Source: Alkalimarinus alittae
Lineage (GTDB): Bacteria; Pseudomonadota; Gammaproteobacteria; Pseudomonadales; Oleiphilaceae
NCBI RefSeq assembly: GCF_026016465.1
Contig: NZ_CP100390.1
Coordinates: 2,456,001-2,520,000, forward strand
Direction: 5' to 3'
Length of the DNA: 64,000 bases
A program made the position numbers and the translations under genes. The notes under the pieces are model-generated. The model worked only from the letters and a program-made list of their open reading frames with translations. It was not told where the DNA came from and ran no database searches. Of the stretch, positions 1-64,000 are shown piece after piece; the stretch's first letter is position 1; each line of letters opens with the position of its first letter.

Positions 1-187
1 TATCCTTCGCGCGCTGCTACTATAGATTTATCGATTTTAGTCGATTTATTTATATACACGTAGCGATATTAGTTGAATTAACTGGTCGGGAGCACGGTTA
101 TGTTTTTTCAACCTCAAAGAGATAGCTTGCGTTATTTCTTATAGTCCTCTTCACTTCTAGCTTGTGATAAAAATTGGATCCTGAATA

Positions 188-1615
188 ATGAGCACAGTAA
201 ACAATCAGACGACATACAACTACAAAGTGGTGCGCCAATTCGCCATTATGACTGTCGTGTGGGGTATTGTTGGGATGGCCGTGGGCGTATTGATCGCATC
301 ACAATTAGTTTGGCCAGCACTCAACTTCGATACACCTTGGCTTAGCTTTGGTCGTCTTCGCCCTCTTCACACAAATGCGGTTATATTTGCTTTTGGTGGT
401 TCAGCACTTTTTGCAACTTCCTTCTATGTTGTGCAGCGCACTTGCCAAGCACGACTGTTTTCCGACTCTTTGGCATCCTTCATCTTTTGGGGTTGGCAAC
501 TGGTTATCGTTTTAGCCGTTATCACCTTACCATTAGGTTATACATCGACTAAAGAGTATGCAGAACTAGAGTGGCCAATCGACATCCTAATTGCAATTGT
601 TTGGGTATCTTACGCTGTTTTGTTTTTTGGCACGATCATGAAGCGAAAAGCAAAGCATATTTACGTTGCAAACTGGTTCTTCGGCGCATTCATTTTAATG
701 ATTGCTGTCCTACACATTTTTAATAACCTTGAAGTTCCAGTCACACTATGGAAATCATACTCTATCTATCCAGGCACTATTGATGCGATGGTTCAGTGGT
801 GGTATGGACATAATGCCGTTGGTTTCTACTTAACCGCTGGTTTCCTCGGAATAATGTACTACTTCGTACCTAAGCAAGCAGGCCGCCCTGTATATTCATA
901 TAGATTATCAATCGTTCACTTTTGGGCATTGATTTCAATCTATGTATGGGCAGGCTCTCACCACTTGCATTACAGCGCACTCCCTGACTGGGCACAAAGT
1001 GCCGGTATGGCAATGTCGCTAATCCTGCTTGCGCCATCTTGGGGTGGTATGATTAACGGTATGATGACGCTATCAGGTGCTTGGGATAAACTACGTACAG
1101 ACCCAATTCTTAGATTTTTAGTTGTCTCTCTCTCCTTCTACGGTATGTCTACGTTTGAAGGCCCGATGATGGCGATTAAAACAGTTAACGCTTTATCACA
1201 TAACACTGACTGGACCGTAGGTCACGTTCACTCAGGCGCTTTAGGTTGGGTTGCAATGGTGTCTATCGGTGCCATGTACCACTTGATTCCGAAGCTATAC
1301 AACCTTAATAGCATGTATAGCACCTCATTAATCAACGTTCACTTCTGGCTTGCCACTATTGGTACCGTACTGTATATCGCAGCAATGTGGGTAAACGGTA
1401 TTATGCAGGGTTTGATGTGGAGAGCGATCAATGATGATGGAACACTTACCTATAGCTTTGTTGAGTCACTAGAAGCCAGCCATGTTGGTTACTTAGTACG
1501 CGCTATCGGTGGTGCAATATTCCTTTCAGGAATGCTGATAATGGCATATAACACTTGGATGACTGTGCGCGTAAAAGGTGCTCAGGCACTTGATAACGTC
1601 CCACAGACAGCTTAA
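188..1615 (+). CDS. ccoN: cbb3-type cytochrome c oxidase subunit I
   Basis: Catalytic subunit of the high-affinity cbb3 terminal oxidase in the inner membrane; it reduces O2 at a haem b3-CuB centre and pumps protons. At 475 aa it has the usual family length and about 12 hydrophobic helices. The metal-ligand pattern is visible: His61 (RPLHTN), His208 in WWYGHNAVG, His258-His259 in AGSHHLHY, and His346/His348 in [11 protein letters not shown]. Tyr252, six residues before the HH pair, matches the tyrosine cross-linked to a CuB histidine in this subfamily. First gene of ccoNOQP; ccoO follows after 11 bp with a strong AAGGAGG site. No convincing Fnr/Anr box was seen in the 187 bp upstream. Confidence 0.97.
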
Positions 1616-1626
1616 GGAGGTTTAAC

Positions 1627-2235
1627 ATGAAACATGAAGTTGTAGAAAAAAACCTCGGGCTAATGATTGTGTTGATATTAGTTGCCATTAGCTTTGGGGG
1701 ACTAGTAGAAATTGTTCCTTTGTTCTTCCAAAAGCAGGTAACTGAACCAATAGAAGGCCTTAAGCCACTAGGTGCATTGGAATTAGAAGGACGTGACGTT
1801 TATATTCGTGAAGGCTGCCATGTCTGTCATACACAGATGATTCGACCTTTCCGTGCAGAGACCGAACGTTATGGTCACTACTCTGTTGCAGGCGAGCATG
1901 TTTATGAGCACCCATTCTTATGGGGTTCTAAGCGTACCGGGCCTGACTTGGCACGTGTAGGCGGACGATACAGCGACGATTGGCATCGAGCTCACTTGTA
2001 CAACCCTCGAAACGTTGTACCTGAGTCTAAAATGCCATCATACCCATGGTTATTTACCAATAAGATTGACCACAAAATCACGCCAAAGCGTATGGAAGCC
2101 CTTAGATCAGTAGGTGTTCCCTATACAGACGAAGATATTGCTGGTGCATCTGAAGCAGTTAAAGGTAAAACCGAAATTGAAGCAATGGTGGCTTATCTTC
2201 AGCAATTAGGTACTTTGCTGAAGAGTAAGCGGTAA
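1627..2235 (+). CDS. ccoO: cbb3-type cytochrome c oxidase subunit II, mono-haem
   Basis: Membrane-anchored mono-haem cytochrome c that passes electrons from CcoP to CcoN. The 202-aa protein has one N-terminal transmembrane anchor (about residues 10-33). A single haem c site CHVCH lies at residues 64-68, and Met136 in SKMPSYPW is the likely distal haem ligand. An AAGGAGG ribosome-binding site precedes the ATG. Length and the flanking [10 protein letters not shown] / [11 protein letters not shown] blocks are typical of the family. Confidence 0.97.
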
Positions 2236-2243
2236 TAAGCATC

Positions 2244-2429
2244 ATGGATATTAATACGTTACGTGGCATTTCAACAATTTTAGTCATGATTGCGTTCATC
2301 AGCATCTGTCTTTGGGCTTATAGTTCTAAGCGCAAAGACAAGTTTGATGATGCCGCTAATCTACCTTTTGAAGATGAAGAAATAGCCAAGCGTACTTTGA
2401 TCGATACGGAGAAAAAAGACCATGAGTAG
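2244..2429 (+). CDS. ccoQ: cbb3-type cytochrome oxidase small subunit CcoQ
   Basis: Small (61 aa) single-helix subunit that stabilises the cbb3 complex. One transmembrane segment at about residues 9-26 is followed by a charged tail with DDAANLPFEDE, typical of CcoQ. It starts 8 bp after ccoO and its last 8 bp overlap the start of ccoP, so the two are probably translationally coupled. The ribosome-binding site is weak. The identification rests on position, size and the tail motif. Confidence 0.9.
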   Translation: MDINTLRGISTILVMIAFISICLWAYSSKRKDKFDDAANLPFEDEEIAKRTLIDTEKKDHE

Positions 2430-3318
2430 TTTTTGGAACGCATGGATCATAATTATCAGTTTAGGCAGTGTTTTTGGCTGCTGGTGGCTTTTATTTGCCA
2501 CCCGTAAAGGCCAAAAGAACAACACCGAATCTGAAGCAACAACGGGCCATGTCTACGATGGTATAGAGGAGTATGACAACCCGCTTCCTAAGTGGTGGTT
2601 CTACATGTTTATGGGGACCATCTTTTTCGCGCTTGCTTACTACGCACTTTACCCTGGTCTAGGCTCTTACAAAGGCCTACTTGGTTGGACATCAACCGGT
2701 CAGTGGGAACAAGAAGTCGCAGATGCAGACGCTAAATATGGTCCTATCTTTGAAGCCTTTGCAGAAAAGTCTATTGAAGAGCTAGCAACTGACGATGCAG
2801 CACTAAAAGTAGGTCAGCGTCTATTTGCTAACAACTGTGCAATTTGTCATGGTTCGACTGCAAGAGGTTCTGTGGGTTTCCCTAACCTTGCTGATAATGA
2901 TTGGCTTTATGGTGGTGACCCTGACACCATTAAGCAGACTATTGCGCACGGTAGAAATGGCAACATGCCTGCTAAGGGTTTAAACCCTGCGATGACTAAA
3001 TCAGATATTGCTGATTTGACTAACTACTTGCTGTCATTTAGCAACAGAGCTACAGATAACGCATCTAGCGAACGCGGAGCAGAAATGTTCCAAACCGCTT
3101 GTTCTGCTTGTCATGGTGCTGATGCTAAAGGTACACCAGCAATGGGGGCTCCAAACCTAACCGATAACGTATGGTTATACGGAAGCACTCCAACAATGAT
3201 CATGCAGACGATTGAATATGGTCGTGCTGGCGTGATGCCTGCTCACAATGACCTTCTTGGTGAAGAGAAGGTTCACGTGCTAGCAGCTTATATTTATAGC
3301 CTTTCACAAGGTAAATAA
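2422..3318 (+). CDS. ccoP: cbb3-type cytochrome c oxidase subunit III, di-haem
   Basis: Di-haem cytochrome c subunit; the entry point for electrons from soluble c-type cytochromes into cbb3 oxidase. The 298-aa protein has two N-terminal hydrophobic helices (about residues 8-26 and 58-77). Two cytochrome c domains follow, with CAICH at 139-143 and CSACH at 227-231. The methionine-containing segments GNMPAKG and GVMPAHN supply the likely axial ligands. Last gene of ccoNOQP; a perfect 14-bp hairpin follows at 3324-3352. Confidence 0.97.
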   Translation: MSSFWNAWIIIISLGSVFGCWWLLFATRKGQKNNTESEATTGHVYDGIEEYDNPLPKWWFYMFMGTIFFALAYYALYPGLGSYKGLLGWTSTGQWEQEVADADAKYGPIFEAFAEKSIEELATDDAALKVGQRLFANNCAICHGSTARGSVGFPNLADNDWLYGGDPDTIKQTIAHGRNGNMPAKGLNPAMTKSDIADLTNYLLSFSNRATDNASSERGAEMFQTACSACHGADAKGTPAMGAPNLTDNVWLYGSTPTMIMQTIEYGRAGVMPAHNDLLGEEKVHVLAAYIYSLSQGK

Positions 3319-3323
3319 ATAGT

Positions 3324-3352
3324 TTAAGGAGGGTTGATTCAACCCTCCTTAA
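3324..3352 (+). terminator. Hairpin terminator after ccoP
   Basis: A perfect 14-bp inverted repeat (arms 3324-3337 and 3339-3352, GGAGGG/CCCTCC core) begins 5 bp after the ccoP stop and is followed by a short T-containing stretch. It probably ends most ccoNOQP transcripts and separates them from ccoGHIS. The T tract is weak, so some read-through is plausible. Confidence 0.75.
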
Positions 3353-3487
3353 TTTCTAATAAAAACAATTCATTTTATACGTAGTTTGACCCTACACAGT
3401 TAAGTTAGTTATCTCCAACCTAGTCTTTTTAGGCAATGCGGTTGTTTCAAACTCTATTGCTAAACAGATTACAATACGGTGAGAGCA

Positions 3488-4915
3488 ATGAGCGCCAAGA
3501 TTCCAGTCAAAAATATTGACCCTTCTTCTAAAAATGATGCTGAAGTCACTACTTACGACCTGTATGCATCGCGTGAAAAAATCTATGTTAAAGCCGTTAC
3601 GGGTGTATTCCAACGAATAAGAACAGGCTCTTTATGGCTTCTAATGGGCATGTATTTTGTGTTCTGCTGGGTGTCCATCAATGGCGAGCAGCTCATTTAT
3701 TTTGATATTCCTGGTCGAAAATTCCACCTATTTGGCGCTACTTTTTGGCCACAAGATTTTGTCTTACTCTCTTGGCTTTTGATCATTTGTGCCTTTGGCC
3801 TGTTTTTTATCACGTCCCTATTTGGTCGAGTTTGGTGTGGCTATACCTGCCCTCAAACAGTTTGGACCTTTATTTTTATGTGGGTTGAAGAGAAAGTTGA
3901 AGGAAGCAGAAATAAGCGCATGAAGCTTGATAAAGCGCCTAATGACGCGTCCAAAACCTTTAAGAAAGTGCTCAAGCATTCTATTTGGCTCTTGATAGCC
4001 TTTGCCACAGGGCTTACGTTTGTGGGTTATTTTTACCCTATCCGTGAGCTTATCGTAGATTTCTTCAGTTTTAACTTCATTGGTGGCTGGGCTTATTTTT
4101 GGATTCTTTTCTTTACCGCTGCCACTTACGCCAATGCGGGCTGGTTAAGGGAACAAGTCTGTCTCTATATGTGCCCCTATGCACGCTTTCAGTCAGTTAT
4201 GTTCGATAAAGATACCATGGTTGTTTCTTACGATCCTAACAGGGGTGAACCTCGCGGCAGTCGGAAGAAATCAGTAGACCCTAAGCAAACTGGTTTGGGT
4301 GACTGCGTTGATTGTGGCTTATGCGTTCAGGTATGCCCTACAGGTATTGATATTCGAGACGGGCTTCAATATGAATGCATTGGCTGCGCTTTATGTATTG
4401 ACGCATGCGATCAAGTCATGGAAAAAATGAATTACCCGAAAGGGCTGATTCGATACGACAATGAAAACACGCTTGAAGGTAAAGAGAGCCATATGGTTCG
4501 CCCAAAGTCGGTTGGCTATGGTCTAGTGCTTCTATTCATGATTTCGTCTGTTATTTATGCCGTCTATTCGAGAGTACCGGTAGCACTTGATGTCATAAAA
4601 GACCGTGGAGCACTCTATCAACTGACCGGTATGGGCCTAGTTGAAAACTCTTATACCCTAAAAGTCATTAATATGGCTAATACAGAGCGCGAATTTGAAG
4701 TGCGTGTATCGGGCATTGAAGGAATAAAGATCACCACAACAACTCGATTTACGGCAAACTCTGGCGAAGTGCACTCTCTGCCAACAAGCATTGAAATTGA
4801 CCCGGCAAATATGACAGAAACTAAACATGATATTGAATTTGAAGTTATTGCTGTTGATGACCCAACCGTTAAAGCAACATCAGATAGTCGTTTTCTTGCT
4901 CCGCTAAATTATTAG
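3488..4915 (+). CDS. ccoG: cytochrome c oxidase accessory protein CcoG (FixG)
   Basis: Membrane iron-sulfur protein needed for cbb3 assembly; known homologues act in copper reduction/delivery to CcoN. It has several hydrophobic helices, two CxxxCP motifs in the membrane part (WCGYTCP and CLYMCP), and a bacterial two-[4Fe-4S] ferredoxin domain around residues 273-307 (CVDCGLCVQVCP, then CIGCALCIDAC). An Ig-like C-terminal domain follows. The ATG at 3488 is chosen because GGTGAG sits just upstream of it; a GTG at 3479 is also in frame. First gene of the second cco cluster. Confidence 0.95.
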   Translation: MSAKIPVKNIDPSSKNDAEVTTYDLYASREKIYVKAVTGVFQRIRTGSLWLLMGMYFVFCWVSINGEQLIYFDIPGRKFHLFGATFWPQDFVLLSWLLIICAFGLFFITSLFGRVWCGYTCPQTVWTFIFMWVEEKVEGSRNKRMKLDKAPNDASKTFKKVLKHSIWLLIAFATGLTFVGYFYPIRELIVDFFSFNFIGGWAYFWILFFTAATYANAGWLREQVCLYMCPYARFQSVMFDKDTMVVSYDPNRGEPRGSRKKSVDPKQTGLGDCVDCGLCVQVCPTGIDIRDGLQYECIGCALCIDACDQVMEKMNYPKGLIRYDNENTLEGKESHMVRPKSVGYGLVLLFMISSVIYAVYSRVPVALDVIKDRGALYQLTGMGLVENSYTLKVINMANTEREFEVRVSGIEGIKITTTTRFTANSGEVHSLPTSIEIDPANMTETKHDIEFEVIAVDDPTVKATSDSRFLAPLNY

Positions 4916-4934
4916 TCCCTATGGACATTCATTT

Positions 4935-5037
4935 CTTGAAGCCACACCCCTTATAACAAAAGGGTTCTTGGCTTCTTGACACATTACTGAGAGAATCTCT
5001 ATTAATCGCTCATTTAAGCGGTTTGCAGAGGTTCTCT
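4935..5037. other. Two intergenic hairpins between ccoG and ccoH
   Basis: The 159-bp ccoG-ccoH gap holds two sizeable inverted repeats. The first pairs GAAGCCA (4938-4944) with TGGCTTC (4969-4975), enclosing CCCTT/AAGGG. The second pairs 4990-5000 with 5027-5037 (11 bp, one G-U) around an inner CGCT/AGCG hairpin. Neither has a long T tract. They may attenuate transcription or protect mRNA between ccoG and ccoH. Structure is by eye only. Confidence 0.5.
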
Positions 5038-5074
5038 AAGCTCTTACACTCTAATATTGTAGAATTAAATACCT

Positions 5075-5581
5075 ATGACACACTTTGATAATGATACGGC
5101 CCCTTGGTATAAACAGTTTTGGCTATGGTTCCTAATCTCCATTCCTGCAGTCACAATTTGCTACTGTATGCTGATGATATATACCGCTATATCAACTGAA
5201 AACTCATTAGTCAGCGATAACTACTATAAAGATGGTCTCGCGATTAACCAGGAGCTTGCGCTAGATAACAAAGCGACAGAACTTAACCTCAGTGCAAAAG
5301 TCAGTTTCGATAGCTCGGGTCGAGTTGCACTGTCACTTAACGGAGATCTAACGTCGCCACCTTCTTTTTTAACATTAAAGTTACTCCACCCTACGCTTGA
5401 TGGACAAGATATTGAAACAAAGCTTCTGCCAGAGCCAGGAAGCACATACTCTACTCAGTTTGAAAAGCCACTCACTGGCCGCTGGTATATCGATATAATC
5501 GCGCAAGACTCAACATGGAGGCTTAAAGGAGAAGCAGCGTTACCTAGCGATACCGTCATACAACTAGACTCAGGTGCTTAA
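5075..5581 (+). CDS. ccoH: cbb3 oxidase assembly protein CcoH / FixH family
   Basis: Assembly factor of cbb3 oxidase. The 168-aa protein has one N-terminal transmembrane helix (about residues 13-37) and a periplasmic beta-rich FixH domain containing the family block SDNYYKDGLAIN and the ending GRWYIDIIAQD..WRLKGE. Its stop codon is directly followed by the GTG start of ccoI, so the two are tightly coupled. The ribosome-binding site at the ATG is weak. Confidence 0.92.
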   Translation: MTHFDNDTAPWYKQFWLWFLISIPAVTICYCMLMIYTAISTENSLVSDNYYKDGLAINQELALDNKATELNLSAKVSFDSSGRVALSLNGDLTSPPSFLTLKLLHPTLDGQDIETKLLPEPGSTYSTQFEKPLTGRWYIDIIAQDSTWRLKGEAALPSDTVIQLDSGA

Positions 5582-8002
5582 GTGGACCAAAACCCTGGAC
5601 TCTGTTACCACTGCGGCGAGCCAAACCCCAAAAACGCAAATATAACGCTAGCGCTTGGTGGTAAAAATCGTGATTTTTGCTGCCAAGGCTGCAAAGCCGT
5701 TGCTCAGATGATATCTGATAGCGGAATGGAGGGGTTCTATCAACATCGAAGTCAATTATCTACAACACCGCAAGAAATTGCTGACATCACAAAGAATGAA
5801 TTAAAGCTGTACGATAACCCTGAACTCCAAAAAGAGTTTGTAACAGAAGTTCAGGCTTCTGAAGGCTCTTCTGCGATCAATGAAGCAACGCTTATCATTG
5901 AAGGTATCACCTGTTCAGCATGTATATGGCTACTCGAAAAGCATATATCCTCTAATCAAGGGGTTAAATCGTTTCATATTAATCACACAACCCAGCGAGC
6001 ACTATTAACTTGGTCATCTAGCCAAGCGTTATTAAGTGATATCTTGCTGATGGTTTACCAGCTGGGCTATAAAGCACATCCCTTTAAGCCGAACTTAGAA
6101 GAAGAAATTTTAAACAGAGAAAGAAAGAGCGCTATTATTAGGCTTGGCATTGCTGGCATCGCGATGATGCAGAATATGATGCTATCAGTACCACTGTATG
6201 TAGGTATGATAAATGGCATCTCTGATGAATTCGTTTTACTTTTTCGCTGGGTAAGCCTTTTTGTGACCACGCCGGTTGTGCTTTACTCCGCTCGCCCTTT
6301 CTTTCAAGCGGCTATTAGAGACCTTAAAACACGCCACTTAACCATGGACGTGCCCGTATCTCTCGCTATATTCATTGCCTACACCGCTAGCGTATATATT
6401 ACGATTACTGGTGGAGAAGATGTTTATTTTGACTCTGTGGCGATGTTTACTTTCTTCCTTCTATTGGGGCGTTTTTTAGAGAGCCAAGCACGATTAAAGT
6501 CCGGCCAATCGATTTCGCAGTTAATAAGTTTAATCCCACCTTCTGCCATAAAATTAGTTGACGGTGAAGAGGCTATCATTGCGGCAAAAGATCTCAAAGT
6601 TGGGGATTTAGTACTTATTAAGCCTGCCACTGTCATCCCCGCAGACGGTATTATTAGCCTCGGCCAGAGTAGCCTAGATGAATCAGCTTTAACCGGTGAA
6701 TTTATGCCTGTGACAAAACAAGCGGGCGATGCAGTTACCGGAGGCACCACCAACGTTGAGAACGCGTTTGAGATGACGGTTACAGCGGTGGGCTCAAACG
6801 CTCGCATCAGCTCCATCATGAGGTTACTTAACCGAGCTCAAAGCGAGAAACCTAAGACTGCACTTATTGCTGACAAAGTCGCCAGTTATTTTGTGGCTGC
6901 CGTATTAGTGATTACCTCTTCTGTATTTATATATTGGTGGCTAAAGGGTTCAGCCGATGCGTTTTCCATTGCACTGTCTGTATTAGTCGTTACCTGCCCA
7001 TGTGCACTCTCTTTAGCTACACCTACCGCACTAACCGCCGCCACCAATTTATTACGCTCAAAAGGGTTTTTAATTACACGCGGACACGTCTTAGAGTCTC
7101 TCGCTCAAACTAACGACCTTATATTTGATAAAACCGGCACATTAACTGTTGGGCAAATCATTGTCAGTGACGTCATACCCACCTCGACACTCGACCGAAG
7201 TACACTACTGAACATTGCTGCAAGCCTGGAACAGCACTCTGAACACCCTATTGCTAAAGCATTTCAAGAATTTCAGCCGCTTATAACCGAATCTATCGTC
7301 GCTACACCAGGTGGTGGTATAGAAGGTATAGTTAACGGCTGTAAATATCGCATAGGGCATATTAAATATGCTTCAGCGTTAATCGACCACCCTAATTCTA
7401 CTATTTCAGCTCCAAGTGATGATCAGTGGCTAGCCTTAACCTCAACAAAGCAAGTCGTTGGTTGGTTTCTAATCGGAGACAGACTGAGAGATGAAAGCAT
7501 AGATGTCATTAGAAACCTTCAGTTAGACGGTTATCAGTGTACGTTATTAAGCGGTGATCAATCAGGTTCAGTAATATCTACGGCTAAAACATTAGGTATT
7601 AAAGACGCAATTGGTGGCGCCTCTCCTGAAGACAAGTTACGTTATATGCAGTCAAAACAAGAGGCAGGTAAAAACACCATAATGATCGGTGATGGGCTCA
7701 ATGATGTCCCCGTAATGGCTGGCACTCAGCTTTCCGTAGCCATGGGCAATGCGAATGACCTAGCAAAATTGAAAGCGGATGCCATTTTACTATCAAACAA
7801 TCTTAATACTCTTGAATTAGCGTTATTGACCGGTAAAAAAACCCGTAAAATAATCCGCCAGAATATCAGCTGGGCAATCGGTTACAATCTTTTAGCACTC
7901 CCCTTAGCTGCAAGCGGTATGATCCCCCCTTATGCTGCAGCAATCGGTATGTCTGCCAGTTCGCTTATTGTTGTGTGTAATGCCATGCGACTTAAAGCTT
8001 AA
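5582..8002 (+). CDS. ccoI: copper-translocating P-type ATPase CcoI (FixI)
   Basis: P1B-type ATPase that exports Cu(I) for insertion into the CuB site of cbb3 oxidase. The 806-aa protein has an N-terminal cysteine-rich zone (CYHC at 8-11 and FCCQGC near 32-37) and one HMA domain (CSAC at 111-114). Eight membrane helices include the ion-binding CPC at 472-474. The phosphorylation motif is DKTGT (Asp516), and GDGLND lies near residue 702. The start is GTG, immediately after the ccoH stop. The N-terminal C-rich domain and the genome position separate it from CopA-type exporters. Confidence 0.96.
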   Translation: MDQNPGLCYHCGEPNPKNANITLALGGKNRDFCCQGCKAVAQMISDSGMEGFYQHRSQLSTTPQEIADITKNELKLYDNPELQKEFVTEVQASEGSSAINEATLIIEGITCSACIWLLEKHISSNQGVKSFHINHTTQRALLTWSSSQALLSDILLMVYQLGYKAHPFKPNLEEEILNRERKSAIIRLGIAGIAMMQNMMLSVPLYVGMINGISDEFVLLFRWVSLFVTTPVVLYSARPFFQAAIRDLKTRHLTMDVPVSLAIFIAYTASVYITITGGEDVYFDSVAMFTFFLLLGRFLESQARLKSGQSISQLISLIPPSAIKLVDGEEAIIAAKDLKVGDLVLIKPATVIPADGIISLGQSSLDESALTGEFMPVTKQAGDAVTGGTTNVENAFEMTVTAVGSNARISSIMRLLNRAQSEKPKTALIADKVASYFVAAVLVITSSVFIYWWLKGSADAFSIALSVLVVTCPCALSLATPTALTAATNLLRSKGFLITRGHVLESLAQTNDLIFDKTGTLTVGQIIVSDVIPTSTLDRSTLLNIAASLEQHSEHPIAKAFQEFQPLITESIVATPGGGIEGIVNGCKYRIGHIKYASALIDHPNSTISAPSDDQWLALTSTKQVVGWFLIGDRLRDESIDVIRNLQLDGYQCTLLSGDQSGSVISTAKTLGIKDAIGGASPEDKLRYMQSKQEAGKNTIMIGDGLNDVPVMAGTQLSVAMGNANDLAKLKADAILLSNNLNTLELALLTGKKTRKIIRQNISWAIGYNLLALPLAASGMIPPYAAAIGMSASSLIVVCNAMRLKA

Positions 8003-8079
8003 ATAATTAGAGAAGTTCGTAGCCAGAAAGCGTCTCTGTTATAATTCAACCTTGTTGATTCCAGTTAGAGGTTTACACG

Positions 8080-8292
8080 TTGGAAATCCTATACATATTA
8101 ATCCCGCTATCAATTGTCCTAATATCTCTAGCCGTCGTTATATTTAGCTGGGCAGTAAAGAGTGGCCAATTTGATGACCTTGAAGGCCCCGCCCATAGCA
8201 TTTTATTTGACGATGATGAGGGTATGGTGCCATCAAACAACTCAAAACCTGAGCCAACCGTCCCCGTCTGTAAACCTAATAATACTGACTAG
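8080..8292 (+). CDS. ccoS: cbb3-type cytochrome oxidase assembly protein CcoS
   Basis: 70-aa single-helix membrane protein required for cofactor insertion into cbb3 oxidase. It has the family signature: an N-terminal hydrophobic helix (residues 3-26), then WAVKSGQFDDLEGPAH and an acidic DDDE stretch. The start is TTG at 8080, supported by the upstream AGAGG and the canonical MEILYILIPLS beginning. Position directly after ccoI agrees. Confidence 0.93.
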   Translation: MEILYILIPLSIVLISLAVVIFSWAVKSGQFDDLEGPAHSILFDDDEGMVPSNNSKPEPTVPVCKPNNTD

Positions 8293-8350
8293 TCTTTAAC
8301 GTCTTTTAGAGCAAAATCCTCACGCCTTAAAACAGCGACAGATATTCATT

Positions 8351-9034
8351 ATGGAACACACGCTTGAACTCAGCACAGCATTCATCATAGGCCTTCTTGG
8401 CGGTACACATTGCATTGGTATGTGTGGAGGCATCACTAGCGCGCTATCGATGGCAATCCCAACAGGTGAGGGCTATCAAAAACGCCTACTACTTACCCTA
8501 CTTTCTTATAACGTAGGCCGTATCTCTAGCTATTCAGTAGCGGGGCTTATTGTTGGCACCTTCGGTTGGCTGCTGGCAGACCAAAGCTCTGTTGTTTTTT
8601 TAGGACTTAGAACATTCGCTGCCACGTTATTAGTACTGATGGGGATCTATATAGCAGGATGGGGAAACGGCCTAACATTGATCGAAAAAGCAGGCAGTAC
8701 ACTATGGAGAAAAGTAGAGCCTTATTCTAAAAAAATATTACCCGTCAAAGACCTAAGAGGCGCTCTACTGCTAGGAATGCTCTGGGGGTGGTTACCCTGC
8801 GGCCTAGTTTACTCGACACTAGTATGGTCTAGCATGGCTAATGCACCTCTAAGCTCTGCCGCTTTAATGATGGCATTTGGGCTAGGAACACTCCCCGCGA
8901 TCCTTACCACCGGTTTACTAGCTGAGAGGGCGTCCAGCCTACTCAAAAATAAAGGCTTTAAAGCCATGTCAGGAACACTGTTAATCATTTATGGGGTTTG
9001 GAGCTTTCCTTTTATACAATCATTAGCAGTCTAA
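8351..9034 (+). CDS. sulfite exporter TauE/SafE family (UreH-like) membrane protein
   Basis: 227-aa polytopic inner-membrane protein with about six hydrophobic segments. It has the family motifs LLGGTHCIGMCGG near the N-terminus and GWLPCGLVYSTL in the second half, which carry paired Cys residues. Members of this subfamily are regularly found between ccoS and hemN or fnr in proteobacteria and are suspected to take part in metal or thiol handling during cbb3 assembly. The actual substrate is unknown, and sulfite export is a family label rather than a supported function here. Confidence 0.85.
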   Translation: MEHTLELSTAFIIGLLGGTHCIGMCGGITSALSMAIPTGEGYQKRLLLTLLSYNVGRISSYSVAGLIVGTFGWLLADQSSVVFLGLRTFAATLLVLMGIYIAGWGNGLTLIEKAGSTLWRKVEPYSKKILPVKDLRGALLLGMLWGWLPCGLVYSTLVWSSMANAPLSSAALMMAFGLGTLPAILTTGLLAERASSLLKNKGFKAMSGTLLIIYGVWSFPFIQSLAV

Positions 9035-9064
9035 AAGCTAACGAATAAACGCAATAAACATCCG

Positions 9065-9078
9065 TTGATATGTGTCAA
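9065..9078 (+). promoter_or_regulatory. Fnr/Anr box controlling hemN
   Basis: TTGATATGTGTCAA matches the Fnr/Anr consensus TTGAT-N4-ATCAA with one mismatch. Its centre is at 9071.5. A good -10 element TATACT lies at 9100-9105, which puts the transcription start near 9112-9113, so the box is centred at about -41.5, the classical activator position. This predicts oxygen-limited activation of hemN. Confidence 0.8.
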
Positions 9079-9155
9079 CGACCCTACCTAACAACCCGCT
9101 ATACTGAACAGAATATTTTATACCTATTTCACCTATTATCAGGTTAACCTTCAAT

Positions 9156-10547
9156 ATGAACAATATCGACAAGTTAGTTTGGAATGAAGATCTTATCAGG
9201 CGTTACGACCTTTCTGGTCCAAGATACACTTCATACCCAACAGCGGTTCAATTCGATGGAGAGTTTGGCGCCAAGGACTGCGTATCTGCCGCTGACATGT
9301 GCAGAAATAGCGACGCGCCGTTATCACTGTATGTTCACATTCCTTTTTGCGCGCATGTTTGCTACTACTGTGCTTGTAACAAAGTGATTACTAAGCATCG
9401 CGATCGTGCACAGCCATATCTAGATCGCCTGTATAAAGATATTAAAATGCAATCAGATTTATTCTCCGAAAATCGCATTGTAGAGCAGTTGCATTGGGGT
9501 GGCGGTACACCCACATTCATAGCCGATGAACAGATGCGTGAGTTAATGTCTGAATTGCGTAAAAACTTCAAATTACTTGATGATGATAGTGGCGATTACT
9601 CGATTGAAATTGACCCAAGAGAAGCCAGCGAAGAGACCTTAAAAACCCTTCGAGAAATTGGCTTCAATCGGATCTCATTAGGTGTTCAAGACTTTAACCC
9701 TAAAGTTCAAAAAGCCGTTAACCGCGTACAGTCAGAGGAAGAAACACGGTTTGTACTTGATACCGGTAGAGCACTAGGGTTTAAGTCTATCAACCTTGAC
9801 CTTATTTACGGTCTCCCCTTTCAAACACCTGAAACGTTTGCTGAGACAGTCCAACGTGTACTTGATATGAGCCCAGACAGGCTATCTGTATTTAACTACG
9901 CGCATATGCCCCACAGATTTATGCCTCAGCGAAGAATCAATGAAGAAGATTTACCAACACCTGATCAAAAGCTTGTCATTCTGCATGAGACCATCGAAAC
10001 GCTATTGAATGCCGGTTATGTTTATATCGGTATGGATCACTTTGCTAAGCCAGATGACGAATTAGCGATCGCACAAAAACACGGTAAGTTACATCGCAAC
10101 TTTCAGGGTTATACAACTCACAGCGACTGCGACTTAATCAGTATGGGCGTTTCATCTATCAGTCAAGTGGGTCAATGTTATTACCAGAACCACCATGATC
10201 TTGAAGAATACAATCAAGCTATTGACGACAACTTACTGCCAGTAAAACGTGGTGTTTGGCTTACTGATGACGACTTAATTCGAAAAGATGCGATTATGCA
10301 GCTTATCTGTCATTTCAGCCTTGATATGAACGCGTTTGAAAAACAACACAATTTAGTTTTTGCTGAATACTTTAAAGATGAAATGAGCCGCTTATCTCAG
10401 TACGTGACTGACAAGCTTATAAATATCGAGGGTGATACCATTTACGTACAACCCGGTGGGCGACTTCTAATACGTGCAATCTGTAAAGTATTTGATAAAT
10501 ACATTCCTGCTGAAGAAATACAAAAGGGCTATTCTAGAATCATCTAG
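9156..10547 (+). CDS. hemN: oxygen-independent coproporphyrinogen III oxidase
   Basis: Radical SAM enzyme that oxidatively decarboxylates coproporphyrinogen III to protoporphyrinogen IX without O2. The 463-aa protein has the CxxxCxxC cluster motif at Cys65, Cys69 and Cys72 (CAHVCYYC, followed by ACN), the SAM-binding segment LHWGGGTPTF, and the C-terminal HemN domain. The N-terminal YDLSGPRYTSYPTA block distinguishes true HemN from HemW. It follows the cco cluster and carries its own Fnr/Anr promoter, so haem supply is linked to cbb3 production under low oxygen. Confidence 0.96.
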   Translation: MNNIDKLVWNEDLIRRYDLSGPRYTSYPTAVQFDGEFGAKDCVSAADMCRNSDAPLSLYVHIPFCAHVCYYCACNKVITKHRDRAQPYLDRLYKDIKMQSDLFSENRIVEQLHWGGGTPTFIADEQMRELMSELRKNFKLLDDDSGDYSIEIDPREASEETLKTLREIGFNRISLGVQDFNPKVQKAVNRVQSEEETRFVLDTGRALGFKSINLDLIYGLPFQTPETFAETVQRVLDMSPDRLSVFNYAHMPHRFMPQRRINEEDLPTPDQKLVILHETIETLLNAGYVYIGMDHFAKPDDELAIAQKHGKLHRNFQGYTTHSDCDLISMGVSSISQVGQCYYQNHHDLEEYNQAIDDNLLPVKRGVWLTDDDLIRKDAIMQLICHFSLDMNAFEKQHNLVFAEYFKDEMSRLSQYVTDKLINIEGDTIYVQPGGRLLIRAICKVFDKYIPAEEIQKGYSRII

Positions 10548-10577
10548 CGTCCTGCTGTAAATAATTTAACGACGTCT

Positions 10578-10615
10578 AAGCGAGTCGCGTAGTAAAACAC
10601 GTTACTCGCTTGTAT
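10578..10615 (+). terminator. Probable terminator after hemN
   Basis: AAGCGAGT at 10578-10585 pairs with ACTCGCTT at 10604-10611; the stem begins about 30 bp after the hemN stop and a mixed T-rich stretch follows. It is likely the end of the hemN transcript. Confidence 0.6.
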
Positions 10616-10730
10616 CTTTATATCTTTCCCCAAGTTAACCTAACTTAATCTATACTTACTTATAACAACGCCTAGTATTTCTATTCCATTTGTTTAGCAC
10701 TAATGGCTATTAACGGTTAAGGTGAACACT

Positions 10731-11261
10731 ATGGTTTTTGATGATTATCTTATTAAGTCTTTAATCTCCCGTTATAACGACTTCCCAACGAAAGGCATCA
10801 GCTATATTGATCTTTCTAGATTAATATCGACCCCAAAAGCATTCAGAATGGTCATTGATGGTTTTGTTCAACATTACATCGATGCCAATATTGATCGAAT
10901 CGTTGCTATAGAAACAAATGCATTACCTTTCGCATCAGCAGTCGCTTACGGCCTCAATTGCCCCTTATCATTCATCAGAAAATATAAACGAACCCCAGAA
11001 AAATGGTACAAAGAACTACACCCTGGCATTAATTATGAGGCGCTTTATATAAGAGAAGATGAGTGTGAAAGTACTGATAACGTGCTTTTATTTGATGACG
11101 TTGTTATATCTGGACACACGATCAGCACAGCATCTGCTTTGGTAAGGCGTAGTGGCGCCAGTATAAATGAGATCTGCTGCATAGTGGCATTATCTGATTG
11201 TGGCGGAGTAGCACAAGCCCAATCACTTGATTTAAATCTATACCCCCTTATTTCTTTGTAG
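10731..11261 (+). CDS. phosphoribosyltransferase-like protein (APRT-type)
   Basis: Type I phosphoribosyltransferase fold, closest by eye to adenine phosphoribosyltransferase. FPTKGISYIDLSRLISTPKAF resembles the APRT N-terminal YPKPGI..D block. The PRPP-binding loop appears as NVLLFDDVVISGHTISTA, with the acidic pair DD and a GHT turn in place of the usual GGT. The segment between (FIRKYKRTPEKWYKEL) differs from housekeeping APRT. The ATG at 10731 is preferred because AAGGTG lies 7 bp upstream; a GTG at 10722 is in frame but badly spaced. It stands alone, so substrate and role are uncertain. Confidence 0.7.
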   Translation: MVFDDYLIKSLISRYNDFPTKGISYIDLSRLISTPKAFRMVIDGFVQHYIDANIDRIVAIETNALPFASAVAYGLNCPLSFIRKYKRTPEKWYKELHPGINYEALYIREDECESTDNVLLFDDVVISGHTISTASALVRRSGASINEICCIVALSDCGGVAQAQSLDLNLYPLISL

Positions 11262-11311
11262 TATATTTACATAACCATTTAGATATATAACTAAACTGAC
11301 ATGTAAATATA
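11262..11311. repeat. Inverted repeat before the single-haem gene
   Basis: An 11-bp perfect inverted repeat (TATATTTACAT at 11262-11272, ATGTAAATATA at 11301-11311) separated by 28 bp fills the gap between the phosphoribosyltransferase-like and single-haem genes. It could be an operator or a weak terminator; it has no T tract. Confidence 0.45.
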
Positions 11312-11323
11312 GGTCAACCCCCT

Positions 11324-11914
11324 ATGGACTTAATACATAAAACAACAAAATTGAGCATTTTCACAACCCTACTTACTGGTCTAATAATGAGTCAGACCGT
11401 CAATGCTGATGACGATCTTCAGTCGCTAACCCAGCAAAGCAAGGTGGCAATTAAGCAGCTTGGTTCAGCGTTAAAACATACACTAACTTCGACAATGAAA
11501 GCTAAGGGGCCTTCAGCTGCACTTGAAGTATGTAATATCGAAGCCCCTATCATCACAACATCAGTATCAACAGACCAAGATATTGATGTTAGACGAACAA
11601 GCTTGAAGCCAAGAAACTCATCAAACGCCCCTGACAGCTGGGAGCGTCAAATATTAGCCTCATTTGAACAACAAAAAAATGAAGGTGTTGATATGTCGAT
11701 GCTAGAGCATGGCGCTATCACCGTTATTGATGGAGAAAAAATATTTAGATTTATGAAAGCAATCCCAACACAAGCAGGATGCCTTGCCTGTCATGGCGGC
11801 ACTGTTAAACCAGACTTAAAGGAAAAAATTTCAGCCCTCTACCCTAATGACACTGCAACAGGCTTTAAAGAGGGTGATATTAGAGGTGCATTTACGGTTA
11901 AGATTAAGCTCTAA
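11324..11914 (+). CDS. Tll0287-like (DUF3365) periplasmic single-haem protein
   Basis: 196-aa exported protein. An N-terminal signal sequence (about residues 1-28, ending near VNA) precedes a Tll0287/DUF3365-type domain. One haem c site CLACHG lies near residues 153-157. The upstream ALEVCNIEAP segment with an additional Cys and the VRRTSLKPRN block are typical of the family. These proteins are periplasmic haem sensors or redox proteins, found alone or as the sensor half of signalling proteins. Here it stands alone close to the cbb3/hemN cluster, which suggests a redox role, but no partner is visible. Confidence 0.8.
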   Translation: MDLIHKTTKLSIFTTLLTGLIMSQTVNADDDLQSLTQQSKVAIKQLGSALKHTLTSTMKAKGPSAALEVCNIEAPIITTSVSTDQDIDVRRTSLKPRNSSNAPDSWERQILASFEQQKNEGVDMSMLEHGAITVIDGEKIFRFMKAIPTQAGCLACHGGTVKPDLKEKISALYPNDTATGFKEGDIRGAFTVKIKL

Positions 11915-11917
11915 AGC

Positions 11918-11985
11918 CCTCAGTTCCTGAGGACCCAGTATTAGTGTCATAAAATAGGCGGCCTCCTTAGCCAAAAGGGTCGCCT
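11918..11985 (+). terminator. Two hairpins after the single-haem gene
   Basis: CCTCAG/CTGAGG (11918-11932) with a 3-nt loop starts just after the stop codon. A second hairpin pairs AGGCG (11956-11960) with CGCCT (11981-11985) around CCTT/AAGG. The first probably ends the upstream transcript. The second is GC-rich within an AT-rich 288-bp gap and is not otherwise explained. Confidence 0.5.
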
Positions 11986-12202
11986 GCTCTCCCTCTCGGA
12001 GTACCTAAAACTTACAATTCTTTACATTATTATCCTTCGTTACAACTACAACAAAACACAATCACACCTATACTTTATTTAACAGAAAGTTAGAGCGGTT
12101 AATTAAAATAATTTTAATGAAGTGAAGCTAACTTAGAACATTGGAACTTATCCTAAGCTATCTAATGGCTCATAAATTGCTTTATCTAAAGTAAAGGTTG
12201 AT

Positions 12203-12751
12203 GTGGATCTGATCATGTTGATAGACGCGGGTAGTTTAAAGCAGCAAATCATTTCGCCAACGCTCAAATACTTAAATGAGACGAATGCTGTAACGGCGAA
12301 GTTGCTAGTAGGCACCGCTGCTGTTGAGACTGGCCTTACGCCACTGAGGGCTTATGATGCTAGTAAAGAAGATACTGGGATCGGACTGTACAATATTTCT
12401 CAACGGCGCCACATGGATATATGGGATAACTATCTGGCATTTGATCCGGATTTAGCAAGCCAGATTAGGGGGCTAGCAAGCCAAAGAACCTTTCTTAGTA
12501 ATCCTCACGATGAACTTAACACCAACTTAGCATACGCTACCAGCATTGCTTGGTGCATTTATAGGCGGGCAAAGGTCGCACTCAGTGAAGACAGTATTCA
12601 ATACTTAGCAGCATATTGGCACCGACACTTTCGGCCTCAAAAGTCACACCATAATCAGCATGATTTTTGTGAAAGCTATAAACGCTTAGTATTGGGCATT
12701 ACATCACCTATAAATGAACAGCGACCTTCTCGCATAATTAATATTGCTTAG
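12203..12751 (+). CDS. hypothetical protein, phage lysozyme-like type
   Basis: 182-aa protein of unknown function. The layout (LLVGTAAVETGL, then a DIWDNYLAF block, NTNLAYATSIAW and LAAYWHRHF) resembles small proteins common in tailed-phage genomes with a lysozyme/transglycosylase-like outline, including a conserved Glu in the AxETGL position. It has no signal peptide. It begins with GTG at 12203, supported by AAGG 6 bp upstream; an overlapping ATG at 12201 is out of frame. No other phage genes are near, so it may be a domesticated phage gene. Function is not assigned. Confidence 0.6.
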   Translation: MDLIMLIDAGSLKQQIISPTLKYLNETNAVTAKLLVGTAAVETGLTPLRAYDASKEDTGIGLYNISQRRHMDIWDNYLAFDPDLASQIRGLASQRTFLSNPHDELNTNLAYATSIAWCIYRRAKVALSEDSIQYLAAYWHRHFRPQKSHHNQHDFCESYKRLVLGITSPINEQRPSRIINIA

Positions 12752-12761
12752 CGCTGAGTCT

Positions 12762-13610
12762 TTATATATTCAGAACATCGAGTTTCTCAAATGGCTCAAT
12801 AGGCTCTGCCTGCGTCATTGAATCAAAATTATACCGAGTAGTATCAGCTAAGTGCGAAGGAACAACGTTTTGGATAGCCCTAAACATACTTTCTAAGCGT
12901 CCTGGGTGCTGTTGATCCCACTCTTGAAACATCTCTTTGATTTTTTTACGCTGTAAATTTTCTTGTGACCCACACAGGTTACAAGGAATAATAGGAAACT
13001 GTTTAATCTCAGCATAGCGTGCAATATCTTTTTCGCGACAATAAGCCATTGGCCGAATGACTATATTTCTACCATCGTCACTTTTCAGCTTCGGAGGCAT
13101 CGACTTCAGCTTTCCACCATAAAACATATTTAAAAAGAGCGTTTCTAAAATGTCATCACGGTGATGACCGAGCGCTATTTTGGTGACGCCATGCTCAGCT
13201 GCAAAATTATATAAAATACCACGTCTTAACCGAGAACAAAGTCCGCATGTTGTACTACCTTCAGGAATTTTATCCTTAACAATGCTGTAGGTATCTTTTT
13301 CAATAATATGATAATCAACACCTAACGTTTTTAGGTAGTTTGGTAAGATAGCCTCAGGGAAACCCGGCTGTTTTTGGTCAAGGTTAACAGCGATGATTTC
13401 AAAACGGATAGGTGCCCTTCGTTGAAGATTGATCAAGATATCAAGCATTGCATACGAGTCTTTACCTCCACTCAAGCAACACATAACCTTATCGCCTTCA
13501 CTAATCATATTGAAGTCAACAATAGCCTTACCGACATCATGCCTTAACTTCTTTTGAAGCTTGTTCATTTCAAGCTGTTCAATTTTATCTTCGCTAACCG
13601 AAACTGTCAT
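12762..13610 (-). CDS. ttcA: tRNA 2-thiocytidine(32) synthetase TtcA
   Basis: ATP-dependent thiolation of cytidine 32 in certain tRNAs. The 282-aa protein has the PP-loop SGGKDS at residues 47-52 and two CxxC pairs, Cys122/Cys125 (TCGLC) and Cys210/Cys213 (PCNLC), which bind the [4Fe-4S] cluster in this family. GHHRDD further supports the assignment. It is transcribed toward the phage-like gene, with 10 bp between the two stop codons. Confidence 0.95.
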
Positions 13611-13857
13611 AACGCTCTATTAACCTGCAATTTAGGCACAATTTTAATGGCGCTGATTATAAATCATATAGACCTTAAACGATAACCTAAGATTTCATCA
13701 TTAATCGACCCCCCTAATCATACCTCTATAATCGACTGATATTACTGATAATATTAATAATAACGTTACATTTTATGACTTTAGCCATCTACGGCTATGG
13801 GCAATAAAAACTAAAAGATATATAATCACTCTGCTCTAATTCATAAAGGATATAAGG

Positions 13858-14487
13858 ATGATTAAAGAGAACTTAGGGAAGAGAGAGTTAAATCGCATTA
13901 ACAATCGGAAAGCGATCATCTCTGCGGCAAGGGACTGTTTCAGTGAGAAAGGTTACGACCAGGTCACTGTTCGGGATATTATAAGACGCACAGGCTTAGC
14001 CTCAGGCACATTTTATAATTATTTCGAAGATAAACAATCTATATTCTCTGCCTTACTCTCAAACTACATCGAAAGGTTAGGCTCCCACCTTGATGAGTTA
14101 AGAAAAAGCTCTGAATCCCTCGAGTCTTTTATACACTCAACCTATTTAGCAGTATTTACGGCGATTTCAGAAGACCCTGTCGTTTATCAACTGGCTCATA
14201 AAAATAACCGAGTTATACGTGAGTTATTTGGGGAAAGTATAATTGGCACCAATATCGCTACACTCGAAAAAGATATTGACGATGCGATTCAAAAGGGTGT
14301 GATACCAGAAATCGACTCAAACCTTCTTTCAGCAGCATTTTTCGGCATTGCTTATGAAATAGGCTTACGAGTCGCGAACACCTCAATGCCTGACCCCGTA
14401 CTGGCTGCTAAATTTGCAACAGGACTGTTTATGGGAGGAATCAAAGAAATAACACGTACGACACTTACACCTGATAGCATTAGCTAA
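13858..14487 (+). CDS. TetR/AcrR family transcriptional regulator
   Basis: 209-aa one-component regulator. The N-terminal helix-turn-helix spans about residues 14-60, with the family signature SEKGYDQVTVRDIIRRTGLASGTFYNYFEDK. The C-terminal ligand domain is not assignable to a subfamily by eye. An AAGGAT site precedes the ATG. It is divergent from ttcA across 247 bp and followed by its own terminator, so its target is not obvious; it may be autoregulatory. Confidence 0.88.
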   Translation: MIKENLGKRELNRINNRKAIISAARDCFSEKGYDQVTVRDIIRRTGLASGTFYNYFEDKQSIFSALLSNYIERLGSHLDELRKSSESLESFIHSTYLAVFTAISEDPVVYQLAHKNNRVIRELFGESIIGTNIATLEKDIDDAIQKGVIPEIDSNLLSAAFFGIAYEIGLRVANTSMPDPVLAAKFATGLFMGGIKEITRTTLTPDSIS

Positions 14488-14496
14488 TAAATGCTT

Positions 14497-14547
14497 AAAT
14501 TAACCTTTTATATGAGTTATAAATAACGCTATAAAAGGTTAATTTTA
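14497..14547 (+). terminator. Terminator after the TetR gene
   Basis: A perfect 16-bp inverted repeat (arms 14497-14512 and 14530-14545, AACCTTTTATA/TATAAAAGGTT core) starts 9 bp after the stop codon and ends in a T run. Confidence 0.75.
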
Positions 14548-14739
14548 TTCTTCTAACACTCACTTGCCAGCACAATTATCGCTCATGCTGATAGCCACCC
14601 TATTTTTCACAGCTAACCTGCCTCTCAATAGACCCAAGAAAAAGATGAATTAGGTAGCAAATACCCCAAACTTAGCCATACTTATAAGCCATCAATCTAG
14701 AATATAATTACACGACTTATAGCTAGTCACGGTTTGTAA

Positions 14740-15369
14740 ATGCTTGACTCAACATACGACATTTCTGACAACTTTATTACACAACTCTGCAACACTATTG
14801 AGACCATCATTTCTCAGGCAGAATGTGAGAGAATTTCAGAGTATGAACTCATAAAGTGCTTGCAATCGGGCCGCTTCCAGATACTTAATAAGCTCAGCAT
14901 GAGTCAAAGCGACCAACTCTTTCAATTGCACTTTTTAGTATTTCATGCACTTTATAAGCTTCGTATTAAGCTACAGAGTAATAAAGTGGGCTATCTTAAA
15001 ATTTCACCACTCAGCATAGAAGTCTGTGCACTCAGTACCATGATCTCACATAATCAAACCCTTGACTTAATCGACCCCTTGGCTGAATACTACTTAAATT
15101 TAGACAACCTAAAAAACATCACATCAGAAGAAATCGAACATCTTATACTTTCGTTTTGGAAGAGTACTCAAAACCCTAACGGCCATTTGGATTCATTACG
15201 GATACTCGAACTATCCCCCCCTGTTTCGTATACTGAAATAAAAAAACAGTACAAACGCCTTGCCTCAAAATATCACCCAGACAAGGGGGGATCTACCACA
15301 TTAATCCAAGCGATAAATCAGGCAATGGCGACACTCAGTCAGCATTATAAAAATGGAAATATACGCTAA
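14740..15369 (+). CDS. DnaJ-related protein with C-terminal J domain
   Basis: 209-aa cytoplasmic protein. The N-terminal 145 residues resemble the DNAJ-related domain of gammaproteobacteria (LHFLVFHALYKLRIKL). A J domain occupies about residues 155-207 (LRILELSPPVSYTEIKKQYK) and includes the HPD triad in KYHPDKGG, so it should stimulate a DnaK-type ATPase. It lacks G/F-rich and zinc-finger regions, so it is an accessory co-chaperone and not the main DnaJ. Its end abuts the polysaccharide deacetylase gene. Confidence 0.85.
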   Translation: MLDSTYDISDNFITQLCNTIETIISQAECERISEYELIKCLQSGRFQILNKLSMSQSDQLFQLHFLVFHALYKLRIKLQSNKVGYLKISPLSIEVCALSTMISHNQTLDLIDPLAEYYLNLDNLKNITSEEIEHLILSFWKSTQNPNGHLDSLRILELSPPVSYTEIKKQYKRLASKYHPDKGGSTTLIQAINQAMATLSQHYKNGNIR

Positions 15370-15373
15370 TAAA

Positions 15374-16417
15374 ATGAAAAAGTTACCCAGGTTATTTTAT
15401 GTTAATACTCTAGCGTTGAGCCTATATATTGTTTCTTCCGCTCAAGCAGCTGTAGTGCTTCAGTATCATCACATTGACGATAATACGCCTTCAAGTACAA
15501 GTACTTCTATTTCATTATTTAAACAACATATCCAGTATTTGATTGATAACAACTTTTCTATTTCATCAATACCTTCAATAGTGGAAGACTTAAAAAATCA
15601 AAAAAAAGAAGACAATAAAACCGTCGGCATCACGTTTGATGATGGCTATATCTCTGTGTACAAAAACGCATTTCCGATACTAAAAAAATATAACATTCCG
15701 TTTACTATTTTTGTGAATACCGCCCCTATAGAAGCAAAAAAAGCATCACATGTCAGCTGGGAGCAATTAAGAGAAATGAAATTACAGGGTGCAACCATTG
15801 CTAATCATACACACCAACATAGCTACCTGATGAGTGAAGGACTTGATACTGACTTATGGAAAAGACAATTTGTTGATGAGATCACAACGGCACAAGCGAT
15901 AATTAATAAACGGTTAAACCAGGATATAAAATTGTTTGCATACCCTTATGGGGAATTTGACCAGCCTGCAAACACGCTGCTTAAAGAGATGGGTTATATC
16001 GGATTTGGTCAACAATCTGGTGCCACTGGGTTTAATATGAGCTTACAAAGCCTGCCTCGCTACCCTGCATCCAATCGGTTTGGAAAATTCCCACTAATGG
16101 CTGCAAAGTTAAACAGCACCGCATTCGAAGATATTGAATTTAAACCCCATTTCGGAGTGATAAACGAGACAAGTAGAAACCCACCCACACTATTTATTTA
16201 TGGAGCAGACGGTTTAGTTAATAACGTAAACTGCTTCGGCTCATCGGTCGGCGCTTTACCGAAAGTAAAGGTCGACACTGAAACGTTTATCGTTAGTCCA
16301 GAAACCCCCTTTAATACACGAAGATTTCGCTATAACTGTACAGCTAAATCGACTGCAACCGGTCGTTTTAGCTGGATCTCAATCCCTTGGGTTGATGTAA
16401 CAAAGCGAGCGTATTAG
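15374..16417 (+). CDS. polysaccharide deacetylase family protein (NodB homology)
   Basis: Secreted carbohydrate esterase 4 type protein, likely removing N-acetyl groups from a surface or wall glycan. A signal peptide (MKKLPRLF..AQAA) is followed by the NodB domain: GITFDDGY gives the catalytic/metal Asp pair, ANHTHQHSY the HxxxH-type metal ligands, and FAYPYGEFD motif 3. The last 110 residues form a domain that I do not recognise. The ATG at 15374 gives a standard signal peptide; an in-frame ATG at 15353 overlaps the previous gene and is also possible. Confidence 0.82.
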   Translation: MKKLPRLFYVNTLALSLYIVSSAQAAVVLQYHHIDDNTPSSTSTSISLFKQHIQYLIDNNFSISSIPSIVEDLKNQKKEDNKTVGITFDDGYISVYKNAFPILKKYNIPFTIFVNTAPIEAKKASHVSWEQLREMKLQGATIANHTHQHSYLMSEGLDTDLWKRQFVDEITTAQAIINKRLNQDIKLFAYPYGEFDQPANTLLKEMGYIGFGQQSGATGFNMSLQSLPRYPASNRFGKFPLMAAKLNSTAFEDIEFKPHFGVINETSRNPPTLFIYGADGLVNNVNCFGSSVGALPKVKVDTETFIVSPETPFNTRRFRYNCTAKSTATGRFSWISIPWVDVTKRAY

Positions 16418-16433
16418 CCAGAATACCTAAAGA

Positions 16434-17672
16434 CTATTTTCGCAATGCTTCAAGTTCGATAGCGCCTAGTTTTTGGTTATTCAAAATAACCGTATTTTTG
16501 TTTTCAACTTGATTTCGAGCTCTTAGGTTTTCTTTAGTGGTGTTAATAAGGATATAACGTGAATTGTCGCCACCATCCATTTCAAATAACCCCTTTAAGT
16601 AGCCATGGCGACGCCAGTTTTCAGGGACATATTCAAGTACAGGATTGCGGACAATACGAAGAACTTCAAACTCATCATTTAAAAAAACAAGTTGTGGAAA
16701 AAATACGCCATTTTTAACCCCAGTCTTACTACTTGTTTTGATAAATGTTTTTAACTTTAAGCTATAGCGTTCTTGTAAATGAGGTAACTCAACTAGCTTA
16801 TAAGGACTTTTACCCTCCGAGAAGTAGTGTGTCGATGCATTCTTATCAAGTTCAATATAAACAGAATCTTCAAAACTTAAGCTTTCGGGGCTCTCTTTAA
16901 CTAAATCAGTACAACATTGTTTTGAAAATGTATCTATAAAGTTTTCAGTGTTATCGCTAAAAAACAATGTTTGGGCAAAATCATCCATTTCGCTTTGTTT
17001 AAGCTGAGAGCCTCCAATAACTGAAGAATCTACTTTTAAATATTCATCATAAACCGTATATTCAGGCTCAATTTTTTCAGCTTTTTCGCCACCTTTAGAT
17101 TGCTTTACAGCATCTGATGACGAGCCAGGCCGGTAAGGTGTGTTTCTAATAATCCCTTCTGCATCTGTCCATGTGTAATATGGCAGATCACTGTCATCTC
17201 TGACGCTACCCTGCTCTAACAGCACATCTCCATCGATATAGTCAGCTTCATTTATTTCTATTTTTCGAACGGCCTCCTTTTGTTCTGTTGGTTGAACACT
17301 CGTTTCAGACGCATCAAGTTTAAGTGAATGAGGTATATCATTCGTCGCATTAGTCTCAGTGGGTATACTGGGGGAATTGCGCTCAGAAACAATAGGAGCG
17401 GTCGGCTTAGAAGGGTTAGGTGCTTGTTCGAACTCGCCGACAGCTGAGACGTCACTTACGTCAGTTTTTTTTTCCAGATTATCTTTATGACCTGGTTTAA
17501 TAAGTGGATTATCCTCTTCTGGAATAACGGTATGATTCACTCGCCCCATCTCATCTACCCAAGTGAAATACTTTTCAGCATTCACATGGGTAGAAAAAAC
17601 CAAAACAAACGATAAACCCACTAATTTTAAACGAAACACAAAACTCTCAAATACTGTAGGGTAACTATTCAT
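16434..17672 (-). CDS. DUF4124 domain protein with MalM-like C-terminus
   Basis: About 412-aa exported protein with a signal peptide ending near HVNA. Two short DUF4124-type modules are visible, KYFTWVDEMGRVNHT near the N-terminus and PYYTWTDAEGIIRNT at about residue 165. A Ser/Thr/Pro/Glu-rich linker joins them. The C-terminal 190 residues resemble the MalM/maltose-operon periplasmic protein family (QLVFLNDEFEVLRIVRNP). The ATG at 17672 overlaps the FadL-like stop (TGATG), so the genes are coupled; a TTG one codon upstream is less likely. Last gene of a four-gene envelope operon; function unknown. Confidence 0.65.
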   Translation of the reverse strand: MNSYPTVFESFVFRLKLVGLSFVLVFSTHVNAEKYFTWVDEMGRVNHTVIPEEDNPLIKPGHKDNLEKKTDVSDVSAVGEFEQAPNPSKPTAPIVSERNSPSIPTETNATNDIPHSLKLDASETSVQPTEQKEAVRKIEINEADYIDGDVLLEQGSVRDDSDLPYYTWTDAEGIIRNTPYRPGSSSDAVKQSKGGEKAEKIEPEYTVYDEYLKVDSSVIGGSQLKQSEMDDFAQTLFFSDNTENFIDTFSKQCCTDLVKESPESLSFEDSVYIELDKNASTHYFSEGKSPYKLVELPHLQERYSLKLKTFIKTSSKTGVKNGVFFPQLVFLNDEFEVLRIVRNPVLEYVPENWRRHGYLKGLFEMDGGDNSRYILINTTKENLRARNQVENKNTVILNNQKLGAIELEALRK

Positions 17673-19300
17673 CAAAATTTCGTAGTAAACGAGAAACCTA
17701 GTGATGCAAATCTAAGTGATGTCTTCACATCTAGCCCCGCGTAAGGGTTATAGATAATGTTAGTAAGATTATCACAGTTTAAGTTACAACTTCCATTTGC
17801 CGGAATATACTCAACAGATTGAAGATAAGAGATGTGGAAATCTACATCCGTATCTTTATCCCACCTGTAACCAAGACCTGCCCCCCATAGTATTGAATCA
17901 CCAAATACCCCTAAGAGGCTTCGCTGATCGTCTGGAGTGATAGAGTCACGTATCTCAGCACCTACTCGTAGATCTAGACGAGACGTAACGTGATGCTCAA
18001 AGCCGATACCTATGTTCCACTCATCCGTCCAGTTAAGAGGCAGACTCAAAGTATTAGAGGTTGCATTATCAGGAGACAATATTTTAGCTGCCCCCAAGAA
18101 CTCAAGATTTCTATCAAACTGAAGATTTAGTGCGTCAAAGGTACTCCAATCATAATAACCTACATCAACATTCATTGTTAACTTAGGATGTACTTTAAGG
18201 CTGATACCCGTTTTAAAGTGCTGAGGGTATGTTAGCTTCATTGATACATTACCCGCTTCACGAGGCGCACCTGAAGGTAGACTCAGTATAGCAGCACTGA
18301 TTGCACCAATAATCGAACTATTTAGACTTTGCCAAAAGCCTGACCAATCGTTGGTATAGTTAAGCTCAAAGGTCCCTTTAAGGTTCATGTCGGCTTCACT
18401 GTAATAGGAAGCTCCCCATGAAAACCAGTCAGTGGGTTCCCACATGACACCTAATGAGTAAGTAGGAGATAAGGTTTCTTGAAGATCAAGGCTCATGGCA
18501 CCCACATCATCCCATGGTCCTACATTACCCCCACAAAGTGCGATAAATGGCGCTAAAGGCTCATTCCCACTTTCACAGTTAAAAGCGTCCTGAAGTATCT
18601 CTGCAACACCTAACAGCATGTTTGGTGCACGCATATACTGGTCAGCAGCAATGGCTTGGTGTGAGAATTGAATACCCGCCCCCACTGACCAGTCGTCATT
18701 GATTTCATAAGCAATCGTAGGTGATAAATAGGTCACACGCTGCATCGCGGTAGCCTTAGGCATATATACGCCTGGGTCACCCAAATCACGGTAGAAACCC
18801 GCAAACATAGGTAAGTAAAATGCGTTACCAAACGTAAACTTTGACCCTGGCGCATTTATAGAAAAACCCATAGTAGGCAAAACACCCGGACCTCGAGGGA
18901 GCTTTTGCATACCGTACCCGGGTATATAAGCAGCTACTGTATTTGTATGGCTGTGACTATTGGCAACCCAATCCTTTTGCTGTTGTTTCTGTTCATCATA
19001 CCCAAGGCCATCGATACCAAAAATTTCATAGCCAGGTGGCGCTATAAAATCTGCATCAATATCCATATAGGCATTCAGTAAATTAAACTGAAACTGACGG
19101 CCTTTAAGTTTAGCCAAACCAGCAGGGTTATATTGAATAGCAAAAACGCCAGGTGTATCTGCTGTAACGGCATTACCTAATGACATGGCCTTAGAAGGGC
19201 CGGTCAAATTAGTGGTCATTTGTGCCATTGCAGGCATACCCAAGCTAACCAAAGCTATGGCCTGTAACAATTTACAGCTGTTACGTCTAACACTTATCAT
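17672..19300 (-). CDS. FadL/OMPP1 family outer-membrane transport protein
   Basis: Outer-membrane beta-barrel of the FadL family, which admits hydrophobic compounds (long-chain fatty acids, aromatics or hydrocarbons). A signal peptide ends near MPAMA. The mature N-terminus has the FadL-like block SLGNAVTADTPGVFAIQYNPAGLA, and the C-terminus ends with aromatic Phe (FSFTTKF), as expected for barrels. At about 542 aa it is longer than E. coli FadL, with a Cys-containing loop. The ATG at 19300 is preferred for spacing from GGAAGAG; an ATG at 19309 is in frame. Substrate unknown. Confidence 0.85.
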   Translation of the reverse strand: MISVRRNSCKLLQAIALVSLGMPAMAQMTTNLTGPSKAMSLGNAVTADTPGVFAIQYNPAGLAKLKGRQFQFNLLNAYMDIDADFIAPPGYEIFGIDGLGYDEQKQQQKDWVANSHSHTNTVAAYIPGYGMQKLPRGPGVLPTMGFSINAPGSKFTFGNAFYLPMFAGFYRDLGDPGVYMPKATAMQRVTYLSPTIAYEINDDWSVGAGIQFSHQAIAADQYMRAPNMLLGVAEILQDAFNCESGNEPLAPFIALCGGNVGPWDDVGAMSLDLQETLSPTYSLGVMWEPTDWFSWGASYYSEADMNLKGTFELNYTNDWSGFWQSLNSSIIGAISAAILSLPSGAPREAGNVSMKLTYPQHFKTGISLKVHPKLTMNVDVGYYDWSTFDALNLQFDRNLEFLGAAKILSPDNATSNTLSLPLNWTDEWNIGIGFEHHVTSRLDLRVGAEIRDSITPDDQRSLLGVFGDSILWGAGLGYRWDKDTDVDFHISYLQSVEYIPANGSCNLNCDNLTNIIYNPYAGLDVKTSLRFASLGFSFTTKF

Positions 19301-19327
19301 TAGCAACATCTCTTCCCAATTTATTTA

Positions 19328-20341
19328 TTATTCGTCCTTTAACCCGGCTAAATTAATAGGCAGAGAAAAACCAACTAGGATATCAGGGGAGTCTTCTGTT
19401 AAGCCAAAACCAATATTTGTGTTAAGAATGGTCTTTTCACTAATACGGTTGCCTAAAGAGAAGTTGATGATGCCACTAACTTGATCCTGCGCTTTTGCAA
19501 CAGAACCGTCATTAAATTTGAGCGTTGTCTCATCAGAGTAACTTATCTGTACTGATGCACTCAAAGACGTATCATAGGAAAGAGAGTAAGAATAGCCACC
19601 TGAGAGCGAGAAACTAATACCTGGCTGAACCGATCTTAGTAGTCTAGCCCCCCTAACTTGATTCAAATCTTCTTGTTCAAAGTTATAGGTCATACTTAAA
19701 GAGCCAAAGAGTACAACTGGATCTATGACCTTTGACGTACTCAAGCCGCCGGATACAGAATAATAACCACTACCCGTAGAAAGCTGTCTATTAAGGTCAA
19801 TCTCATAAGGGCTCACACCCGTTTTAGTTTTGACTGAGCTAAACAACGTAATAGAAGGCTTGCCTGGTACATAAGCAAGTGGCTGCCACCTTAGGGTGAA
19901 ACTCATATCACCAAGGTCTGTTGTGGATAATTCATCTTGAGTATCAAACTTAGACACAAGAGGAAGTCGAGCACTAACAGTCAAATTGTTTAATAGACCA
20001 TAGTCATAAGAGAACGAGTTAGTAAAGGAGTGTGTTGCCGCCGGTGTAACATCCAAATTCCTCACAGAGTTATTGACAATCTGGATGTCAAATCGCTGAT
20101 CGCCAAAATAGCTATAGTCAAAACTATAACTCATGGACTGCTTACCTTTCTTTAGGAGAGAGTAATTTTTCTCAGCTGCTTGAAAGACCTCTTCAAGTTG
20201 TTTAGCTGAGTCAGAATCCCCTTCCTGTTTTGTAAGAGCTTCTCTGGCTTTATCAACACTGGATTTTTCTTCAGCCCAAGAGCCCGTAGAAGAGAGTATT
20301 GACACAAATAAGAAACAACATGGTACTACCCAACGGTTCAT
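19328..20341 (-). CDS. outer-membrane barrel protein, FapF/phenol-MetA-deg-like
   Basis: 337-aa exported protein. A signal peptide ends at SWAE. A helical, charged segment (residues 25-66, SSVDKAREALTKQEG onward) could form a coiled coil or plug, and is followed by about 12 amphipathic beta strands (repeated SYSFDYSY, NSFSYDYG, LSGGYSYSLSY patterns). This helix-plus-barrel outline resembles FapF, the export pore of Pseudomonas functional amyloid, and the putative 'transporter' family. It lies 52 bp after a C39 peptidase gene, as in fapD-fapF type arrangements, but no amyloid subunit is present. Export or structural role inferred. Confidence 0.6.
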   Translation of the reverse strand: MNRWVVPCCFLFVSILSSTGSWAEEKSSVDKAREALTKQEGDSDSAKQLEEVFQAAEKNYSLLKKGKQSMSYSFDYSYFGDQRFDIQIVNNSVRNLDVTPAATHSFTNSFSYDYGLLNNLTVSARLPLVSKFDTQDELSTTDLGDMSFTLRWQPLAYVPGKPSITLFSSVKTKTGVSPYEIDLNRQLSTGSGYYSVSGGLSTSKVIDPVVLFGSLSMTYNFEQEDLNQVRGARLLRSVQPGISFSLSGGYSYSLSYDTSLSASVQISYSDETTLKFNDGSVAKAQDQVSGIINFSLGNRISEKTILNTNIGFGLTEDSPDILVGFSLPINLAGLKDE

Positions 20342-20393
20342 TCCTGATCCCTTTTTTAATAATTAATTATTTTATGTAAGTGCTTAACTAAAT

Positions 20394-21194
20394 TTATTGT
20401 CTTTTATAGTGAAGATGCTTCACAGCATTATCAATTGTTCCATCTGCATTATTCTTTTGACGTTCAAGTTCATTCTGAATTTTATGTTCAAGCGGTAAAT
20501 CAAATTCAGGAAACTGTTGAAATGCAAGATAAGTGATTGTTTGGTCATCTATAAAGCGTAAGTCTTCTTCTCTTAATTCAAGGCCATCTATAGGCTTTGA
20601 GTTACCAGGGAAAACAACAAAAAGAACATTCTGATCCCACTTTTCTTTAAAACGTTCAATTGTAAACGTTATATTTCCTTGAGAGGGGTCTGCAATATAT
20701 ACGCGACCGTCCTTTATTGTTCTAACGACCACAAAGTGCTTAAAACCTGCATGATGAATAGGAACAATTGCGGGGTGATCCAACTCTATTAAATCTTCTA
20801 TTTCTGCTTTGAAGCCACCAGCTGGATAACCCAAAGCCGTTACCAGCCTTTTCATATCTAGCATCGAAAACCCTCGACGCTCTACAATTCGCTCACTTTC
20901 ACCATAATGAAGCAACCCCTCCATTACTTGGCGCTCTTGAAATTTACGCCCTAAGTAAAACTCAAGAACCGTAGTCAATGCAGCAGAACCACAACTATAG
21001 TCATAAGCTTGACGAGTAATATTTCTGAATCTTAATTCAGATAGGGGCTCAACTATCACCCTCTCCTGAATAAAAGTAGAGTCATTATTAATAGAGCGTT
21101 CATACAACACTAATCCTTTTTGGTGAGGTTCAATCACACTCGCCTCTTGGATCATAGTAAAGGCTAGAACAGAGCCTACAAGTACAAGAATCAT
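20394..21194 (-). CDS. C39 family cysteine peptidase (FapD-like)
   Basis: 266-aa protein with an N-terminal hydrophobic segment and a single C39 peptidase domain (about residues 58-195). All catalytic residues are visible: the oxyanion Gln62 and nucleophile Cys68 in RQAYDYSCGSAAL, His153 in GFKHFVVV, and Asp169 in VYIADPSQGN. There is no ABC transporter part, so it resembles stand-alone FapD-type enzymes. First gene of the four-gene operon, suggesting it processes or controls an exported substrate. The reading frame stays open upstream of the ATG with a lysine-rich stretch, so a non-canonical upstream start is possible. Confidence 0.75.
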   Translation of the reverse strand: MILVLVGSVLAFTMIQEASVIEPHQKGLVLYERSINNDSTFIQERVIVEPLSELRFRNITRQAYDYSCGSAALTTVLEFYLGRKFQERQVMEGLLHYGESERIVERRGFSMLDMKRLVTALGYPAGGFKAEIEDLIELDHPAIVPIHHAGFKHFVVVRTIKDGRVYIADPSQGNITFTIERFKEKWDQNVLFVVFPGNSKPIDGLELREEDLRFIDDQTITYLAFQQFPEFDLPLEHKIQNELERQKNNADGTIDNAVKHLHYKRQ

Positions 21195-21431
21195 TAGATT
21201 CGAGAATCCTTTTGTTAATTTTTTTAAATAAGGTTTTTTATTATGTATTGATGCGTTCCACTCAATAACCTTAGTAACTTGCTGTTACTTAAAGATACAT
21301 TAATTCGATGAACGTTAAAGATAACCAGTACACAAAACTATATTGGGGTACGCACGTAACGTGAAGGGCGTCTCGATATTGGTACTTTTAAACCGTTTAA
21401 GCCGGAGAACCCTCTATCTATTTTCTTTAAA

Positions 21432-21458
21432 ATAAAAAAAACGAGGCCTTAGCCTCGC
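21432..21458 (-). terminator. Rho-independent terminator after ppiD
   Basis: CGAGGC (21442-21447) pairs with GCCTCG (21452-21457); read on the minus strand, the stem is followed by about nine T residues. It starts about 20 bp after the ppiD stop. Confidence 0.85.
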
Positions 21459-21478
21459 TTCTATTACGGTAGAAAAAC

Positions 21479-23350
21479 TTAAATTTTTTCGATTTCTGCC
21501 TTCGCTCTTAACGCTGTTTGGAATACTTGGTATTCGGCATTCCCTAACCCGCCACCAATTACTCGCCTAATGGCCTGACGCTCTGCTGCCTTTACGTCAT
21601 CAACATTTGGCACATTGACACTATCTAGCTTAACGACAAAATAGTCCCCATCTATATCAATCCCTGATACCGACTTATCTGCATCAGTTGCTGCAGGCAT
21701 AGAAAAGATAAATTTAATTAACTCAGGGTTAACTTCAAAATCATTTCTTTTGATGTCCTTAAACGACTCCCAAGCTAGACCCGCAGTATCTTCATTACCT
21801 GACAAGTACGCCTCAGTTGCTTTATTCGCTGCAGAAATGGCTTCATCAGTTGCTTTCTTCCGCTTAAGTTCAGCTACAATTTCATCTCTAACCTCAGAAA
21901 GCCCTTTCTGTGATGCAGGGTAATGATTAGCAGCACGAACCACAACGACGGCTTCAGAGTTTATTTCAATAAGTTCACTGTTATTACCGTCTTTAATAAC
22001 ATCAGCGGAGAAAAGTGATTTCTGAACTTTAGGGTTCCCAAACAGCCCTTCAATACTAAGTGCCGACACCTTTTCTGCAGTGTTAATATCCAAACCTAAC
22101 TCGTCTGCAGGCTCTCTAAGGTCAGACGATGCGTAACTAAGGTCTGCTAACCGCTCACTCAGTTCTACATATAACGCTTCAACCTTCTCTGCCTTTATGT
22201 CCGCCTCAATTGAAAATCTCATTTCTTCAAATGTTGGGATAGGCTGCATCTGAACGTCTTCAAGCTTGATAAGATGATAACCATATTCGGTTAATACTGG
22301 TTTCGAAACGCTACCTTCAGACAAAGCAAAAAGAGCATCATCAAACGCAGGTAGATATGCACCTTTCGAAGCAAAGCCAAGACTTCCGCCCTGAGCAGCC
22401 GAACCAATATCATCAGAGAACTCTTTTGCTAACGCTTCAAAAGACTCGCCTTCTGCAATACGCGCACTTAGCTTTTCGGCCAACGCTTTAGCCTGAGCAT
22501 CTGATACGTCATCATTTATCTCTATTAAAATATGGGAAGCATTACGCTCCTCCAACCCTTCAAATGCTTCAACTTCTCGCTCAAAAGCTTTTTGTAACTC
22601 TTCTTGAGTCACTTCAACTTTTTCAAGAAGAGCATTTTTTTCTAGCTGTAAGTATTCAACATCCACAGATTCAATTGTCGCGTAGTCTTGTTTGTGTGAC
22701 TCATAAAAAGCCTCAATCTCATTTTCATCAACATTTACAGCATCGATATAATCAGACTGATCAAATTTAGCCAGCGAGTAATTGCGTGTCTGCCTGTCAA
22801 TCTCTATCACTCTATTGAATTCATCATCCAATATGAACGACGTTGAGATTATTGCGTTTCTAGGCTGAGAAATTAGAACTTCTTTCTTAATTGACTCTTT
22901 AAACGTTTGAGTGGTCATCCCAAAGTTTCTTATAGAGGCTAAAAATAAATCATTATCAAATTGGCCGTCTACTTTGAATTGATTAATCCCCGTTATCAGC
23001 GAATTGATAGATTGATCAGAAATATAGACACCTAGCCCTATTGCGTCTTGTAATAGTATTTCTTGATCAATAAGCCCTTCGAGCACAGATTGTTTAAGTT
23101 TCTGATCATCAATTAAAGCAGGATCAGCGTCCTCACCCATTTGCCCAAGAATTTGTCTCTTTTTAATATCAACGGCACGTAAAAAATCAGTCTCTTTAAT
23201 ATCATTACCGTTAACGACTGCGACCTCAGGCTCGCCACCAAAACCACCAACAATAGAGTCAACCCCAAATAAGGCAAACGTTAGCACTATTAGCCCTACA
23301 ATTACTTTTGCAACCGTACTCTGAGCATTATCTCTTATATCTTGAAGCAT
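21479..23350 (-). CDS. ppiD: periplasmic folding chaperone / peptidyl-prolyl isomerase PpiD
   Basis: 623-aa inner-membrane-anchored periplasmic chaperone that helps outer-membrane and secreted proteins fold near the Sec exit. A single transmembrane anchor (about residues 15-34) is followed by a SurA-N-like domain. A parvulin domain around residues 265-365 follows (ASHILIEI, GGSLGFASKGAYLPAFDDA, YGYHLIKLED), then a C-terminal helical region. Downstream of hupB and lon in the standard lon-hupB-ppiD order, with its own terminator. Confidence 0.95.
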   Translation of the reverse strand: MLQDIRDNAQSTVAKVIVGLIVLTFALFGVDSIVGGFGGEPEVAVVNGNDIKETDFLRAVDIKKRQILGQMGEDADPALIDDQKLKQSVLEGLIDQEILLQDAIGLGVYISDQSINSLITGINQFKVDGQFDNDLFLASIRNFGMTTQTFKESIKKEVLISQPRNAIISTSFILDDEFNRVIEIDRQTRNYSLAKFDQSDYIDAVNVDENEIEAFYESHKQDYATIESVDVEYLQLEKNALLEKVEVTQEELQKAFEREVEAFEGLEERNASHILIEINDDVSDAQAKALAEKLSARIAEGESFEALAKEFSDDIGSAAQGGSLGFASKGAYLPAFDDALFALSEGSVSKPVLTEYGYHLIKLEDVQMQPIPTFEEMRFSIEADIKAEKVEALYVELSERLADLSYASSDLREPADELGLDINTAEKVSALSIEGLFGNPKVQKSLFSADVIKDGNNSELIEINSEAVVVVRAANHYPASQKGLSEVRDEIVAELKRKKATDEAISAANKATEAYLSGNEDTAGLAWESFKDIKRNDFEVNPELIKFIFSMPAATDADKSVSGIDIDGDYFVVKLDSVNVPNVDDVKAAERQAIRRVIGGGLGNAEYQVFQTALRAKAEIEKI

Positions 23351-23410
23351 GGCTCCCCCGAGCTATATTCTTACTTTAACAAATGAGTATCTATTTCTAT
23401 ATTCAAACTA

Positions 23411-23440
23411 AAAAGGCGCATCCAAAGAATGCGCCTTTTA
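23411..23440 (-). terminator. Terminator between hupB and ppiD
   Basis: AAAAGGCGCAT pairs with ATGCGCCTTTT around a short loop, with T residues on the minus-strand side. It starts about 20 bp after the hupB stop. Confidence 0.75.
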
Positions 23441-23461
23441 AATAACAACCTAAAGGTATGC

Positions 23462-23734
23462 TTAGTTTACTGCATCCTTTAACGCTTTACCCGCTTTAAA
23501 GCTTGGTACTTTTGCAGCTGCAATTTGAATCTCTGCACCTGTCTGTGGGTTACGACCAGTACGCGCTGCTCGATCCTTGACAGAAAAAGTTCCAAAACCA
23601 ATAAGAGTAACCTGATCCCCACCCTTAAGTGCAGTAGTAACAGAATCAGTCATTGCATCCAATGCACGACCTGCAGCTGCTTTAGAAATATCTGCTGATG
23701 CAGCAATTGCGTCAATAAGTTCAGACTTGTTCAC
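23462..23734 (-). CDS. hupB: DNA-binding protein HU-beta
   Basis: 90-aa nucleoid-associated histone-like protein. The full HU pattern is present: [11 protein letters not shown] at the N-terminus, [19 protein letters not shown] with the DNA-minor-groove arm, and [16 protein letters not shown] at the end. The start is GTG with AAAGGGG upstream. Position between lon and ppiD is the normal hupB location. Confidence 0.97.
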
Positions 23735-23984
23735 ACTTAACCCCTTTTTTTATATCTTAATTAACAGAAAAAACGAATCACAAAATTATAAATCTCCAAG
23801 AAGCAAAGGCTACCATAGGAGCATCGTGTTATACGTATTTATTTCAGTTTTCAGTTTCTACGATTTCTATTTAATATTTTTAACAGAAAATATTTAAATG
23901 AGCCCCCGAGGCCTTATTTTGGCTGCTTAACGGCGTTTTATTTTATACCAACTTGTTGAAAGGCCTGTCAAGCGACCAAAGCAC

Positions 23985-26411
23985 CTAATGCGTATTTATT
24001 CGTTCCTTTCCATCCTTTTCATCATCTGAACCTCCATCTTTAGACTTTAAAGGACTTTTTTCACTGGTAAGGGGTTTTGCTTGATAAGCCAACGCGACCT
24101 CCAAAACTTCGTCAATCCACTTAACAGGGATGATATTCAAGGATTCTTTTATATTATCGGGAATCTCTTTCAAGTCTTTCTTATTCTCATCTGGAATAAT
24201 AATAGTCTTAATCCCACCGCGATGAGCAGCCAACAATTTCTCTTTAAGTCCACCAATCGCAAGCACTTGACCCCGGAGCGTTATCTCACCTGTCATGGCA
24301 ACTTCCGACTTAACAGGAATACCCGTCAAAGAAGAGACCAATGCTGTGCACATAGCAATACCCGCACTCGGACCGTCCTTCGGTGTGGCACCTTCAGGAA
24401 CATGAATATGGATATCATTTTTCTCATGAAAATCCTCTTCTATTCCTAATGCCATCGCTCGACTTCTAACGACAGTTAAGGCTGCCTGAATTGATTCTTG
24501 CATTACATCACCCAGCGACCCTGTCTTTATGGTCTTTCCTTTACCTTTAACAGACGTGCACTCGATTGTAAGAAGCTCTCCGCCGACTTGAGTCCATGCA
24601 AGACCTGTTACCTGCCCCACACTATCTTCTTCGTCAGCAACGCCATAACTAAATTTACGGACACCCGAATACTGCTCAAGATTGTCATCCGTTATAGCAA
24701 TCAATTCATGACTGTGACGCAAGGTATTTTCTTTCACTACTTTTCGGCATATTTTAGCAACTTCACGTTCTAAGCCACGAACACCAGCTTCCCTTGTGTA
24801 GTAGCGTATAATCTCTTTAACGGCTTGTTCAGTGAACGATATTTCGTTCTTTTTAAGGCCATTATTATCTTGCTGCTTAGGAATCAAGTAACGCTGCGCA
24901 ATATTCACCTTTTCGTCTTCTGTATACCCAGGAATACGGATAACTTCCATTCGGTCTAGCAAGGCCGTTGGAATATTCATAGAGTTAGATGTACAAACAA
25001 ACATTACATCCGAGAGATCATAATCAACTTCTAGATAGTGATCATTAAACGTATGATTCTGCTCTGGGTCTAACACCTCAAGTAATGCAGATGCTGGATC
25101 TCCACGCTGATCCATACCCATTTTATCAATTTCATCTAATAGGAATAATGGGTTTTTAACACCTGCTTTAGATATCTTCTGAACTAGCTTACCCGGCATT
25201 GAACCTATGTATGTTCTTCGATGCCCCCTAATTTCAGCTTCATCTCGAACGCCGCCTAACGCCATACGGGTATATTTTCTGTTAGTAGCCTTAGCAATAG
25301 ACTGCCCTAAAGATGTTTTACCAACACCCGGAGGGCCCACCAAACAAAGCACTGGCCCCTTCAGCTTTTTAACACGCCCTTGGACCGCTAAATATTCAAG
25401 AATACGATCTTTAACTTCTTCGAGACCATAATGATCTTCATCTAAAATCTCTCTGGCTTTATCTATATCATTACGAACTTTACTGCGTTTTTTCCACGGC
25501 AGCCCCGTAAGCCAGTCTATATAGCCTCTTACAACCGTAGCCTCTGCCGACATGGGCGACATCATTTTAAGTTTATTAAGCTCAGTCTCAGCCTTTTGTT
25601 TTGCTTCACCGGTCATGCCTGATGAGGCAATTTTTTGCTCTATATCATCAAATTCATTGCCTGCTTCACCGAGAGAACCCATTTCTTTCTGAATAGCCTT
25701 CATTTGCTCATTCAGATAGTATTCTCGCTGGCTTTTTTCCATTTGCTTTTTAACGCGGCCGCGAATTCTTTTTTCAACTTTAATGAGATCTAGCTCACCT
25801 TCGATTCTTGCTAATAAAAGCTCTACACGATCAGTAATGCTAAGCTCTTCAAGCAACTCCTGCTTTTCTGGGATCTTCAATTCAAGATGGGCAGCAATGG
25901 TATCAACCAATCGACCTGGATCACTAATACTCGACAAGGATGAACTAATTTCAGCTGGAATCTTTTTACTTAGCTTTCCGTACTGCTCAAATTGGCTAGA
26001 TAAGGTTCTGAGTAAGGCAGTGGAGTCTTCTTCAGACAACTCTGTTTCATCTAATGGAGTTATATTAGCCGTATAGAAACGATCCTCAACCATTGAGTTT
26101 ACTTTTGCACGAGCCCCACCCTCTACTAATACTTTTACAGTTCCATCAGGCAACTTAAGCATCTGTAAGATGGTTGAAACAGTTCCGATGTCAAATACAT
26201 CACCCTGCTTCGGATCATCTTCGCCAGCGTCTTTTTGTGCAACGAGCAGTATCTGCTTATCACTCTCCATCGCAAACTCTAAAGCCTCAATGGACTTTTC
26301 ACGACCCACGAAAAGCGGTATCACCATATGCGGAAAAACAACCACATCTCGAAGTGGTAAAACGGGTAGCTCACGTGCAGTTAGAGTCACTGGATTATCA
26401 ATATCTGTCAT
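23985..26411 (-). CDS. lon: ATP-dependent protease Lon
   Basis: 808-aa cytosolic AAA+ serine protease that degrades damaged and short-lived regulatory proteins. It has an N-terminal substrate domain beginning [19 protein letters not shown], Walker [10 protein letters not shown] near residue 360, Walker [11 protein letters not shown], and a C-terminal protease domain with the Ser-Lys dyad (catalytic Ser in [11 protein letters not shown]). The C-terminus has an extra charged tail ([16 protein letters not shown]). A candidate heat-shock promoter lies upstream. Confidence 0.97.
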
Positions 26412-26465
26412 AGATGTCCCCTGGACGACTTATTTATTCGGCAATTTCCATACAATGAATCCTAA

Positions 26466-26491
26466 ATGGGGGCAAAGATGGAGAATACAAC
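26466..26491 (-). promoter_or_regulatory. Candidate sigma-32 (RpoH) promoter for lon
   Basis: On the minus strand GTTGTA (26486-26491) is followed after 14 bp by CCCCAT (26466-26471, extending to CCCCATTTA), close to the RpoH pattern CTTGAA-N13/14-CCCCATnT. It lies about 55 bp before the lon ATG. The -10 half is a very good match and the -35 half is partial. Confidence 0.55.
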
Positions 26492-26580
26492 CATAAAACT
26501 GATTAGATTGTAGGACTTATAGATGAGTTTAACTATAGACGGGCTAGTATGTTTTTACAGACGATTTAATCTATAAATAC

Positions 26581-26605
26581 AAAAAAGGGCCAGAAGGCCC
26601 TTTTT
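26581..26605 (-). terminator. Terminator after clpX
   Basis: AAAAAGGGCC pairs with GGCCCTTTTT around a short loop; on the minus strand the stem ends in a T run. It begins about 18 bp after the clpX stop. Confidence 0.85.
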
Positions 26606-26622
26606 ATAGATATTATAAAGAA

Positions 26623-27906
26623 TTAATCATCTGGAACAGCTTTCGCCTGCTCAGTATTTTCATAAATCTTTATCGGGTCAGAATCCCCCTTAATGACACT
26701 CTCATCAATCACGACTTTAGATATACCCGTCTCAGAAGGTATATGATACATCGTATCTAAAAGCACATTTTCAAGAATTGATCTCAACCCACGAGCACCC
26801 GTCTTTCGCTCCATCGCCTTTTTAGCAACAGCACGCAAAGCATCTTCTCTAAAGTCAACCTCAACACCTTCCATTTCAAACAACTTATGATACTGCTTAG
26901 TCAATGAGTTTTTAGGTTCTGTTAAAATCTCAATCAACGCATCCTCATCAAGTTCTGTCAGTGTTGCCACAACCGGCAAGCGACCCACAAACTCAGGAAT
27001 AAGACCGTATCGAACAAGGTCTTCTGTCTCCACATCCTTAAGCATGTCACCGAAGCTCTTAACATCGTCTTTCCCTTTAACTGTTGCAGAGAAACCGATA
27101 CTGCTCTTTTCGGAGCGATCACTGATAACCTTGTCTAAGCCTGCAAACGCGCCACCACAAATAAACAGTATGTTAGACGTATCAACCTGCAAAAACTCTT
27201 GCTGAGGATGCTTACGCCCACCCTGCGGTGGTACCGAAGCAACAGTACCTTCAATTAACTTCAATAATGCCTGTTGCACACCTTCACCAGATACATCTCT
27301 AGTAATAGAAGGGTTGTCAGACTTACGTGAAATCTTATCGATTTCATCAATATATACTATTCCGCGCTGAGCTTTTTCAACATCATAGTCACATTTTTGG
27401 AGCAACTTCTGAATAATGTTCTCAACATCCTCACCAACATAACCGGCTTCAGTCAGTGTTGTAGCGTCAGCAATGGTAAATGGAACATTAAGCAAGCGCG
27501 CCAACGTTTCTGCAAGCAACGTCTTACCACTACCAGTAGGACCAATAAGCAGAATGTTACTCTTACCCAACTCGATATCTGATTTTTTATCATCAAACCG
27601 TAAGCGCTTGTAGTGATTGTAGACCGCAACAGCAAGAACAACTTTAGCCCGATCTTGACCAATTACGTAATCATCAAGCGTTGACTTAATTTCTTGCGGA
27701 GTAGGAAGACGATCACTACTCTCTTCTGTGCTACTTTCTTGGATTTCCTCACGAATAATATCGTTGCAAAGATCCACGCACTCATCACATATAAAAACAG
27801 AAGGTCCAGCAATTAACTTTCTGACCTCATGCTGACTTTTTCCACAAAAAGAACAGTAAAGCAGTTTACCGTTATCTTCGCTTTTACCGTTTTTATCGTC
27901 AGCCAT
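26623..27906 (-). CDS. clpX: ATP-dependent Clp protease ATP-binding subunit ClpX
   Basis: 427-aa AAA+ unfoldase that feeds ssrA-tagged and other substrates to ClpP. It has a zinc-binding domain with Cys18, Cys21, Cys40 and Cys43 (CSFC, CDEC), Walker A GPTGSGKT, and Walker [11 protein letters not shown]. The pore loop GYVGED and the C-terminal domain are present. The ATG at 27906 has AGAGGT 7 bp upstream and gives the standard MADDKNGK start; the frame is open for 28 more codons, which are not believed coding. Confidence 0.97.
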
Positions 27907-28101
27907 TCGACTACCTCTAAATTCTTTATTGTCTTTGTCTGGCGTTGCCACAACATTCGCTAAAATTAGCAACACCTGAGACAAAACCATTATTCTTAGA
28001 TTGTTTTCAGTAACAGTTTAGCGCTGAAAACAATTTACTCAAACCTGAAACGCATTCAAAACAATTCACTTGAATACGCTATAAGCTTAATATTGGTTAC
28101 T

Positions 28102-28734
28102 CTACGCTCTTTTATCAAGTACTGAATCGATTAAACCGTATTCTACAGCGGCATTTCCATCCATAAAGTTATCACGATCTGTATCTTTAGCAATAGTTTC
28201 CATATCTTGACCTGTATGGCCAGCCAAAACTCTGTTTAATTTTTCGCGAATAGTCAGTATTTCTTTTGTGTGAATCTCAATATCAGTAGCCTGCCCCTGA
28301 TACCCACCTAAAGGCTGATGAATCATCATTCGTGAATGCGGAAGACAGTAACGCTTACCTTTAGCACCACCGGTTAACAAAAGCGCACCCATGCTTGCCG
28401 CTTGACCTATACACATAGTGGATACGTCAGGCTTAATAAACTGCATTGTGTCATAAATAGACATCCCAGCAGTTACTGAGCCACCTGGTGAATTTATATA
28501 TAAATGGATATCTTTGTCTGGGTTTTCCGACTCGAGGAATAGTAACTGAGCAACAACAAGGTTAGCCATATGGTCTTCTACCTGACCAACTAGAAATATA
28601 ACCCGCTCTTTAAGCAGACGGGAATAGATATCAAAAGAACGCTCCCCTCTCGCAGTTTGCTCAATAACCATAGGCACCAAAGCACTGCTTGGATCAATAC
28701 CTGAAACGTCTCCGATAATCTTTTGATTACTCAT
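28102..28734 (-). CDS. clpP: ATP-dependent Clp protease proteolytic subunit ClpP
   Basis: 210-aa serine peptidase that forms the ClpXP/ClpAP barrel. The catalytic triad is visible as Ser114 ([11 protein letters not shown]), His139 (RMMIHQP) and Asp188 (DTDRDNF). A short propeptide before residue 15 is likely removed on maturation. It lies between tig and clpX in the standard order, with 195 bp before clpX that could hold a clpX-specific promoter. Confidence 0.97.
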
Positions 28735-28795
28735 ATTTTTATAATTCCCCCAAAAAACACAAAAAAAGCGATAAAAACACTTCCCTTAAAATACA

Positions 28796-28826
28796 AAACA
28801 GCCGGATAGTCACCGGCTGTTTTAAT
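28796..28826 (-). terminator. Terminator after tig
   Basis: AAACAGCCGG (28796-28805) pairs with CCGGCTGTTT (28813-28822). It is placed about 55 bp after the tig stop and before clpP. Confidence 0.75.
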
Positions 28827-28879
28827 TTTAGCTAAATTCTAAAAATATTCAGCATTTTCTTCGTTTATTTAGATTACTA

Positions 28880-30190
28880 TTAAGCACCAGGCTGTGGAGC
28901 AGGCTTAACAGCATCTTCATAACTTACTTTTTTATCTTCTACTTTTGCCTTACCTAACACAAGCTCAACCACTTGATCTTCTAATACTACAGATTGAACC
29001 TGAGCCATCTGCTCTTGGTTACCCTTGTAATACTCAATAACCTGTTCAGGGTCTTGATAAGTGCTTGCGATCTGAGCAATCTTTTCATCAACTTTCTCAG
29101 CATCAACACTAAGGTCATTTGATTTAACGATAGCAGAAAAGATAAGACCTGTTCTAACACGCTTTTCAGCTTGATCCTTGAAAAGCTCAGCTGGCAAATC
29201 AGCAGCCTTCATTTGACCACCACCAAATTGACGTACAGCATCTTCACGCATGCGGTCAACTTCTTGATCGATCATAGCACCAGGAACATCAAACTCGTTA
29301 ACGTCAACTAATTGATCAACAATTTGCTGCTTAACCTTGTTATTAACAGCCTGAGCAAGCTCACGCTCCATGTTCTTTAAGATCTCAGCAGTAAATTTCT
29401 CTTCGTCAGCATCTTCAATGCCATACTTAGAGAAAAATTCTTGATCCATTTCTGGCAGAACCATTTCTTCAGTTGACTTAACGGTTACTGCAAACTGAGC
29501 AGCCTTACCCGCTAATTCTTTATTTTGATAATCTTCTGGGAAGGTTACATCTAATGTAAGCTCATCACCTGGCTTAGCACCAACCAACCCATCTTCAAAG
29601 CCTGGGATCATTTGACCAGAACCGATGGTAACTTTTGAGTCTACAGCGCTTCCGCCCTCAAACTCTTCGCCATCAACAGACCCTTTAAAGTCGATAGTCA
29701 ATACATCTTTTTTCTTAGCTTTACGCTTTACCGACTTTGGCGTTGCATGCTGTAGACGCAACACTTCGATCATATTTTTGATGTCAGTTTTTTTAATTTC
29801 TGCAGTTTCACGCGTAATAGAAATACCTGACATATCTGCTGGCTCAAACTCTGGGTAGATATCAAAAACAGCTACAAACTCCAGATCTTTACCATCTTCT
29901 ACTGATTTAGTTTCAAACTTAGGGTAACCAGCAGGGTTAATTTCTTCTTTTGCCAACGCCTCTACATAAGCATTGCGCATCACTTCGCCAAGAACTTCTT
30001 GACGAACGCCCTGACCGTAGCGCTTTTTAACGACGCTAAAAGGTACTTTACCTGGACGAAAACCATTAATTTTAACAGTCTTTGCCGTCTGCTGTAGACG
30101 TTTTTGTACTTCGCTTTCTACCTGCTCCGCAGGAACACCGATAGTCATGCGACGTTCGATTGAAGACGTCGTTTCAACGGAAACTTGCAT
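28880..30190 (-). CDS. tig: trigger factor
   Basis: 436-aa ribosome-associated chaperone and peptidyl-prolyl isomerase. The ribosome-binding signature FRPGKVP (GFRPGKVPFSVVKKRYG) is near residues 44-60. The FKBP-type PPIase domain is around residues 160-245 (DVLTIDFKGSVDGEEFEGG; IPGFEDGLVG). A long helical C-terminal domain follows. First gene of the tig-clpP-clpX-lon-hupB-ppiD series. Confidence 0.97.
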   Translation of the reverse strand: MQVSVETTSSIERRMTIGVPAEQVESEVQKRLQQTAKTVKINGFRPGKVPFSVVKKRYGQGVRQEVLGEVMRNAYVEALAKEEINPAGYPKFETKSVEDGKDLEFVAVFDIYPEFEPADMSGISITRETAEIKKTDIKNMIEVLRLQHATPKSVKRKAKKKDVLTIDFKGSVDGEEFEGGSAVDSKVTIGSGQMIPGFEDGLVGAKPGDELTLDVTFPEDYQNKELAGKAAQFAVTVKSTEEMVLPEMDQEFFSKYGIEDADEEKFTAEILKNMERELAQAVNNKVKQQIVDQLVDVNEFDVPGAMIDQEVDRMREDAVRQFGGGQMKAADLPAELFKDQAEKRVRTGLIFSAIVKSNDLSVDAEKVDEKIAQIASTYQDPEQVIEYYKGNQEQMAQVQSVVLEDQVVELVLGKAKVEDKKVSYEDAVKPAPQPGA

Positions 30191-30578
30191 GGAAGATCCT
30201 CGAATCTAATTTGTAATTATTACTTAAAAAGTAAAGCCTAGCCTCACCCCATCCGGGACATGAGATCACTACCAAACACCCAAGGTCAAGATATACCTTT
30301 AAAGGACACACCTAAACACCTGCAACTGCCAACGGGTTATATAATTGACAGAGAACCGAAACTCCGGAAATGCACTGACTGCGATTTCGCTAAACCACGT
30401 ATGATAAAACAGGCGATTATATTTTAAATTACCACCTAGGCACAACCTTAAAGGCGCACAAATACGCACTATAGAGAAGTATATCCCAAGAGATAATTAG
30501 AAATATAATAAATAATTGATTTTTAATAAGTTTGAGCTGAACACTCATGATTTTATTTGGAGGATACCACTCAAGGAG
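30191..30578. other. 388-bp non-coding gap between tRNA-Leu and tig
   Basis: No gene or strong RNA structure is seen here. It should contain the tig promoter and 5' leader on the minus strand. Next to the tRNA, ACCACTC/GAGTGGT (around 30566-30582) forms a 3' trailer hairpin without a T run. Confidence 0.5.
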
Positions 30579-30664
<86 letters not shown>

Positions 30665-30722
30665 TTTTTTGAGAACTATACACTAATTTCTAAATTTTAA
30701 AAGCCCTAAAAGCATTTAAAAT

Positions 30723-30798
30723 TGGGGTGGGCGACGGGGATTGAACCCGCGACCGCAGGAATCACAATCCTGAGCTCTACCAACTGAGCTACGCCCAC
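30723..30798 (-). tRNA. tRNA-His (GUG)
   Basis: 76 nt with encoded CCA. The anticodon arm is CAGGA-TTGTGAT-TCCTG, anticodon GUG. The acceptor GTGGGCG pairs with CGCCCAC, and an extra 5' G (position 30799) faces discriminator C, which is the identity feature of tRNA-His. Confidence 0.95.
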
Positions 30799-30878
30799 CA
30801 TTACTGTATTTTCTATCTTACTACCATTAACATTTATTACACTAACACTTTCTAAGATCTTGTTTCAAGCCAATTTAA

Positions 30879-30955
<77 letters not shown>

Positions 30956-31016
30956 TTAGACCCCAATCCAATAAAGACACATATGATTTTAGCTTTGATT
31001 TTTCAATCTAACTAAA

Positions 31017-31093
31017 TGGTCGGGGTAGAGAGATTCGAACTCCCGACATCCTGCTCCCAAAGCAGGCGCGCTACCAGACTGCGCTATACCCCG
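31017..31093 (-). tRNA. tRNA-Pro (UGG)
   Basis: 77 nt with encoded CCA. The acceptor CGGGGTA pairs with TACCCCG. The anticodon arm is CCTGC-TTTGGGA-GCAGG, anticodon UGG. First gene of the four-tRNA cluster on the minus strand. Confidence 0.95.
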
Positions 31094-31333
31094 TCTCGTT
31101 CTTCTGTGTCTCAACAAGATGGCGCGAATAATACAGCCGGTTTTAACATCCGTCAACCACTGTATGAATAATTATTTTATAATTTTACATCACCGTTAAC
31201 CACCCCCCTCTTAATGACATTCTTTTGTGTATAACGATTAATCAACTCTTTTTATTAAGTTGATGGCATGAGAAAATAGATCATCAGCTTTATAAACGTT
31301 TCTAAACTTTACTACACAGGCGAAGACACCCAC

Positions 31334-32188
31334 ATGAGCGCAAAACTCATTGACGGCAAAGCAATTGCCGCATCAGTCAGAAAAAAAGTAGCTATTGGAG
31401 TACAAGAACGAATCAGTAAAGGCCTTAGAGCTCCAGGCCTTGCTGTCGTACTCGTAGGCGAAGACGCAGCCTCTCAAGTCTATGTTAAGAATAAAACCAA
31501 TGCGTGCGAAGAGGTTGGATTTGAGTCTCGCTCTTACAAACTTGAATCAAATGCCACACAAGAAGAATTAGAAATCTTAGTCGACAGACTAAATGAAGAT
31601 AGAGAGATTGACGGAATACTTGTCCAACTCCCTCTCCCCAAGCACCTTAATGCAGATAAGATCCTTGAACAAATCCGCCCAGACAAAGACGTTGATGGCT
31701 TTCATCCTTTTAATCTAGGCAAGTTGGCGCAACGATTACCCCTTCTACGCCCCTGCACACCAAAAGGTATCATGACACTTCTTGAAAGCACTGGCGAAGC
31801 CATTAGAGGGAAAGATGCCATCATAGTAGGCGCGTCTAATATTGTTGGTCGCCCGATGGGACTAGAGTTATTGCTTGCAGGCTGCACAGTAACAACAACC
31901 CACCGCTTTACCCAAAACCTAGACCAAAAAGTGGCTTTGGCGGATATCGTCGTTGTCGCCGTAGGCAAACCAGGCATCGTCAAAGGTGAATGGATAAAAC
32001 CCGGTGCAATTGTCATAGATGTAGGCATTAACCGACTTGATACCGGAAAGCTCGTAGGTGATATTGAATTTGACTCAGCTAAAGAAAGAGCCGGATGGAT
32101 TACCCCTGTTCCCGGTGGCGTTGGCCCAATGACAGTTGCAACACTTATGGAAAACACACTTTACGCAGCGGATAAACTACATTCATAA
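31334..32188 (+). CDS. folD: bifunctional methylenetetrahydrofolate dehydrogenase/cyclohydrolase FolD
   Basis: 284-aa cytosolic enzyme interconverting 5,10-methylene-THF and 10-formyl-THF with NADP. The N-terminal catalytic domain contains [14 protein letters not shown] with the catalytic Lys and [12 protein letters not shown]. The Rossmann part has GRSN-type [14 protein letters not shown] and the ending [19 protein letters not shown]. Divergent from the tRNA cluster and convergent with cysS across a shared terminator. Confidence 0.97.
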
Positions 32189-32216
32189 AAATCACTCTAC
32201 GTAAAATCAACAGCTA

Positions 32217-32247
32217 TAAAAAAAGCGCCTAATTGGCGCTTTTTTTA
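32217..32247. terminator. Bidirectional terminator between folD and cysS
   Basis: AAGCGCC pairs with GGCGCTT around TAATT, flanked by A and T runs on both sides, between two converging genes. Confidence 0.9.
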
Positions 32248-32266
32248 TTCAAAAGAGATAATGTAC

Positions 32267-33673
32267 CTACCCCCTCCTCCAAACAGTTCCTTCTTTTCGG
32301 TCATCTAGAATCACCCCTTCATCCTTAAGGTAATCCCTAATTCGGTCAGACTCAGCCCAGTCTTTATTTTGTCGTGCATTTACACGATCAATAATCAATT
32401 GTTCGATCTCGGCCTCATTAATTGAATCATTACTAAACCCACTACTTGATTTAAGAAACTCCTCTGCATCTAACTGAAGAATACCTAATATTTCTCCTAG
32501 CTCACGAAGTAGTTGCGCCAATTGACCAACAGTCGCCTCTCCACTTGCTTTTGCGCGATTTAATTCTTTAACCAAATCAAACATCACCGCTAAAGCAACA
32601 GGCGTATTAAAGTCATCATTCATTGCCTTTTTAAATCTTGCTTTATACTCGTCCGCCAAAGCAAGCTCTGACACCCCACCTTCAACCGATTCAACATCCC
32701 GCAAAGCCGTATACAGTCGAGACAAAGCAGACTGCGCTTCTTTCAGGCTTTCTTCAGAATAATCAACCTGACTTCGATAATGACTAGAAACCAAAAAGTA
32801 TCTTACCACTTCTGCTGGATACCGCTCTAGCACATCACGTATGGTGAAGAAATTACCAAGAGACTTAGACATTTTCTCTTTATTAACTCGAATTGCACCT
32901 GCATGCATCCAGTAGTTAACATATTTTTTACCTGTTGCCCCTTCTGATTGAGCAATTTCATTTTCATGATGCGGAAACGGAAGATCAGGCCCACCACCAT
33001 GAATATCAAACGTATCACCTAAGCAACAAGTAGACATAGCTGAACACTCAATATGCCACCCAGGTCTGCCAGCTCCCCAAGGGCTATCCCAGCTGACCTC
33101 ATCTTTTTTAACTGATTTCCAAAGCGCAAAATCTCTAGGATCCTTCTTTGCATCTTCGACACCTATTCGTGCACCAGCAAGTAATTCTTCAGGATTCTTC
33201 TTAGATAACGCACCATACTCTGGAAATTTATCCACCGAGTAATACACATCACCATTACTAGCCGTATACGCAAAACCATTATCAATTAACTGCTGTATCA
33301 TCGAGATGATCTCAGCAATATGTGATGTGGCTTTTGGCTCAATGTCAGGCTTTTTAACGCTTAAACGTGCTTCATCTTCATGCATCGCCTCAATAAAGCG
33401 CTCAGTTAATGAGGTAAAAGACTCACCGTTTTCGTTGGCCCGATTTAAAATTTTGTCATCTATATCCGTTATATTACGCACATAAGTGACATCGTAACCC
33501 TGAGATCGCAAATAACGTACAATCACATCAAATGAGACTAGCACTCTCGCATGCCCTAAGTGGCAATAGTCATACACAGTCATGCCACACACATACATCT
33601 TTACTTTATTTTCTTCAATCGGCGTAAAGATATCTTTCTTGCGTGTTAACGTATTAAATATTTGAAGTGACAT
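32267..33673 (-). CDS. cysS: cysteinyl-tRNA synthetase
   Basis: 468-aa class I aminoacyl-tRNA synthetase that charges tRNA-Cys. The HIGH-type motif is CHLGHARV near residue 34 and KMSKS appears in EKMSKSLGNFF near residue 265. The zinc-binding residues lie at CGMTVYD, HIECSAMS and HHENE. Length is normal for the family. Confidence 0.97.
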   Translation of the reverse strand: MSLQIFNTLTRKKDIFTPIEENKVKMYVCGMTVYDYCHLGHARVLVSFDVIVRYLRSQGYDVTYVRNITDIDDKILNRANENGESFTSLTERFIEAMHEDEARLSVKKPDIEPKATSHIAEIISMIQQLIDNGFAYTASNGDVYYSVDKFPEYGALSKKNPEELLAGARIGVEDAKKDPRDFALWKSVKKDEVSWDSPWGAGRPGWHIECSAMSTCCLGDTFDIHGGGPDLPFPHHENEIAQSEGATGKKYVNYWMHAGAIRVNKEKMSKSLGNFFTIRDVLERYPAEVVRYFLVSSHYRSQVDYSEESLKEAQSALSRLYTALRDVESVEGGVSELALADEYKARFKKAMNDDFNTPVALAVMFDLVKELNRAKASGEATVGQLAQLLRELGEILGILQLDAEEFLKSSSGFSNDSINEAEIEQLIIDRVNARQNKDWAESDRIRDYLKDEGVILDDRKEGTVWRRG

Positions 33674-33794
33674 TAATCAAAACCCTAAATTAACAACAAT
33701 TACTCAGAGGCAAAGCCTCACTAATAATGAAACTAAACGTAGATGCTGGCAAATTAAGCTAGCCGCCTTTCACCAACTTCAAAAAATCAAGAAA

Positions 33795-35471
33795 CTACTT
33801 ACTTGCCCAGGTGTCTCTTAATCCAATTGTCATATTGAAGACCGGTTTGCCGGCAGCATGGTCATAACGATCAGCGACAAAGTACCCCTCACGCTCAAAC
33901 TGAAATGAGGTTTCAGCCTGACAATTAGCAACTGAAGGCTCAACAATGGCAGTTATAACCGACAAACTATCAGCATTAATATAAGTCATAAAATCCTCAT
34001 CCCCCTGATCAGGCGACTCATGATTAAACAGCCTATCGTAACGCCTGATCTCAGCAGGAACACCGTACTTTTCTGACACCCAATGAATAACGCCTCGTGG
34101 TCTTATACCCTCTGGTGCGTCATTGCCAACAGTATCCGGAATTAGAGAAGCATTAATCTGAGAAATTTCGCCACTCTCATCCTTAACCACCTCATTTGCC
34201 TTAATAATGTAAGCGCCTCTCAGGCGAACCCATTCACCCAACACTAACCGCTTAAATTTCTTTCTAGAAAGTGAGCTATCTTCGTTAAAATCACTGCGAT
34301 CAATCAAAAGCTCTCGTGTGAAAGGTAGAGTGCGCTCTCCAAGCTCTGGCTTACTAGGGTGAGACGCTGCAACCATATCCTCAACTTCACCTTCAGGGAA
34401 GTTAGTAATAACAACCTTAAGCGGATCCATTACACACATCGCCCTTGGCGCATTATCATTTAGGTCGTCTCTGATTGCTCGCTCTAGTACCGACACATCA
34501 ATGACACTATTACTTTTACTCACCGGCACCATATCGCAAAATGTTTTTAATGAAGCAGGTGTATACCCTCTTCGACGCATGCCTGAAACAGTCGGCATTC
34601 TAGGGTCATTCCAGCCATTAACAAACCCACTATCAACAAGTTGCTTGAGTTTACGTTTACTCGTAACCGTATAGTTCAAATTTAATCGGCCAAACTCATA
34701 TTGTTTAGGCTTGCTAGGAACCGGTAAATTTTCATGGAACCACTCATATAACGGTCTATGATCTTGAAACTCAAGCGTGCAAATAGAATGAGTTATACCC
34801 TCGATTGAGTCTTCTTGACCATGGGCAAAATCATAACTGGGATAAATACACCATTTATCTCCCGTCTGATGATGCGGCACCTTTCGAATTCGATAGAGTA
34901 TTGGGTCACGAAGGTTCATATTAGGGGATGCCATATCAATCTTCGCTCTAAGTACACAACTCCCCTCTTCAAGCTCACCTTTTCGCATCTTATCGATCAA
35001 CAAAAGATTTTCTTCAATTGAACGACTGCGATAAGGGCTATCTTTACCTGGTTTTGTGGCCCAACCGCGATACTCACTAGACTCTTTAGCAGACAAGTCG
35101 CAAACATACGCCTTGCCTTCTTTAATAAGATGAAGTGCCCACTCATAAAACTGGTCAAAGTATTCAGAGGCATACTTAACATCACCGCTCCACTGATAAC
35201 CCAACCAACGCACATCTTCTTTTATAGAATCAACATACTCCTGCTCTTCTTTTTCAGGATTCGTGTCATCAAACCTCAAATTGCAATCACCGCCAAACTC
35301 TTTAGCCATACCAAAGTTCAGCCAAATTGAGCGCGCATGACCAATATGGAGGTAACCATTGGGCTCAGGTGGAAAGCGGGTCACTATCTTTGACTGTTTA
35401 CCCGCCTTTACATCTTCTTCAATAATATTTCGAATAAAGTTGCTTGATGCTTTAATTTCAGAGGTAGCCAT
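33795..35471 (-). CDS. glnS: glutaminyl-tRNA synthetase
   Basis: 558-aa class I synthetase that charges tRNA-Gln. The HIGH motif is HIGHARS in PEPNGYLHIGHARS near residue 40. The KMSKS-equivalent is VTSKRKLKQL near residue 270. The C-terminal anticodon-binding beta-barrels follow. Divergent from ppiB across 237 bp. Its presence indicates direct Gln-tRNA charging, as usual for gammaproteobacteria. Confidence 0.97.
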   Translation of the reverse strand: MATSEIKASSNFIRNIIEEDVKAGKQSKIVTRFPPEPNGYLHIGHARSIWLNFGMAKEFGGDCNLRFDDTNPEKEEQEYVDSIKEDVRWLGYQWSGDVKYASEYFDQFYEWALHLIKEGKAYVCDLSAKESSEYRGWATKPGKDSPYRSRSIEENLLLIDKMRKGELEEGSCVLRAKIDMASPNMNLRDPILYRIRKVPHHQTGDKWCIYPSYDFAHGQEDSIEGITHSICTLEFQDHRPLYEWFHENLPVPSKPKQYEFGRLNLNYTVTSKRKLKQLVDSGFVNGWNDPRMPTVSGMRRRGYTPASLKTFCDMVPVSKSNSVIDVSVLERAIRDDLNDNAPRAMCVMDPLKVVITNFPEGEVEDMVAASHPSKPELGERTLPFTRELLIDRSDFNEDSSLSRKKFKRLVLGEWVRLRGAYIIKANEVVKDESGEISQINASLIPDTVGNDAPEGIRPRGVIHWVSEKYGVPAEIRRYDRLFNHESPDQGDEDFMTYINADSLSVITAIVEPSVANCQAETSFQFEREGYFVADRYDHAAGKPVFNMTIGLRDTWASK

Positions 35472-35708
35472 AGTTTTTACTTATTTCGTGCGTAATTAGT
35501 GGAAGCAGAATAGACGCTTAAATGGATTGTGGGACATTATATACAATAAAAAATAACAATACTTGGGCAGTTTTAACTTATGATCGCCCGATTTGCTTAC
35601 AAACAGCCATTTTTTTTATCTCCCATATTCACTACAATACAAAATCAACAAAAGGATGAGTACTCTCATTTTCCATATTTGGCACTAAACACAAAATAGG
35701 TAGCATCG

Positions 35709-36206
35709 ATGATTGAATTAAAGACCAACTTTGGCGACATCACTCTTGAGCTTGATTACGAAAACGCGCCCGTAACAGCCAAGAACTTCGAACAAAATGT
35801 TCGCGATGGTTTTTATAACGGCCTAATTTTTCATCGAGTGATCAGCAACTTCATGATTCAAGGCGGCGGTTTTGGCCCAGGCATGACACCACAAGAAACG
35901 AAAGCCACGATTAAAAATGAAGCTAACAACGGCTTAAGTAACTCAAATGGCACTGTTGCCATGGCTAGAACAATGGACCCACACTCTGCTTCAGCACAGT
36001 TTTTCATTAACGTGAAAGACAATGGATTCTTAGACCACACATCAGAGACAACTGAAGGCTGGGGATACGCAGTATTCGGTAAAGTAACTGACGGTATGGA
36101 CGTCGTAGAAAAAATTAAGAATGTTCAAACGACAATGGCAGCAGGCCACCAAGACGTCCCTGTAGAAGACATTGTTATCGAATCTGCTCAAGTTATCGAA
36201 GACTAG
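35709..36206 (+). CDS. ppiB: cytoplasmic peptidyl-prolyl cis-trans isomerase B (cyclophilin)
   Basis: 165-aa cyclophilin without signal peptide. Active-site blocks are visible: [17 protein letters not shown] with the catalytic Arg, [20 protein letters not shown], and [16 protein letters not shown]. It lies 8 bp upstream of lpxH, so the two are likely co-transcribed, as in related genomes. Confidence 0.96.
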
Positions 36207-36214
36207 GACGGTTA

Positions 36215-36946
36215 ATGACAACCCTATTTATCTCAGATCTTCACCTTGAGGAGAAACGCCCCGAAATTATCGAGGCGTTTTTTAACTTTCTTGATACGAA
36301 AGCGCAAGGTATTGACGCACTCTATATTCTAGGCGATTTTTTCGAGGCTTGGATTGGCGATGACGAAAATACCCCCCTGCAATTAAGCGTTAAACAAAAA
36401 CTTAAAGCGGTGAGCGAATCAGGCACTCAGCTGTTTTTAATGCACGGAAATAGAGATTTCCTCATGGGCCCGTTATTTTGTGAAGAAACCGGTGCTCAAC
36501 TCTTAGAGGACCCATCGGTCGTTAACCTTTATGGCCAAGATATACTTCTTATGCATGGTGACAGCCTTTGCACCCATGACCTCGAGTACATGAAGTTTCG
36601 GAAAAACATGAGAGATGAGCAGTGGCAAACCTTATTTTTAAAACGCAGCCTACCTGAAAGGCAGCTTGTAGCCCAGCAATTACGCACCATTAGCCAAGCT
36701 AAAAACAAAGGAAAAGCGCAAGAAATAATGGATGTCACCCCTTCCGAAGTCGTATCTTCACTAAAAAAACACGGTGTTGACATATTGATTCACGGGCATA
36801 CTCATCGACCTGCAGTTCATAAGTTTGAGATCGATAGCAAAGCGGCAAAGCGAATAGTGCTAGGTGACTGGGATAAATACGTTTGGTACATAGAAGCGAA
36901 CGACTCAGGTAAAATAGCGCTAATTAATTACCCTTTAGCGAACTAA
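36215..36946 (+). CDS. lpxH: UDP-2,3-diacylglucosamine pyrophosphatase LpxH
   Basis: 243-aa Mn-dependent metallophosphoesterase of lipid A synthesis; it cleaves UDP-2,3-diacylglucosamine to lipid X and UMP. The metal-binding motifs are all present: ISDLHLEE, LGDFFEAWIGDDE, HGNRDFL, MLHGD-type LLMHGDSLCT, and HGHTHRPAVH. It directly follows ppiB. Confidence 0.96.
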   Translation: MTTLFISDLHLEEKRPEIIEAFFNFLDTKAQGIDALYILGDFFEAWIGDDENTPLQLSVKQKLKAVSESGTQLFLMHGNRDFLMGPLFCEETGAQLLEDPSVVNLYGQDILLMHGDSLCTHDLEYMKFRKNMRDEQWQTLFLKRSLPERQLVAQQLRTISQAKNKGKAQEIMDVTPSEVVSSLKKHGVDILIHGHTHRPAVHKFEIDSKAAKRIVLGDWDKYVWYIEANDSGKIALINYPLAN

Positions 36947-37008
36947 TGCAGCGCGTTCTGGTCATGACAACGACTACCCTATAAGCGCCATGCTTTAAGG
37001 GTAGATAG

Positions 37009-37647
37009 TTACTCACCTACACCTAACCCCTCTATACATTTCTTAACCCCACTATGAAAGCGAAACTGCTCATCCTCACCCAGTATTAAGTTTTTTTCTA
37101 GATCAGCAAACTCAGCGACTCTTTCATCTATCGAACCACCCGCAGCATCTCGCGCCAACGTTAAATAATCCTGATAGTGTCGTGCTTCTGACTTAAGCAA
37201 CGATAAATAAAACTTCTTAAGAGTATCATCCAAATAAGGTGATATTTTTGCAAAGCGCTCACATGACCTAGCCTCTATAAAAGCACCGATAATAAGCACA
37301 TCAACCAACTGCCCCGGCTCGTTTTTTCTAACATACTTTCGCATCTCTCCTGCATAACGCGAAGCAGACATCCCCCTAAAAGGAATATTTCTTTTTTTCA
37401 ATATAGCCAAGACCTGCTCAAAATGGCGTAACTCTTCACGCGCTAATCTCGACATTTTAGCCTGCAAATCAAGCCTATCAGGATACCGATACATAAGGTT
37501 AATCGCTGTAGACGCCGCTTTTCTTTCACAATGAGCATGATCAATTAGCATCTTTGCTTCATTTTTGAGTGCGCACTCAACCCATTCACGCGGGGTTTCA
37601 CAAGGTAAAAAGGTATAGATTTCAGATAAATCTTGTTGATGCGACAC
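37009..37647 (-). CDS. miaE: tRNA-(ms2io6A)-hydroxylase MiaE
   Basis: 212-aa di-iron monooxygenase of the ferritin-like fold that hydroxylates 2-methylthio-N6-isopentenyl-adenosine 37 of tRNA. The carboxylate/histidine ligand pattern appears as HAHCERKAAS, REELRHFEQV, EARSCERF and EARHYQDYL. It needs O2, so it is a possible aerobiosis signal. Convergent with lpxH. Confidence 0.93.
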   Translation of the reverse strand: MSHQQDLSEIYTFLPCETPREWVECALKNEAKMLIDHAHCERKAASTAINLMYRYPDRLDLQAKMSRLAREELRHFEQVLAILKKRNIPFRGMSASRYAGEMRKYVRKNEPGQLVDVLIIGAFIEARSCERFAKISPYLDDTLKKFYLSLLKSEARHYQDYLTLARDAAGGSIDERVAEFADLEKNLILGEDEQFRFHSGVKKCIEGLGVGE

Positions 37648-37891
37648 ACACGACCTCTAGAGTTGAAAAACTAAGGGAAGACCCAATATAGATGACATTA
37701 TATTGCTTAAATATTTGATTAACCACCAAAGTACAACGGCAGACATGTACGAAAGTATGGCAACACACTTAGATTACAATCTTAACATTTTCATTCAAAT
37801 ACTGTAGAATATGGCCGCTTAAAAAAATTAAGACTGATGCATCCCAAACCTAGACGGAAACGTTGCGATTCGGATATATCAATCAACAACT

Positions 37892-37920
37892 CCCGAGATA
37901 TCTATACATAGATATCCGGG
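37892..37920 (+). promoter_or_regulatory. Leader hairpin upstream of acnB
   Basis: CCCG and GATATCTAT pair with ATAGATATC and CGGG, 13 bp with one bulged A and a tiny loop, ending 26 bp before the acnB start. There is no T run, so it is not a terminator. It may affect acnB message stability or translation. Read by eye only. Confidence 0.5.
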
Positions 37921-37946
37921 TTCAGGAACTGATGAGGGTTTAAATT

Positions 37947-40535
37947 GTGCTAGAAGCATATCGTAAACACGTAGCAGAGCGTGAAGCTGAAGGAGTACCA
38001 CCTAAAGCGCTTAACGCTGAACAAGTAGCGGGTCTTGTAGAATTACTTAAAAATCCACCTGCTGGCGAAGAAGCAGTTCTGGTTGACTTACTTGAAAACC
38101 GTATCCCTCCTGGTGTAGACGAAGCAGCTTATGTAAAAGCAGCGTTCTTAACAGCCATCGTCAAAGGCGAAGCTGAATCTCCATTAGTTAGCAAAGAAAA
38201 AGCGGTTGAGCTTTTAGGTATGATGCAGGGTGGCTACAACATCGCTACTTTGGTCGACCTTCTAGATATTCCAGAACTTGCAGAACTTGCGGGTGAAAAG
38301 CTTAAAGATACATTGTTGATGTTTGATGCATTCCATGATGTACAAGAAAAAATGGAAGCTGGAAACGCAACTGCAAAAGCAGTTATTGAATCTTGGGCAA
38401 ATGCAGAATGGTTCACCAAGCGAGACAAAGTTGCTGAAAGCATCAAGATGTCTATCTTTAAAGTAACAGGTGAAATCAACACTGATGACTTGTCTCCTGC
38501 TCCTGATGCATGGTCACGTCCAGATATCCCTTTACACGCACGCGCTGCATTTAAGATGACACGTGACGGTTTAACACCTGAAGAGCACGGTGTAACTGGA
38601 CCGATCAGCCAGATTGAAGAAATTAAAGCAAAAGGCTACCCAGTAGCATTTGTTGGTGACGTTGTCGGTACTGGTTCTTCACGTAAGTCTGCGACCAACT
38701 CTGTACTTTGGTTCTTCGGCGATGATATGCCGGGCGTTCCAAACAAGCGCACGGGTGGCGTATGCTTTGGTTCTAAAGTAGCACCTATCTTCTTCAACAC
38801 AATGGAAGATGCCGGCGCACTTGTATTCGAAGCACCTGTCGACAAAATCAACATGGGTGACGTTGTTGAAATTCGCCCATACGATGGCAAGATTCTTAAC
38901 GAAGCAGGCGAAACTGTTTCTGAATTCTCATTCAAATCAGATGTTATTTTGGATGAAGTGCAAGCAGGCGGACGTATCCCACTGATCATCGGTCGCGGAC
39001 TAACAGACAAGGCACGTACCGTTTTAGGTCTTGAGCCAACTCAAATGTTCCGTACGCCAGTAGAGCCTTTTGAAACTAACAAAGGCTACACACTAGCACA
39101 GAAAATGGTAGGTAAAGCTTGTGGTGTTGAGGGTGTTCGCCCAGGTCAATACTGTGAGCCTAAGATGACAACGGTAGGATCTCAGGATACTACTGGCCCA
39201 ATGACACGTGACGAATTGAAAGATCTTGCGTGCTTAGGTTTCTCTGCTGATCTTGTTATGCAGTCATTCTGCCACACAGCGGCTTATCCAAAGCCTGTTG
39301 ATGTAGAAATGCAACACACCATGCCCGACTTTATTCAAACTCGTGGCGGTGTAGCGCTTCGCCCTGGAGACGGTGTAATTCACTCTTGGTTGAACCGTAT
39401 GTTGCTGCCAGATACCGTAGGTACCGGTGGTGATTCACATACACGCTTCCCAATGGGTATTTCATTCCCTGCGGGTTCTGGTCTTGTAGCATTTGCTGCC
39501 GCTACAGGTGTAATGCCTCTAGATATGCCTGAGTCTGTATTGGTTCGCTTTAAAGGTGAAATGCAGCCTGGCATTACTTTACGTGACTTGGTTCATGCGA
39601 TTCCTTACTACGGAATCAAGCAAGGTCTTTTGACTGTTGAAAAAGCAGGCAAGATCAACGAATTCTCAGGTAAAGTACTTGAAATTGAAGGCTTGAAGAA
39701 CCTAAGTGTTGAGCAAGCATTTGAATTATCAGATGCATCTGCAGAGCGTTCAGCTGCTGGTTGTACTATCACACTTGAAGAAGATGCTGTTGCTGAGTAC
39801 TTAAGCTCAAACATCACCATGCTACGTTGGATGATTGCAGAAGGTTACGGTGATCCACGTACACTTGAGCGTCGTGCAAAAGCAATGGAAGAATGGTTGG
39901 CTAACCCAACATTAATGCGTGCTGACAGCGATGCTGAATACGCTCACGTTATTGAAATCGATCTTGCTGACATTAAAGAGCCTATCGTTTGCTGCCCTAA
40001 CGATCCAGATGATGCTAAATTGCTATCTGACGTTGCAGGCACCAAAATTGATGAAGTATTCGTCGGTTCTTGCATGACTAACATTGGTCACTTCCGTGCT
40101 GCAGGTCAGTTGCTTGCTCAAAACAAAGAGCCATTGCAAACTCGCTTTTGGATGACACCTCCAACTAAGATGGATGCATCTCAGCTAATGGAAGAAGGTT
40201 ATTACAACACATTCGGAACGGCAGGCGTACGTACTGAAATGCCGGGTTGTTCTCTATGTATGGGTAACCAAGCACGTGTAGAAGCAAACAGCACAGTGCT
40301 ATCAACCTCTACTCGTAACTTCCCTAACCGCTTAGGTGATGGTGCTAACGTTTACCTAACATCAGCAGAACTTGCGTCTATTGGTGCAATCATGGGTAAG
40401 ATACCAACACCTGCCGAGTACTTTGAGAAAGTTAAGAGCCTTAGCTCCAAGTCTGAAGAAGTTTATAAATATTTGAACTTCGACACGATGGATGCTTACA
40501 CCAGTAAAGCAGCTACCGCGTCTGTAGAAGACTAA
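37947..40535 (+). CDS. acnB: aconitate hydratase B
   Basis: 862-aa bifunctional aconitase / 2-methylisocitrate dehydratase of the TCA cycle. AcnB layout: N-terminal HEAT-like domain (residues 1-160), swivelling domain (170-390) and catalytic domains. The [4Fe-4S] cysteines are in FVGSCMTNIGHFRAAG and GCSLCMGNQARVE, with a third Cys upstream. The start is GTG at 37947, with GAGGG 9 bp upstream. A stem-loop lies in the leader and a good terminator follows at 40593-40622. Confidence 0.97.
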   Translation: MLEAYRKHVAEREAEGVPPKALNAEQVAGLVELLKNPPAGEEAVLVDLLENRIPPGVDEAAYVKAAFLTAIVKGEAESPLVSKEKAVELLGMMQGGYNIATLVDLLDIPELAELAGEKLKDTLLMFDAFHDVQEKMEAGNATAKAVIESWANAEWFTKRDKVAESIKMSIFKVTGEINTDDLSPAPDAWSRPDIPLHARAAFKMTRDGLTPEEHGVTGPISQIEEIKAKGYPVAFVGDVVGTGSSRKSATNSVLWFFGDDMPGVPNKRTGGVCFGSKVAPIFFNTMEDAGALVFEAPVDKINMGDVVEIRPYDGKILNEAGETVSEFSFKSDVILDEVQAGGRIPLIIGRGLTDKARTVLGLEPTQMFRTPVEPFETNKGYTLAQKMVGKACGVEGVRPGQYCEPKMTTVGSQDTTGPMTRDELKDLACLGFSADLVMQSFCHTAAYPKPVDVEMQHTMPDFIQTRGGVALRPGDGVIHSWLNRMLLPDTVGTGGDSHTRFPMGISFPAGSGLVAFAAATGVMPLDMPESVLVRFKGEMQPGITLRDLVHAIPYYGIKQGLLTVEKAGKINEFSGKVLEIEGLKNLSVEQAFELSDASAERSAAGCTITLEEDAVAEYLSSNITMLRWMIAEGYGDPRTLERRAKAMEEWLANPTLMRADSDAEYAHVIEIDLADIKEPIVCCPNDPDDAKLLSDVAGTKIDEVFVGSCMTNIGHFRAAGQLLAQNKEPLQTRFWMTPPTKMDASQLMEEGYYNTFGTAGVRTEMPGCSLCMGNQARVEANSTVLSTSTRNFPNRLGDGANVYLTSAELASIGAIMGKIPTPAEYFEKVKSLSSKSEEVYKYLNFDTMDAYTSKAATASVED

Positions 40536-40592
40536 ATTAGCTTAGAAATACCTCTTTCCTTTGACCTATTTCAATAGGTCTCTTAGGAAACT

Positions 40593-40622
40593 AAATACCC
40601 GCTTTATTGCGGGTATTTTTTT
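40593..40622 (+). terminator. Rho-independent terminator after acnB
   Basis: AAATACCCGC (40593-40602) pairs with GCGGGTATTT (40609-40618), followed by a T run. Confidence 0.9.
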
Positions 40623-40770
40623 GTCTTTTGTTTATGTTTTTATGATGATTATTATCCATTTTGAATCACTAACTGTTCGACTCATGAGATCAATCAAATA
40701 TATTGCTTAGATACACTGCTATTCTACAGGTATCAAAATAAAAATGGACAATTACCAAAGGTAACCTCAA

Positions 40771-41256
40771 ATGGCACTAGTTAAAAAAGTAATGAAAACC
40801 AGTCTTGTCACTGCGACTCCAGGCGAGAGTGTTTCAACCGTATGCAAGCGTATGAAAGAAGCTCGTTTAGGCGCCATCTTAGTGGTCGATAATAATCGAC
40901 TATCTGGCATTTTTACTGAGCGTGACTTGTTGAATCGCGTCGTTTCAGAAGGAGTCGACCCAGCAACAACTTACGTTAGTGAAGTAGCAACCCCTAACCC
41001 AATTGTTGTTAAAGACGATACACATATCAAAGAGTGTGCAGAAATACTTCGAGACCAAGGCTTTCGCCACTTACCTGTTATGGATCAAGAAGGAAACCCT
41101 GCAGGAATTGTGTCGTCACGTGACTTCTTCCAATACATGGCAAATGAATTAGAGCAAATCATTGACAGAATGCGAGGAACAGATGAACAGGTTGATGAGA
41201 GTTTTGATATATACGAATACTTAGGGGCCGGTGGCTGCGGTCTACCACGACTCTAA
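40771..41256 (+). CDS. CBS-domain pair protein
   Basis: 161-aa cytoplasmic protein made of two CBS domains (about residues 8-65 and 72-135: ILVVDNNRLSGIFTERDLL and HLPVMDQEGNPAGIVSSRDF). Such stand-alone pairs bind adenine nucleotides or SAM and act as energy sensors. It has a good AAAGGTAA ribosome site. The C-terminal GAGGCGLPRL tail is not assignable. The partner is unknown. Confidence 0.85.
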   Translation: MALVKKVMKTSLVTATPGESVSTVCKRMKEARLGAILVVDNNRLSGIFTERDLLNRVVSEGVDPATTYVSEVATPNPIVVKDDTHIKECAEILRDQGFRHLPVMDQEGNPAGIVSSRDFFQYMANELEQIIDRMRGTDEQVDESFDIYEYLGAGGCGLPRL

Positions 41257-41265
41257 CGTTACTCA

Positions 41266-41292
41266 GGCAGCGTAGTTATAAACTACGCTGCC
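41266..41292. terminator. Shared terminator hairpin
   Basis: A perfect 12-bp stem (GGCAGCGTAGTT 41266-41277, AACTACGCTGCC 41281-41292) with a 3-nt loop lies between the converging CBS and thioesterase genes. Confidence 0.75.
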
Positions 41293-41330
41293 GCTAAATG
41301 ACATGCTGACTAAACTACAGATCATTCTAT

Positions 41331-41771
41331 CTACGCGACAACCACATAGCTCGCTTCTAAGTAGCCACACCTTTTACCTTTTGAACTTATATTCACTATT
41401 AACGGGATCCTGACTTTACCCTTACCAGCTAACTGGTTAATAAGTTCATGATCAGTCATTGAAACATCAATATTCGCAGCCAACTCCATTACATCAGTAA
41501 CCGGGCGATCATAGTGAATAGTGGCCTCTTTAACGACCAACTGACCCGCTGCGCCTGCTACATCCAACCGGTTATGCACTAATGCCCATCCAGTAGCTAC
41601 GGCTAATGAGTACTGAGCCCCGGCAAATCCAGTACCGTGCATATTACAGTTAGGCTCAAGGGGGGCTGTTGTCTTAATTGAGTCCGGCGTTAATAATGTT
41701 ACTGTCAACTTCATAAATGCGCACAAGGGTATATGTGTTTGAAGCAAATCATTCATTTGATCAGAATTCAT
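41331..41771 (-). CDS. YiiD C-terminal-type thioesterase
   Basis: 146-aa hot-dog-fold protein resembling the putative thioesterase domain found at the C-terminus of YiiD (FabP/YiiD_C family). Helpful blocks are LEPNCNMHGTGFAGAQYSLA (with the central helix) and KEATIHYDRPVT. It would hydrolyse acyl-CoA or acyl-ACP esters in the cytoplasm; the substrate is unknown. Divergent from a quinone-oxidoreductase-like gene. Confidence 0.78.
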   Translation of the reverse strand: MNSDQMNDLLQTHIPLCAFMKLTVTLLTPDSIKTTAPLEPNCNMHGTGFAGAQYSLAVATGWALVHNRLDVAGAAGQLVVKEATIHYDRPVTDVMELAANIDVSMTDHELINQLAGKGKVRIPLIVNISSKGKRCGYLEASYVVVA

Positions 41772-41895
41772 AAATATCCTTAATTTTTAACACCTTAAAT
41801 GAATATCTTCAAAGTATACACAGTATTGATTAATGAGGGGATATGTTTATGATTAAGAATACATACGCCACCACGATTTTAATGAGTAAAATTAA

Positions 41896-42882
41896 ATGAA
41901 ATTTATCGACATTCTAGAATTTGGTGCACCAGACGTACTTACGTTAAATACCACAACCCCACCGACACCCCGCCGCAACGAAGTGTTGGTGAAAGTCATT
42001 GCTGCTGGCGTTAATAGACCTGACGTTATTCAACGGCAAGGGCTCTACCCAGCACCTCCAGGCGCCTCACCTATATTAGGACTTGAAATAGCAGGCGAAA
42101 TTATAGCGCTAGGTGATGACGTTAATGATTTGAACATAGGTGATAAAGTTTGCGCACTCGCCAATGGCGGCGGATACGCTGAACAAGTCTGTGTCCCGGC
42201 CTCTCAATGCTTGCCGATTCCTAAAGGTCTCTCAATGATAGAGGCGGCAGCATTACCCGAAACATTTTTCACAGTCTGGAGTAATGTGTTTGATAGAGCC
42301 CAACTTAAATCTGGAGACTCATTTTTAGTTCACGGCGGCTCAAGCGGTATAGGAACAACCGCTATTCAAATGGCTAAAGCATTAGGCGCCAAAGTATTTA
42401 CAACAGCAGGTAGTAAAGAAAAGTGCGACACATGTCTCGAGCTCGGCGCTGACATTGCCATTAACTACCATGAAGCGGACTTTGTTGATGTTATTACAGA
42501 AGCAACAGAGGGTAAGGGAGTTGATGTTATATTAGATATGGTCGGGGGCGATTATATCCCTAAGAACCTTAAAACTGCTGCGATGGATGGTCGAATTGTT
42601 AACATTGCCTTTTTGCAAGGGCCGGTCGTTAAGGCTAATTTTTTACCGATTATGCTTAAACGTCTAACTGTTACAGGCTCAACATTGAGACCTCAAACTG
42701 AGGAGGCGAAAGCGAGCATTGCTTTAAATTTAAAAAACACGATATGGCCCTTAATAGAGGCGGGAAAAATTAAACCTGTCATAGCAAAGGTATTCCCACT
42801 TACAGAAGCAGCAGATGCCCATCGACTAATGGAGACCAATCAGCATATCGGTAAAATAGTTTTAACTGTGGGTGAAGAATAG
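41896..42882 (+). CDS. NAD(P)H-quinone oxidoreductase, MDR family (PIG3-type)
   Basis: 328-aa zinc-free medium-chain dehydrogenase/reductase. The N-terminal catalytic domain contains AAGVNRPDVIQRQGLYPAP and LGLEIAGEI, and the Rossmann motif is VHGGSSGIGTTAIQMA. The PIG3/quinone reductase subgroup uses NADPH to reduce quinones or enoyl substrates. A convergent hairpin (42918-42944) separates it from the lyase gene, so it is probably independent of that operon. Confidence 0.85.
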   Translation: MKFIDILEFGAPDVLTLNTTTPPTPRRNEVLVKVIAAGVNRPDVIQRQGLYPAPPGASPILGLEIAGEIIALGDDVNDLNIGDKVCALANGGGYAEQVCVPASQCLPIPKGLSMIEAAALPETFFTVWSNVFDRAQLKSGDSFLVHGGSSGIGTTAIQMAKALGAKVFTTAGSKEKCDTCLELGADIAINYHEADFVDVITEATEGKGVDVILDMVGGDYIPKNLKTAAMDGRIVNIAFLQGPVVKANFLPIMLKRLTVTGSTLRPQTEEAKASIALNLKNTIWPLIEAGKIKPVIAKVFPLTEAADAHRLMETNQHIGKIVLTVGEE

Positions 42883-42917
42883 TAAACGTTATCGCAACTA
42901 CGTCGAATGGGTAGACA

Positions 42918-42944
42918 CTAACACGGGCTAATAACCCGTGTTAG
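42918..42944. terminator. Shared terminator hairpin
   Basis: CTAACACGGG (42918-42927) pairs with CCCGTGTTAG (42935-42944) between the converging quinone-reductase and lyase genes. Confidence 0.7.
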
Positions 42945-42964
42945 CTGAGCCAACATTTAAAACG

Positions 42965-43870
42965 TTAGCCTTTTGAAGGTGCTATGATTTTTTCATAACG
43001 CGTGATAAGTTCTCTGGCACTGATAACAACCGGCATATCAATCATCTTACCTCGATACTCAACTGCCCCTCGCCCTTCAGCCAAACCTTGTTCAAATGCC
43101 TCAATTAACCCTTTTGCGTTTTCTACCGCATCAACACTCGGCATAAGTTCTTCGTTTAACACCGTTGCTTGTTTAGGATGTATGCAAAATGCGCCCACAA
43201 ACCCTAATTGATTCGCAAACTGAATCGTTTTACGGAATGCATCTATATTACTGTAGTCAGCGATAGACCCCGGAAAGCCCAATGGCGAGATACCCACACG
43301 TCGACACGCATACGCAATCATTTGGTTAGGCATCAATAACGTTTCAGGTATCGAGTGCATTCCCGCAGAGGCAGAAAAATCTTCAGAACCCAAGGTGACA
43401 GAAATAACACGGGGGTGAGCGTCAGCAATTTCATCCAGCTTTGGCAACGCTTCAACCGATTCAATCATCGCAATCAACAAAGTGTGACCGCTCTGAATGC
43501 CTCTATCACTCTCAAGTTGGCTTATCTTTTTGGCAATGGATATAACCTGCTCTGCGCTCTCAACTTTAGGAATCACTATCGCGGCGACCGAAGCATCGAC
43601 AGAGGCCTCTAAGTCTTGGTGTGCCATGCTTTCATCAAGGTTAATCCGTACTAATGCCGCTGCGCCATCAACCGAAACCTGCTTGGCAGCACCGACCACC
43701 TTACTTCGAGCAAGCGCTTTTTCCGCTAATGGAACGCTGTCTTCTAAGTCTAGAATATAAGCGTCTGCGCCTCGGGTATGCGCTTTTGCTACAAATTTAT
43801 CCACATGTACGGGGATAAATAATAAAGAGCGCCATCCAGGGTACGTTGCATGCTTCATTTTATTATCCAT
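42965..43870 (-). CDS. CoA-ester lyase of the CitE/HpcH family, probable (S)-citramalyl-CoA lyase
   Basis: 301-aa TIM-barrel lyase of the citrate-lyase-beta/malyl-CoA lyase family. Metal- and CoA-binding blocks are seen: RSLLFIPVHVDKF, ADAYILDLEDSVP, LVRIN, IAMIESVEALP with the metal Glu, and LGSEDFSASAG. Family members cleave malyl-CoA, beta-methylmalyl-CoA or citramalyl-CoA. Position directly after the hydratase (stop and ATG overlap as TAATG) and a CoA-transferase supports cleavage of (S)-citramalyl-CoA to pyruvate and acetyl-CoA. Alternative: beta-methylmalyl-CoA to glyoxylate and propionyl-CoA, as in the classical ethylmalonyl-CoA pathway. Confidence 0.75.
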   Translation of the reverse strand: MDNKMKHATYPGWRSLLFIPVHVDKFVAKAHTRGADAYILDLEDSVPLAEKALARSKVVGAAKQVSVDGAAALVRINLDESMAHQDLEASVDASVAAIVIPKVESAEQVISIAKKISQLESDRGIQSGHTLLIAMIESVEALPKLDEIADAHPRVISVTLGSEDFSASAGMHSIPETLLMPNQMIAYACRRVGISPLGFPGSIADYSNIDAFRKTIQFANQLGFVGAFCIHPKQATVLNEELMPSVDAVENAKGLIEAFEQGLAEGRGAVEYRGKMIDMPVVISARELITRYEKIIAPSKG

Positions 43871-44727
43871 TAAACCGCCTCACCCAGTTCTGCATCTATC
43901 TTCATGCACATCGCATTATCACTATCAACAGACCATAATTGTAATTTATCGCCTTCACGCTTAGCTTCTACTTTAAACGGTGATGTATCAAACGTTGGTC
44001 GCACTGCTCTAAATTTAATACGCGACACTCTATCCTGAGGCACTTCAGCTCTCGCTAACTCTAACAACATAGTCACCAGTAACGGCCCATGAACAACCAA
44101 GGCTGGGTATAACTCCTCTTGTACAGCGTAGGTTCTATCATAATGAATTCGATGACCATTAAATGTAAGCGCAGAATAGCGGAACAATAATACGGGGTCG
44201 GGTGTGATTGTTTTGCTCCAAGTCGCATCAACAGGAGGCGCTTTAACTGGCGGTAATGGCGCGTCAGCAGCAGGTTGTTCTCGATAAACAATATTTTGTA
44301 GCTGACTAATACAAAGCTCATCTTGCTGATAAATTTCGTGTTTAACCGTTACAAAAATTAATGTACCGGTACTACCCTCTTTTAAATCAACAGATTCAAT
44401 AGTCGAAACGCGTGAAGCGGGCTCACCGATCACCACATGTTTAATATACTGGGCCTCACCTGCTGCCCACATTCTTCTTGGTAATGGAACCGGTGGCAAA
44501 AACCCACCCTTTGCAGGATGCCCATCTTCGCCAGTAGCAGATGCCTTTGGCGTCGGTAAAAAGTACATCCACTCCCAAAATGGCGGTAACGAATCCCCTT
44601 TACTCGGCAAAGCATCATTATCAAGTGCTGCGGCTAGCGCTTGCGCTGGGAACAACGAAATATCATCGTATAAGGTTTCTTGCTTTCCAATCCATGTTTG
44701 TAAGTGTGCGATATCTATTGCTGACAT
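43870..44727 (-). CDS. MaoC/HTD2-type hydratase, probable mesaconyl-C4-CoA hydratase
   Basis: 285-aa double hot-dog protein of the FAS1-type dehydratase / HTD2 group. The N-terminal half carries FLPPVPLPRRMWAAG (residues 77-90) and the C-terminal half carries the hydratase motif GHRIHYD (191-197) plus HGPL. This is the family of mesaconyl-C4-CoA hydratase (Meh) of the 3-hydroxypropionate bicycle and of itaconyl-CoA hydratase (Ich) in Pseudomonas; both yield (S)-citramalyl-CoA. It is clearly shorter and different from the MaoC-type mesaconyl-C1-CoA hydratase (Mch) of the ethylmalonyl-CoA pathway. Second gene of a three-gene operon. Confidence 0.75.
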   Translation of the reverse strand: MSAIDIAHLQTWIGKQETLYDDISLFPAQALAAALDNDALPSKGDSLPPFWEWMYFLPTPKASATGEDGHPAKGGFLPPVPLPRRMWAAGEAQYIKHVVIGEPASRVSTIESVDLKEGSTGTLIFVTVKHEIYQQDELCISQLQNIVYREQPAADAPLPPVKAPPVDATWSKTITPDPVLLFRYSALTFNGHRIHYDRTYAVQEELYPALVVHGPLLVTMLLELARAEVPQDRVSRIKFRAVRPTFDTSPFKVEAKREGDKLQLWSVDSDNAMCMKIDAELGEAV

Positions 44728-44825
44728 GTCATTGCCTATTTGATTCTTTTAATAATAGTAATAAGTAATATTTTTATAGCCTTGATGCAGTTAAGCGGAA
44801 TCAGGGTTTCGGCTGATTCTTTAAA

Positions 44826-46037
44826 CTAAGCTCCTGCAATCACACCCTTATCGTGTAATTTGCCTATTTGTGCAGAATCAAGTCCCAATACATCAGTTAA
44901 TACTTCATCAGTATGCTGGCCTAGCTTAGGTGCAGGTCGAGCCGGCGCTCTCTCAAATGCAGAAAAATTCCAAGGTGCACCCGCTGCCAAATGACTACCC
45001 ACTCCCGCTTGATCAATTTGGTTGAACATTGGATTGTCGGCTGAGCAATCTGGATTAGTGTCTACCATCTGCTTAACCGTTTGGTATCGACTCCAGCATA
45101 CGCCATTTGCATTAAATACTTGTTCGACTTGTGCAAATGAATGACGTGCTATCCATCCTCCAATAAGGGCTGAAATTTCTTCTCGAGCCGCAAACCGGTT
45201 ACCTTCTTGAGACAGGTCTAGCCCTAACGCTTCACCTAGCGCGGCCATAGCAGCGGTTGTTTCAGTGGCTATACATAACGACTTCCACTGTCTGCCCGTG
45301 AGCCCAATAACCATCACTCTTGCGCCGTCGTTACATAGGAAGTCACGACCAAAGGCACCGAAGAGATAATTACCATATCTAGGCCGTTCTTGCCCCAATT
45401 GAGCTTCTGCTATAAATCCGAGATGCCCCATAACAGCCATCGCGGCATCGGCTAATGCTAGTTTAACGTGCTGGCCTTCACCGGTACGATTGCGATGCCG
45501 CTCGGCAGCAAGCAAGCCCAATGCCGCCATTTGTCCGGTCACCAAATCCCATGCAGGTAATACATGGTTTGATGGTTCTTTACTCTCTGTACTGCCGGTT
45601 AAGAAAGGTAAGCCGATCGCAGGGTTAACGGTATAATCAACTGCAGAGCCACCATGGCGATCGCCTTGAATCGTTAGCTGTATAAGGTCTTCTCTATGAG
45701 CCGTTAACGCTTCAAATGAAAGCCACCCTTTTGGCGGAAAATTAGTTAACAGCATGCCAGCCTCTTTGCCTGGAGCTGTAATGATTTGACGAGCGAGCTC
45801 AGACCCTTCGGGTGATCTAAAATTTAACGCCACAGAGCGCTTTGACTTGTTCAAACCGGCCCAAAAAAGACTGACATTATCGTCTGTAACAGGCCATCGA
45901 CGGTAATCCAGCCCCCCTCCGATAGCATCTATACGAATAACATCTGCGCCCAACTGAGCCAGCGTCATCCCACCTAAAGGTGCTGCAACAAATGCTGATG
46001 CTTCTACTACCCGCATACCCGAAAGGATACCTTTCAT
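44826..46037 (-). CDS. mct: class III CoA transferase, probable mesaconyl-CoA C1-C4 CoA transferase
   Basis: 403-aa CaiB/BaiF (family III) CoA transferase. The catalytic Asp is Asp164 in PAWDLVTGQM. The N-terminal block (SAFVAAPLGGMTLAQLGADV, then IGGGLDYRRWPVT) and the overall length closely follow what I recall of the Chloroflexus intramolecular mesaconyl-CoA transferase Mct. That enzyme moves CoA from C1 to C4 of mesaconate without a free acceptor. Homologous itaconate CoA transferases (Ict) exist, so substrate is inferred from the neighbouring methylsuccinyl-CoA dehydrogenase, which makes mesaconyl-C1-CoA. First gene of the operon, with a GGGAG ribosome site. Confidence 0.72.
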   Translation of the reverse strand: MKGILSGMRVVEASAFVAAPLGGMTLAQLGADVIRIDAIGGGLDYRRWPVTDDNVSLFWAGLNKSKRSVALNFRSPEGSELARQIITAPGKEAGMLLTNFPPKGWLSFEALTAHREDLIQLTIQGDRHGGSAVDYTVNPAIGLPFLTGSTESKEPSNHVLPAWDLVTGQMAALGLLAAERHRNRTGEGQHVKLALADAAMAVMGHLGFIAEAQLGQERPRYGNYLFGAFGRDFLCNDGARVMVIGLTGRQWKSLCIATETTAAMAALGEALGLDLSQEGNRFAAREEISALIGGWIARHSFAQVEQVFNANGVCWSRYQTVKQMVDTNPDCSADNPMFNQIDQAGVGSHLAAGAPWNFSAFERAPARPAPKLGQHTDEVLTDVLGLDSAQIGKLHDKGVIAGA

Positions 46038-46150
46038 ATCTCACTCCCTAAATTTTTTTCAGAATCATAAACCACAGTATGCTATAAATCCATTTTTGAT
46101 CTTAGTAACATTCACCTCAATGATCTTTTGTAACACGACTGGAATTGTTT

Positions 46151-47170
46151 ATGCGAGCGCTCATTTTCAAGCAACTAGGGGCAATAGAAACTGTCGAGCT
46201 AGCCGATTTACCACTATTAACACCTGAAAAAGGCCAAGTTCGTATAAAAATAACGTCAGCAGGACTAAACCGAGCTGACACTTTATTCCCTGAAGGTCGT
46301 TACTTCTTCAAACCACAGTTTTCGCGCCTAGCCTCAACCAACATCGATACAAACTACAGCCGACTAGGGTTTGAAGGCGCAGGTATTATTGATGCGGTTG
46401 GTCCTGAGGTTGATTATAGCGTGGGGGATCGAGTAGCCATTACCCCACTCGTACTCAATGTAAGCCATCAAGGCTGTATGGCCGAATACGGTATTTATGA
46501 TGCAAACACCTTAATCCCTACACCTGACCGCATATCTGATGAGGATGCGGGTTCCATTTGGATGCAATACCTAACCGCTTGGGGCGGTCTCATTATCGAT
46601 GGCCAATTAAAGCAAGGGCAATCTGTCGTCATAACCGCTGCATCAAGCTCCGTTGGCATCGCAGCCATACAGATAGCCAACATGCTCGGCGCTAACACAA
46701 TTGCGACTACGACTAGCGAAGAAAAAATGGCGCAACTAAACCAATTAGGCGCCCAACATGTCATCAATATGAAAACAGATGATTATGTTACACAAATAAA
46801 ACACCTAACTCAGAATAAAGGGACAGACCTTGTATTTGATGCAGTTGCGGGTCCCGATATACGCGACCTAGTACAAGGGTCTGCTAAAGGCGGTAAAATA
46901 ATCATACAGGGCATGCTAGATAGACGCCCCATGGATATACACGCCGGCGTATTAATGAAAAGGCTGTTAACAGTTAAAGGCTTTACCTTAGACGAGGTAC
47001 TAGAAAACCCTGAAATACTAGATGAATGTGTCACACAAATAACCAAGGGCATTAACACTAACCAGTTAACCCCCGTGATAGCACAGAAATTTACCTTACC
47101 TCAGTTTAAAGAGGCTTTTTCATTCCTTAAATCCAACAAACATACAGGTAAAATAGTGATCAATCCGTAA
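46151..47170 (+). CDS. zinc-independent MDR family oxidoreductase
   Basis: 339-aa medium-chain reductase. The N-terminal domain contains ITSAGLNRADTLFPEGRYF and LGFEGAGIIDAVG, and the Rossmann motif is ITAASSSVGIAAIQIA. The usual zinc-binding Cys set is missing, so it looks like a quinone/enoyl reductase type. The ATG at 46151 has GGAA about 7 bp upstream; a TTG at 46145 is less likely. It is divergent from mct and 261 bp before mcd. It might act on a CoA intermediate or aldehyde of the pathway, but no substrate can be read from the sequence. Confidence 0.75.
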   Translation: MRALIFKQLGAIETVELADLPLLTPEKGQVRIKITSAGLNRADTLFPEGRYFFKPQFSRLASTNIDTNYSRLGFEGAGIIDAVGPEVDYSVGDRVAITPLVLNVSHQGCMAEYGIYDANTLIPTPDRISDEDAGSIWMQYLTAWGGLIIDGQLKQGQSVVITAASSSVGIAAIQIANMLGANTIATTTSEEKMAQLNQLGAQHVINMKTDDYVTQIKHLTQNKGTDLVFDAVAGPDIRDLVQGSAKGGKIIIQGMLDRRPMDIHAGVLMKRLLTVKGFTLDEVLENPEILDECVTQITKGINTNQLTPVIAQKFTLPQFKEAFSFLKSNKHTGKIVINP

Positions 47171-47431
47171 ACAGTGTTTGTAATTTCTCTCTTTTTGACT
47201 AAATATCATCCTGTAAACTGCACCAAAAAAACTCAAAATTTTGATAATAATCACATACATGCTCAGTTTTAGAGCAGTCAGCCCGAGATTTTCTTTAGTT
47301 ATAAATCTAATTAATATAGGATATCTCGACTATTTAACTAATACTTTAGGCTAATACCGCACTCATTTATATAAACTGTGCTGGTCTTAATTGCCCCTTT
47401 TATTCCCTACTTACACTAATTAGGAGGCCTC

Positions 47432-49120
47432 TTGTCTCAGCACCCATCACAACTTATTGACCAAGCTCTGGCTGCAGTCGAACTAGGACAGCAGCTGTTA
47501 AATCAATCATTGAGCTTCGTCAAAAAGAACTGCCTGAACGAAGCCGGACGCATATCAGCCTCTAAGTTAGATCATTATCAACTTGTATCTTACGACTTAG
47601 CGTTTTCTGCTGCCGAGCTAACCGGAGCAAAGTGCATGGTTGATTATGCACGTAAAATCAGAAGCAACAGAGGCGACACACAAGATTTACAAATTGAAGA
47701 GCGCATCACCCTACAGTTTTGTGCAGAAGTACTTCAAAATATTCGGGGTCGTTTAGCGCCAAGAAAGAAAGAATTTGGACTAACGCGTGAAGACTTTATC
47801 AATACATTAGACTCAGAAAGCGTACAAACTTTTTGTGACGAGCACTTATCAACCGATAAGTTAGTTGAACTTGGTCAGTTGGCACTTCGTGAAAATGGTC
47901 GCACTGGCGACTATGTGCTTGAAGAAGATAAAGAGATCATGCGTGAGACCTTTAGAAACTTTGCCACTGATGTTGTCATGCCTCTCGCAGAAGAAATTCA
48001 TAGGCATGACCTTATCGTGCCAGATGAGATTCTCAACACACTCGTAGAAATGGGCTGCTTTGGTCTATCAATCCCCGAAAAATATGAAGGTCTTCAACCA
48101 GACGATCAAGAAGATAATATGGGGATGATCGTGGTCACTGAAGAGTTATCACGAGGTTCTTTGGCCGCAGCAGGTAGTTTAATTACACGCCCTGAAATCT
48201 TGTCGCGCGCGCTTCTAGCCGGTGGAACAGAAGAACAAAAGCAGTATTGGCTCCCTAAATTAGCGGCTGCAGACCCATTTTGTGCAGTCGCCATCACAGA
48301 GCCTGACTACGGTTCTGACGTCGCAGGCATGAAATTAAAAGCAGAGCGCGTAGAAGGTGGTTGGTTACTGAATGGCGCAAAAACCTGGTGTACCTTTGGC
48401 GGTAAAGCCGGCGTACTACTGACACTTGCTAGAACAGATACGGACCCGAGCCTTGGTCATAAAGGCCTCAGTATGTTCCTAGTTGAAAAACCTTCGTTTG
48501 ATGGACATGACTTTTCTTATCAACAAGAAGGCGGCGGCAAACTTACAGGTAAGGCCATCCCAACCATTGGTTACCGTGGGATGCATTCATTTGATGTCTT
48601 TTATGATGACGTGTTTGTTCCTGATTCGAACCTACTAGGTGGCGAAGCCGGATTAGGTAAAGGCTTTTATTACACCATGGCTGGTTTCTCAGGTGGTCGA
48701 ATTCAGACCGCAGCACGTGCGAATGGCTTAATGCAAGCCGCTTTTGAAGCAGGTATTAACTATGCCAAAGAGCGTAAAGTGTTTGGCGCACCTATTGGTG
48801 ATTACCAACTCACACTCGTAAAACTAGCTAAGATGGCCACATTATTAACCGCATCAAGACAGTTCACCTATGCAGTTGGCCGTTTAATGGACGAAGGTAA
48901 AGGGCAAATGGAAGCGAGCCTAGTTAAACTGTTCGCGTGTAAAAGTTCTGAGTGGTTAAGCAGAGAAGCCATGCAAATTCATGGGGGGATGGGCTACGCT
49001 GAAGAGTCATCAGTTAGCCGCTATTGGATCGATGCAAGGGTCTTGTCAATTTTTGAAGGTGCAGAAGAAACATTAGCACTGAAAGTGATTGCCCGCTCGC
49101 TCATTGAGAATGCTGCATAA
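47432..49120 (+). CDS. mcd: (2S)-methylsuccinyl-CoA dehydrogenase
   Basis: 562-aa flavoprotein oxidising methylsuccinyl-CoA to mesaconyl-C1-CoA, with electrons passed to ETF. The acyl-CoA dehydrogenase core (about residues 180-560) has the FAD/substrate blocks FCAVAITEPDYGSDVAG, WLLNGAKTWCTFGG and MQIHGGMGYAEE, and the catalytic Glu542 in SIFEGAEE. The 165-residue N-terminal extension (LVSYDLAFSAAELTGAK) is typical of Mcd and absent from ordinary acyl-CoA dehydrogenases. It starts with TTG after AGGAGG. It lies 15 bp upstream of ecm, as expected for an ethylmalonyl-CoA operon. Confidence 0.87.
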   Translation: MSQHPSQLIDQALAAVELGQQLLNQSLSFVKKNCLNEAGRISASKLDHYQLVSYDLAFSAAELTGAKCMVDYARKIRSNRGDTQDLQIEERITLQFCAEVLQNIRGRLAPRKKEFGLTREDFINTLDSESVQTFCDEHLSTDKLVELGQLALRENGRTGDYVLEEDKEIMRETFRNFATDVVMPLAEEIHRHDLIVPDEILNTLVEMGCFGLSIPEKYEGLQPDDQEDNMGMIVVTEELSRGSLAAAGSLITRPEILSRALLAGGTEEQKQYWLPKLAAADPFCAVAITEPDYGSDVAGMKLKAERVEGGWLLNGAKTWCTFGGKAGVLLTLARTDTDPSLGHKGLSMFLVEKPSFDGHDFSYQQEGGGKLTGKAIPTIGYRGMHSFDVFYDDVFVPDSNLLGGEAGLGKGFYYTMAGFSGGRIQTAARANGLMQAAFEAGINYAKERKVFGAPIGDYQLTLVKLAKMATLLTASRQFTYAVGRLMDEGKGQMEASLVKLFACKSSEWLSREAMQIHGGMGYAEESSVSRYWIDARVLSIFEGAEETLALKVIARSLIENAA

Positions 49121-49135
49121 ATCTAGGAAGGAACT

Positions 49136-51166
49136 ATGACCGAACAAAATAACCACACCATCTATGATAAAAACGGCAAGCCTACAATCGATCGCCCATG
49201 GATTTTTCGCACCTATGCTGGGCACACTAATGTATGGGCAACCAATGCGCTTTACCGTGATAACTTGTCTAAAGGACAAACCGGTTTAAGTATCGCGATG
49301 GACTTGGCAACTCAGTGCGGTTATAGCTCCGACCACCCCATCGCCAAACCAGAAATTGGTAAAGTGGGTGTTCCTATTAATTCACTAGATGATTTTCATA
49401 TTCTATTTGAGAATATTCCTCTTGAAGAAATGAATACATCAATGACCATTAATGGCACTGCCATGTGGTTATTATCCCTTTATGTCGCCCTCGCTGAAGA
49501 GCGAGGCGTAGACATTAGTCAATTGAAAGGTACTACGCAAAACGACCTTATCAAAGAGTATCTCGCACGGGGAACCTATATTTTCCCACCTGAAGACTCT
49601 ATGCGCCTCATCGTTGATATGTACGAATTTTGTTTGCATAAAATTCCCAGTTGGAATGCATCGAACATCTGCTCATATCACTTACAAGAAGCTGGTGCGA
49701 CTCCGGTTCAAGAGCTCGCGTTTGCATTGGTAACGGCAATTACGATTCTTGATGCAATCAAAGAGCGTGACTGCTTTACTGAAGAAGAATTCGAACGTTG
49801 TGTCGGACGGATCTCGTTTTTTGTTAATGCCGGCATGCGCTTTGTAGAAGAAGTTTCAAAAATGCGTGCCTTCTGCGAGATGTGGGATGAAATAACACAA
49901 GAGCGATATGGTGTTAAAAATGCCAAATATAGACGTTTTAGGTACGGTGTTCAGGTCAACTCGCTTGGGCTAACAGCAGAACAACCTGAAAACAATGCAT
50001 GGCGAATTCTAATCGAAACACTCGGAGTCACTCTTAGCCGTAAAGCCCGTTGTCGCGCACTACAACTTCCCGCGTGGAACGAAGCACTCTCACTGCCCCG
50101 CCCTTGGGATCAACAATGGTCATTAAGAATTCAACAAATTCTTGCCTATGAAACAGACTTACTCGAGTATCCCGACTTACTTGAAGGTTCGGTTGTTATT
50201 GAGTCTAAAGTTAAGCAACTCAAAGATCAGGCATACACTGAGATCAACCGCGTTCTTGACCTAGGTGGCGGCGTAGAAGCCGTTAAGACCGGATACATGA
50301 AGTCTGCGTTAGTCTCATCACAAAGCCAGCGTATGGGCCGCCTCGCAAATGGCGAACAAATCGTTGTGGGTAAAAACAAATGGGTCGAAGGCTTAGAGTC
50401 TCCATTGGTGAGCGACAGCGACGGTGGTATCTTTATGGTCGACGCTAATGCCGCTCAAAAAACACTTGATGCACTAGAAGAAACAAAACGGACGCGAGAT
50501 GATGCACGTGTGAAAGCAGCACTTAGTCGCCTAGCTGAAGAGGCCAAAAGTAATAATAACCTCATGGAAGCATCCATCGAATGCGCTAAAGCTCGTGTAA
50601 CAACCGGAGAGTGGTCAGAAACACTTCGCAGCGTCTTTGGTGAGTATAGACCCCCAACAGGGGTTGATGGTCAGTCAATGTCTATTAAAGAAGATAGTGA
50701 GAGTCTTGTGTCTGTACGTAAGAAAATTGCTAACTTTATAGAAACCCATGGTTATCGTCCTCGCATTGTTGTAGGCAAACCCGGACTCGATGGACATTCA
50801 AACGGTGCCGAAATGATCGCTGTTGCAGCAAAACATGCTGGTTTTGATGTCGTCTATTTTGGAATAAGGCTTAGTGCATCCGACATTGTTCAGTCTGCAC
50901 TTGAAGAAAACGTAGATCTCATCGGAATTTCTCTGCTATCAGGCTCGCATAATGAGATCATCACCCAGCTATTTGATGAACTCGACAAAAATGGTGCTAA
51001 AGATGCTATACCAGTAATACTGGGTGGCATCATTCCTGAACCAGATTACGATAGCCTGCTCGAAAAAGGTGTTAAACGCATATTCACGCCTAAAGATTTT
51101 GACCCAATGGTTGTCATGGGCGAAATTATGGACGTGATTAATGAGCAGAAATCAAAGCAGCATTGA
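49136..51166 (+). CDS. ecm: ethylmalonyl-CoA mutase, B12-dependent
   Basis: 676-aa coenzyme B12 radical enzyme converting (2R)-ethylmalonyl-CoA to (2S)-methylsuccinyl-CoA. The catalytic barrel contains RTYAGH, MNTSMTINGTAMWLL and SYHLQEAGATP. The C-terminal B12 domain has the DxHxxG ligand motif (Asp552, His554, Gly557) followed by SLLSGSH and LGGIIP. Several blocks (RPWIFRTYAGH, AWNEALSLPRPWDQQW) agree with Ecm as I recall it from Rhodobacter, and distinguish it from methylmalonyl-CoA mutase. Strong AGGAAGGA site. Its end overlaps the meaB start. Confidence 0.9.
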   Translation: MTEQNNHTIYDKNGKPTIDRPWIFRTYAGHTNVWATNALYRDNLSKGQTGLSIAMDLATQCGYSSDHPIAKPEIGKVGVPINSLDDFHILFENIPLEEMNTSMTINGTAMWLLSLYVALAEERGVDISQLKGTTQNDLIKEYLARGTYIFPPEDSMRLIVDMYEFCLHKIPSWNASNICSYHLQEAGATPVQELAFALVTAITILDAIKERDCFTEEEFERCVGRISFFVNAGMRFVEEVSKMRAFCEMWDEITQERYGVKNAKYRRFRYGVQVNSLGLTAEQPENNAWRILIETLGVTLSRKARCRALQLPAWNEALSLPRPWDQQWSLRIQQILAYETDLLEYPDLLEGSVVIESKVKQLKDQAYTEINRVLDLGGGVEAVKTGYMKSALVSSQSQRMGRLANGEQIVVGKNKWVEGLESPLVSDSDGGIFMVDANAAQKTLDALEETKRTRDDARVKAALSRLAEEAKSNNNLMEASIECAKARVTTGEWSETLRSVFGEYRPPTGVDGQSMSIKEDSESLVSVRKKIANFIETHGYRPRIVVGKPGLDGHSNGAEMIAVAAKHAGFDVVYFGIRLSASDIVQSALEENVDLIGISLLSGSHNEIITQLFDELDKNGAKDAIPVILGGIIPEPDYDSLLEKGVKRIFTPKDFDPMVVMGEIMDVINEQKSKQH

Positions 51167-52166
51167 TTCAACGATGATGACTGAAATTAACGATATGCTT
51201 GAGCGAGCTACGAGGTTAGAGAAGTGGCCTCTAGCTCGCCTGATTTCGCAATTTGAAACCAGCACTGATAAAGCTAAACAGATACGCCACACTGTCATCG
51301 AGGCGCTTAATAACCGCCCTGATAAAATGAAAAAAAACGGACTAGTGCTCGGTATAACGGGGACTCCGGGCGCGGGAAAGTCTAGCCTTATAGGTGAAGT
51401 TTGCCTAAATATACTAGACAAAAAACCTGAGCTTTCGATTGCAGTCTTGGCGGTTGACCCTTCGAGTCAGCGGTCGGGCGGCTCTCTATTAGGCGACCGC
51501 ACGCGTACTAACTTCCCAATTAATGACAATCGTTTATTCTTTCGCTCTCAGGCTTCAGACCTAGACTTAGGGGGCGTAGGCAAAAAGACATACCAAGTTA
51601 CCCGCCTGCTAAGACATCTATTCGACATCATTATTATCGAAACCGTCGGTATTGGCCAAAGCGAGATTGAAATTGAACAACTTAGTGATCACACATGCCT
51701 GATACTTCAACCGTTTGCGGGTGACCAAGTTCAGTTTATGAAAGCAGGCATAATGGAAGTTCCCGATACGTTCATTATTAATAAGTGTGACGAAGATAGT
51801 CTCGCGAAAAAAAGTTATCACCTTTTAAAGTCGAGTCTAAAACTCGTTAATGTGTCAATTGACCAAGAGGTTGACGCAGCAAAGAAGATATTTTTAACCA
51901 GTGCGATTAAACAAAAAGGCATTGATGAGCTATCAAGCTTCATACTTCAACTTTATTCAGATCCAGCAGTAAGAAAGGATACACGAGAGCAAGAATTATT
52001 TTATCTACGTAAGTGGGTTCAACAGGAGTTCGGTCGCTTCGGCACATCACAACTTAATGCATTACCCGCTTACGAACTTCAGTCACACAATAGTTATGAG
52101 AAGAAGGAAAGCATCATTTTAGATGCGATACACGCGGTTATCCCTTCTCTCGCTATTACAGATTAA
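51141..52166 (+). CDS. meaB: MeaB/ArgK family GTPase chaperone of acyl-CoA mutase
   Basis: 341-aa G3E P-loop GTPase that protects and reloads B12-dependent acyl-CoA mutases. Walker A is GTPGAGKSS near residues 74-82, followed by AVDPSSQRSGGSLLGDRTR and VETVGIGQSE. The ORF overlaps ecm by 26 bp at its first ATG (51141); in-frame ATGs at 51174 and 51177 are also possible starts. Direct fusion-like overlap with ecm indicates that this MeaB serves ethylmalonyl-CoA mutase. Confidence 0.92.
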   Translation: MSRNQSSIDSTMMTEINDMLERATRLEKWPLARLISQFETSTDKAKQIRHTVIEALNNRPDKMKKNGLVLGITGTPGAGKSSLIGEVCLNILDKKPELSIAVLAVDPSSQRSGGSLLGDRTRTNFPINDNRLFFRSQASDLDLGGVGKKTYQVTRLLRHLFDIIIIETVGIGQSEIEIEQLSDHTCLILQPFAGDQVQFMKAGIMEVPDTFIINKCDEDSLAKKSYHLLKSSLKLVNVSIDQEVDAAKKIFLTSAIKQKGIDELSSFILQLYSDPAVRKDTREQELFYLRKWVQQEFGRFGTSQLNALPAYELQSHNSYEKKESIILDAIHAVIPSLAITD

Positions 52167-52202
52167 CCAATTTAATAAACTTAAAATAAAAGGGAAACTG
52201 CT

Positions 52203-53453
52203 ATGACAGCAACCAAAAATCTTTACGAAATCGGCGAAGCACCACCATTAGGTGAAGTACCTGAAAAAATGCACGCGTGGCTTATTCGCCCAGAACGTTT
52301 TGGCGAGCCTACTCAAGCGTTTCAGAAAGAAACGCTTGATGTGCCTGCCATAAAAGATGATGAAGTTTTGGTCTATGTCATGGCTGCAGGTGTTAACTAT
52401 AATAATGTTTGGGCAGGCCTTGGCGTACCCGTAAACGTTATAGCAGCACGAAACAAAGCGGGTGAAACCGAAAACTTTCACATTGGCGGTTCCGACGCCT
52501 CTGGTATCGTTTATAAAGTCGGTAAAGATGTTACTAGCGTAAAAGTTGGTGATGAAGTTGTTGCTCACTGTGGTAGCTGGCAGAAAAACTGCCCAATGGA
52601 ACAAGTCGGTAAAGACCCCATGTATGACGATAGCTTCAGAATTTGGGGCTATGAGACAAACTATGGCAGTTTTGCTCAATTTACCAAAGTTCAAGACCAC
52701 CAACTACTTCCTAAGCCTAAGCACTTAAGCTGGGAAGCGGCCGCAACCTATATGTTAGTAGGTGCAACGTCTTACCGCATGCTTATGGGCTGGCAACCAA
52801 ACACGGTTAAAAAAGATGATGTTGTTTTAGTTTGGGGGGGGGCTGGCGGTATCGGCTCCATGGCGATTCAAATTGCTAAAGCGCAAGGCGCTAAACCTAT
52901 TGCCGTCATTTCTGATGATAGCAAGATCGATTTCTGCATGAAGCTTGGTGCAATAGGTTGCATCAACCGTAATGATTTTGACCACTGGGGTATGATGCCT
53001 CACTGGAAAGATCAAGAAGCATACGGCCAGTGGGTAAAAGGGGCACGTAAATTCGGTAAAGCTATCTGGGATATCCTGGGTGAGAAACGTGGCGTCGATA
53101 TCGTATTTGAACACCCTGGTGAAACAACACTACCTACCTCGGTGTTTGTTTGTGAAACCGGTGGAATGGTCGTTATCTGTGCGGGTACCACTGGCTTTAA
53201 TGCTACCTTAGACCTTCGCTACCACTGGATGCGTCAAAAGCGCTTGCAGGGCTCTCATTTTGCCAACGATGATCAGGCCAAAGGTATTAATGATTTAGTT
53301 GCTGCTGGTAAAGTTGATCCATGCCTTGCCAATACGTATACCTACGACCAGTTACCAGAAGCTCACCAATTAATGTATGAAAACAAACACCCGGCTGGAA
53401 ACATGTCTGTCTTAGTCGGCGCTAAAGACACCAACATGGGTATTAGTGAGTAA
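52203..53453 (+). CDS. ccr: crotonyl-CoA carboxylase/reductase
   Basis: 416-aa NADPH-dependent medium-chain reductase that reductively carboxylates crotonyl-CoA with CO2 to (2S)-ethylmalonyl-CoA; the key enzyme of the ethylmalonyl-CoA pathway. Family-specific blocks include [62 protein letters not shown] and [14 protein letters not shown]. These set it apart from plain enoyl reductases. A run of nine G (52834-52842) lies in the nucleotide-binding loop codons. Ribosome site AAGGGAAA. Confidence 0.95.
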
Positions 53454-53509
53454 TCTAAAATCTCCTCGTTCAACAGAGCGAGGAGGCTTTTAAAGTAGAG
53501 TGTTAAACC

Positions 53510-53914
53510 ATGATTAAGAAAATTGACCACTTGGGTATTGCAGTAACAGACCTTAAAGAAGCCATCGAGGTCTATAAAAATATAGGCCTTGAGTTTGTCG
53601 GCACTGAAGTCGTTGACGAACAAAAAGTTGAAACTGCTTTTTTTAAAGTAGGTGAATCATATTTCGAACTGCTCGCAGCCACCGACCCATCAAGCCCAAT
53701 TGCTAAGTTTATCGATAAAAACGGGGGGCGTATGCATCATATTGCCCTAGCTGTTGATGATATTGAAGCAGAAATAGAGCGTCTTTCTGGGCTAGATTTT
53801 GAAATGATCGACACCGTTCCACGGAAAGGTGCACACGGAAACTTGATTGCCTTTATGCATCCAAGATCGACCAAAGGTACGCTTTTAGAAATTTGTGCTA
53901 AAGCAAAAGCTTAG
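53510..53914 (+). CDS. epi: ethylmalonyl-CoA/methylmalonyl-CoA epimerase
   Basis: 134-aa glyoxalase/VOC-fold epimerase that inverts C2 of ethylmalonyl-CoA and methylmalonyl-CoA. Metal ligands appear as His (KKIDHLGIAV), Gln/Glu (VVDEQKVETAF), His (GGRMHHIALAVDD) and Glu (GTLLEIC). It closes the plus-strand ethylmalonyl-CoA gene set, 56 bp after ccr, where it would link the Ccr product to Ecm. Confidence 0.9.
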   Translation: MIKKIDHLGIAVTDLKEAIEVYKNIGLEFVGTEVVDEQKVETAFFKVGESYFELLAATDPSSPIAKFIDKNGGRMHHIALAVDDIEAEIERLSGLDFEMIDTVPRKGAHGNLIAFMHPRSTKGTLLEICAKAKA

Positions 53915-53931
53915 TGTTTAAATTCTTTTTC

Positions 53932-54001
53932 GCGCCAAAGTGGTGCTCCTACAAATGCTATTAAGTGTGTGTTAATTCATGTAGGAGTACCACTTTGGCG
54001 C
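53932..54001. repeat. Palindromic intergenic repeat, hairpin terminator
   Basis: GCGCCAAAGTGGTGCTCCTACA (split here as GCGCCAAAGTGG and TGCTCCTACA; 53932-53953) pairs with 53980-54001, 22 bp with one G-U. The TGTAGGAG...CACTTTGGCG composition resembles dispersed REP-like palindromes of pseudomonad-type genomes. It lies between converging epi and htpX and may terminate both. Confidence 0.75.
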
Positions 54002-54010
54002 AGCTAAACG

Positions 54011-54862
54011 TTATTGCCGCCCCTGTAATGCCGCTATTCTTTTCTCTAATGGAGGATGGCTCATAAACAGCTCAGACATTGCCCTTTTACCACTAATACC
54101 AAAAGCGGTTAATTGTCCATCAAGTTGACTTTCAGTTTTATCACCTTGCAATCGTCTTAATGCATCAATCATCTTTTGCTTGCCTGCTAAGCTGGCACCA
54201 CCTTCATCGGCACGGAACTCTCTGTAACGAGAAAACCACATGACGATAATACTGGCTAGGGCACCGAATACAACTTGGAAGAACATCACCGTTAAAAAGT
54301 AAACGAAACGGTTATCACTGCCCCGGCTAATCGCACTCGCCGCTATGCGAGCAAAAAAGAATACAAAGGTGTTCATCACACCTTGAAGCAGAGTCATAGT
54401 AACCATATCACCATTAGCTACGTGGCTTACTTCATGGCCTAGTACTGCCTCTGCTTCATCTTGCGTCATACTCTGAAGCAGCCCAGTGCTAACGGCTACC
54501 AATGCATTATTTTTATTCATCCCCGTCGCAAACGCATTAATCTCGGGAGAGTCATACATTGCGACTTCCGGCATGCCAATGCCTGCTGCATCTGCTTGTT
54601 TTTTTACAGTACTCAAAAGCCAGCTTTCTTGCGCATTGCGAGGTTGCTCAATGACATAAGCACCCACGCTTCTTTTAGCAACCCATTTAGACATTGCGAG
54701 CGAAATAAAAGAGCCCCCCATACCAAAAACAGCAGATATAACTAAAAGACCACTAGTGCCTTCAGGGTGTATTCCTAATATTGGTAAAACGACATTAAGT
54801 ACAATGCCCAAAACAATCAATATCGCGAAGTTAGTCGCAATAAACAGCATAATACGTTTCAT
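54011..54862 (-). CDS. htpX: membrane-bound zinc metalloprotease HtpX
   Basis: 283-aa inner-membrane M48 protease in membrane-protein quality control. Two N-terminal hydrophobic helices, the zinc motif HEVSH at 143-147, a downstream Glu ([13 protein letters not shown]) as third ligand, and two more helices near 155-215. The ATG at 54862 follows GGAGAAATT; the frame is open ten codons upstream without support. It sits downstream of tmk, where holB is usually found in relatives. Confidence 0.95.
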
Positions 54863-54930
54863 AATTTCTCCAGAACAGTTTATCCAGAACAATCTAATTA
54901 AAGTTGATCATCAGTCGAATAAAGCAAATA

Positions 54931-55569
54931 TTAAACCGATGTATCTATAATCTTTTCTATTACCGTTTTGAGCTGACGCTGTACATTATCAAGCGTTTTA
55001 GACGCGTCGATTATCTCAAATCGTTGTGGTTCGTTATTCATTCTATCTAAGTAAACATTTCTCACTCGTTCGAAAAATGCGGTTTTTTCATTTTCAAATC
55101 GATCTAGCACCCCTCTTTTATGGGCTCTAGCCATACCTATTTCAACGGATGCGTCTAATAATATTGTTCTATCGGGTCTAAATCCCCCTTGAACAAACCG
55201 TTCTAAAATACCAATCTTCTCAGCATCAACCCCCCTACCACCGCCTTGATATGCGTAAGTGGCATCAGTAAAGCGGTCAGATATAACCCACTTACCTTCT
55301 GCAAGTGCGGGTTTAATCAAACTTTCAATATGCTGGGCTCTTGCTGCAAACATGAGTAATAATTCAGCGCTTTCAGCCACCGTTTCAGTTCTATTTTTAA
55401 GTAAAACCTCTCTAATTTCTTCCGCCATATCGGTACCACCCGGCTCTCGGGTGACAACAACATCTATACCTCGAGACTCTAGCGCCTGACGAATAAATGC
55501 GATATTAGTGGATTTACCTACGCCTTCCACGCCCTCTACCGTTAAAAAAAGCCCTTTATTCACAATCAA
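54931..55569 (-). CDS. tmk: thymidylate kinase
   Basis: 212-aa kinase converting dTMP to dTDP. P-loop EGVEGVGKST near residues 13-21, DRFTDAT-type motif and the lid sequence AYQGGGRG. The start at 55569 is TTG with GAGG four bases upstream; an in-frame GTG at 55563 is equally plausible. It follows mltG in the fab-pabC-mltG-tmk series. Confidence 0.95.
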   Translation of the reverse strand: MIVNKGLFLTVEGVEGVGKSTNIAFIRQALESRGIDVVVTREPGGTDMAEEIREVLLKNRTETVAESAELLLMFAARAQHIESLIKPALAEGKWVISDRFTDATYAYQGGGRGVDAEKIGILERFVQGGFRPDRTILLDASVEIGMARAHKRGVLDRFENEKTAFFERVRNVYLDRMNNEPQRFEIIDASKTLDNVQRQLKTVIEKIIDTSV

Positions 55570-55596
55570 ATAACCTCAAATACGTTTATAGACTCA

Positions 55597-56628
55597 CTAT
55601 TTGGTAGAGCGATAGCCCTTTTTACGTTTGTATATCTGGTATTTATTAACGGCATTAACATGCTCTTTAAGCGTTTCAGAGAAATAATGTAGCCCATTAC
55701 CTTTAGCTACAAAATACAATGTCTTAGATGAATCGGGATGTAACGTTGCATGTATTGCCTCTCTGCCCGCTAGCGCAATTGGCGTTGGCGGTAATCCGTT
55801 AATTCGATAAGTATTATACGGAGTATGTTCTCTCAAGTGTGCCCGAGTGATATTGCCATCATAGTCGTCCCCTAAACCATAAATAACGGTGGGATCTGTT
55901 TGCAACCTCATCCCTTTATTTATTCTCCGAACAAAGACACCTGCTATCTGTTCTCGCTCAGATGCGTCTCCGGTTTCTTTTTCAACAATTGAAGCCAAAA
56001 TTAAAGCTTCATAGGGCGTCGCTAACGGTACACGTTTATCGCGTGCCTCCCACTCTTCGTTTAATACTTTCTGCATTCGATTAAACGAACGTATGAGAAT
56101 ACTTAGGTCTGAATCATTCTTTCGATAGGTATAAGTGTCGGGGAAAAACAACCCCTCAGGGTGTGTATACTGGTCAGTTACTGCACTTAGAATTTCCAAA
56201 GGCTTATTATCACCCACCACTTGCTTTAGTTTATTATGACGAGATAATTCAGCGAGAACATCTTTAAACGTCCATCCTTCGACGAAAGTGATTTGATAAC
56301 TAATTGAATGCCCAGCAACCAACAAGTCTACTAACTGTGGGATCGTTAACCCACGTTCTAACTTATACTCGCCTGCTTTCAACTGGCCACTCAACCCACT
56401 TAACCGACCATACACTTTCATCAGCCAGGGCGAATCCAATATCCCTTCATTAATAAGTTGCTGAGTAATCGAAGTAAAACTTTGACCTGATCGAATCTCT
56501 ATAACCTTTGTATCATCAAGCCCTGGGATCGGTCGATCAAGCTCATATTGATAATAAGCAACAACAGAAATAGCGCATACCGATAACGCTATGACGAAGG
56601 AAATCAGGGTAATTAATAATTTATTCAA
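55597..56628 (-). CDS. mltG: endolytic murein transglycosylase MltG
   Basis: 343-aa membrane-anchored lytic transglycosylase (YceG) that cleaves nascent glycan strands and limits their length. One N-terminal transmembrane helix (residues 5-26), a LysM-like segment (SGQSFTSITQQL), and the catalytic Glu in ASIVEKETGDASER. YGLG and PYNTYRINGLPPTPIA blocks are typical. Its ATG overlaps the pabC stop by 4 bp. Confidence 0.95.
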   Translation of the reverse strand: MNKLLITLISFVIALSVCAISVVAYYQYELDRPIPGLDDTKVIEIRSGQSFTSITQQLINEGILDSPWLMKVYGRLSGLSGQLKAGEYKLERGLTIPQLVDLLVAGHSISYQITFVEGWTFKDVLAELSRHNKLKQVVGDNKPLEILSAVTDQYTHPEGLFFPDTYTYRKNDSDLSILIRSFNRMQKVLNEEWEARDKRVPLATPYEALILASIVEKETGDASEREQIAGVFVRRINKGMRLQTDPTVIYGLGDDYDGNITRAHLREHTPYNTYRINGLPPTPIALAGREAIHATLHPDSSKTLYFVAKGNGLHYFSETLKEHVNAVNKYQIYKRKKGYRSTK

Positions 56629-57503
56629 ACCTTATACTCATACTTCAATTGATCATTTAGTAAGTGCTGTATTTTATAAACTAGAGGGCTAATAGGTAAC
56701 TCATTACCATCTAATCGACGCACAGGCCACACCCCTAAAATACTATTAATAATCGCCATCCCGCAAAACTCAGCTATAGTAGATGGCGTAACCGTATCAA
56801 TACGGGCGCTGAGCCCTAGCTTTTTAACATTATCAAAAATAAATTGTCTAGCAACCCCATCAACACCGCACAATTTAGTATTTGGCGACACAATACCCTG
56901 ACTTTCAAAGAATATGATATTAGACTTTGTACCCTCTATCACACGCCCCTTTTGATCTAACATTACCCCCTCTGACACAGACGAGTCTAACTCAGCACTC
57001 GCGAGTACTTGATCTAATCGGTTAAGGTGCTTAATGCCCGCTAACGCAGGATTTTCAGAGAGCCTGTGGTGACAGGTCATTAAGTTAACACCCTCTGAAG
57101 CGTAATCTGATGGGTATTCTGGAAGCGGATAACAAATAATGACTTCGCTAGGGCTAGTCTGAGCAGGCAGTTGATAACCTCGACCGCCGGCCCCTCTAGA
57201 GACAATGATTTTAACTACGCAAATTTCGTTGGCTTTCCCGGCTTTTTTAACAACGCTATCAAGTCCAGATTTTAAACGTTGTGTCAGTTCAGTATCGGTA
57301 GGGATTTTTAGCTTTTTACAACCATCCGTGAGTCTTTTACAGTGATATACCCATAACAATGGCTCACCATTAACCACTCTAATGGTTTCAAATAAACCAT
57401 CGCCATACATAAATCCCCTATCAAAGACATCGAGAGCGTCTTTAAATACACCATTAATCAGTACAGGGGGTGACAACGCTTCACTAACGGGCAACTGAGT
57501 CAC
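56625..57503 (-). CDS. pabC: 4-amino-4-deoxychorismate lyase
   Basis: 292-aa PLP enzyme (fold type IV) that makes p-aminobenzoate for folate. [17 protein letters not shown] near the N-terminus and the PLP-Lys region [14 protein letters not shown] are seen. The start is GTG and overlaps the fabF stop in a GTGA arrangement. In the usual position between fabF and mltG. Confidence 0.95.
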
Positions 57504-58750
57504 CCGTTAAACTTTGCAAACAACAGAGATCCATTAGTTCCGCCAAAACCAAAAGAGTTCGATAAAGCGTAATTTACAACGCCTTCTTGCGCTTTATTTG
57601 CGACAAAGTTGAGATCACACTCATCATCAGGGTTTTCTAAATTGATGGTGGGTGGAACAATGTTGTGCAAGATACTATTGATACAAAAAATAGCTTCGAC
57701 AGCACCCGCAGCCCCTAATAGATGGCCAGTCATTGACTTAGTGGAGCTGACTTTTAACGAGGGTGCATCACTGCCGAATACAGCTTTTATAGCTCGACAC
57801 TCTGCGATATCGCCCTGTGAGGTTGAAGTCCCATGAGCATTAATATAACCAATTTGAGAGGTATTCAGGCTAGCGTCGTTTATCGCTCGCTTCATCGAAA
57901 GCTGAGCCCCTTCACCGTTTGCTGAAGGTGACGTTATATGAAATGCGTCATCACTCATACCAAAACCGACAAGCTCACATAGAATGTTCGCACCGCGTTT
58001 CTTCGCACATTCCAATTCTTCTAATACGATAACACCTGCCCCGTCACTTAGCACAAAACCGTCACGATCTTTATCCCACGGCCGGCTTGCGCGCTCAGGT
58101 TCATCATTACGCGTTGATAGTGCCCTTGCCGAACAAAATGAAGCTAAGCCTGTTGGCGTAGTGGCCATTTCAGCTCCGCCAGCAAGCATAATGTCAGCAT
58201 CGCCATAAGCAATTGTTCTCGCGGCATAACCAATATTGTGTGTACCAGTGGTGCAAGCTGTCGTAATAGCAATATTAGGCCCTTTAAACCCGTAACGTAT
58301 CGCCAGATTACCTGCGATCATATTAATCACCGAGCCAGGTACGAAAAACGGAGAAACCTTTCTTGGCCCACCATCCAGCAACGCTTTATAGTTATTCTCA
58401 ATAGTTTCTAAGCCACCTATCCCCGAACCGATTGCCACGCCGACTTTTTCAAGTAACGCTTCATCCTCACACGTATCAAGCCCTGCAGACTCAACAGCCT
58501 GAATAGCGGCAACTAAACCATATTGCATAAAGCGGTCAATCTTACGGATATCTTTTTTGCTAAGGTACTGCTCTATATCTAGCCCTTTAACCGCTCCACC
58601 TATTTTGGTAGCAAAGCGTTCAGTATCAAAATTATCAATGTAGCCAATGCCACTAACACCTTTTATTGCCGCATCCCAAGAATCAGCCGTGTTATTTCCC
58701 AAGGGAGATAACATACCGGTACCAGTCACAACCACTCTCCTTAATGCCAT
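57500..58750 (-). CDS. fabF: 3-oxoacyl-ACP synthase II
   Basis: 416-aa condensing enzyme for fatty-acid elongation. Catalytic Cys166 ([12 protein letters not shown]) and the two His in [11 protein letters not shown] and [12 protein letters not shown]. The ATG at 58750 has GAGG six bases upstream; a GTG four codons earlier overlaps this site and is unlikely. Downstream of acpP. Confidence 0.97.
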
Positions 58751-58826
58751 TTGAAACCTCACTTACTTGGTATAAAAATCAGTTAATTTTTCAAATAAAG
58801 AAAAATAACTCGGTGCGCTAGAAACT

Positions 58827-58858
58827 AAAAAGCCGCTCGAAATTGAAATTCGTGCGGC
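58827..58858 (-). terminator. Hairpin after acpP
   Basis: GCCGC-TCGAA pairs with TTCG-T-GCGGC, followed on the minus strand by a five-T run. It lies between acpP and fabF and may tune the high acpP transcript relative to fabF. Confidence 0.7.
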
Positions 58859-58888
58859 CTATGGCTTGGCTAAGATAAAACTAACTTT

Positions 58889-59122
58889 TTATTGGTTCGA
58901 GATGATGTAGTCGATTGCATTCTGCACAGAGGCAAGTTTTTCTGCTTCTTCATCAGGAATTTCGGTCTCGAACTCTTCTTCAAGCGCCATCACTAACTCA
59001 ACTGTATCCAGAGAGTCTGCACCTAAATCTTCAACAAAAGAAGAAGTATTCTGTACTTCAGACTCTTTAACACCTAGTTGTTCACAAACAATTTTTTTAA
59101 CGCGCTCTTCGACTGTACTCAT
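58889..59122 (-). CDS. acpP: acyl carrier protein
   Basis: 77-aa acidic carrier protein for fatty-acid synthesis. The phosphopantetheine attachment site is Ser37 in [13 protein letters not shown]. Typical ACP length and helices. Preceded by AGGAAAG. Confidence 0.98.
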
Positions 59123-59240
59123 ACTTTCCTCACTATATATAAACCAAGCACTTAGTTGCGTGCTAGTCTAGTAGAATATAAAACCTTAAACAAGCGTGAT
59201 TTGAACATAAAAGCTTAGGTTGGACACTAATCCAACACTA

Positions 59241-59984
59241 TTACCCCATGTACATTCCACCATTTACATTGATTGTTTCACCTGTCACATACCCAGCTGC
59301 ATCACTCGCCAAAAACCCCACAACTGCAGCAACCTCTTCAGGGCTACCTAGCCGGTTAGCAGGTATAATCGACAACATTGAATTAACTTGGTCTTCGTTA
59401 AGCTCTTTAGTCATATCTGTATCGATAAAGCCAGGCGCTACCGAATTTACAGTAATACCTCTGCCCGCCATTTCTTTTGCTAATGAGCGAGAAAACCCCT
59501 CTACACCAGCCTTTGCAGCAGCATAATTCACTTGTCCAGCATTACCCATCGATGCGACCACTGAACTTACGTTAATAATCCTGCCCCATTTGGCCTTAGA
59601 CATCCCTCTCATTACGGCCTTGGATGTTCTATACATAGAGGATAAATTTGTATTTAATACCGAATCCCACTCATCTGCCTTCATTCTTAGCAGCAAGTTA
59701 TCCTTAGTTATACCGGCATTATTAACCAACACTAATGGCACGCCGTATGCCGACTTAACTTGATCAATTCCATCTTCTACTGACTGAGAATTAGACACAT
59801 CCATCACTATACCATCACCGCTTAACCCCCAGCGAGCAAAGTAGTGTGAGATCGCTGACGCACCCTCTTCTGTCGTCGCGGTTCCAATCACGGTGTAGCC
59901 TTGAGTCGCCAATGTCTTTGCAATAGCCTTCCCAATTCCCCGACTTGCACCCGTAATCAATGCAACCTTATTTTCTAAAGACAT
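59241..59984 (-). CDS. fabG: 3-oxoacyl-ACP reductase
   Basis: 247-aa short-chain dehydrogenase that reduces 3-oxoacyl-ACP with NADPH. Cofactor motif TGASRGIG near residue 11 and catalytic Ser141, Tyr154, Lys158 (NYAAAKAG). Between fabD and acpP. Confidence 0.97.
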   Translation of the reverse strand: MSLENKVALITGASRGIGKAIAKTLATQGYTVIGTATTEEGASAISHYFARWGLSGDGIVMDVSNSQSVEDGIDQVKSAYGVPLVLVNNAGITKDNLLLRMKADEWDSVLNTNLSSMYRTSKAVMRGMSKAKWGRIINVSSVVASMGNAGQVNYAAAKAGVEGFSRSLAKEMAGRGITVNSVAPGFIDTDMTKELNEDQVNSMLSIIPANRLGSPEEVAAVVGFLASDAAGYVTGETINVNGGMYMG

Positions 59985-60078
59985 TTACAACTCCCTTATA
60001 GCCAGACTTAAATGATCAACCGTCTTCGGTCTAGCTGCATAATGTAAAACATACTTTATTAGCTGAGACATCAAAATA

Positions 60079-61014
60079 TTACTTAGATGTTTCCTGTACT
60101 GCTTCTCTCAATTTTTCCGGGTTTTCAATAGTAAAACCAACAAGGTTTCGATCAATTCGTTTAACTAAACCTGATAACACCTTACCCGGGCCACATTCTA
60201 CTACCGCTTCCGCCCCTTGCTCTGCCACGCATTTCACACTCTGAGTCCATAACACCGGAGAATAGAGCTGTTTTACTAAATTATCGATTAGTATGCTTTT
60301 ATCTGTCTCTAAAGTAGCCGTTACATTCTGTATAACAGGTATGACAGCATCATTAAAATCAAGCGATCTAAGTGCTTCCTCTAAACGTGTAGCGGCCTGC
60401 TTCATCAGAGCGCTATGAGCGGGAACACTCACCGGTAATGGCAATGCTCGTTTAGCGCCAGCTTCTTTACAGGCGATAATCGCTCGATCAACGGCCGTCT
60501 TACTTCCGGCAATCACCACTTGGCCAGGCGCATTAAAGTTAACCGCAGAAACCACATCGCCTTGCGAGGCTGTCTCGCACGCCTTAACAACACCTTCATC
60601 ATCTAAACCGATAATAGCCGCCATTGCGCCTTCCCCAAGAGGAACCGCTTGTTGCATTAGCTGACCGCGAAGCTGCACTAATTTTACCGCATCAGTAAAC
60701 GATAAGGCCTCTGCAGCGACCAACGCAGTGTATTCACCCAAACTATGCCCTGAAACACAACAAGGCGCACCCCCACCTAGCTCCTGCCATACGCGATACA
60801 ATGCAACACTCGCAACCAAAATGGCAGGTTGAGTGTTTTCAGTTTTATTTAACGTTTCTAAGGGGCCATCACTCACTAAAGCCCACATATCAAATCCAAG
60901 CGCTTCAGACGCTTCTGCAAAGGTGTTACGAACAACCTCAAATTCAGCGTACGCATCTGAGAGCATACCTATGGACTGTGAACCTTGACCCGGAAATAAA
61001 ATCGATGTTTTCAT
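60079..61014 (-). CDS. fabD: malonyl-CoA:ACP transacylase
   Basis: 311-aa acyltransferase charging ACP with malonate. Nucleophile Ser91 in GHSLGEY; LFPGQGSQSIGM at the N-terminus. The ATG at 61014 gives this standard start; the frame is open 11 codons upstream and the ribosome site is weak in both cases. It directly follows plsX; the fabH gene often found here is absent. Confidence 0.95.
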   Translation of the reverse strand: MKTSILFPGQGSQSIGMLSDAYAEFEVVRNTFAEASEALGFDMWALVSDGPLETLNKTENTQPAILVASVALYRVWQELGGGAPCCVSGHSLGEYTALVAAEALSFTDAVKLVQLRGQLMQQAVPLGEGAMAAIIGLDDEGVVKACETASQGDVVSAVNFNAPGQVVIAGSKTAVDRAIIACKEAGAKRALPLPVSVPAHSALMKQAATRLEEALRSLDFNDAVIPVIQNVTATLETDKSILIDNLVKQLYSPVLWTQSVKCVAEQGAEAVVECGPGKVLSGLVKRIDRNLVGFTIENPEKLREAVQETSK

Positions 61015-61153
61015 AATTGCAGCGTAATTGATTAATTTAGTTATCACGATTAGCCATTGGTATAGTTGCCATATGGCACGCTATATACCTTAACTGAATC
61101 ACCCAAAATGACAGCATTGCTGCCTGAGGTATCAAAACCTAGCACAAGGATTA

Positions 61154-62293
61154 TTAAAAAAGTAACTCATCAAGCCGGCTATTTATCATGTCAGGCACCT
61201 TTCGTTCAACCTCATTGAATGCCTGATCTATAGCACATGAAAAGGCTTCGGCGTCTGCATTACCATGACTCTTCACTACAACACCTTGTAAGCCTATGAA
61301 AAGAGCGCCATTATGCTTAGCTGGATCAATTTTCTTTAATAACCGCCTAAACAACGGTATAACCAACTTACCCAAAATGCGGGTATACCAATGAGCTTCA
61401 AATATTCGAAAAAGAGACTGGTATAGTAGCTTTGCAACCCCCTCACCCGTTTTCAAAGCAATGTTACCCACAAAACCATCACATACCACTACATCAGCAA
61501 CATCATTAAATAGATCGCTTCCCTCAATGTAGCCAACATAATTAATACCATCGCACTCTACCAACATGCTGGATGCCAATCTTACCTGCTCACTTCCCTT
61601 TATCTCTTCTTCGCCAACATTAATTAGAGCAACACGAGGCTTATCGATACCCTCAAGGGTCTCAACAAGTATCGACCCCATCAAACCAAACTGATACAAG
61701 TGCTCAGCAGTACTGTCGACATTAGCACCAAGATCCAAGACGTAACAACTGCCTTTGGGAGCGGGAAGTTTTTTAGTGATTGCAGGGCGATCTATACCCG
61801 GACACATACCTAGAATAGAGCGACCAAGTAACATTAATGCACCCGTATTCCCCGCACTTACACAACCACCCGCAACACCGTCTTTAACCAACTGGAGCGC
61901 AATCGCCATTGAAGAATTTTGTTTTCGTCTAAGTGCTCGGGAAGGCCTATCACTCATCAATACAACGTCTGGCGCATGATGAATAATTAAACGACCACTT
62001 TCTTTATAGGCCGTAAACAGCGTTTTGAGGTGCGGAGCTAAAGGAGGGTTATCAGGTACTTCAGATACAATAGGCATATCCCCAGAGAGAGGGGTATTTT
62101 TGTCGAAATTCAGATACAACAAAGCCTCAAGCTTACTCTGATCACCGACCAGGATAATACTTAAGGCCTCATTTCTTTTGAGACTTTCTAGTGCTGCGAT
62201 GACTGTTGCCTGGGGAGCAAAGTCCCCACCCATTGCATCAACAGCAACAGTGACTCGGCCAACCAAAGCAGTATTAGTCGTCAGAAGACTCAA
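61154..62293 (-). CDS. plsX: phosphate acyltransferase PlsX
   Basis: 379-aa enzyme making acyl-phosphate from acyl-ACP for phospholipid synthesis. [12 protein letters not shown] at the N-terminus, SAGNTGALM, and the C-terminal GNADAEAF region are characteristic. The best upstream start is TTG at 62293 with AAGG close by, which overlaps the end of rpmF by 20 bp; a TTG at 62266, after the rpmF stop, would give a shorter and also normal N-terminus. Translational coupling to rpmF is likely either way. Confidence 0.93.
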
Positions 62294-62453
62294 TTACCTT
62301 TTTACCACGTAGGAAACCATCAGGAGTCACGTGGTGACGACGATGAACTTCACCAGTAGTAGGATCGGTAGATAGTGTAGTTGCACTCAATGAATCGTGT
62401 GAACGACGCTGTCCACGTCTAGATCGAGTTACTTTACTCTTTTGAACTGCCAT
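62274..62453 (-). CDS. rpmF: 50S ribosomal protein L32
   Basis: 59-aa ribosomal protein. It begins [20 protein letters not shown] and ends [20 protein letters not shown], the standard L32 pattern. It lies between yceD and plsX, as in most gammaproteobacteria, and its end overlaps the plsX frame. It is short and so easily missed in long-ORF scans. Confidence 0.97.
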
Positions 62454-62493
62454 TGGTTATTTACTCCAAGTAATCTCAGATAAGAATACTACG

Positions 62494-63033
62494 TTACTTA
62501 TCGAATTTAATGTTAGACAAAACCCCAAAAGGGTTTGGCTTTGTATCTTCTACTGCTTCAACCTCTAATTCTTCGTCATAAAAATCAACGATAGAAGCAT
62601 CCACTTTGCAGTCTTTTGGCTCATGGTAAGCAAACATTGGAACACTCAAGAGCAACTCTTCATCAAGTATATCAGAGAGCTCCATATTGTCATCTAGCTC
62701 AACCATAAGCGGTTCATAAATCTTAGGAAGATTTATGGCTTGCTCGTCAGTTAAAACAAGTCCTAAAGTAAATTCAGATTGAATTGATTTAGTAACCGGC
62801 TCCAGACAACGTTGACAAACCATGGAAACATCACATGATAGCTTGCCACTCAATATTCTTAATCTTTGCTCATCGCGACCAAACACTAACTCTGCATTCA
62901 CGTCACCCTCAGAGCTAACAAGTAACTCTGATACTCTTGGCAACTTACTTAAAGAGATAGAACCAACAAGTTCGGTTCCCTGCTCCGCAAGTTTCACTGG
63001 ATTAACAGTTAGTGGTAAGGGCATCTTTGACAT
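62494..63033 (-). CDS. yceD: DUF177 / YceD family protein
   Basis: 179-aa protein of the YceD family, linked to 23S rRNA accumulation and expressed with rpmF. Typical features are the Cys motif CQRCLEPV near residue 75 and the acidic DELLLSVPMFAYH stretch, although the exact biochemical role is not known. It lies 40 bp upstream of rpmF. Confidence 0.92.
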   Translation of the reverse strand: MSKMPLPLTVNPVKLAEQGTELVGSISLSKLPRVSELLVSSEGDVNAELVFGRDEQRLRILSGKLSCDVSMVCQRCLEPVTKSIQSEFTLGLVLTDEQAINLPKIYEPLMVELDDNMELSDILDEELLLSVPMFAYHEPKDCKVDASIVDFYDEELEVEAVEDTKPNPFGVLSNIKFDK

Positions 63034-63147
63034 AAGCGCGCAATTTTAGGGGCGAATTTAAGTATTGTCAAAACATTATGCTGAATTTAGCATATATTCT
63101 AAGCATCTCATTCAAATACAGTGTAAAACCGAGAAATAGGACCCATA

Positions 63148-63750
63148 ATGAGCGACTTACCCCTGGTTTTAGCTTCATCATCCCCATACCGAAGCGCAAT
63201 TTTAGAAAAAATAAACCTTCCGTTTATTTCTGTGTCACCTAATATTAATGAAAGCGCGCACAATAATGAAAGCCCCGAAGCATTGGTTGCAAGAGTCACT
63301 CAAGAAAAAGCATTCGCTATTCAGAGTAACTTTCCAAACCACCTAATCATTTCATCAGACCAAATTGCCACACTAAGTGACGGCACCATTCTCACAAAAC
63401 CGCACACTCATGACAATGCGATTAAGCAACTTCAAGCCTGCAACGGTAAGCGCGTAACATTTCTAACAGGCTTATCTCTTTTAAATACAGCCACGCACAA
63501 CCACCAACTTATTATTGAACCCTTCGACGTCACCTTTAGAACACTTTCTAATGACGAGATAGACAATTATCTTAGACTCGAACAACCTTATGATTGTGCA
63601 GGTAGTTTTAAAGTGGAGGGGCTGGGAATTTGCTTATTTGAAAGCCTCACAGGAAATGACATCAACGCATTAGTCGGACTACCCTTAATAAAACTGCTTG
63701 AGCTATTACGAAATGAGTCAGTAAACCCTCTAAGCAAGAGAAATAACTAG
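63148..63750 (+). CDS. yceF: Maf-family nucleotide pyrophosphatase (YceF-type)
   Basis: 200-aa Maf/Ham1-like pyrophosphatase acting on modified nucleotides; the YceF branch acts on 7-methyl-GTP. LASSSPYRSAIL at the N-terminus, ESPEALVARVTQEKA, and SSDQIA with the catalytic Asp are visible. Divergent from yceD, which is the usual yceF location and supports this branch over YhdE. Confidence 0.9.
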   Translation: MSDLPLVLASSSPYRSAILEKINLPFISVSPNINESAHNNESPEALVARVTQEKAFAIQSNFPNHLIISSDQIATLSDGTILTKPHTHDNAIKQLQACNGKRVTFLTGLSLLNTATHNHQLIIEPFDVTFRTLSNDEIDNYLRLEQPYDCAGSFKVEGLGICLFESLTGNDINALVGLPLIKLLELLRNESVNPLSKRNN

Positions 63751-63787
63751 CGCCATTCCATAACACCACGCTTGATTCTTCTTGCTA

Positions 63788-63855
63788 CCCTCGCGAAGAC
63801 GGGGGTCCACTATATTAGTGTGGTTTAATATTCGAATTCCCGCCTTCGCGGGAAT
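63788..63855. repeat. Palindromic intergenic repeat
   Basis: CGCGAAGACGGG (left arm) and CCCGCCTTCGCGGG (right arm) form an imperfect inverted repeat of the CGCGAAGGCGGGAATGAC type that is dispersed in many proteobacterial genomes. It sits after yceF in a 250-bp gene-free stretch. Confidence 0.65.
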
Positions 63856-64000
63856 GACAACCATTTCTGAATAGATATCAAACAGTCAAGCTGTAAAGGG
63901 TGCCCCCTCAAAACTTGACCACCCAGATATTCGTAATCTATAAACAAGCACCATACTATTGAAGCTTCATAGCACCACTTACAACACTATTTGAAATTGC

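Follow-up and report, generated by a model that had tools for sequence, protein, structure and literature searches.

A candidate natural route joining the ethylmalonyl-CoA pathway to a citramalyl-CoA branch in Alkalimarinus alittae

A 64,000-nucleotide stretch of Alkalimarinus alittae DNA (contig NZ_CP100390.1; hereafter the window) carries on its plus strand, in the order mcd-ecm-meaB-ccr-epi, the front part of the ethylmalonyl-CoA pathway (EMC) and, on its minus strand, a trio encoding an Mct-like CoA transferase, an Ich/Meh-like hydratase and a CitE-type lyase (Table 1), raising the question of whether both sets serve a single route and which product would leave it. All open reading frames of the cluster were located where described in the ORF list of the window, and their positions and profile matches bear out the earlier note on this DNA, which had set EMC genes beside a trio operon on the opposite strand. 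The hydratase and lyase genes overlap by one base (at 43870). An MDR-type reductase gene, missing from the list in that note, sits between the trio and the EMC set, and is kept at the same place in the window and in 9/9 window-type relatives (46-73% identity).

Table 1. Genes of the cluster, with positions in the window.
Feature	Position	Strand	Remarks
CitE-type lyase, putative (S)-citramalyl-CoA lyase	42965-43870	-	301 aa; PF03328 137.8 bits
MaoC-fold hydratase, putative mesaconyl-C4-CoA hydratase (Meh/Ich-like)	43870-44727	-	285 aa; PF13452
Mct-like transferase, putative intramolecular mesaconyl-CoA C1-C4 transferase	44826-46037	-	403 aa; PF02515
MDR-family zinc-type reductase	46145-47170	+	PKS enoyl-reductase-like matches
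(2S)-methylsuccinyl-CoA dehydrogenase (Mcd)	47432-49120	+	562 aa acyl-CoA dehydrogenase
Ethylmalonyl-CoA mutase (Ecm), B12 mutase	49136-51166	+	likeness to EMC-cluster mutases
MeaB-type GTPase, mutase chaperone	51141-52166	+	PF03308 191 bits
Crotonyl-CoA carboxylase/reductase (Ccr)	52203-53453	+	TIGR01751 564.8 bits, cut-off 378.55
Ethylmalonyl-/methylmalonyl-CoA epimerase	53510-53914	+	TIGR03081 142 bits, cut-off 114.95

Judged from its sequence, the cluster probably represents a natural hybrid of the EMC and a mesaconyl-C4-CoA/citramalyl-CoA branch, a reading to which we assign a probability of roughly three in four. In such a route, crotonyl-CoA would derive from two acetyl-CoA, from PHB or from the final turn of beta-oxidation, and would undergo reductive carboxylation by Ccr followed by epimerisation, after which Ecm would carry out the rearrangement and Mcd the oxidation to mesaconyl-C1-CoA, with electrons passing to ETF. 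The Mct-like enzyme, replacing the Mch/Mcl step, would then shift CoA intramolecularly from C1 to C4 of mesaconyl-CoA, the hydratase would convert mesaconyl-C4-CoA into (S)-citramalyl-CoA, and the lyase would split the latter into acetyl-CoA and pyruvate. The most likely net reaction would be acetyl-CoA + CO2 + 2 NADPH + ETF(ox) -> pyruvate + CoA + ETF(red), with no use of ATP, glyoxylate or propionyl-CoA. Somewhat less firmly, about two thirds of our confidence going to it, the cluster may be regarded as a natural, oxygen-tolerant and ATP-free equivalent of pyruvate synthase in bacteria of this family, leading from acetyl-CoA and CO2 to pyruvate via ethylmalonyl-CoA, mesaconyl-C1/C4-CoA and citramalyl-CoA and leaving out the part of the EMC that yields glyoxylate and propionyl-CoA. 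What the data show is the gene content, a genome in which the canonical ending was not found, and the conservation of co-occurrence, gene order and site residues; all catalytic steps and the direction of flux are what we infer.

The enzymes of the front part resemble their EMC counterparts. Ccr scores 502 bits against structure 4gi2, while Ecm shows 54-72% identity to the EMC-cluster mutases from Accumulibacter and G083 versus 34-37% to methylmalonyl-CoA mutases, and stays under the cut-off of PRK09426. Mcd matches 8ciw with 638 bits and 6es9 with 290 bits, is placed with EMC-cluster Mcd in the tree and, regarding the features set out in PMC5798300, keeps the three substrate arginines, the catalytic Glu, Thr320 and the N-terminal extension. 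Its pocket pair A285/F287 is V/I here (I/V in the G083 and Accumulibacter rows), and E380 is replaced by S.

The genome itself (G000), a single contig of 4.25 Mb estimated at 99.99% completeness, was searched for the canonical ending of the EMC. No mesaconyl-C1-CoA hydratase (Mch) was detected in it by PF13452, by the Mch-type protein of G083 or by PF19315, the last of which matches in 3/14 named genomes as a control; a two-piece PF19315 match was displayed by G036. When G000 alone was searched, the only PF03328 protein over cut-off was the lyase of the trio, and a DUF6986-type lyase is found in none of the ten genomes having both Ccr and Mct, G000 included. The only PF01642 mutase of G000 is the Ecm of the cluster, with no methylmalonyl-CoA mutase (Mcm); a single such mutase is likewise present in 7/10 Ccr+Mct genomes, G021, G031 and G036 also carrying Mcm. 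With no Mch, second CitE lyase over cut-off, DUF6986 lyase or Mcm found, the EMC of G000 could not finish canonically, and the canonical pathway was set aside as the main reading; a genuine Mch plus Mcl1 elsewhere, named in the earlier note as the finding that would overturn its proposal, did not turn up in these searches. G000 encodes isocitrate lyase as well as malate synthase G, which qualifies the earlier note: the glyoxylate shunt is available too, and the hybrid would not be the sole anaplerotic route, nor necessarily one that the cell needs.

For the transferase, the top NCBIfam model is TIGR04253 (2-methylfumaryl-CoA isomerase) with 572.4 bits, the next model reaching 110, and succinyl-CoA-dependent transferase models score at most 110 bits. 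This value falls short of the curated Mct cut-off of 725 bits, for which reason the protein is here named Mct-like. Two other window-type transferases tested score 553 and 554, and two from Mcd-Mct pairs without Ccr 544 and 548, all under 725, whereas the Roseiflexus-type (868) and Accumulibacter (811) transferases pass and that of Rubrivivax (682) does not; window-type transferases thus form a lower-scoring set relative to those of Roseiflexus and Accumulibacter. Solved structures 7xkg and 8apq are matched with 566 and 555 bits, respectively. Site residues described for Mct comprise catalytic Asp165, Arg47, Tyr136 and Leu/Ile43 and CoA-sealing R75, F101 and R104 (PMC9813914). Six of the seven are kept (L43, R47, R74, F100, Y135 and D164), with K103 in place of R104; being common to nearly all of the 92 Mct-like rows aligned, they mark the type of protein, not the pathway. 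The Mct-like assignment of the earlier note is upheld by the best model and six site residues, and qualified by the missed cut-off, and we propose the protein as a putative intramolecular mesaconyl-CoA C1-C4 transferase. An itaconate operon, also considered, was rejected on account of this Mct-like transferase (TIGR04253, 7xkg/8apq and site residues). That the EMC set and the trio would join in one route, as had been suggested, is supported by the genome searches together with this transferase.

Among 117 genomes, own genome included, Ccr occurs in 11 and this Mct (at least 70% identity) in 10, the two coinciding in 10; this Mct without Ccr is found in 0/117. The single genome with Ccr and without this Mct, G083, has Mch-type and DUF6986 genes in its cluster, plus Mcm. 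Both genes vary together within genera g1, g3, g4 and g5, and the Fisher p for their association (1.2e-13) ignores kinship and is given no weight here, co-occurrence in one family not amounting to many independent events. The gene order trio / reductase / mcd-ecm-meaB-ccr is displayed by 8/8 relatives with both sets on one stretch, five of them with the epimerase gene after ccr, and in a ninth (G006) trio and EMC set lie on two contigs. Since the order recurs in all eight, the neighbourhood is not due to chance.

These distributions also bear on the reading in which the trio would form a catabolic module of its own, converting itaconate, mesaconate or methylsuccinate into acetyl-CoA and pyruvate and merely adjoining the EMC genes. 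Mcd (at least 51% identity) adjoins Mct with neither Ccr nor Ecm on the stretch in 29/80 Mct loci, among those listed, Ccr being absent from all 18 genomes of such loci that were searched; Nevskia has meh-ccl-mcd-mct in one run, and methylsuccinate is described as degraded via the Pseudomonas itaconate cluster (PMC12290011). Nonetheless, the EMC of G000 would then stop at mesaconyl-C1-CoA, no exit having been found, the two gene sets coincide in presence and absence across genomes, the transferase scores poorly on succinyl-CoA-dependent models, and none of the ORFs of at least 120 aa between 41200 and 54900 encodes a further CoA ligase or transferase for activation. We consider this independent role unlikely, at about one chance in ten. 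With at least 80 Mct loci found, the hybrid route may not be limited to this family.

The hydratase has itaconyl-CoA hydratase 8khg as its best solved relative (223 bits), shows no match to PF19315 in G000, and gives none with the G083 Mch-type protein at 1e-8 (L054). The best PDB matches of the lyase are a Rhodobacter malyl-CoA lyase (108 bits) and human CLYBL (100 bits), and its identity to lyases of 3HP-type and Accumulibacter loci is 25-28%; no characterised close relatives were found for either protein. In the trees, the hydratase groups with that of Nevskia, apart from Ich and from Meh of the 3-hydroxypropionate (3HP) bi-cycle type, and the lyase with those of Nevskia (L057) and Marinobacter (L101), apart from the 3HP bi-cycle type, in a tree with many long branches. 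At the position of the Trp kept in malyl-CoA lyases (MCLs) (PMC3832036), the ten window-type lyases have F (8) or L (2), while the rows of the two MCLs, of the 3HP type and of Accumulibacter carry W; CLYBL has Q there, and RipC has A. Considering that a bi-functional MCL also produces citramalyl-CoA (PMC3832036), this replacement is a hint only and does not decide. We propose a Meh/Ich-like mesaconyl-C4-CoA hydratase and an (S)-citramalyl-CoA lyase giving acetyl-CoA and pyruvate, the specificity of the latter being the weakest link of the hybrid route.

Malyl-CoA lyases are promiscuous (PMC3832036), which lends some credit to a canonical EMC completed by substitution, the hydratase acting on mesaconyl-C1-CoA, the CitE lyase cleaving beta-methylmalyl-CoA to glyoxylate and propionyl-CoA, and the Mct-like protein being accessory. 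Malate synthase would be available for glyoxylate, and Mcm occurs in 3/10 Ccr+Mct genomes. On the contrary, the PF01642 search leaves G000 with no mutase for propionyl-CoA, the Mct-like gene, present in 10/10 Ccr genomes of the family, would be left roleless, Mch queries miss a hydratase whose best solved relative is an itaconyl-CoA hydratase, and the lyase type has F or L where MCLs have Trp. Such a substitution appears slightly less probable again than the independent module. Least probable of all is the same chemistry serving electron or C4/C5-CoA overflow or salvage instead of main carbon assimilation. This would agree with the glyoxylate shunt genes and with the tail module occurring elsewhere without Ccr, but the presence of Ccr, Ecm and MeaB as dedicated enzymes encoded in a run with Mcd suggests that ethylmalonyl-CoA is made, not disposed of.

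Should the hybrid route operate as encoded, it would be a new acetyl-CoA assimilation pathway. Known ones are described as yielding C4 acids that need CO2 loss for pyruvate, and when a link to pyruvate that tolerates oxygen and incorporates CO2 was put forward in 2024, it was called new to nature (PMC11599936); such a link would then already be natural. By arithmetic from the stoichiometries in PMC10521678, it would cost one acetyl-CoA per pyruvate versus two for the glyoxylate shunt. It would also offer synthetic biology a set of enzymes matched by evolution, and would caution annotators that the presence of Ccr does not equal a complete EMC.

Regarding known systems, the cluster shares Ccr, epimerase, Ecm, MeaB and an EMC-type Mcd with the EMC as outlined in PMC8307300, and differs from it in that G000 has no Mch, second or DUF6986 lyase, or Mcm, and in its proposed exit from mesaconyl-C4-CoA to pyruvate. 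With the second branch of the 3-hydroxypropionate bi-cycle (Mct, Meh, Mcl) it has in common an Mct-like transferase plus a hydratase that would lead toward citramalyl-CoA; unlike there, mesaconyl-CoA would come from crotonyl-CoA carboxylation and not from glyoxylate and propionyl-CoA, hydratase and lyase group elsewhere, Mch is missing and the transferase lies under the Mct cut-off. Pseudomonas itaconate/methylsuccinate degradation ends alike, from mesaconyl-C4-CoA via citramalyl-CoA to acetyl-CoA and pyruvate, but as described in PMC12290011 it uses an itaconate CoA transferase (Ict), a C4-specific dehydrogenase and no carboxylation; no Ict was recognised in the trio, whose transferase is judged Mct-like by profile, structure matches and site residues. 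The Candidatus Accumulibacter cluster (L069, L072, L073, L076) similarly combines EMC genes with genes for Meh and Mct and one resembling Mcl, and differs in also having an Mch-type gene and a DUF6986 lyase, so that both pathway ends are present there. The closest counterpart is the reductive citramalyl/ethylmalonyl-CoA pathway, an in-silico design of 2021 with the stoichiometry acetyl-CoA + HCO3- + 2 NADPH + UQ -> pyruvate + 2 NADP+ + UQH2 + CoA calculated at -39 +/- 9 kJ/mol (PMC10521678). The earlier note was aware of no established pathway of this kind; no natural case was found in the literature searched, but the design had already been published, and the cluster would provide its natural occurrence. 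The Ccr, Ecm, Mcd and C1-C4 transferase-like gene of the design are all present together in the cluster, and for its mesaconyl-C4-CoA hydratase and citramalyl-CoA lyase there are candidate proteins of the right families, by sequence. Reaction sequence and net stoichiometry of the design, as given in that source, match those proposed here, the design being an artificial combination and the cluster a set of conserved natural genes.

The open reading frames lie where the earlier note had placed them, in two divergent sets: a minus-strand trio encoding a transferase, a hydratase and a lyase (the hydratase and lyase genes overlap by 1 base), and the plus-strand head of the ethylmalonyl-CoA (EMC) pathway, mcd-ecm-meaB-ccr-epi. 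The MDR-type reductase gene was absent from that note's gene list; its product is enoyl-reductase-like, and its MDR-family counterparts also stand between mct and mcd in relatives (46-73% identity, nine relatives), adjoining mct in G006, where the cluster is split. Gene order is identical in all 8 relatives having both sets on one stretch.

Genes of the cluster and their positions in the window
Gene or product	Position	Strand	Remarks
CitE-type lyase	42965-43870	minus	
MaoC-fold hydratase	43870-44727	minus	
Class III CoA transferase	44826-46037	minus	TIGR04253 best model
MDR-type reductase	46145-47170	plus	between trio and head
mcd	47432-49120	plus	(2S)-methylsuccinyl-CoA dehydrogenase
ecm	49136-51166	plus	B12 mutase
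meaB	51141-52166	plus	
ccr	52203-53453	plus	above curated NCBIfam cut-off
epi, epimerase	53510-53914	plus	above curated NCBIfam cut-off

The cluster most likely acts as a route from crotonyl-CoA to pyruvate; its gene content and the absences are observed, whereas we infer all its reaction steps, their direction and the source of crotonyl-CoA. Crotonyl-CoA, CO2 and NADPH would yield ethylmalonyl-CoA, to be converted into methylsuccinyl-CoA and, with ETF reduced, into mesaconyl-C1-CoA; mesaconyl-C4-CoA and (S)-citramalyl-CoA would follow, the latter being cleaved to acetyl-CoA and pyruvate. Including NADPH-driven acetoacetyl-CoA reduction, the sum would be acetyl-CoA + CO2 + 2 NADPH -> pyruvate, with one ETF reduced.

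Mcd scores 638 and 290 bits against the (2S)-methylsuccinyl-CoA dehydrogenase structures 8ciw and 6es9, respectively. Judged by the criteria in the accessible part of PMC5798300, it retains the three arginines, the catalytic Glu and the dehydrogenase-linked Thr and Trp, and differs in the methyl-pocket pair A285/F287 (V/I) and in E380 (S). Ecm shares 54-72% identity with its counterparts in the Accumulibacter and G083 clusters (in part, for G083), compared with 34-37% for methylmalonyl-CoA mutases (Mcm). The closest solved relative of the hydratase is the itaconyl-CoA hydratase 8khg (223 bits), and such enzymes double as mesaconyl-C4-CoA hydratases according to the available text of PMC12290011. 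The lyase, with 108 bits to Rhodobacter malyl-CoA lyase and 100 bits to human CLYBL, is the least certain enzyme identity of the cluster.

The transferase reaches 572 bits with TIGR04253 (2-methylfumaryl-CoA isomerase; next model, 110), below the cut-off of 725, and is thus named Mct-like here; the solved Mct structures 7xkg and 8apq give 566 and 555 bits (next chain, 98). The TIGR04253 cut-off is passed by the Roseiflexus (868) and Accumulibacter (811) transferases; the Rubrivivax transferase of the 3-hydroxypropionate (3HP) bi-cycle type falls below it (682), and the window-type transferases of G013 and G044 score 554 and 553, and the Polaromonas and Nevskia transferases 544 and 548. In Chloroflexus Mct, the accessible sections of PMC9813914 describe Asp165 as catalytic, Arg47 and Tyr136 as holding the substrate, and R75, F101 and R104 as sealing the tunnel, Leu/Ile43 being kept in intramolecular transferases. 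The aligned residues in the window are L43, R47, R74, F100, K103, Y135 and D164, a pattern shared, with L or I at 43, by 12/13 alignment rows, the exception being the 45% homologue of G080. Since R47, Y136 and D165 occur in 92/92 Mct-like rows, and L or I at 43 in 91/92, these residues mark the enzyme type and not its pathway.

The canonical EMC end is missing from the window's own genome (G000; single contig, 4,254,924 bases, 99.99% complete). It shows no match at 1e-8 to the 395-aa Mch-type (mesaconyl-C1-CoA hydratase) protein of G083 (PF19315 68.8 bits, cut-off 26.5) and no PF19315 (mesaconyl-CoA hydratase family; positive control matched in 3/14 named genomes), while PF13452 marks solely the trio hydratase and a short single-domain protein resembling one in the Ccr-less G003. 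A genuine Mch plus Mcl1, which would have counted against the earlier note's reading, was thus not found there, nor was a second CitE-family lyase over cut-off: PF03328, searched in this genome alone, finds one protein over cut-off, the trio's lyase, plus a 20-bit match within a 772-aa frame. Its one PF01642 mutase is Ecm. Isocitrate lyase (531 aa, NF005074 1009 bits, cut-off 446) and malate synthase G, which that note had proposed to look for, were both found, so glyoxylate-shunt genes are present. Because of this, the cluster would probably serve to make pyruvate on reduced substrates while saving carbon and consuming electrons; a precedent for retaining two acetyl-CoA routes is known from Paracoccus (PMC6747724, accessible part).

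Among 117 genomes, its own included, Ccr (E 1e-60 or better) occurs in 11 and Mct (at least 70% identity) in ten, all with Ccr (G000, G001, G002, G004, G006, G013, G021, G031, G036 and G044). In four genera, members without Ccr are without this Mct too: G003 (g1), G020 (g3, 74% complete), G007 and G026 (g4), and G008, G022, G027, G032, G037 and G041 (g5). Three genomes (G015, G060, G080) have Mct-like proteins at 45-54% and no Ccr. Seven of the ten carry a single PF01642 mutase, and G021, G031 and G036 additionally carry Mcm. Full-length Mch-type proteins occur in 5/117 genomes (G083, G084, G092, G099, G102), none among the ten, where PF19315 appears in G036 only, as a match in two pieces. Across the ten, trio and EMC proteins diverge in parallel, their pairwise distances correlating between the two sets at 0.76-0.94, as expected of a block travelling whole.

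The eleventh Ccr genome, G083 (another family, 81% complete), has Mch-type and DUF6986 genes in its cluster, and also an Mcm. The DUF6986 (PF22484) protein, 480 aa, is encoded between mcd and ccr there (locus L042, 4369-5811), likewise in Accumulibacter clusters, and was found in none of the ten, G000 included; it is a candidate beta-methylmalyl-CoA lyase. G092 and G099 are related genomes in which Mch-type and DUF6986 genes stand ~2 kb from each other (L135, L136, L141, L142) and Ccr gave no match at 1e-60.

An Mct alignment scan of named genomes covered at least 80 loci; among the 80 listed, 29 have Mcd at 51% identity or more near Mct, and 3 more at 35-46%, with no Ccr/Ecm match on the stretch. 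A Ccr search (E 1e-50) in 27 genomes behind loci among the matches listed found it in four, three Accumulibacter (69-71%) and one Actinomycetota (38%), and in none of the 18 Mcd-Mct-type and 5 3HP-type genomes searched. Such Ccr-less pairs are seen in many beta- and gammaproteobacteria among the matches listed (L055, L056, L057, L059, L101, others); Nevskia L057 holds meh-ccl-mcd-mct in a single run (4608-9244). Five Mcd-Mct loci, read by eye, have thiolase-, transferase- or CoA-ligase-like neighbours, and these neighbourhoods may represent a methylsuccinyl-CoA degradation module via the C1-CoA ester. In L039 and L040 (G060, G015), Mct and Mcd lie ~3 kb apart and Mcd groups with that of Marinobacter; in L040 the surrounding ORFs, read by eye, resemble CoA ligases, a thiolase and an SDR.

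In midpoint-rooted trees, window-type Mct groups with seven Mcd-Mct loci (beta-proteobacterial, Bradyrhizobium, Nevskia; SH-aLRT 100) and the hydratase with that of Nevskia (99/95), separate from 3HP bi-cycle-type Meh (mesaconyl-C4-CoA hydratase) and Ich (itaconyl-CoA hydratase), while Mcd groups with EMC-cluster Mcd of Accumulibacter and G083 (99). The cluster of this lineage thus looks like an EMC head to which a tail of the methylsuccinyl-CoA type has been added. In Accumulibacter (L069, L072, L073, L076), for which 3HP bi-cycle genes are already known (PMC6593406, accessible part), EMC, Mch-type and DUF6986 genes adjoin those for Meh, Mct and an Mcl-like protein, which makes the same junction to pyruvate possible there too.

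The earlier note was not aware of this combination as an established pathway; no report of a natural case was found in the open full-text literature searched (subscription papers lay mostly outside the search), and as a design the route is already in print. In the accessible part of PMC11599936, the acetyl-CoA assimilation pathways listed end in C4 compounds, and an engineered link to pyruvate that tolerates oxygen and incorporates CO2 is presented. The available text of PMC10521678 prints that design, at -39 +/- 9 kJ/mol, with the same stoichiometry as proposed for the cluster here, which would be its natural occurrence.
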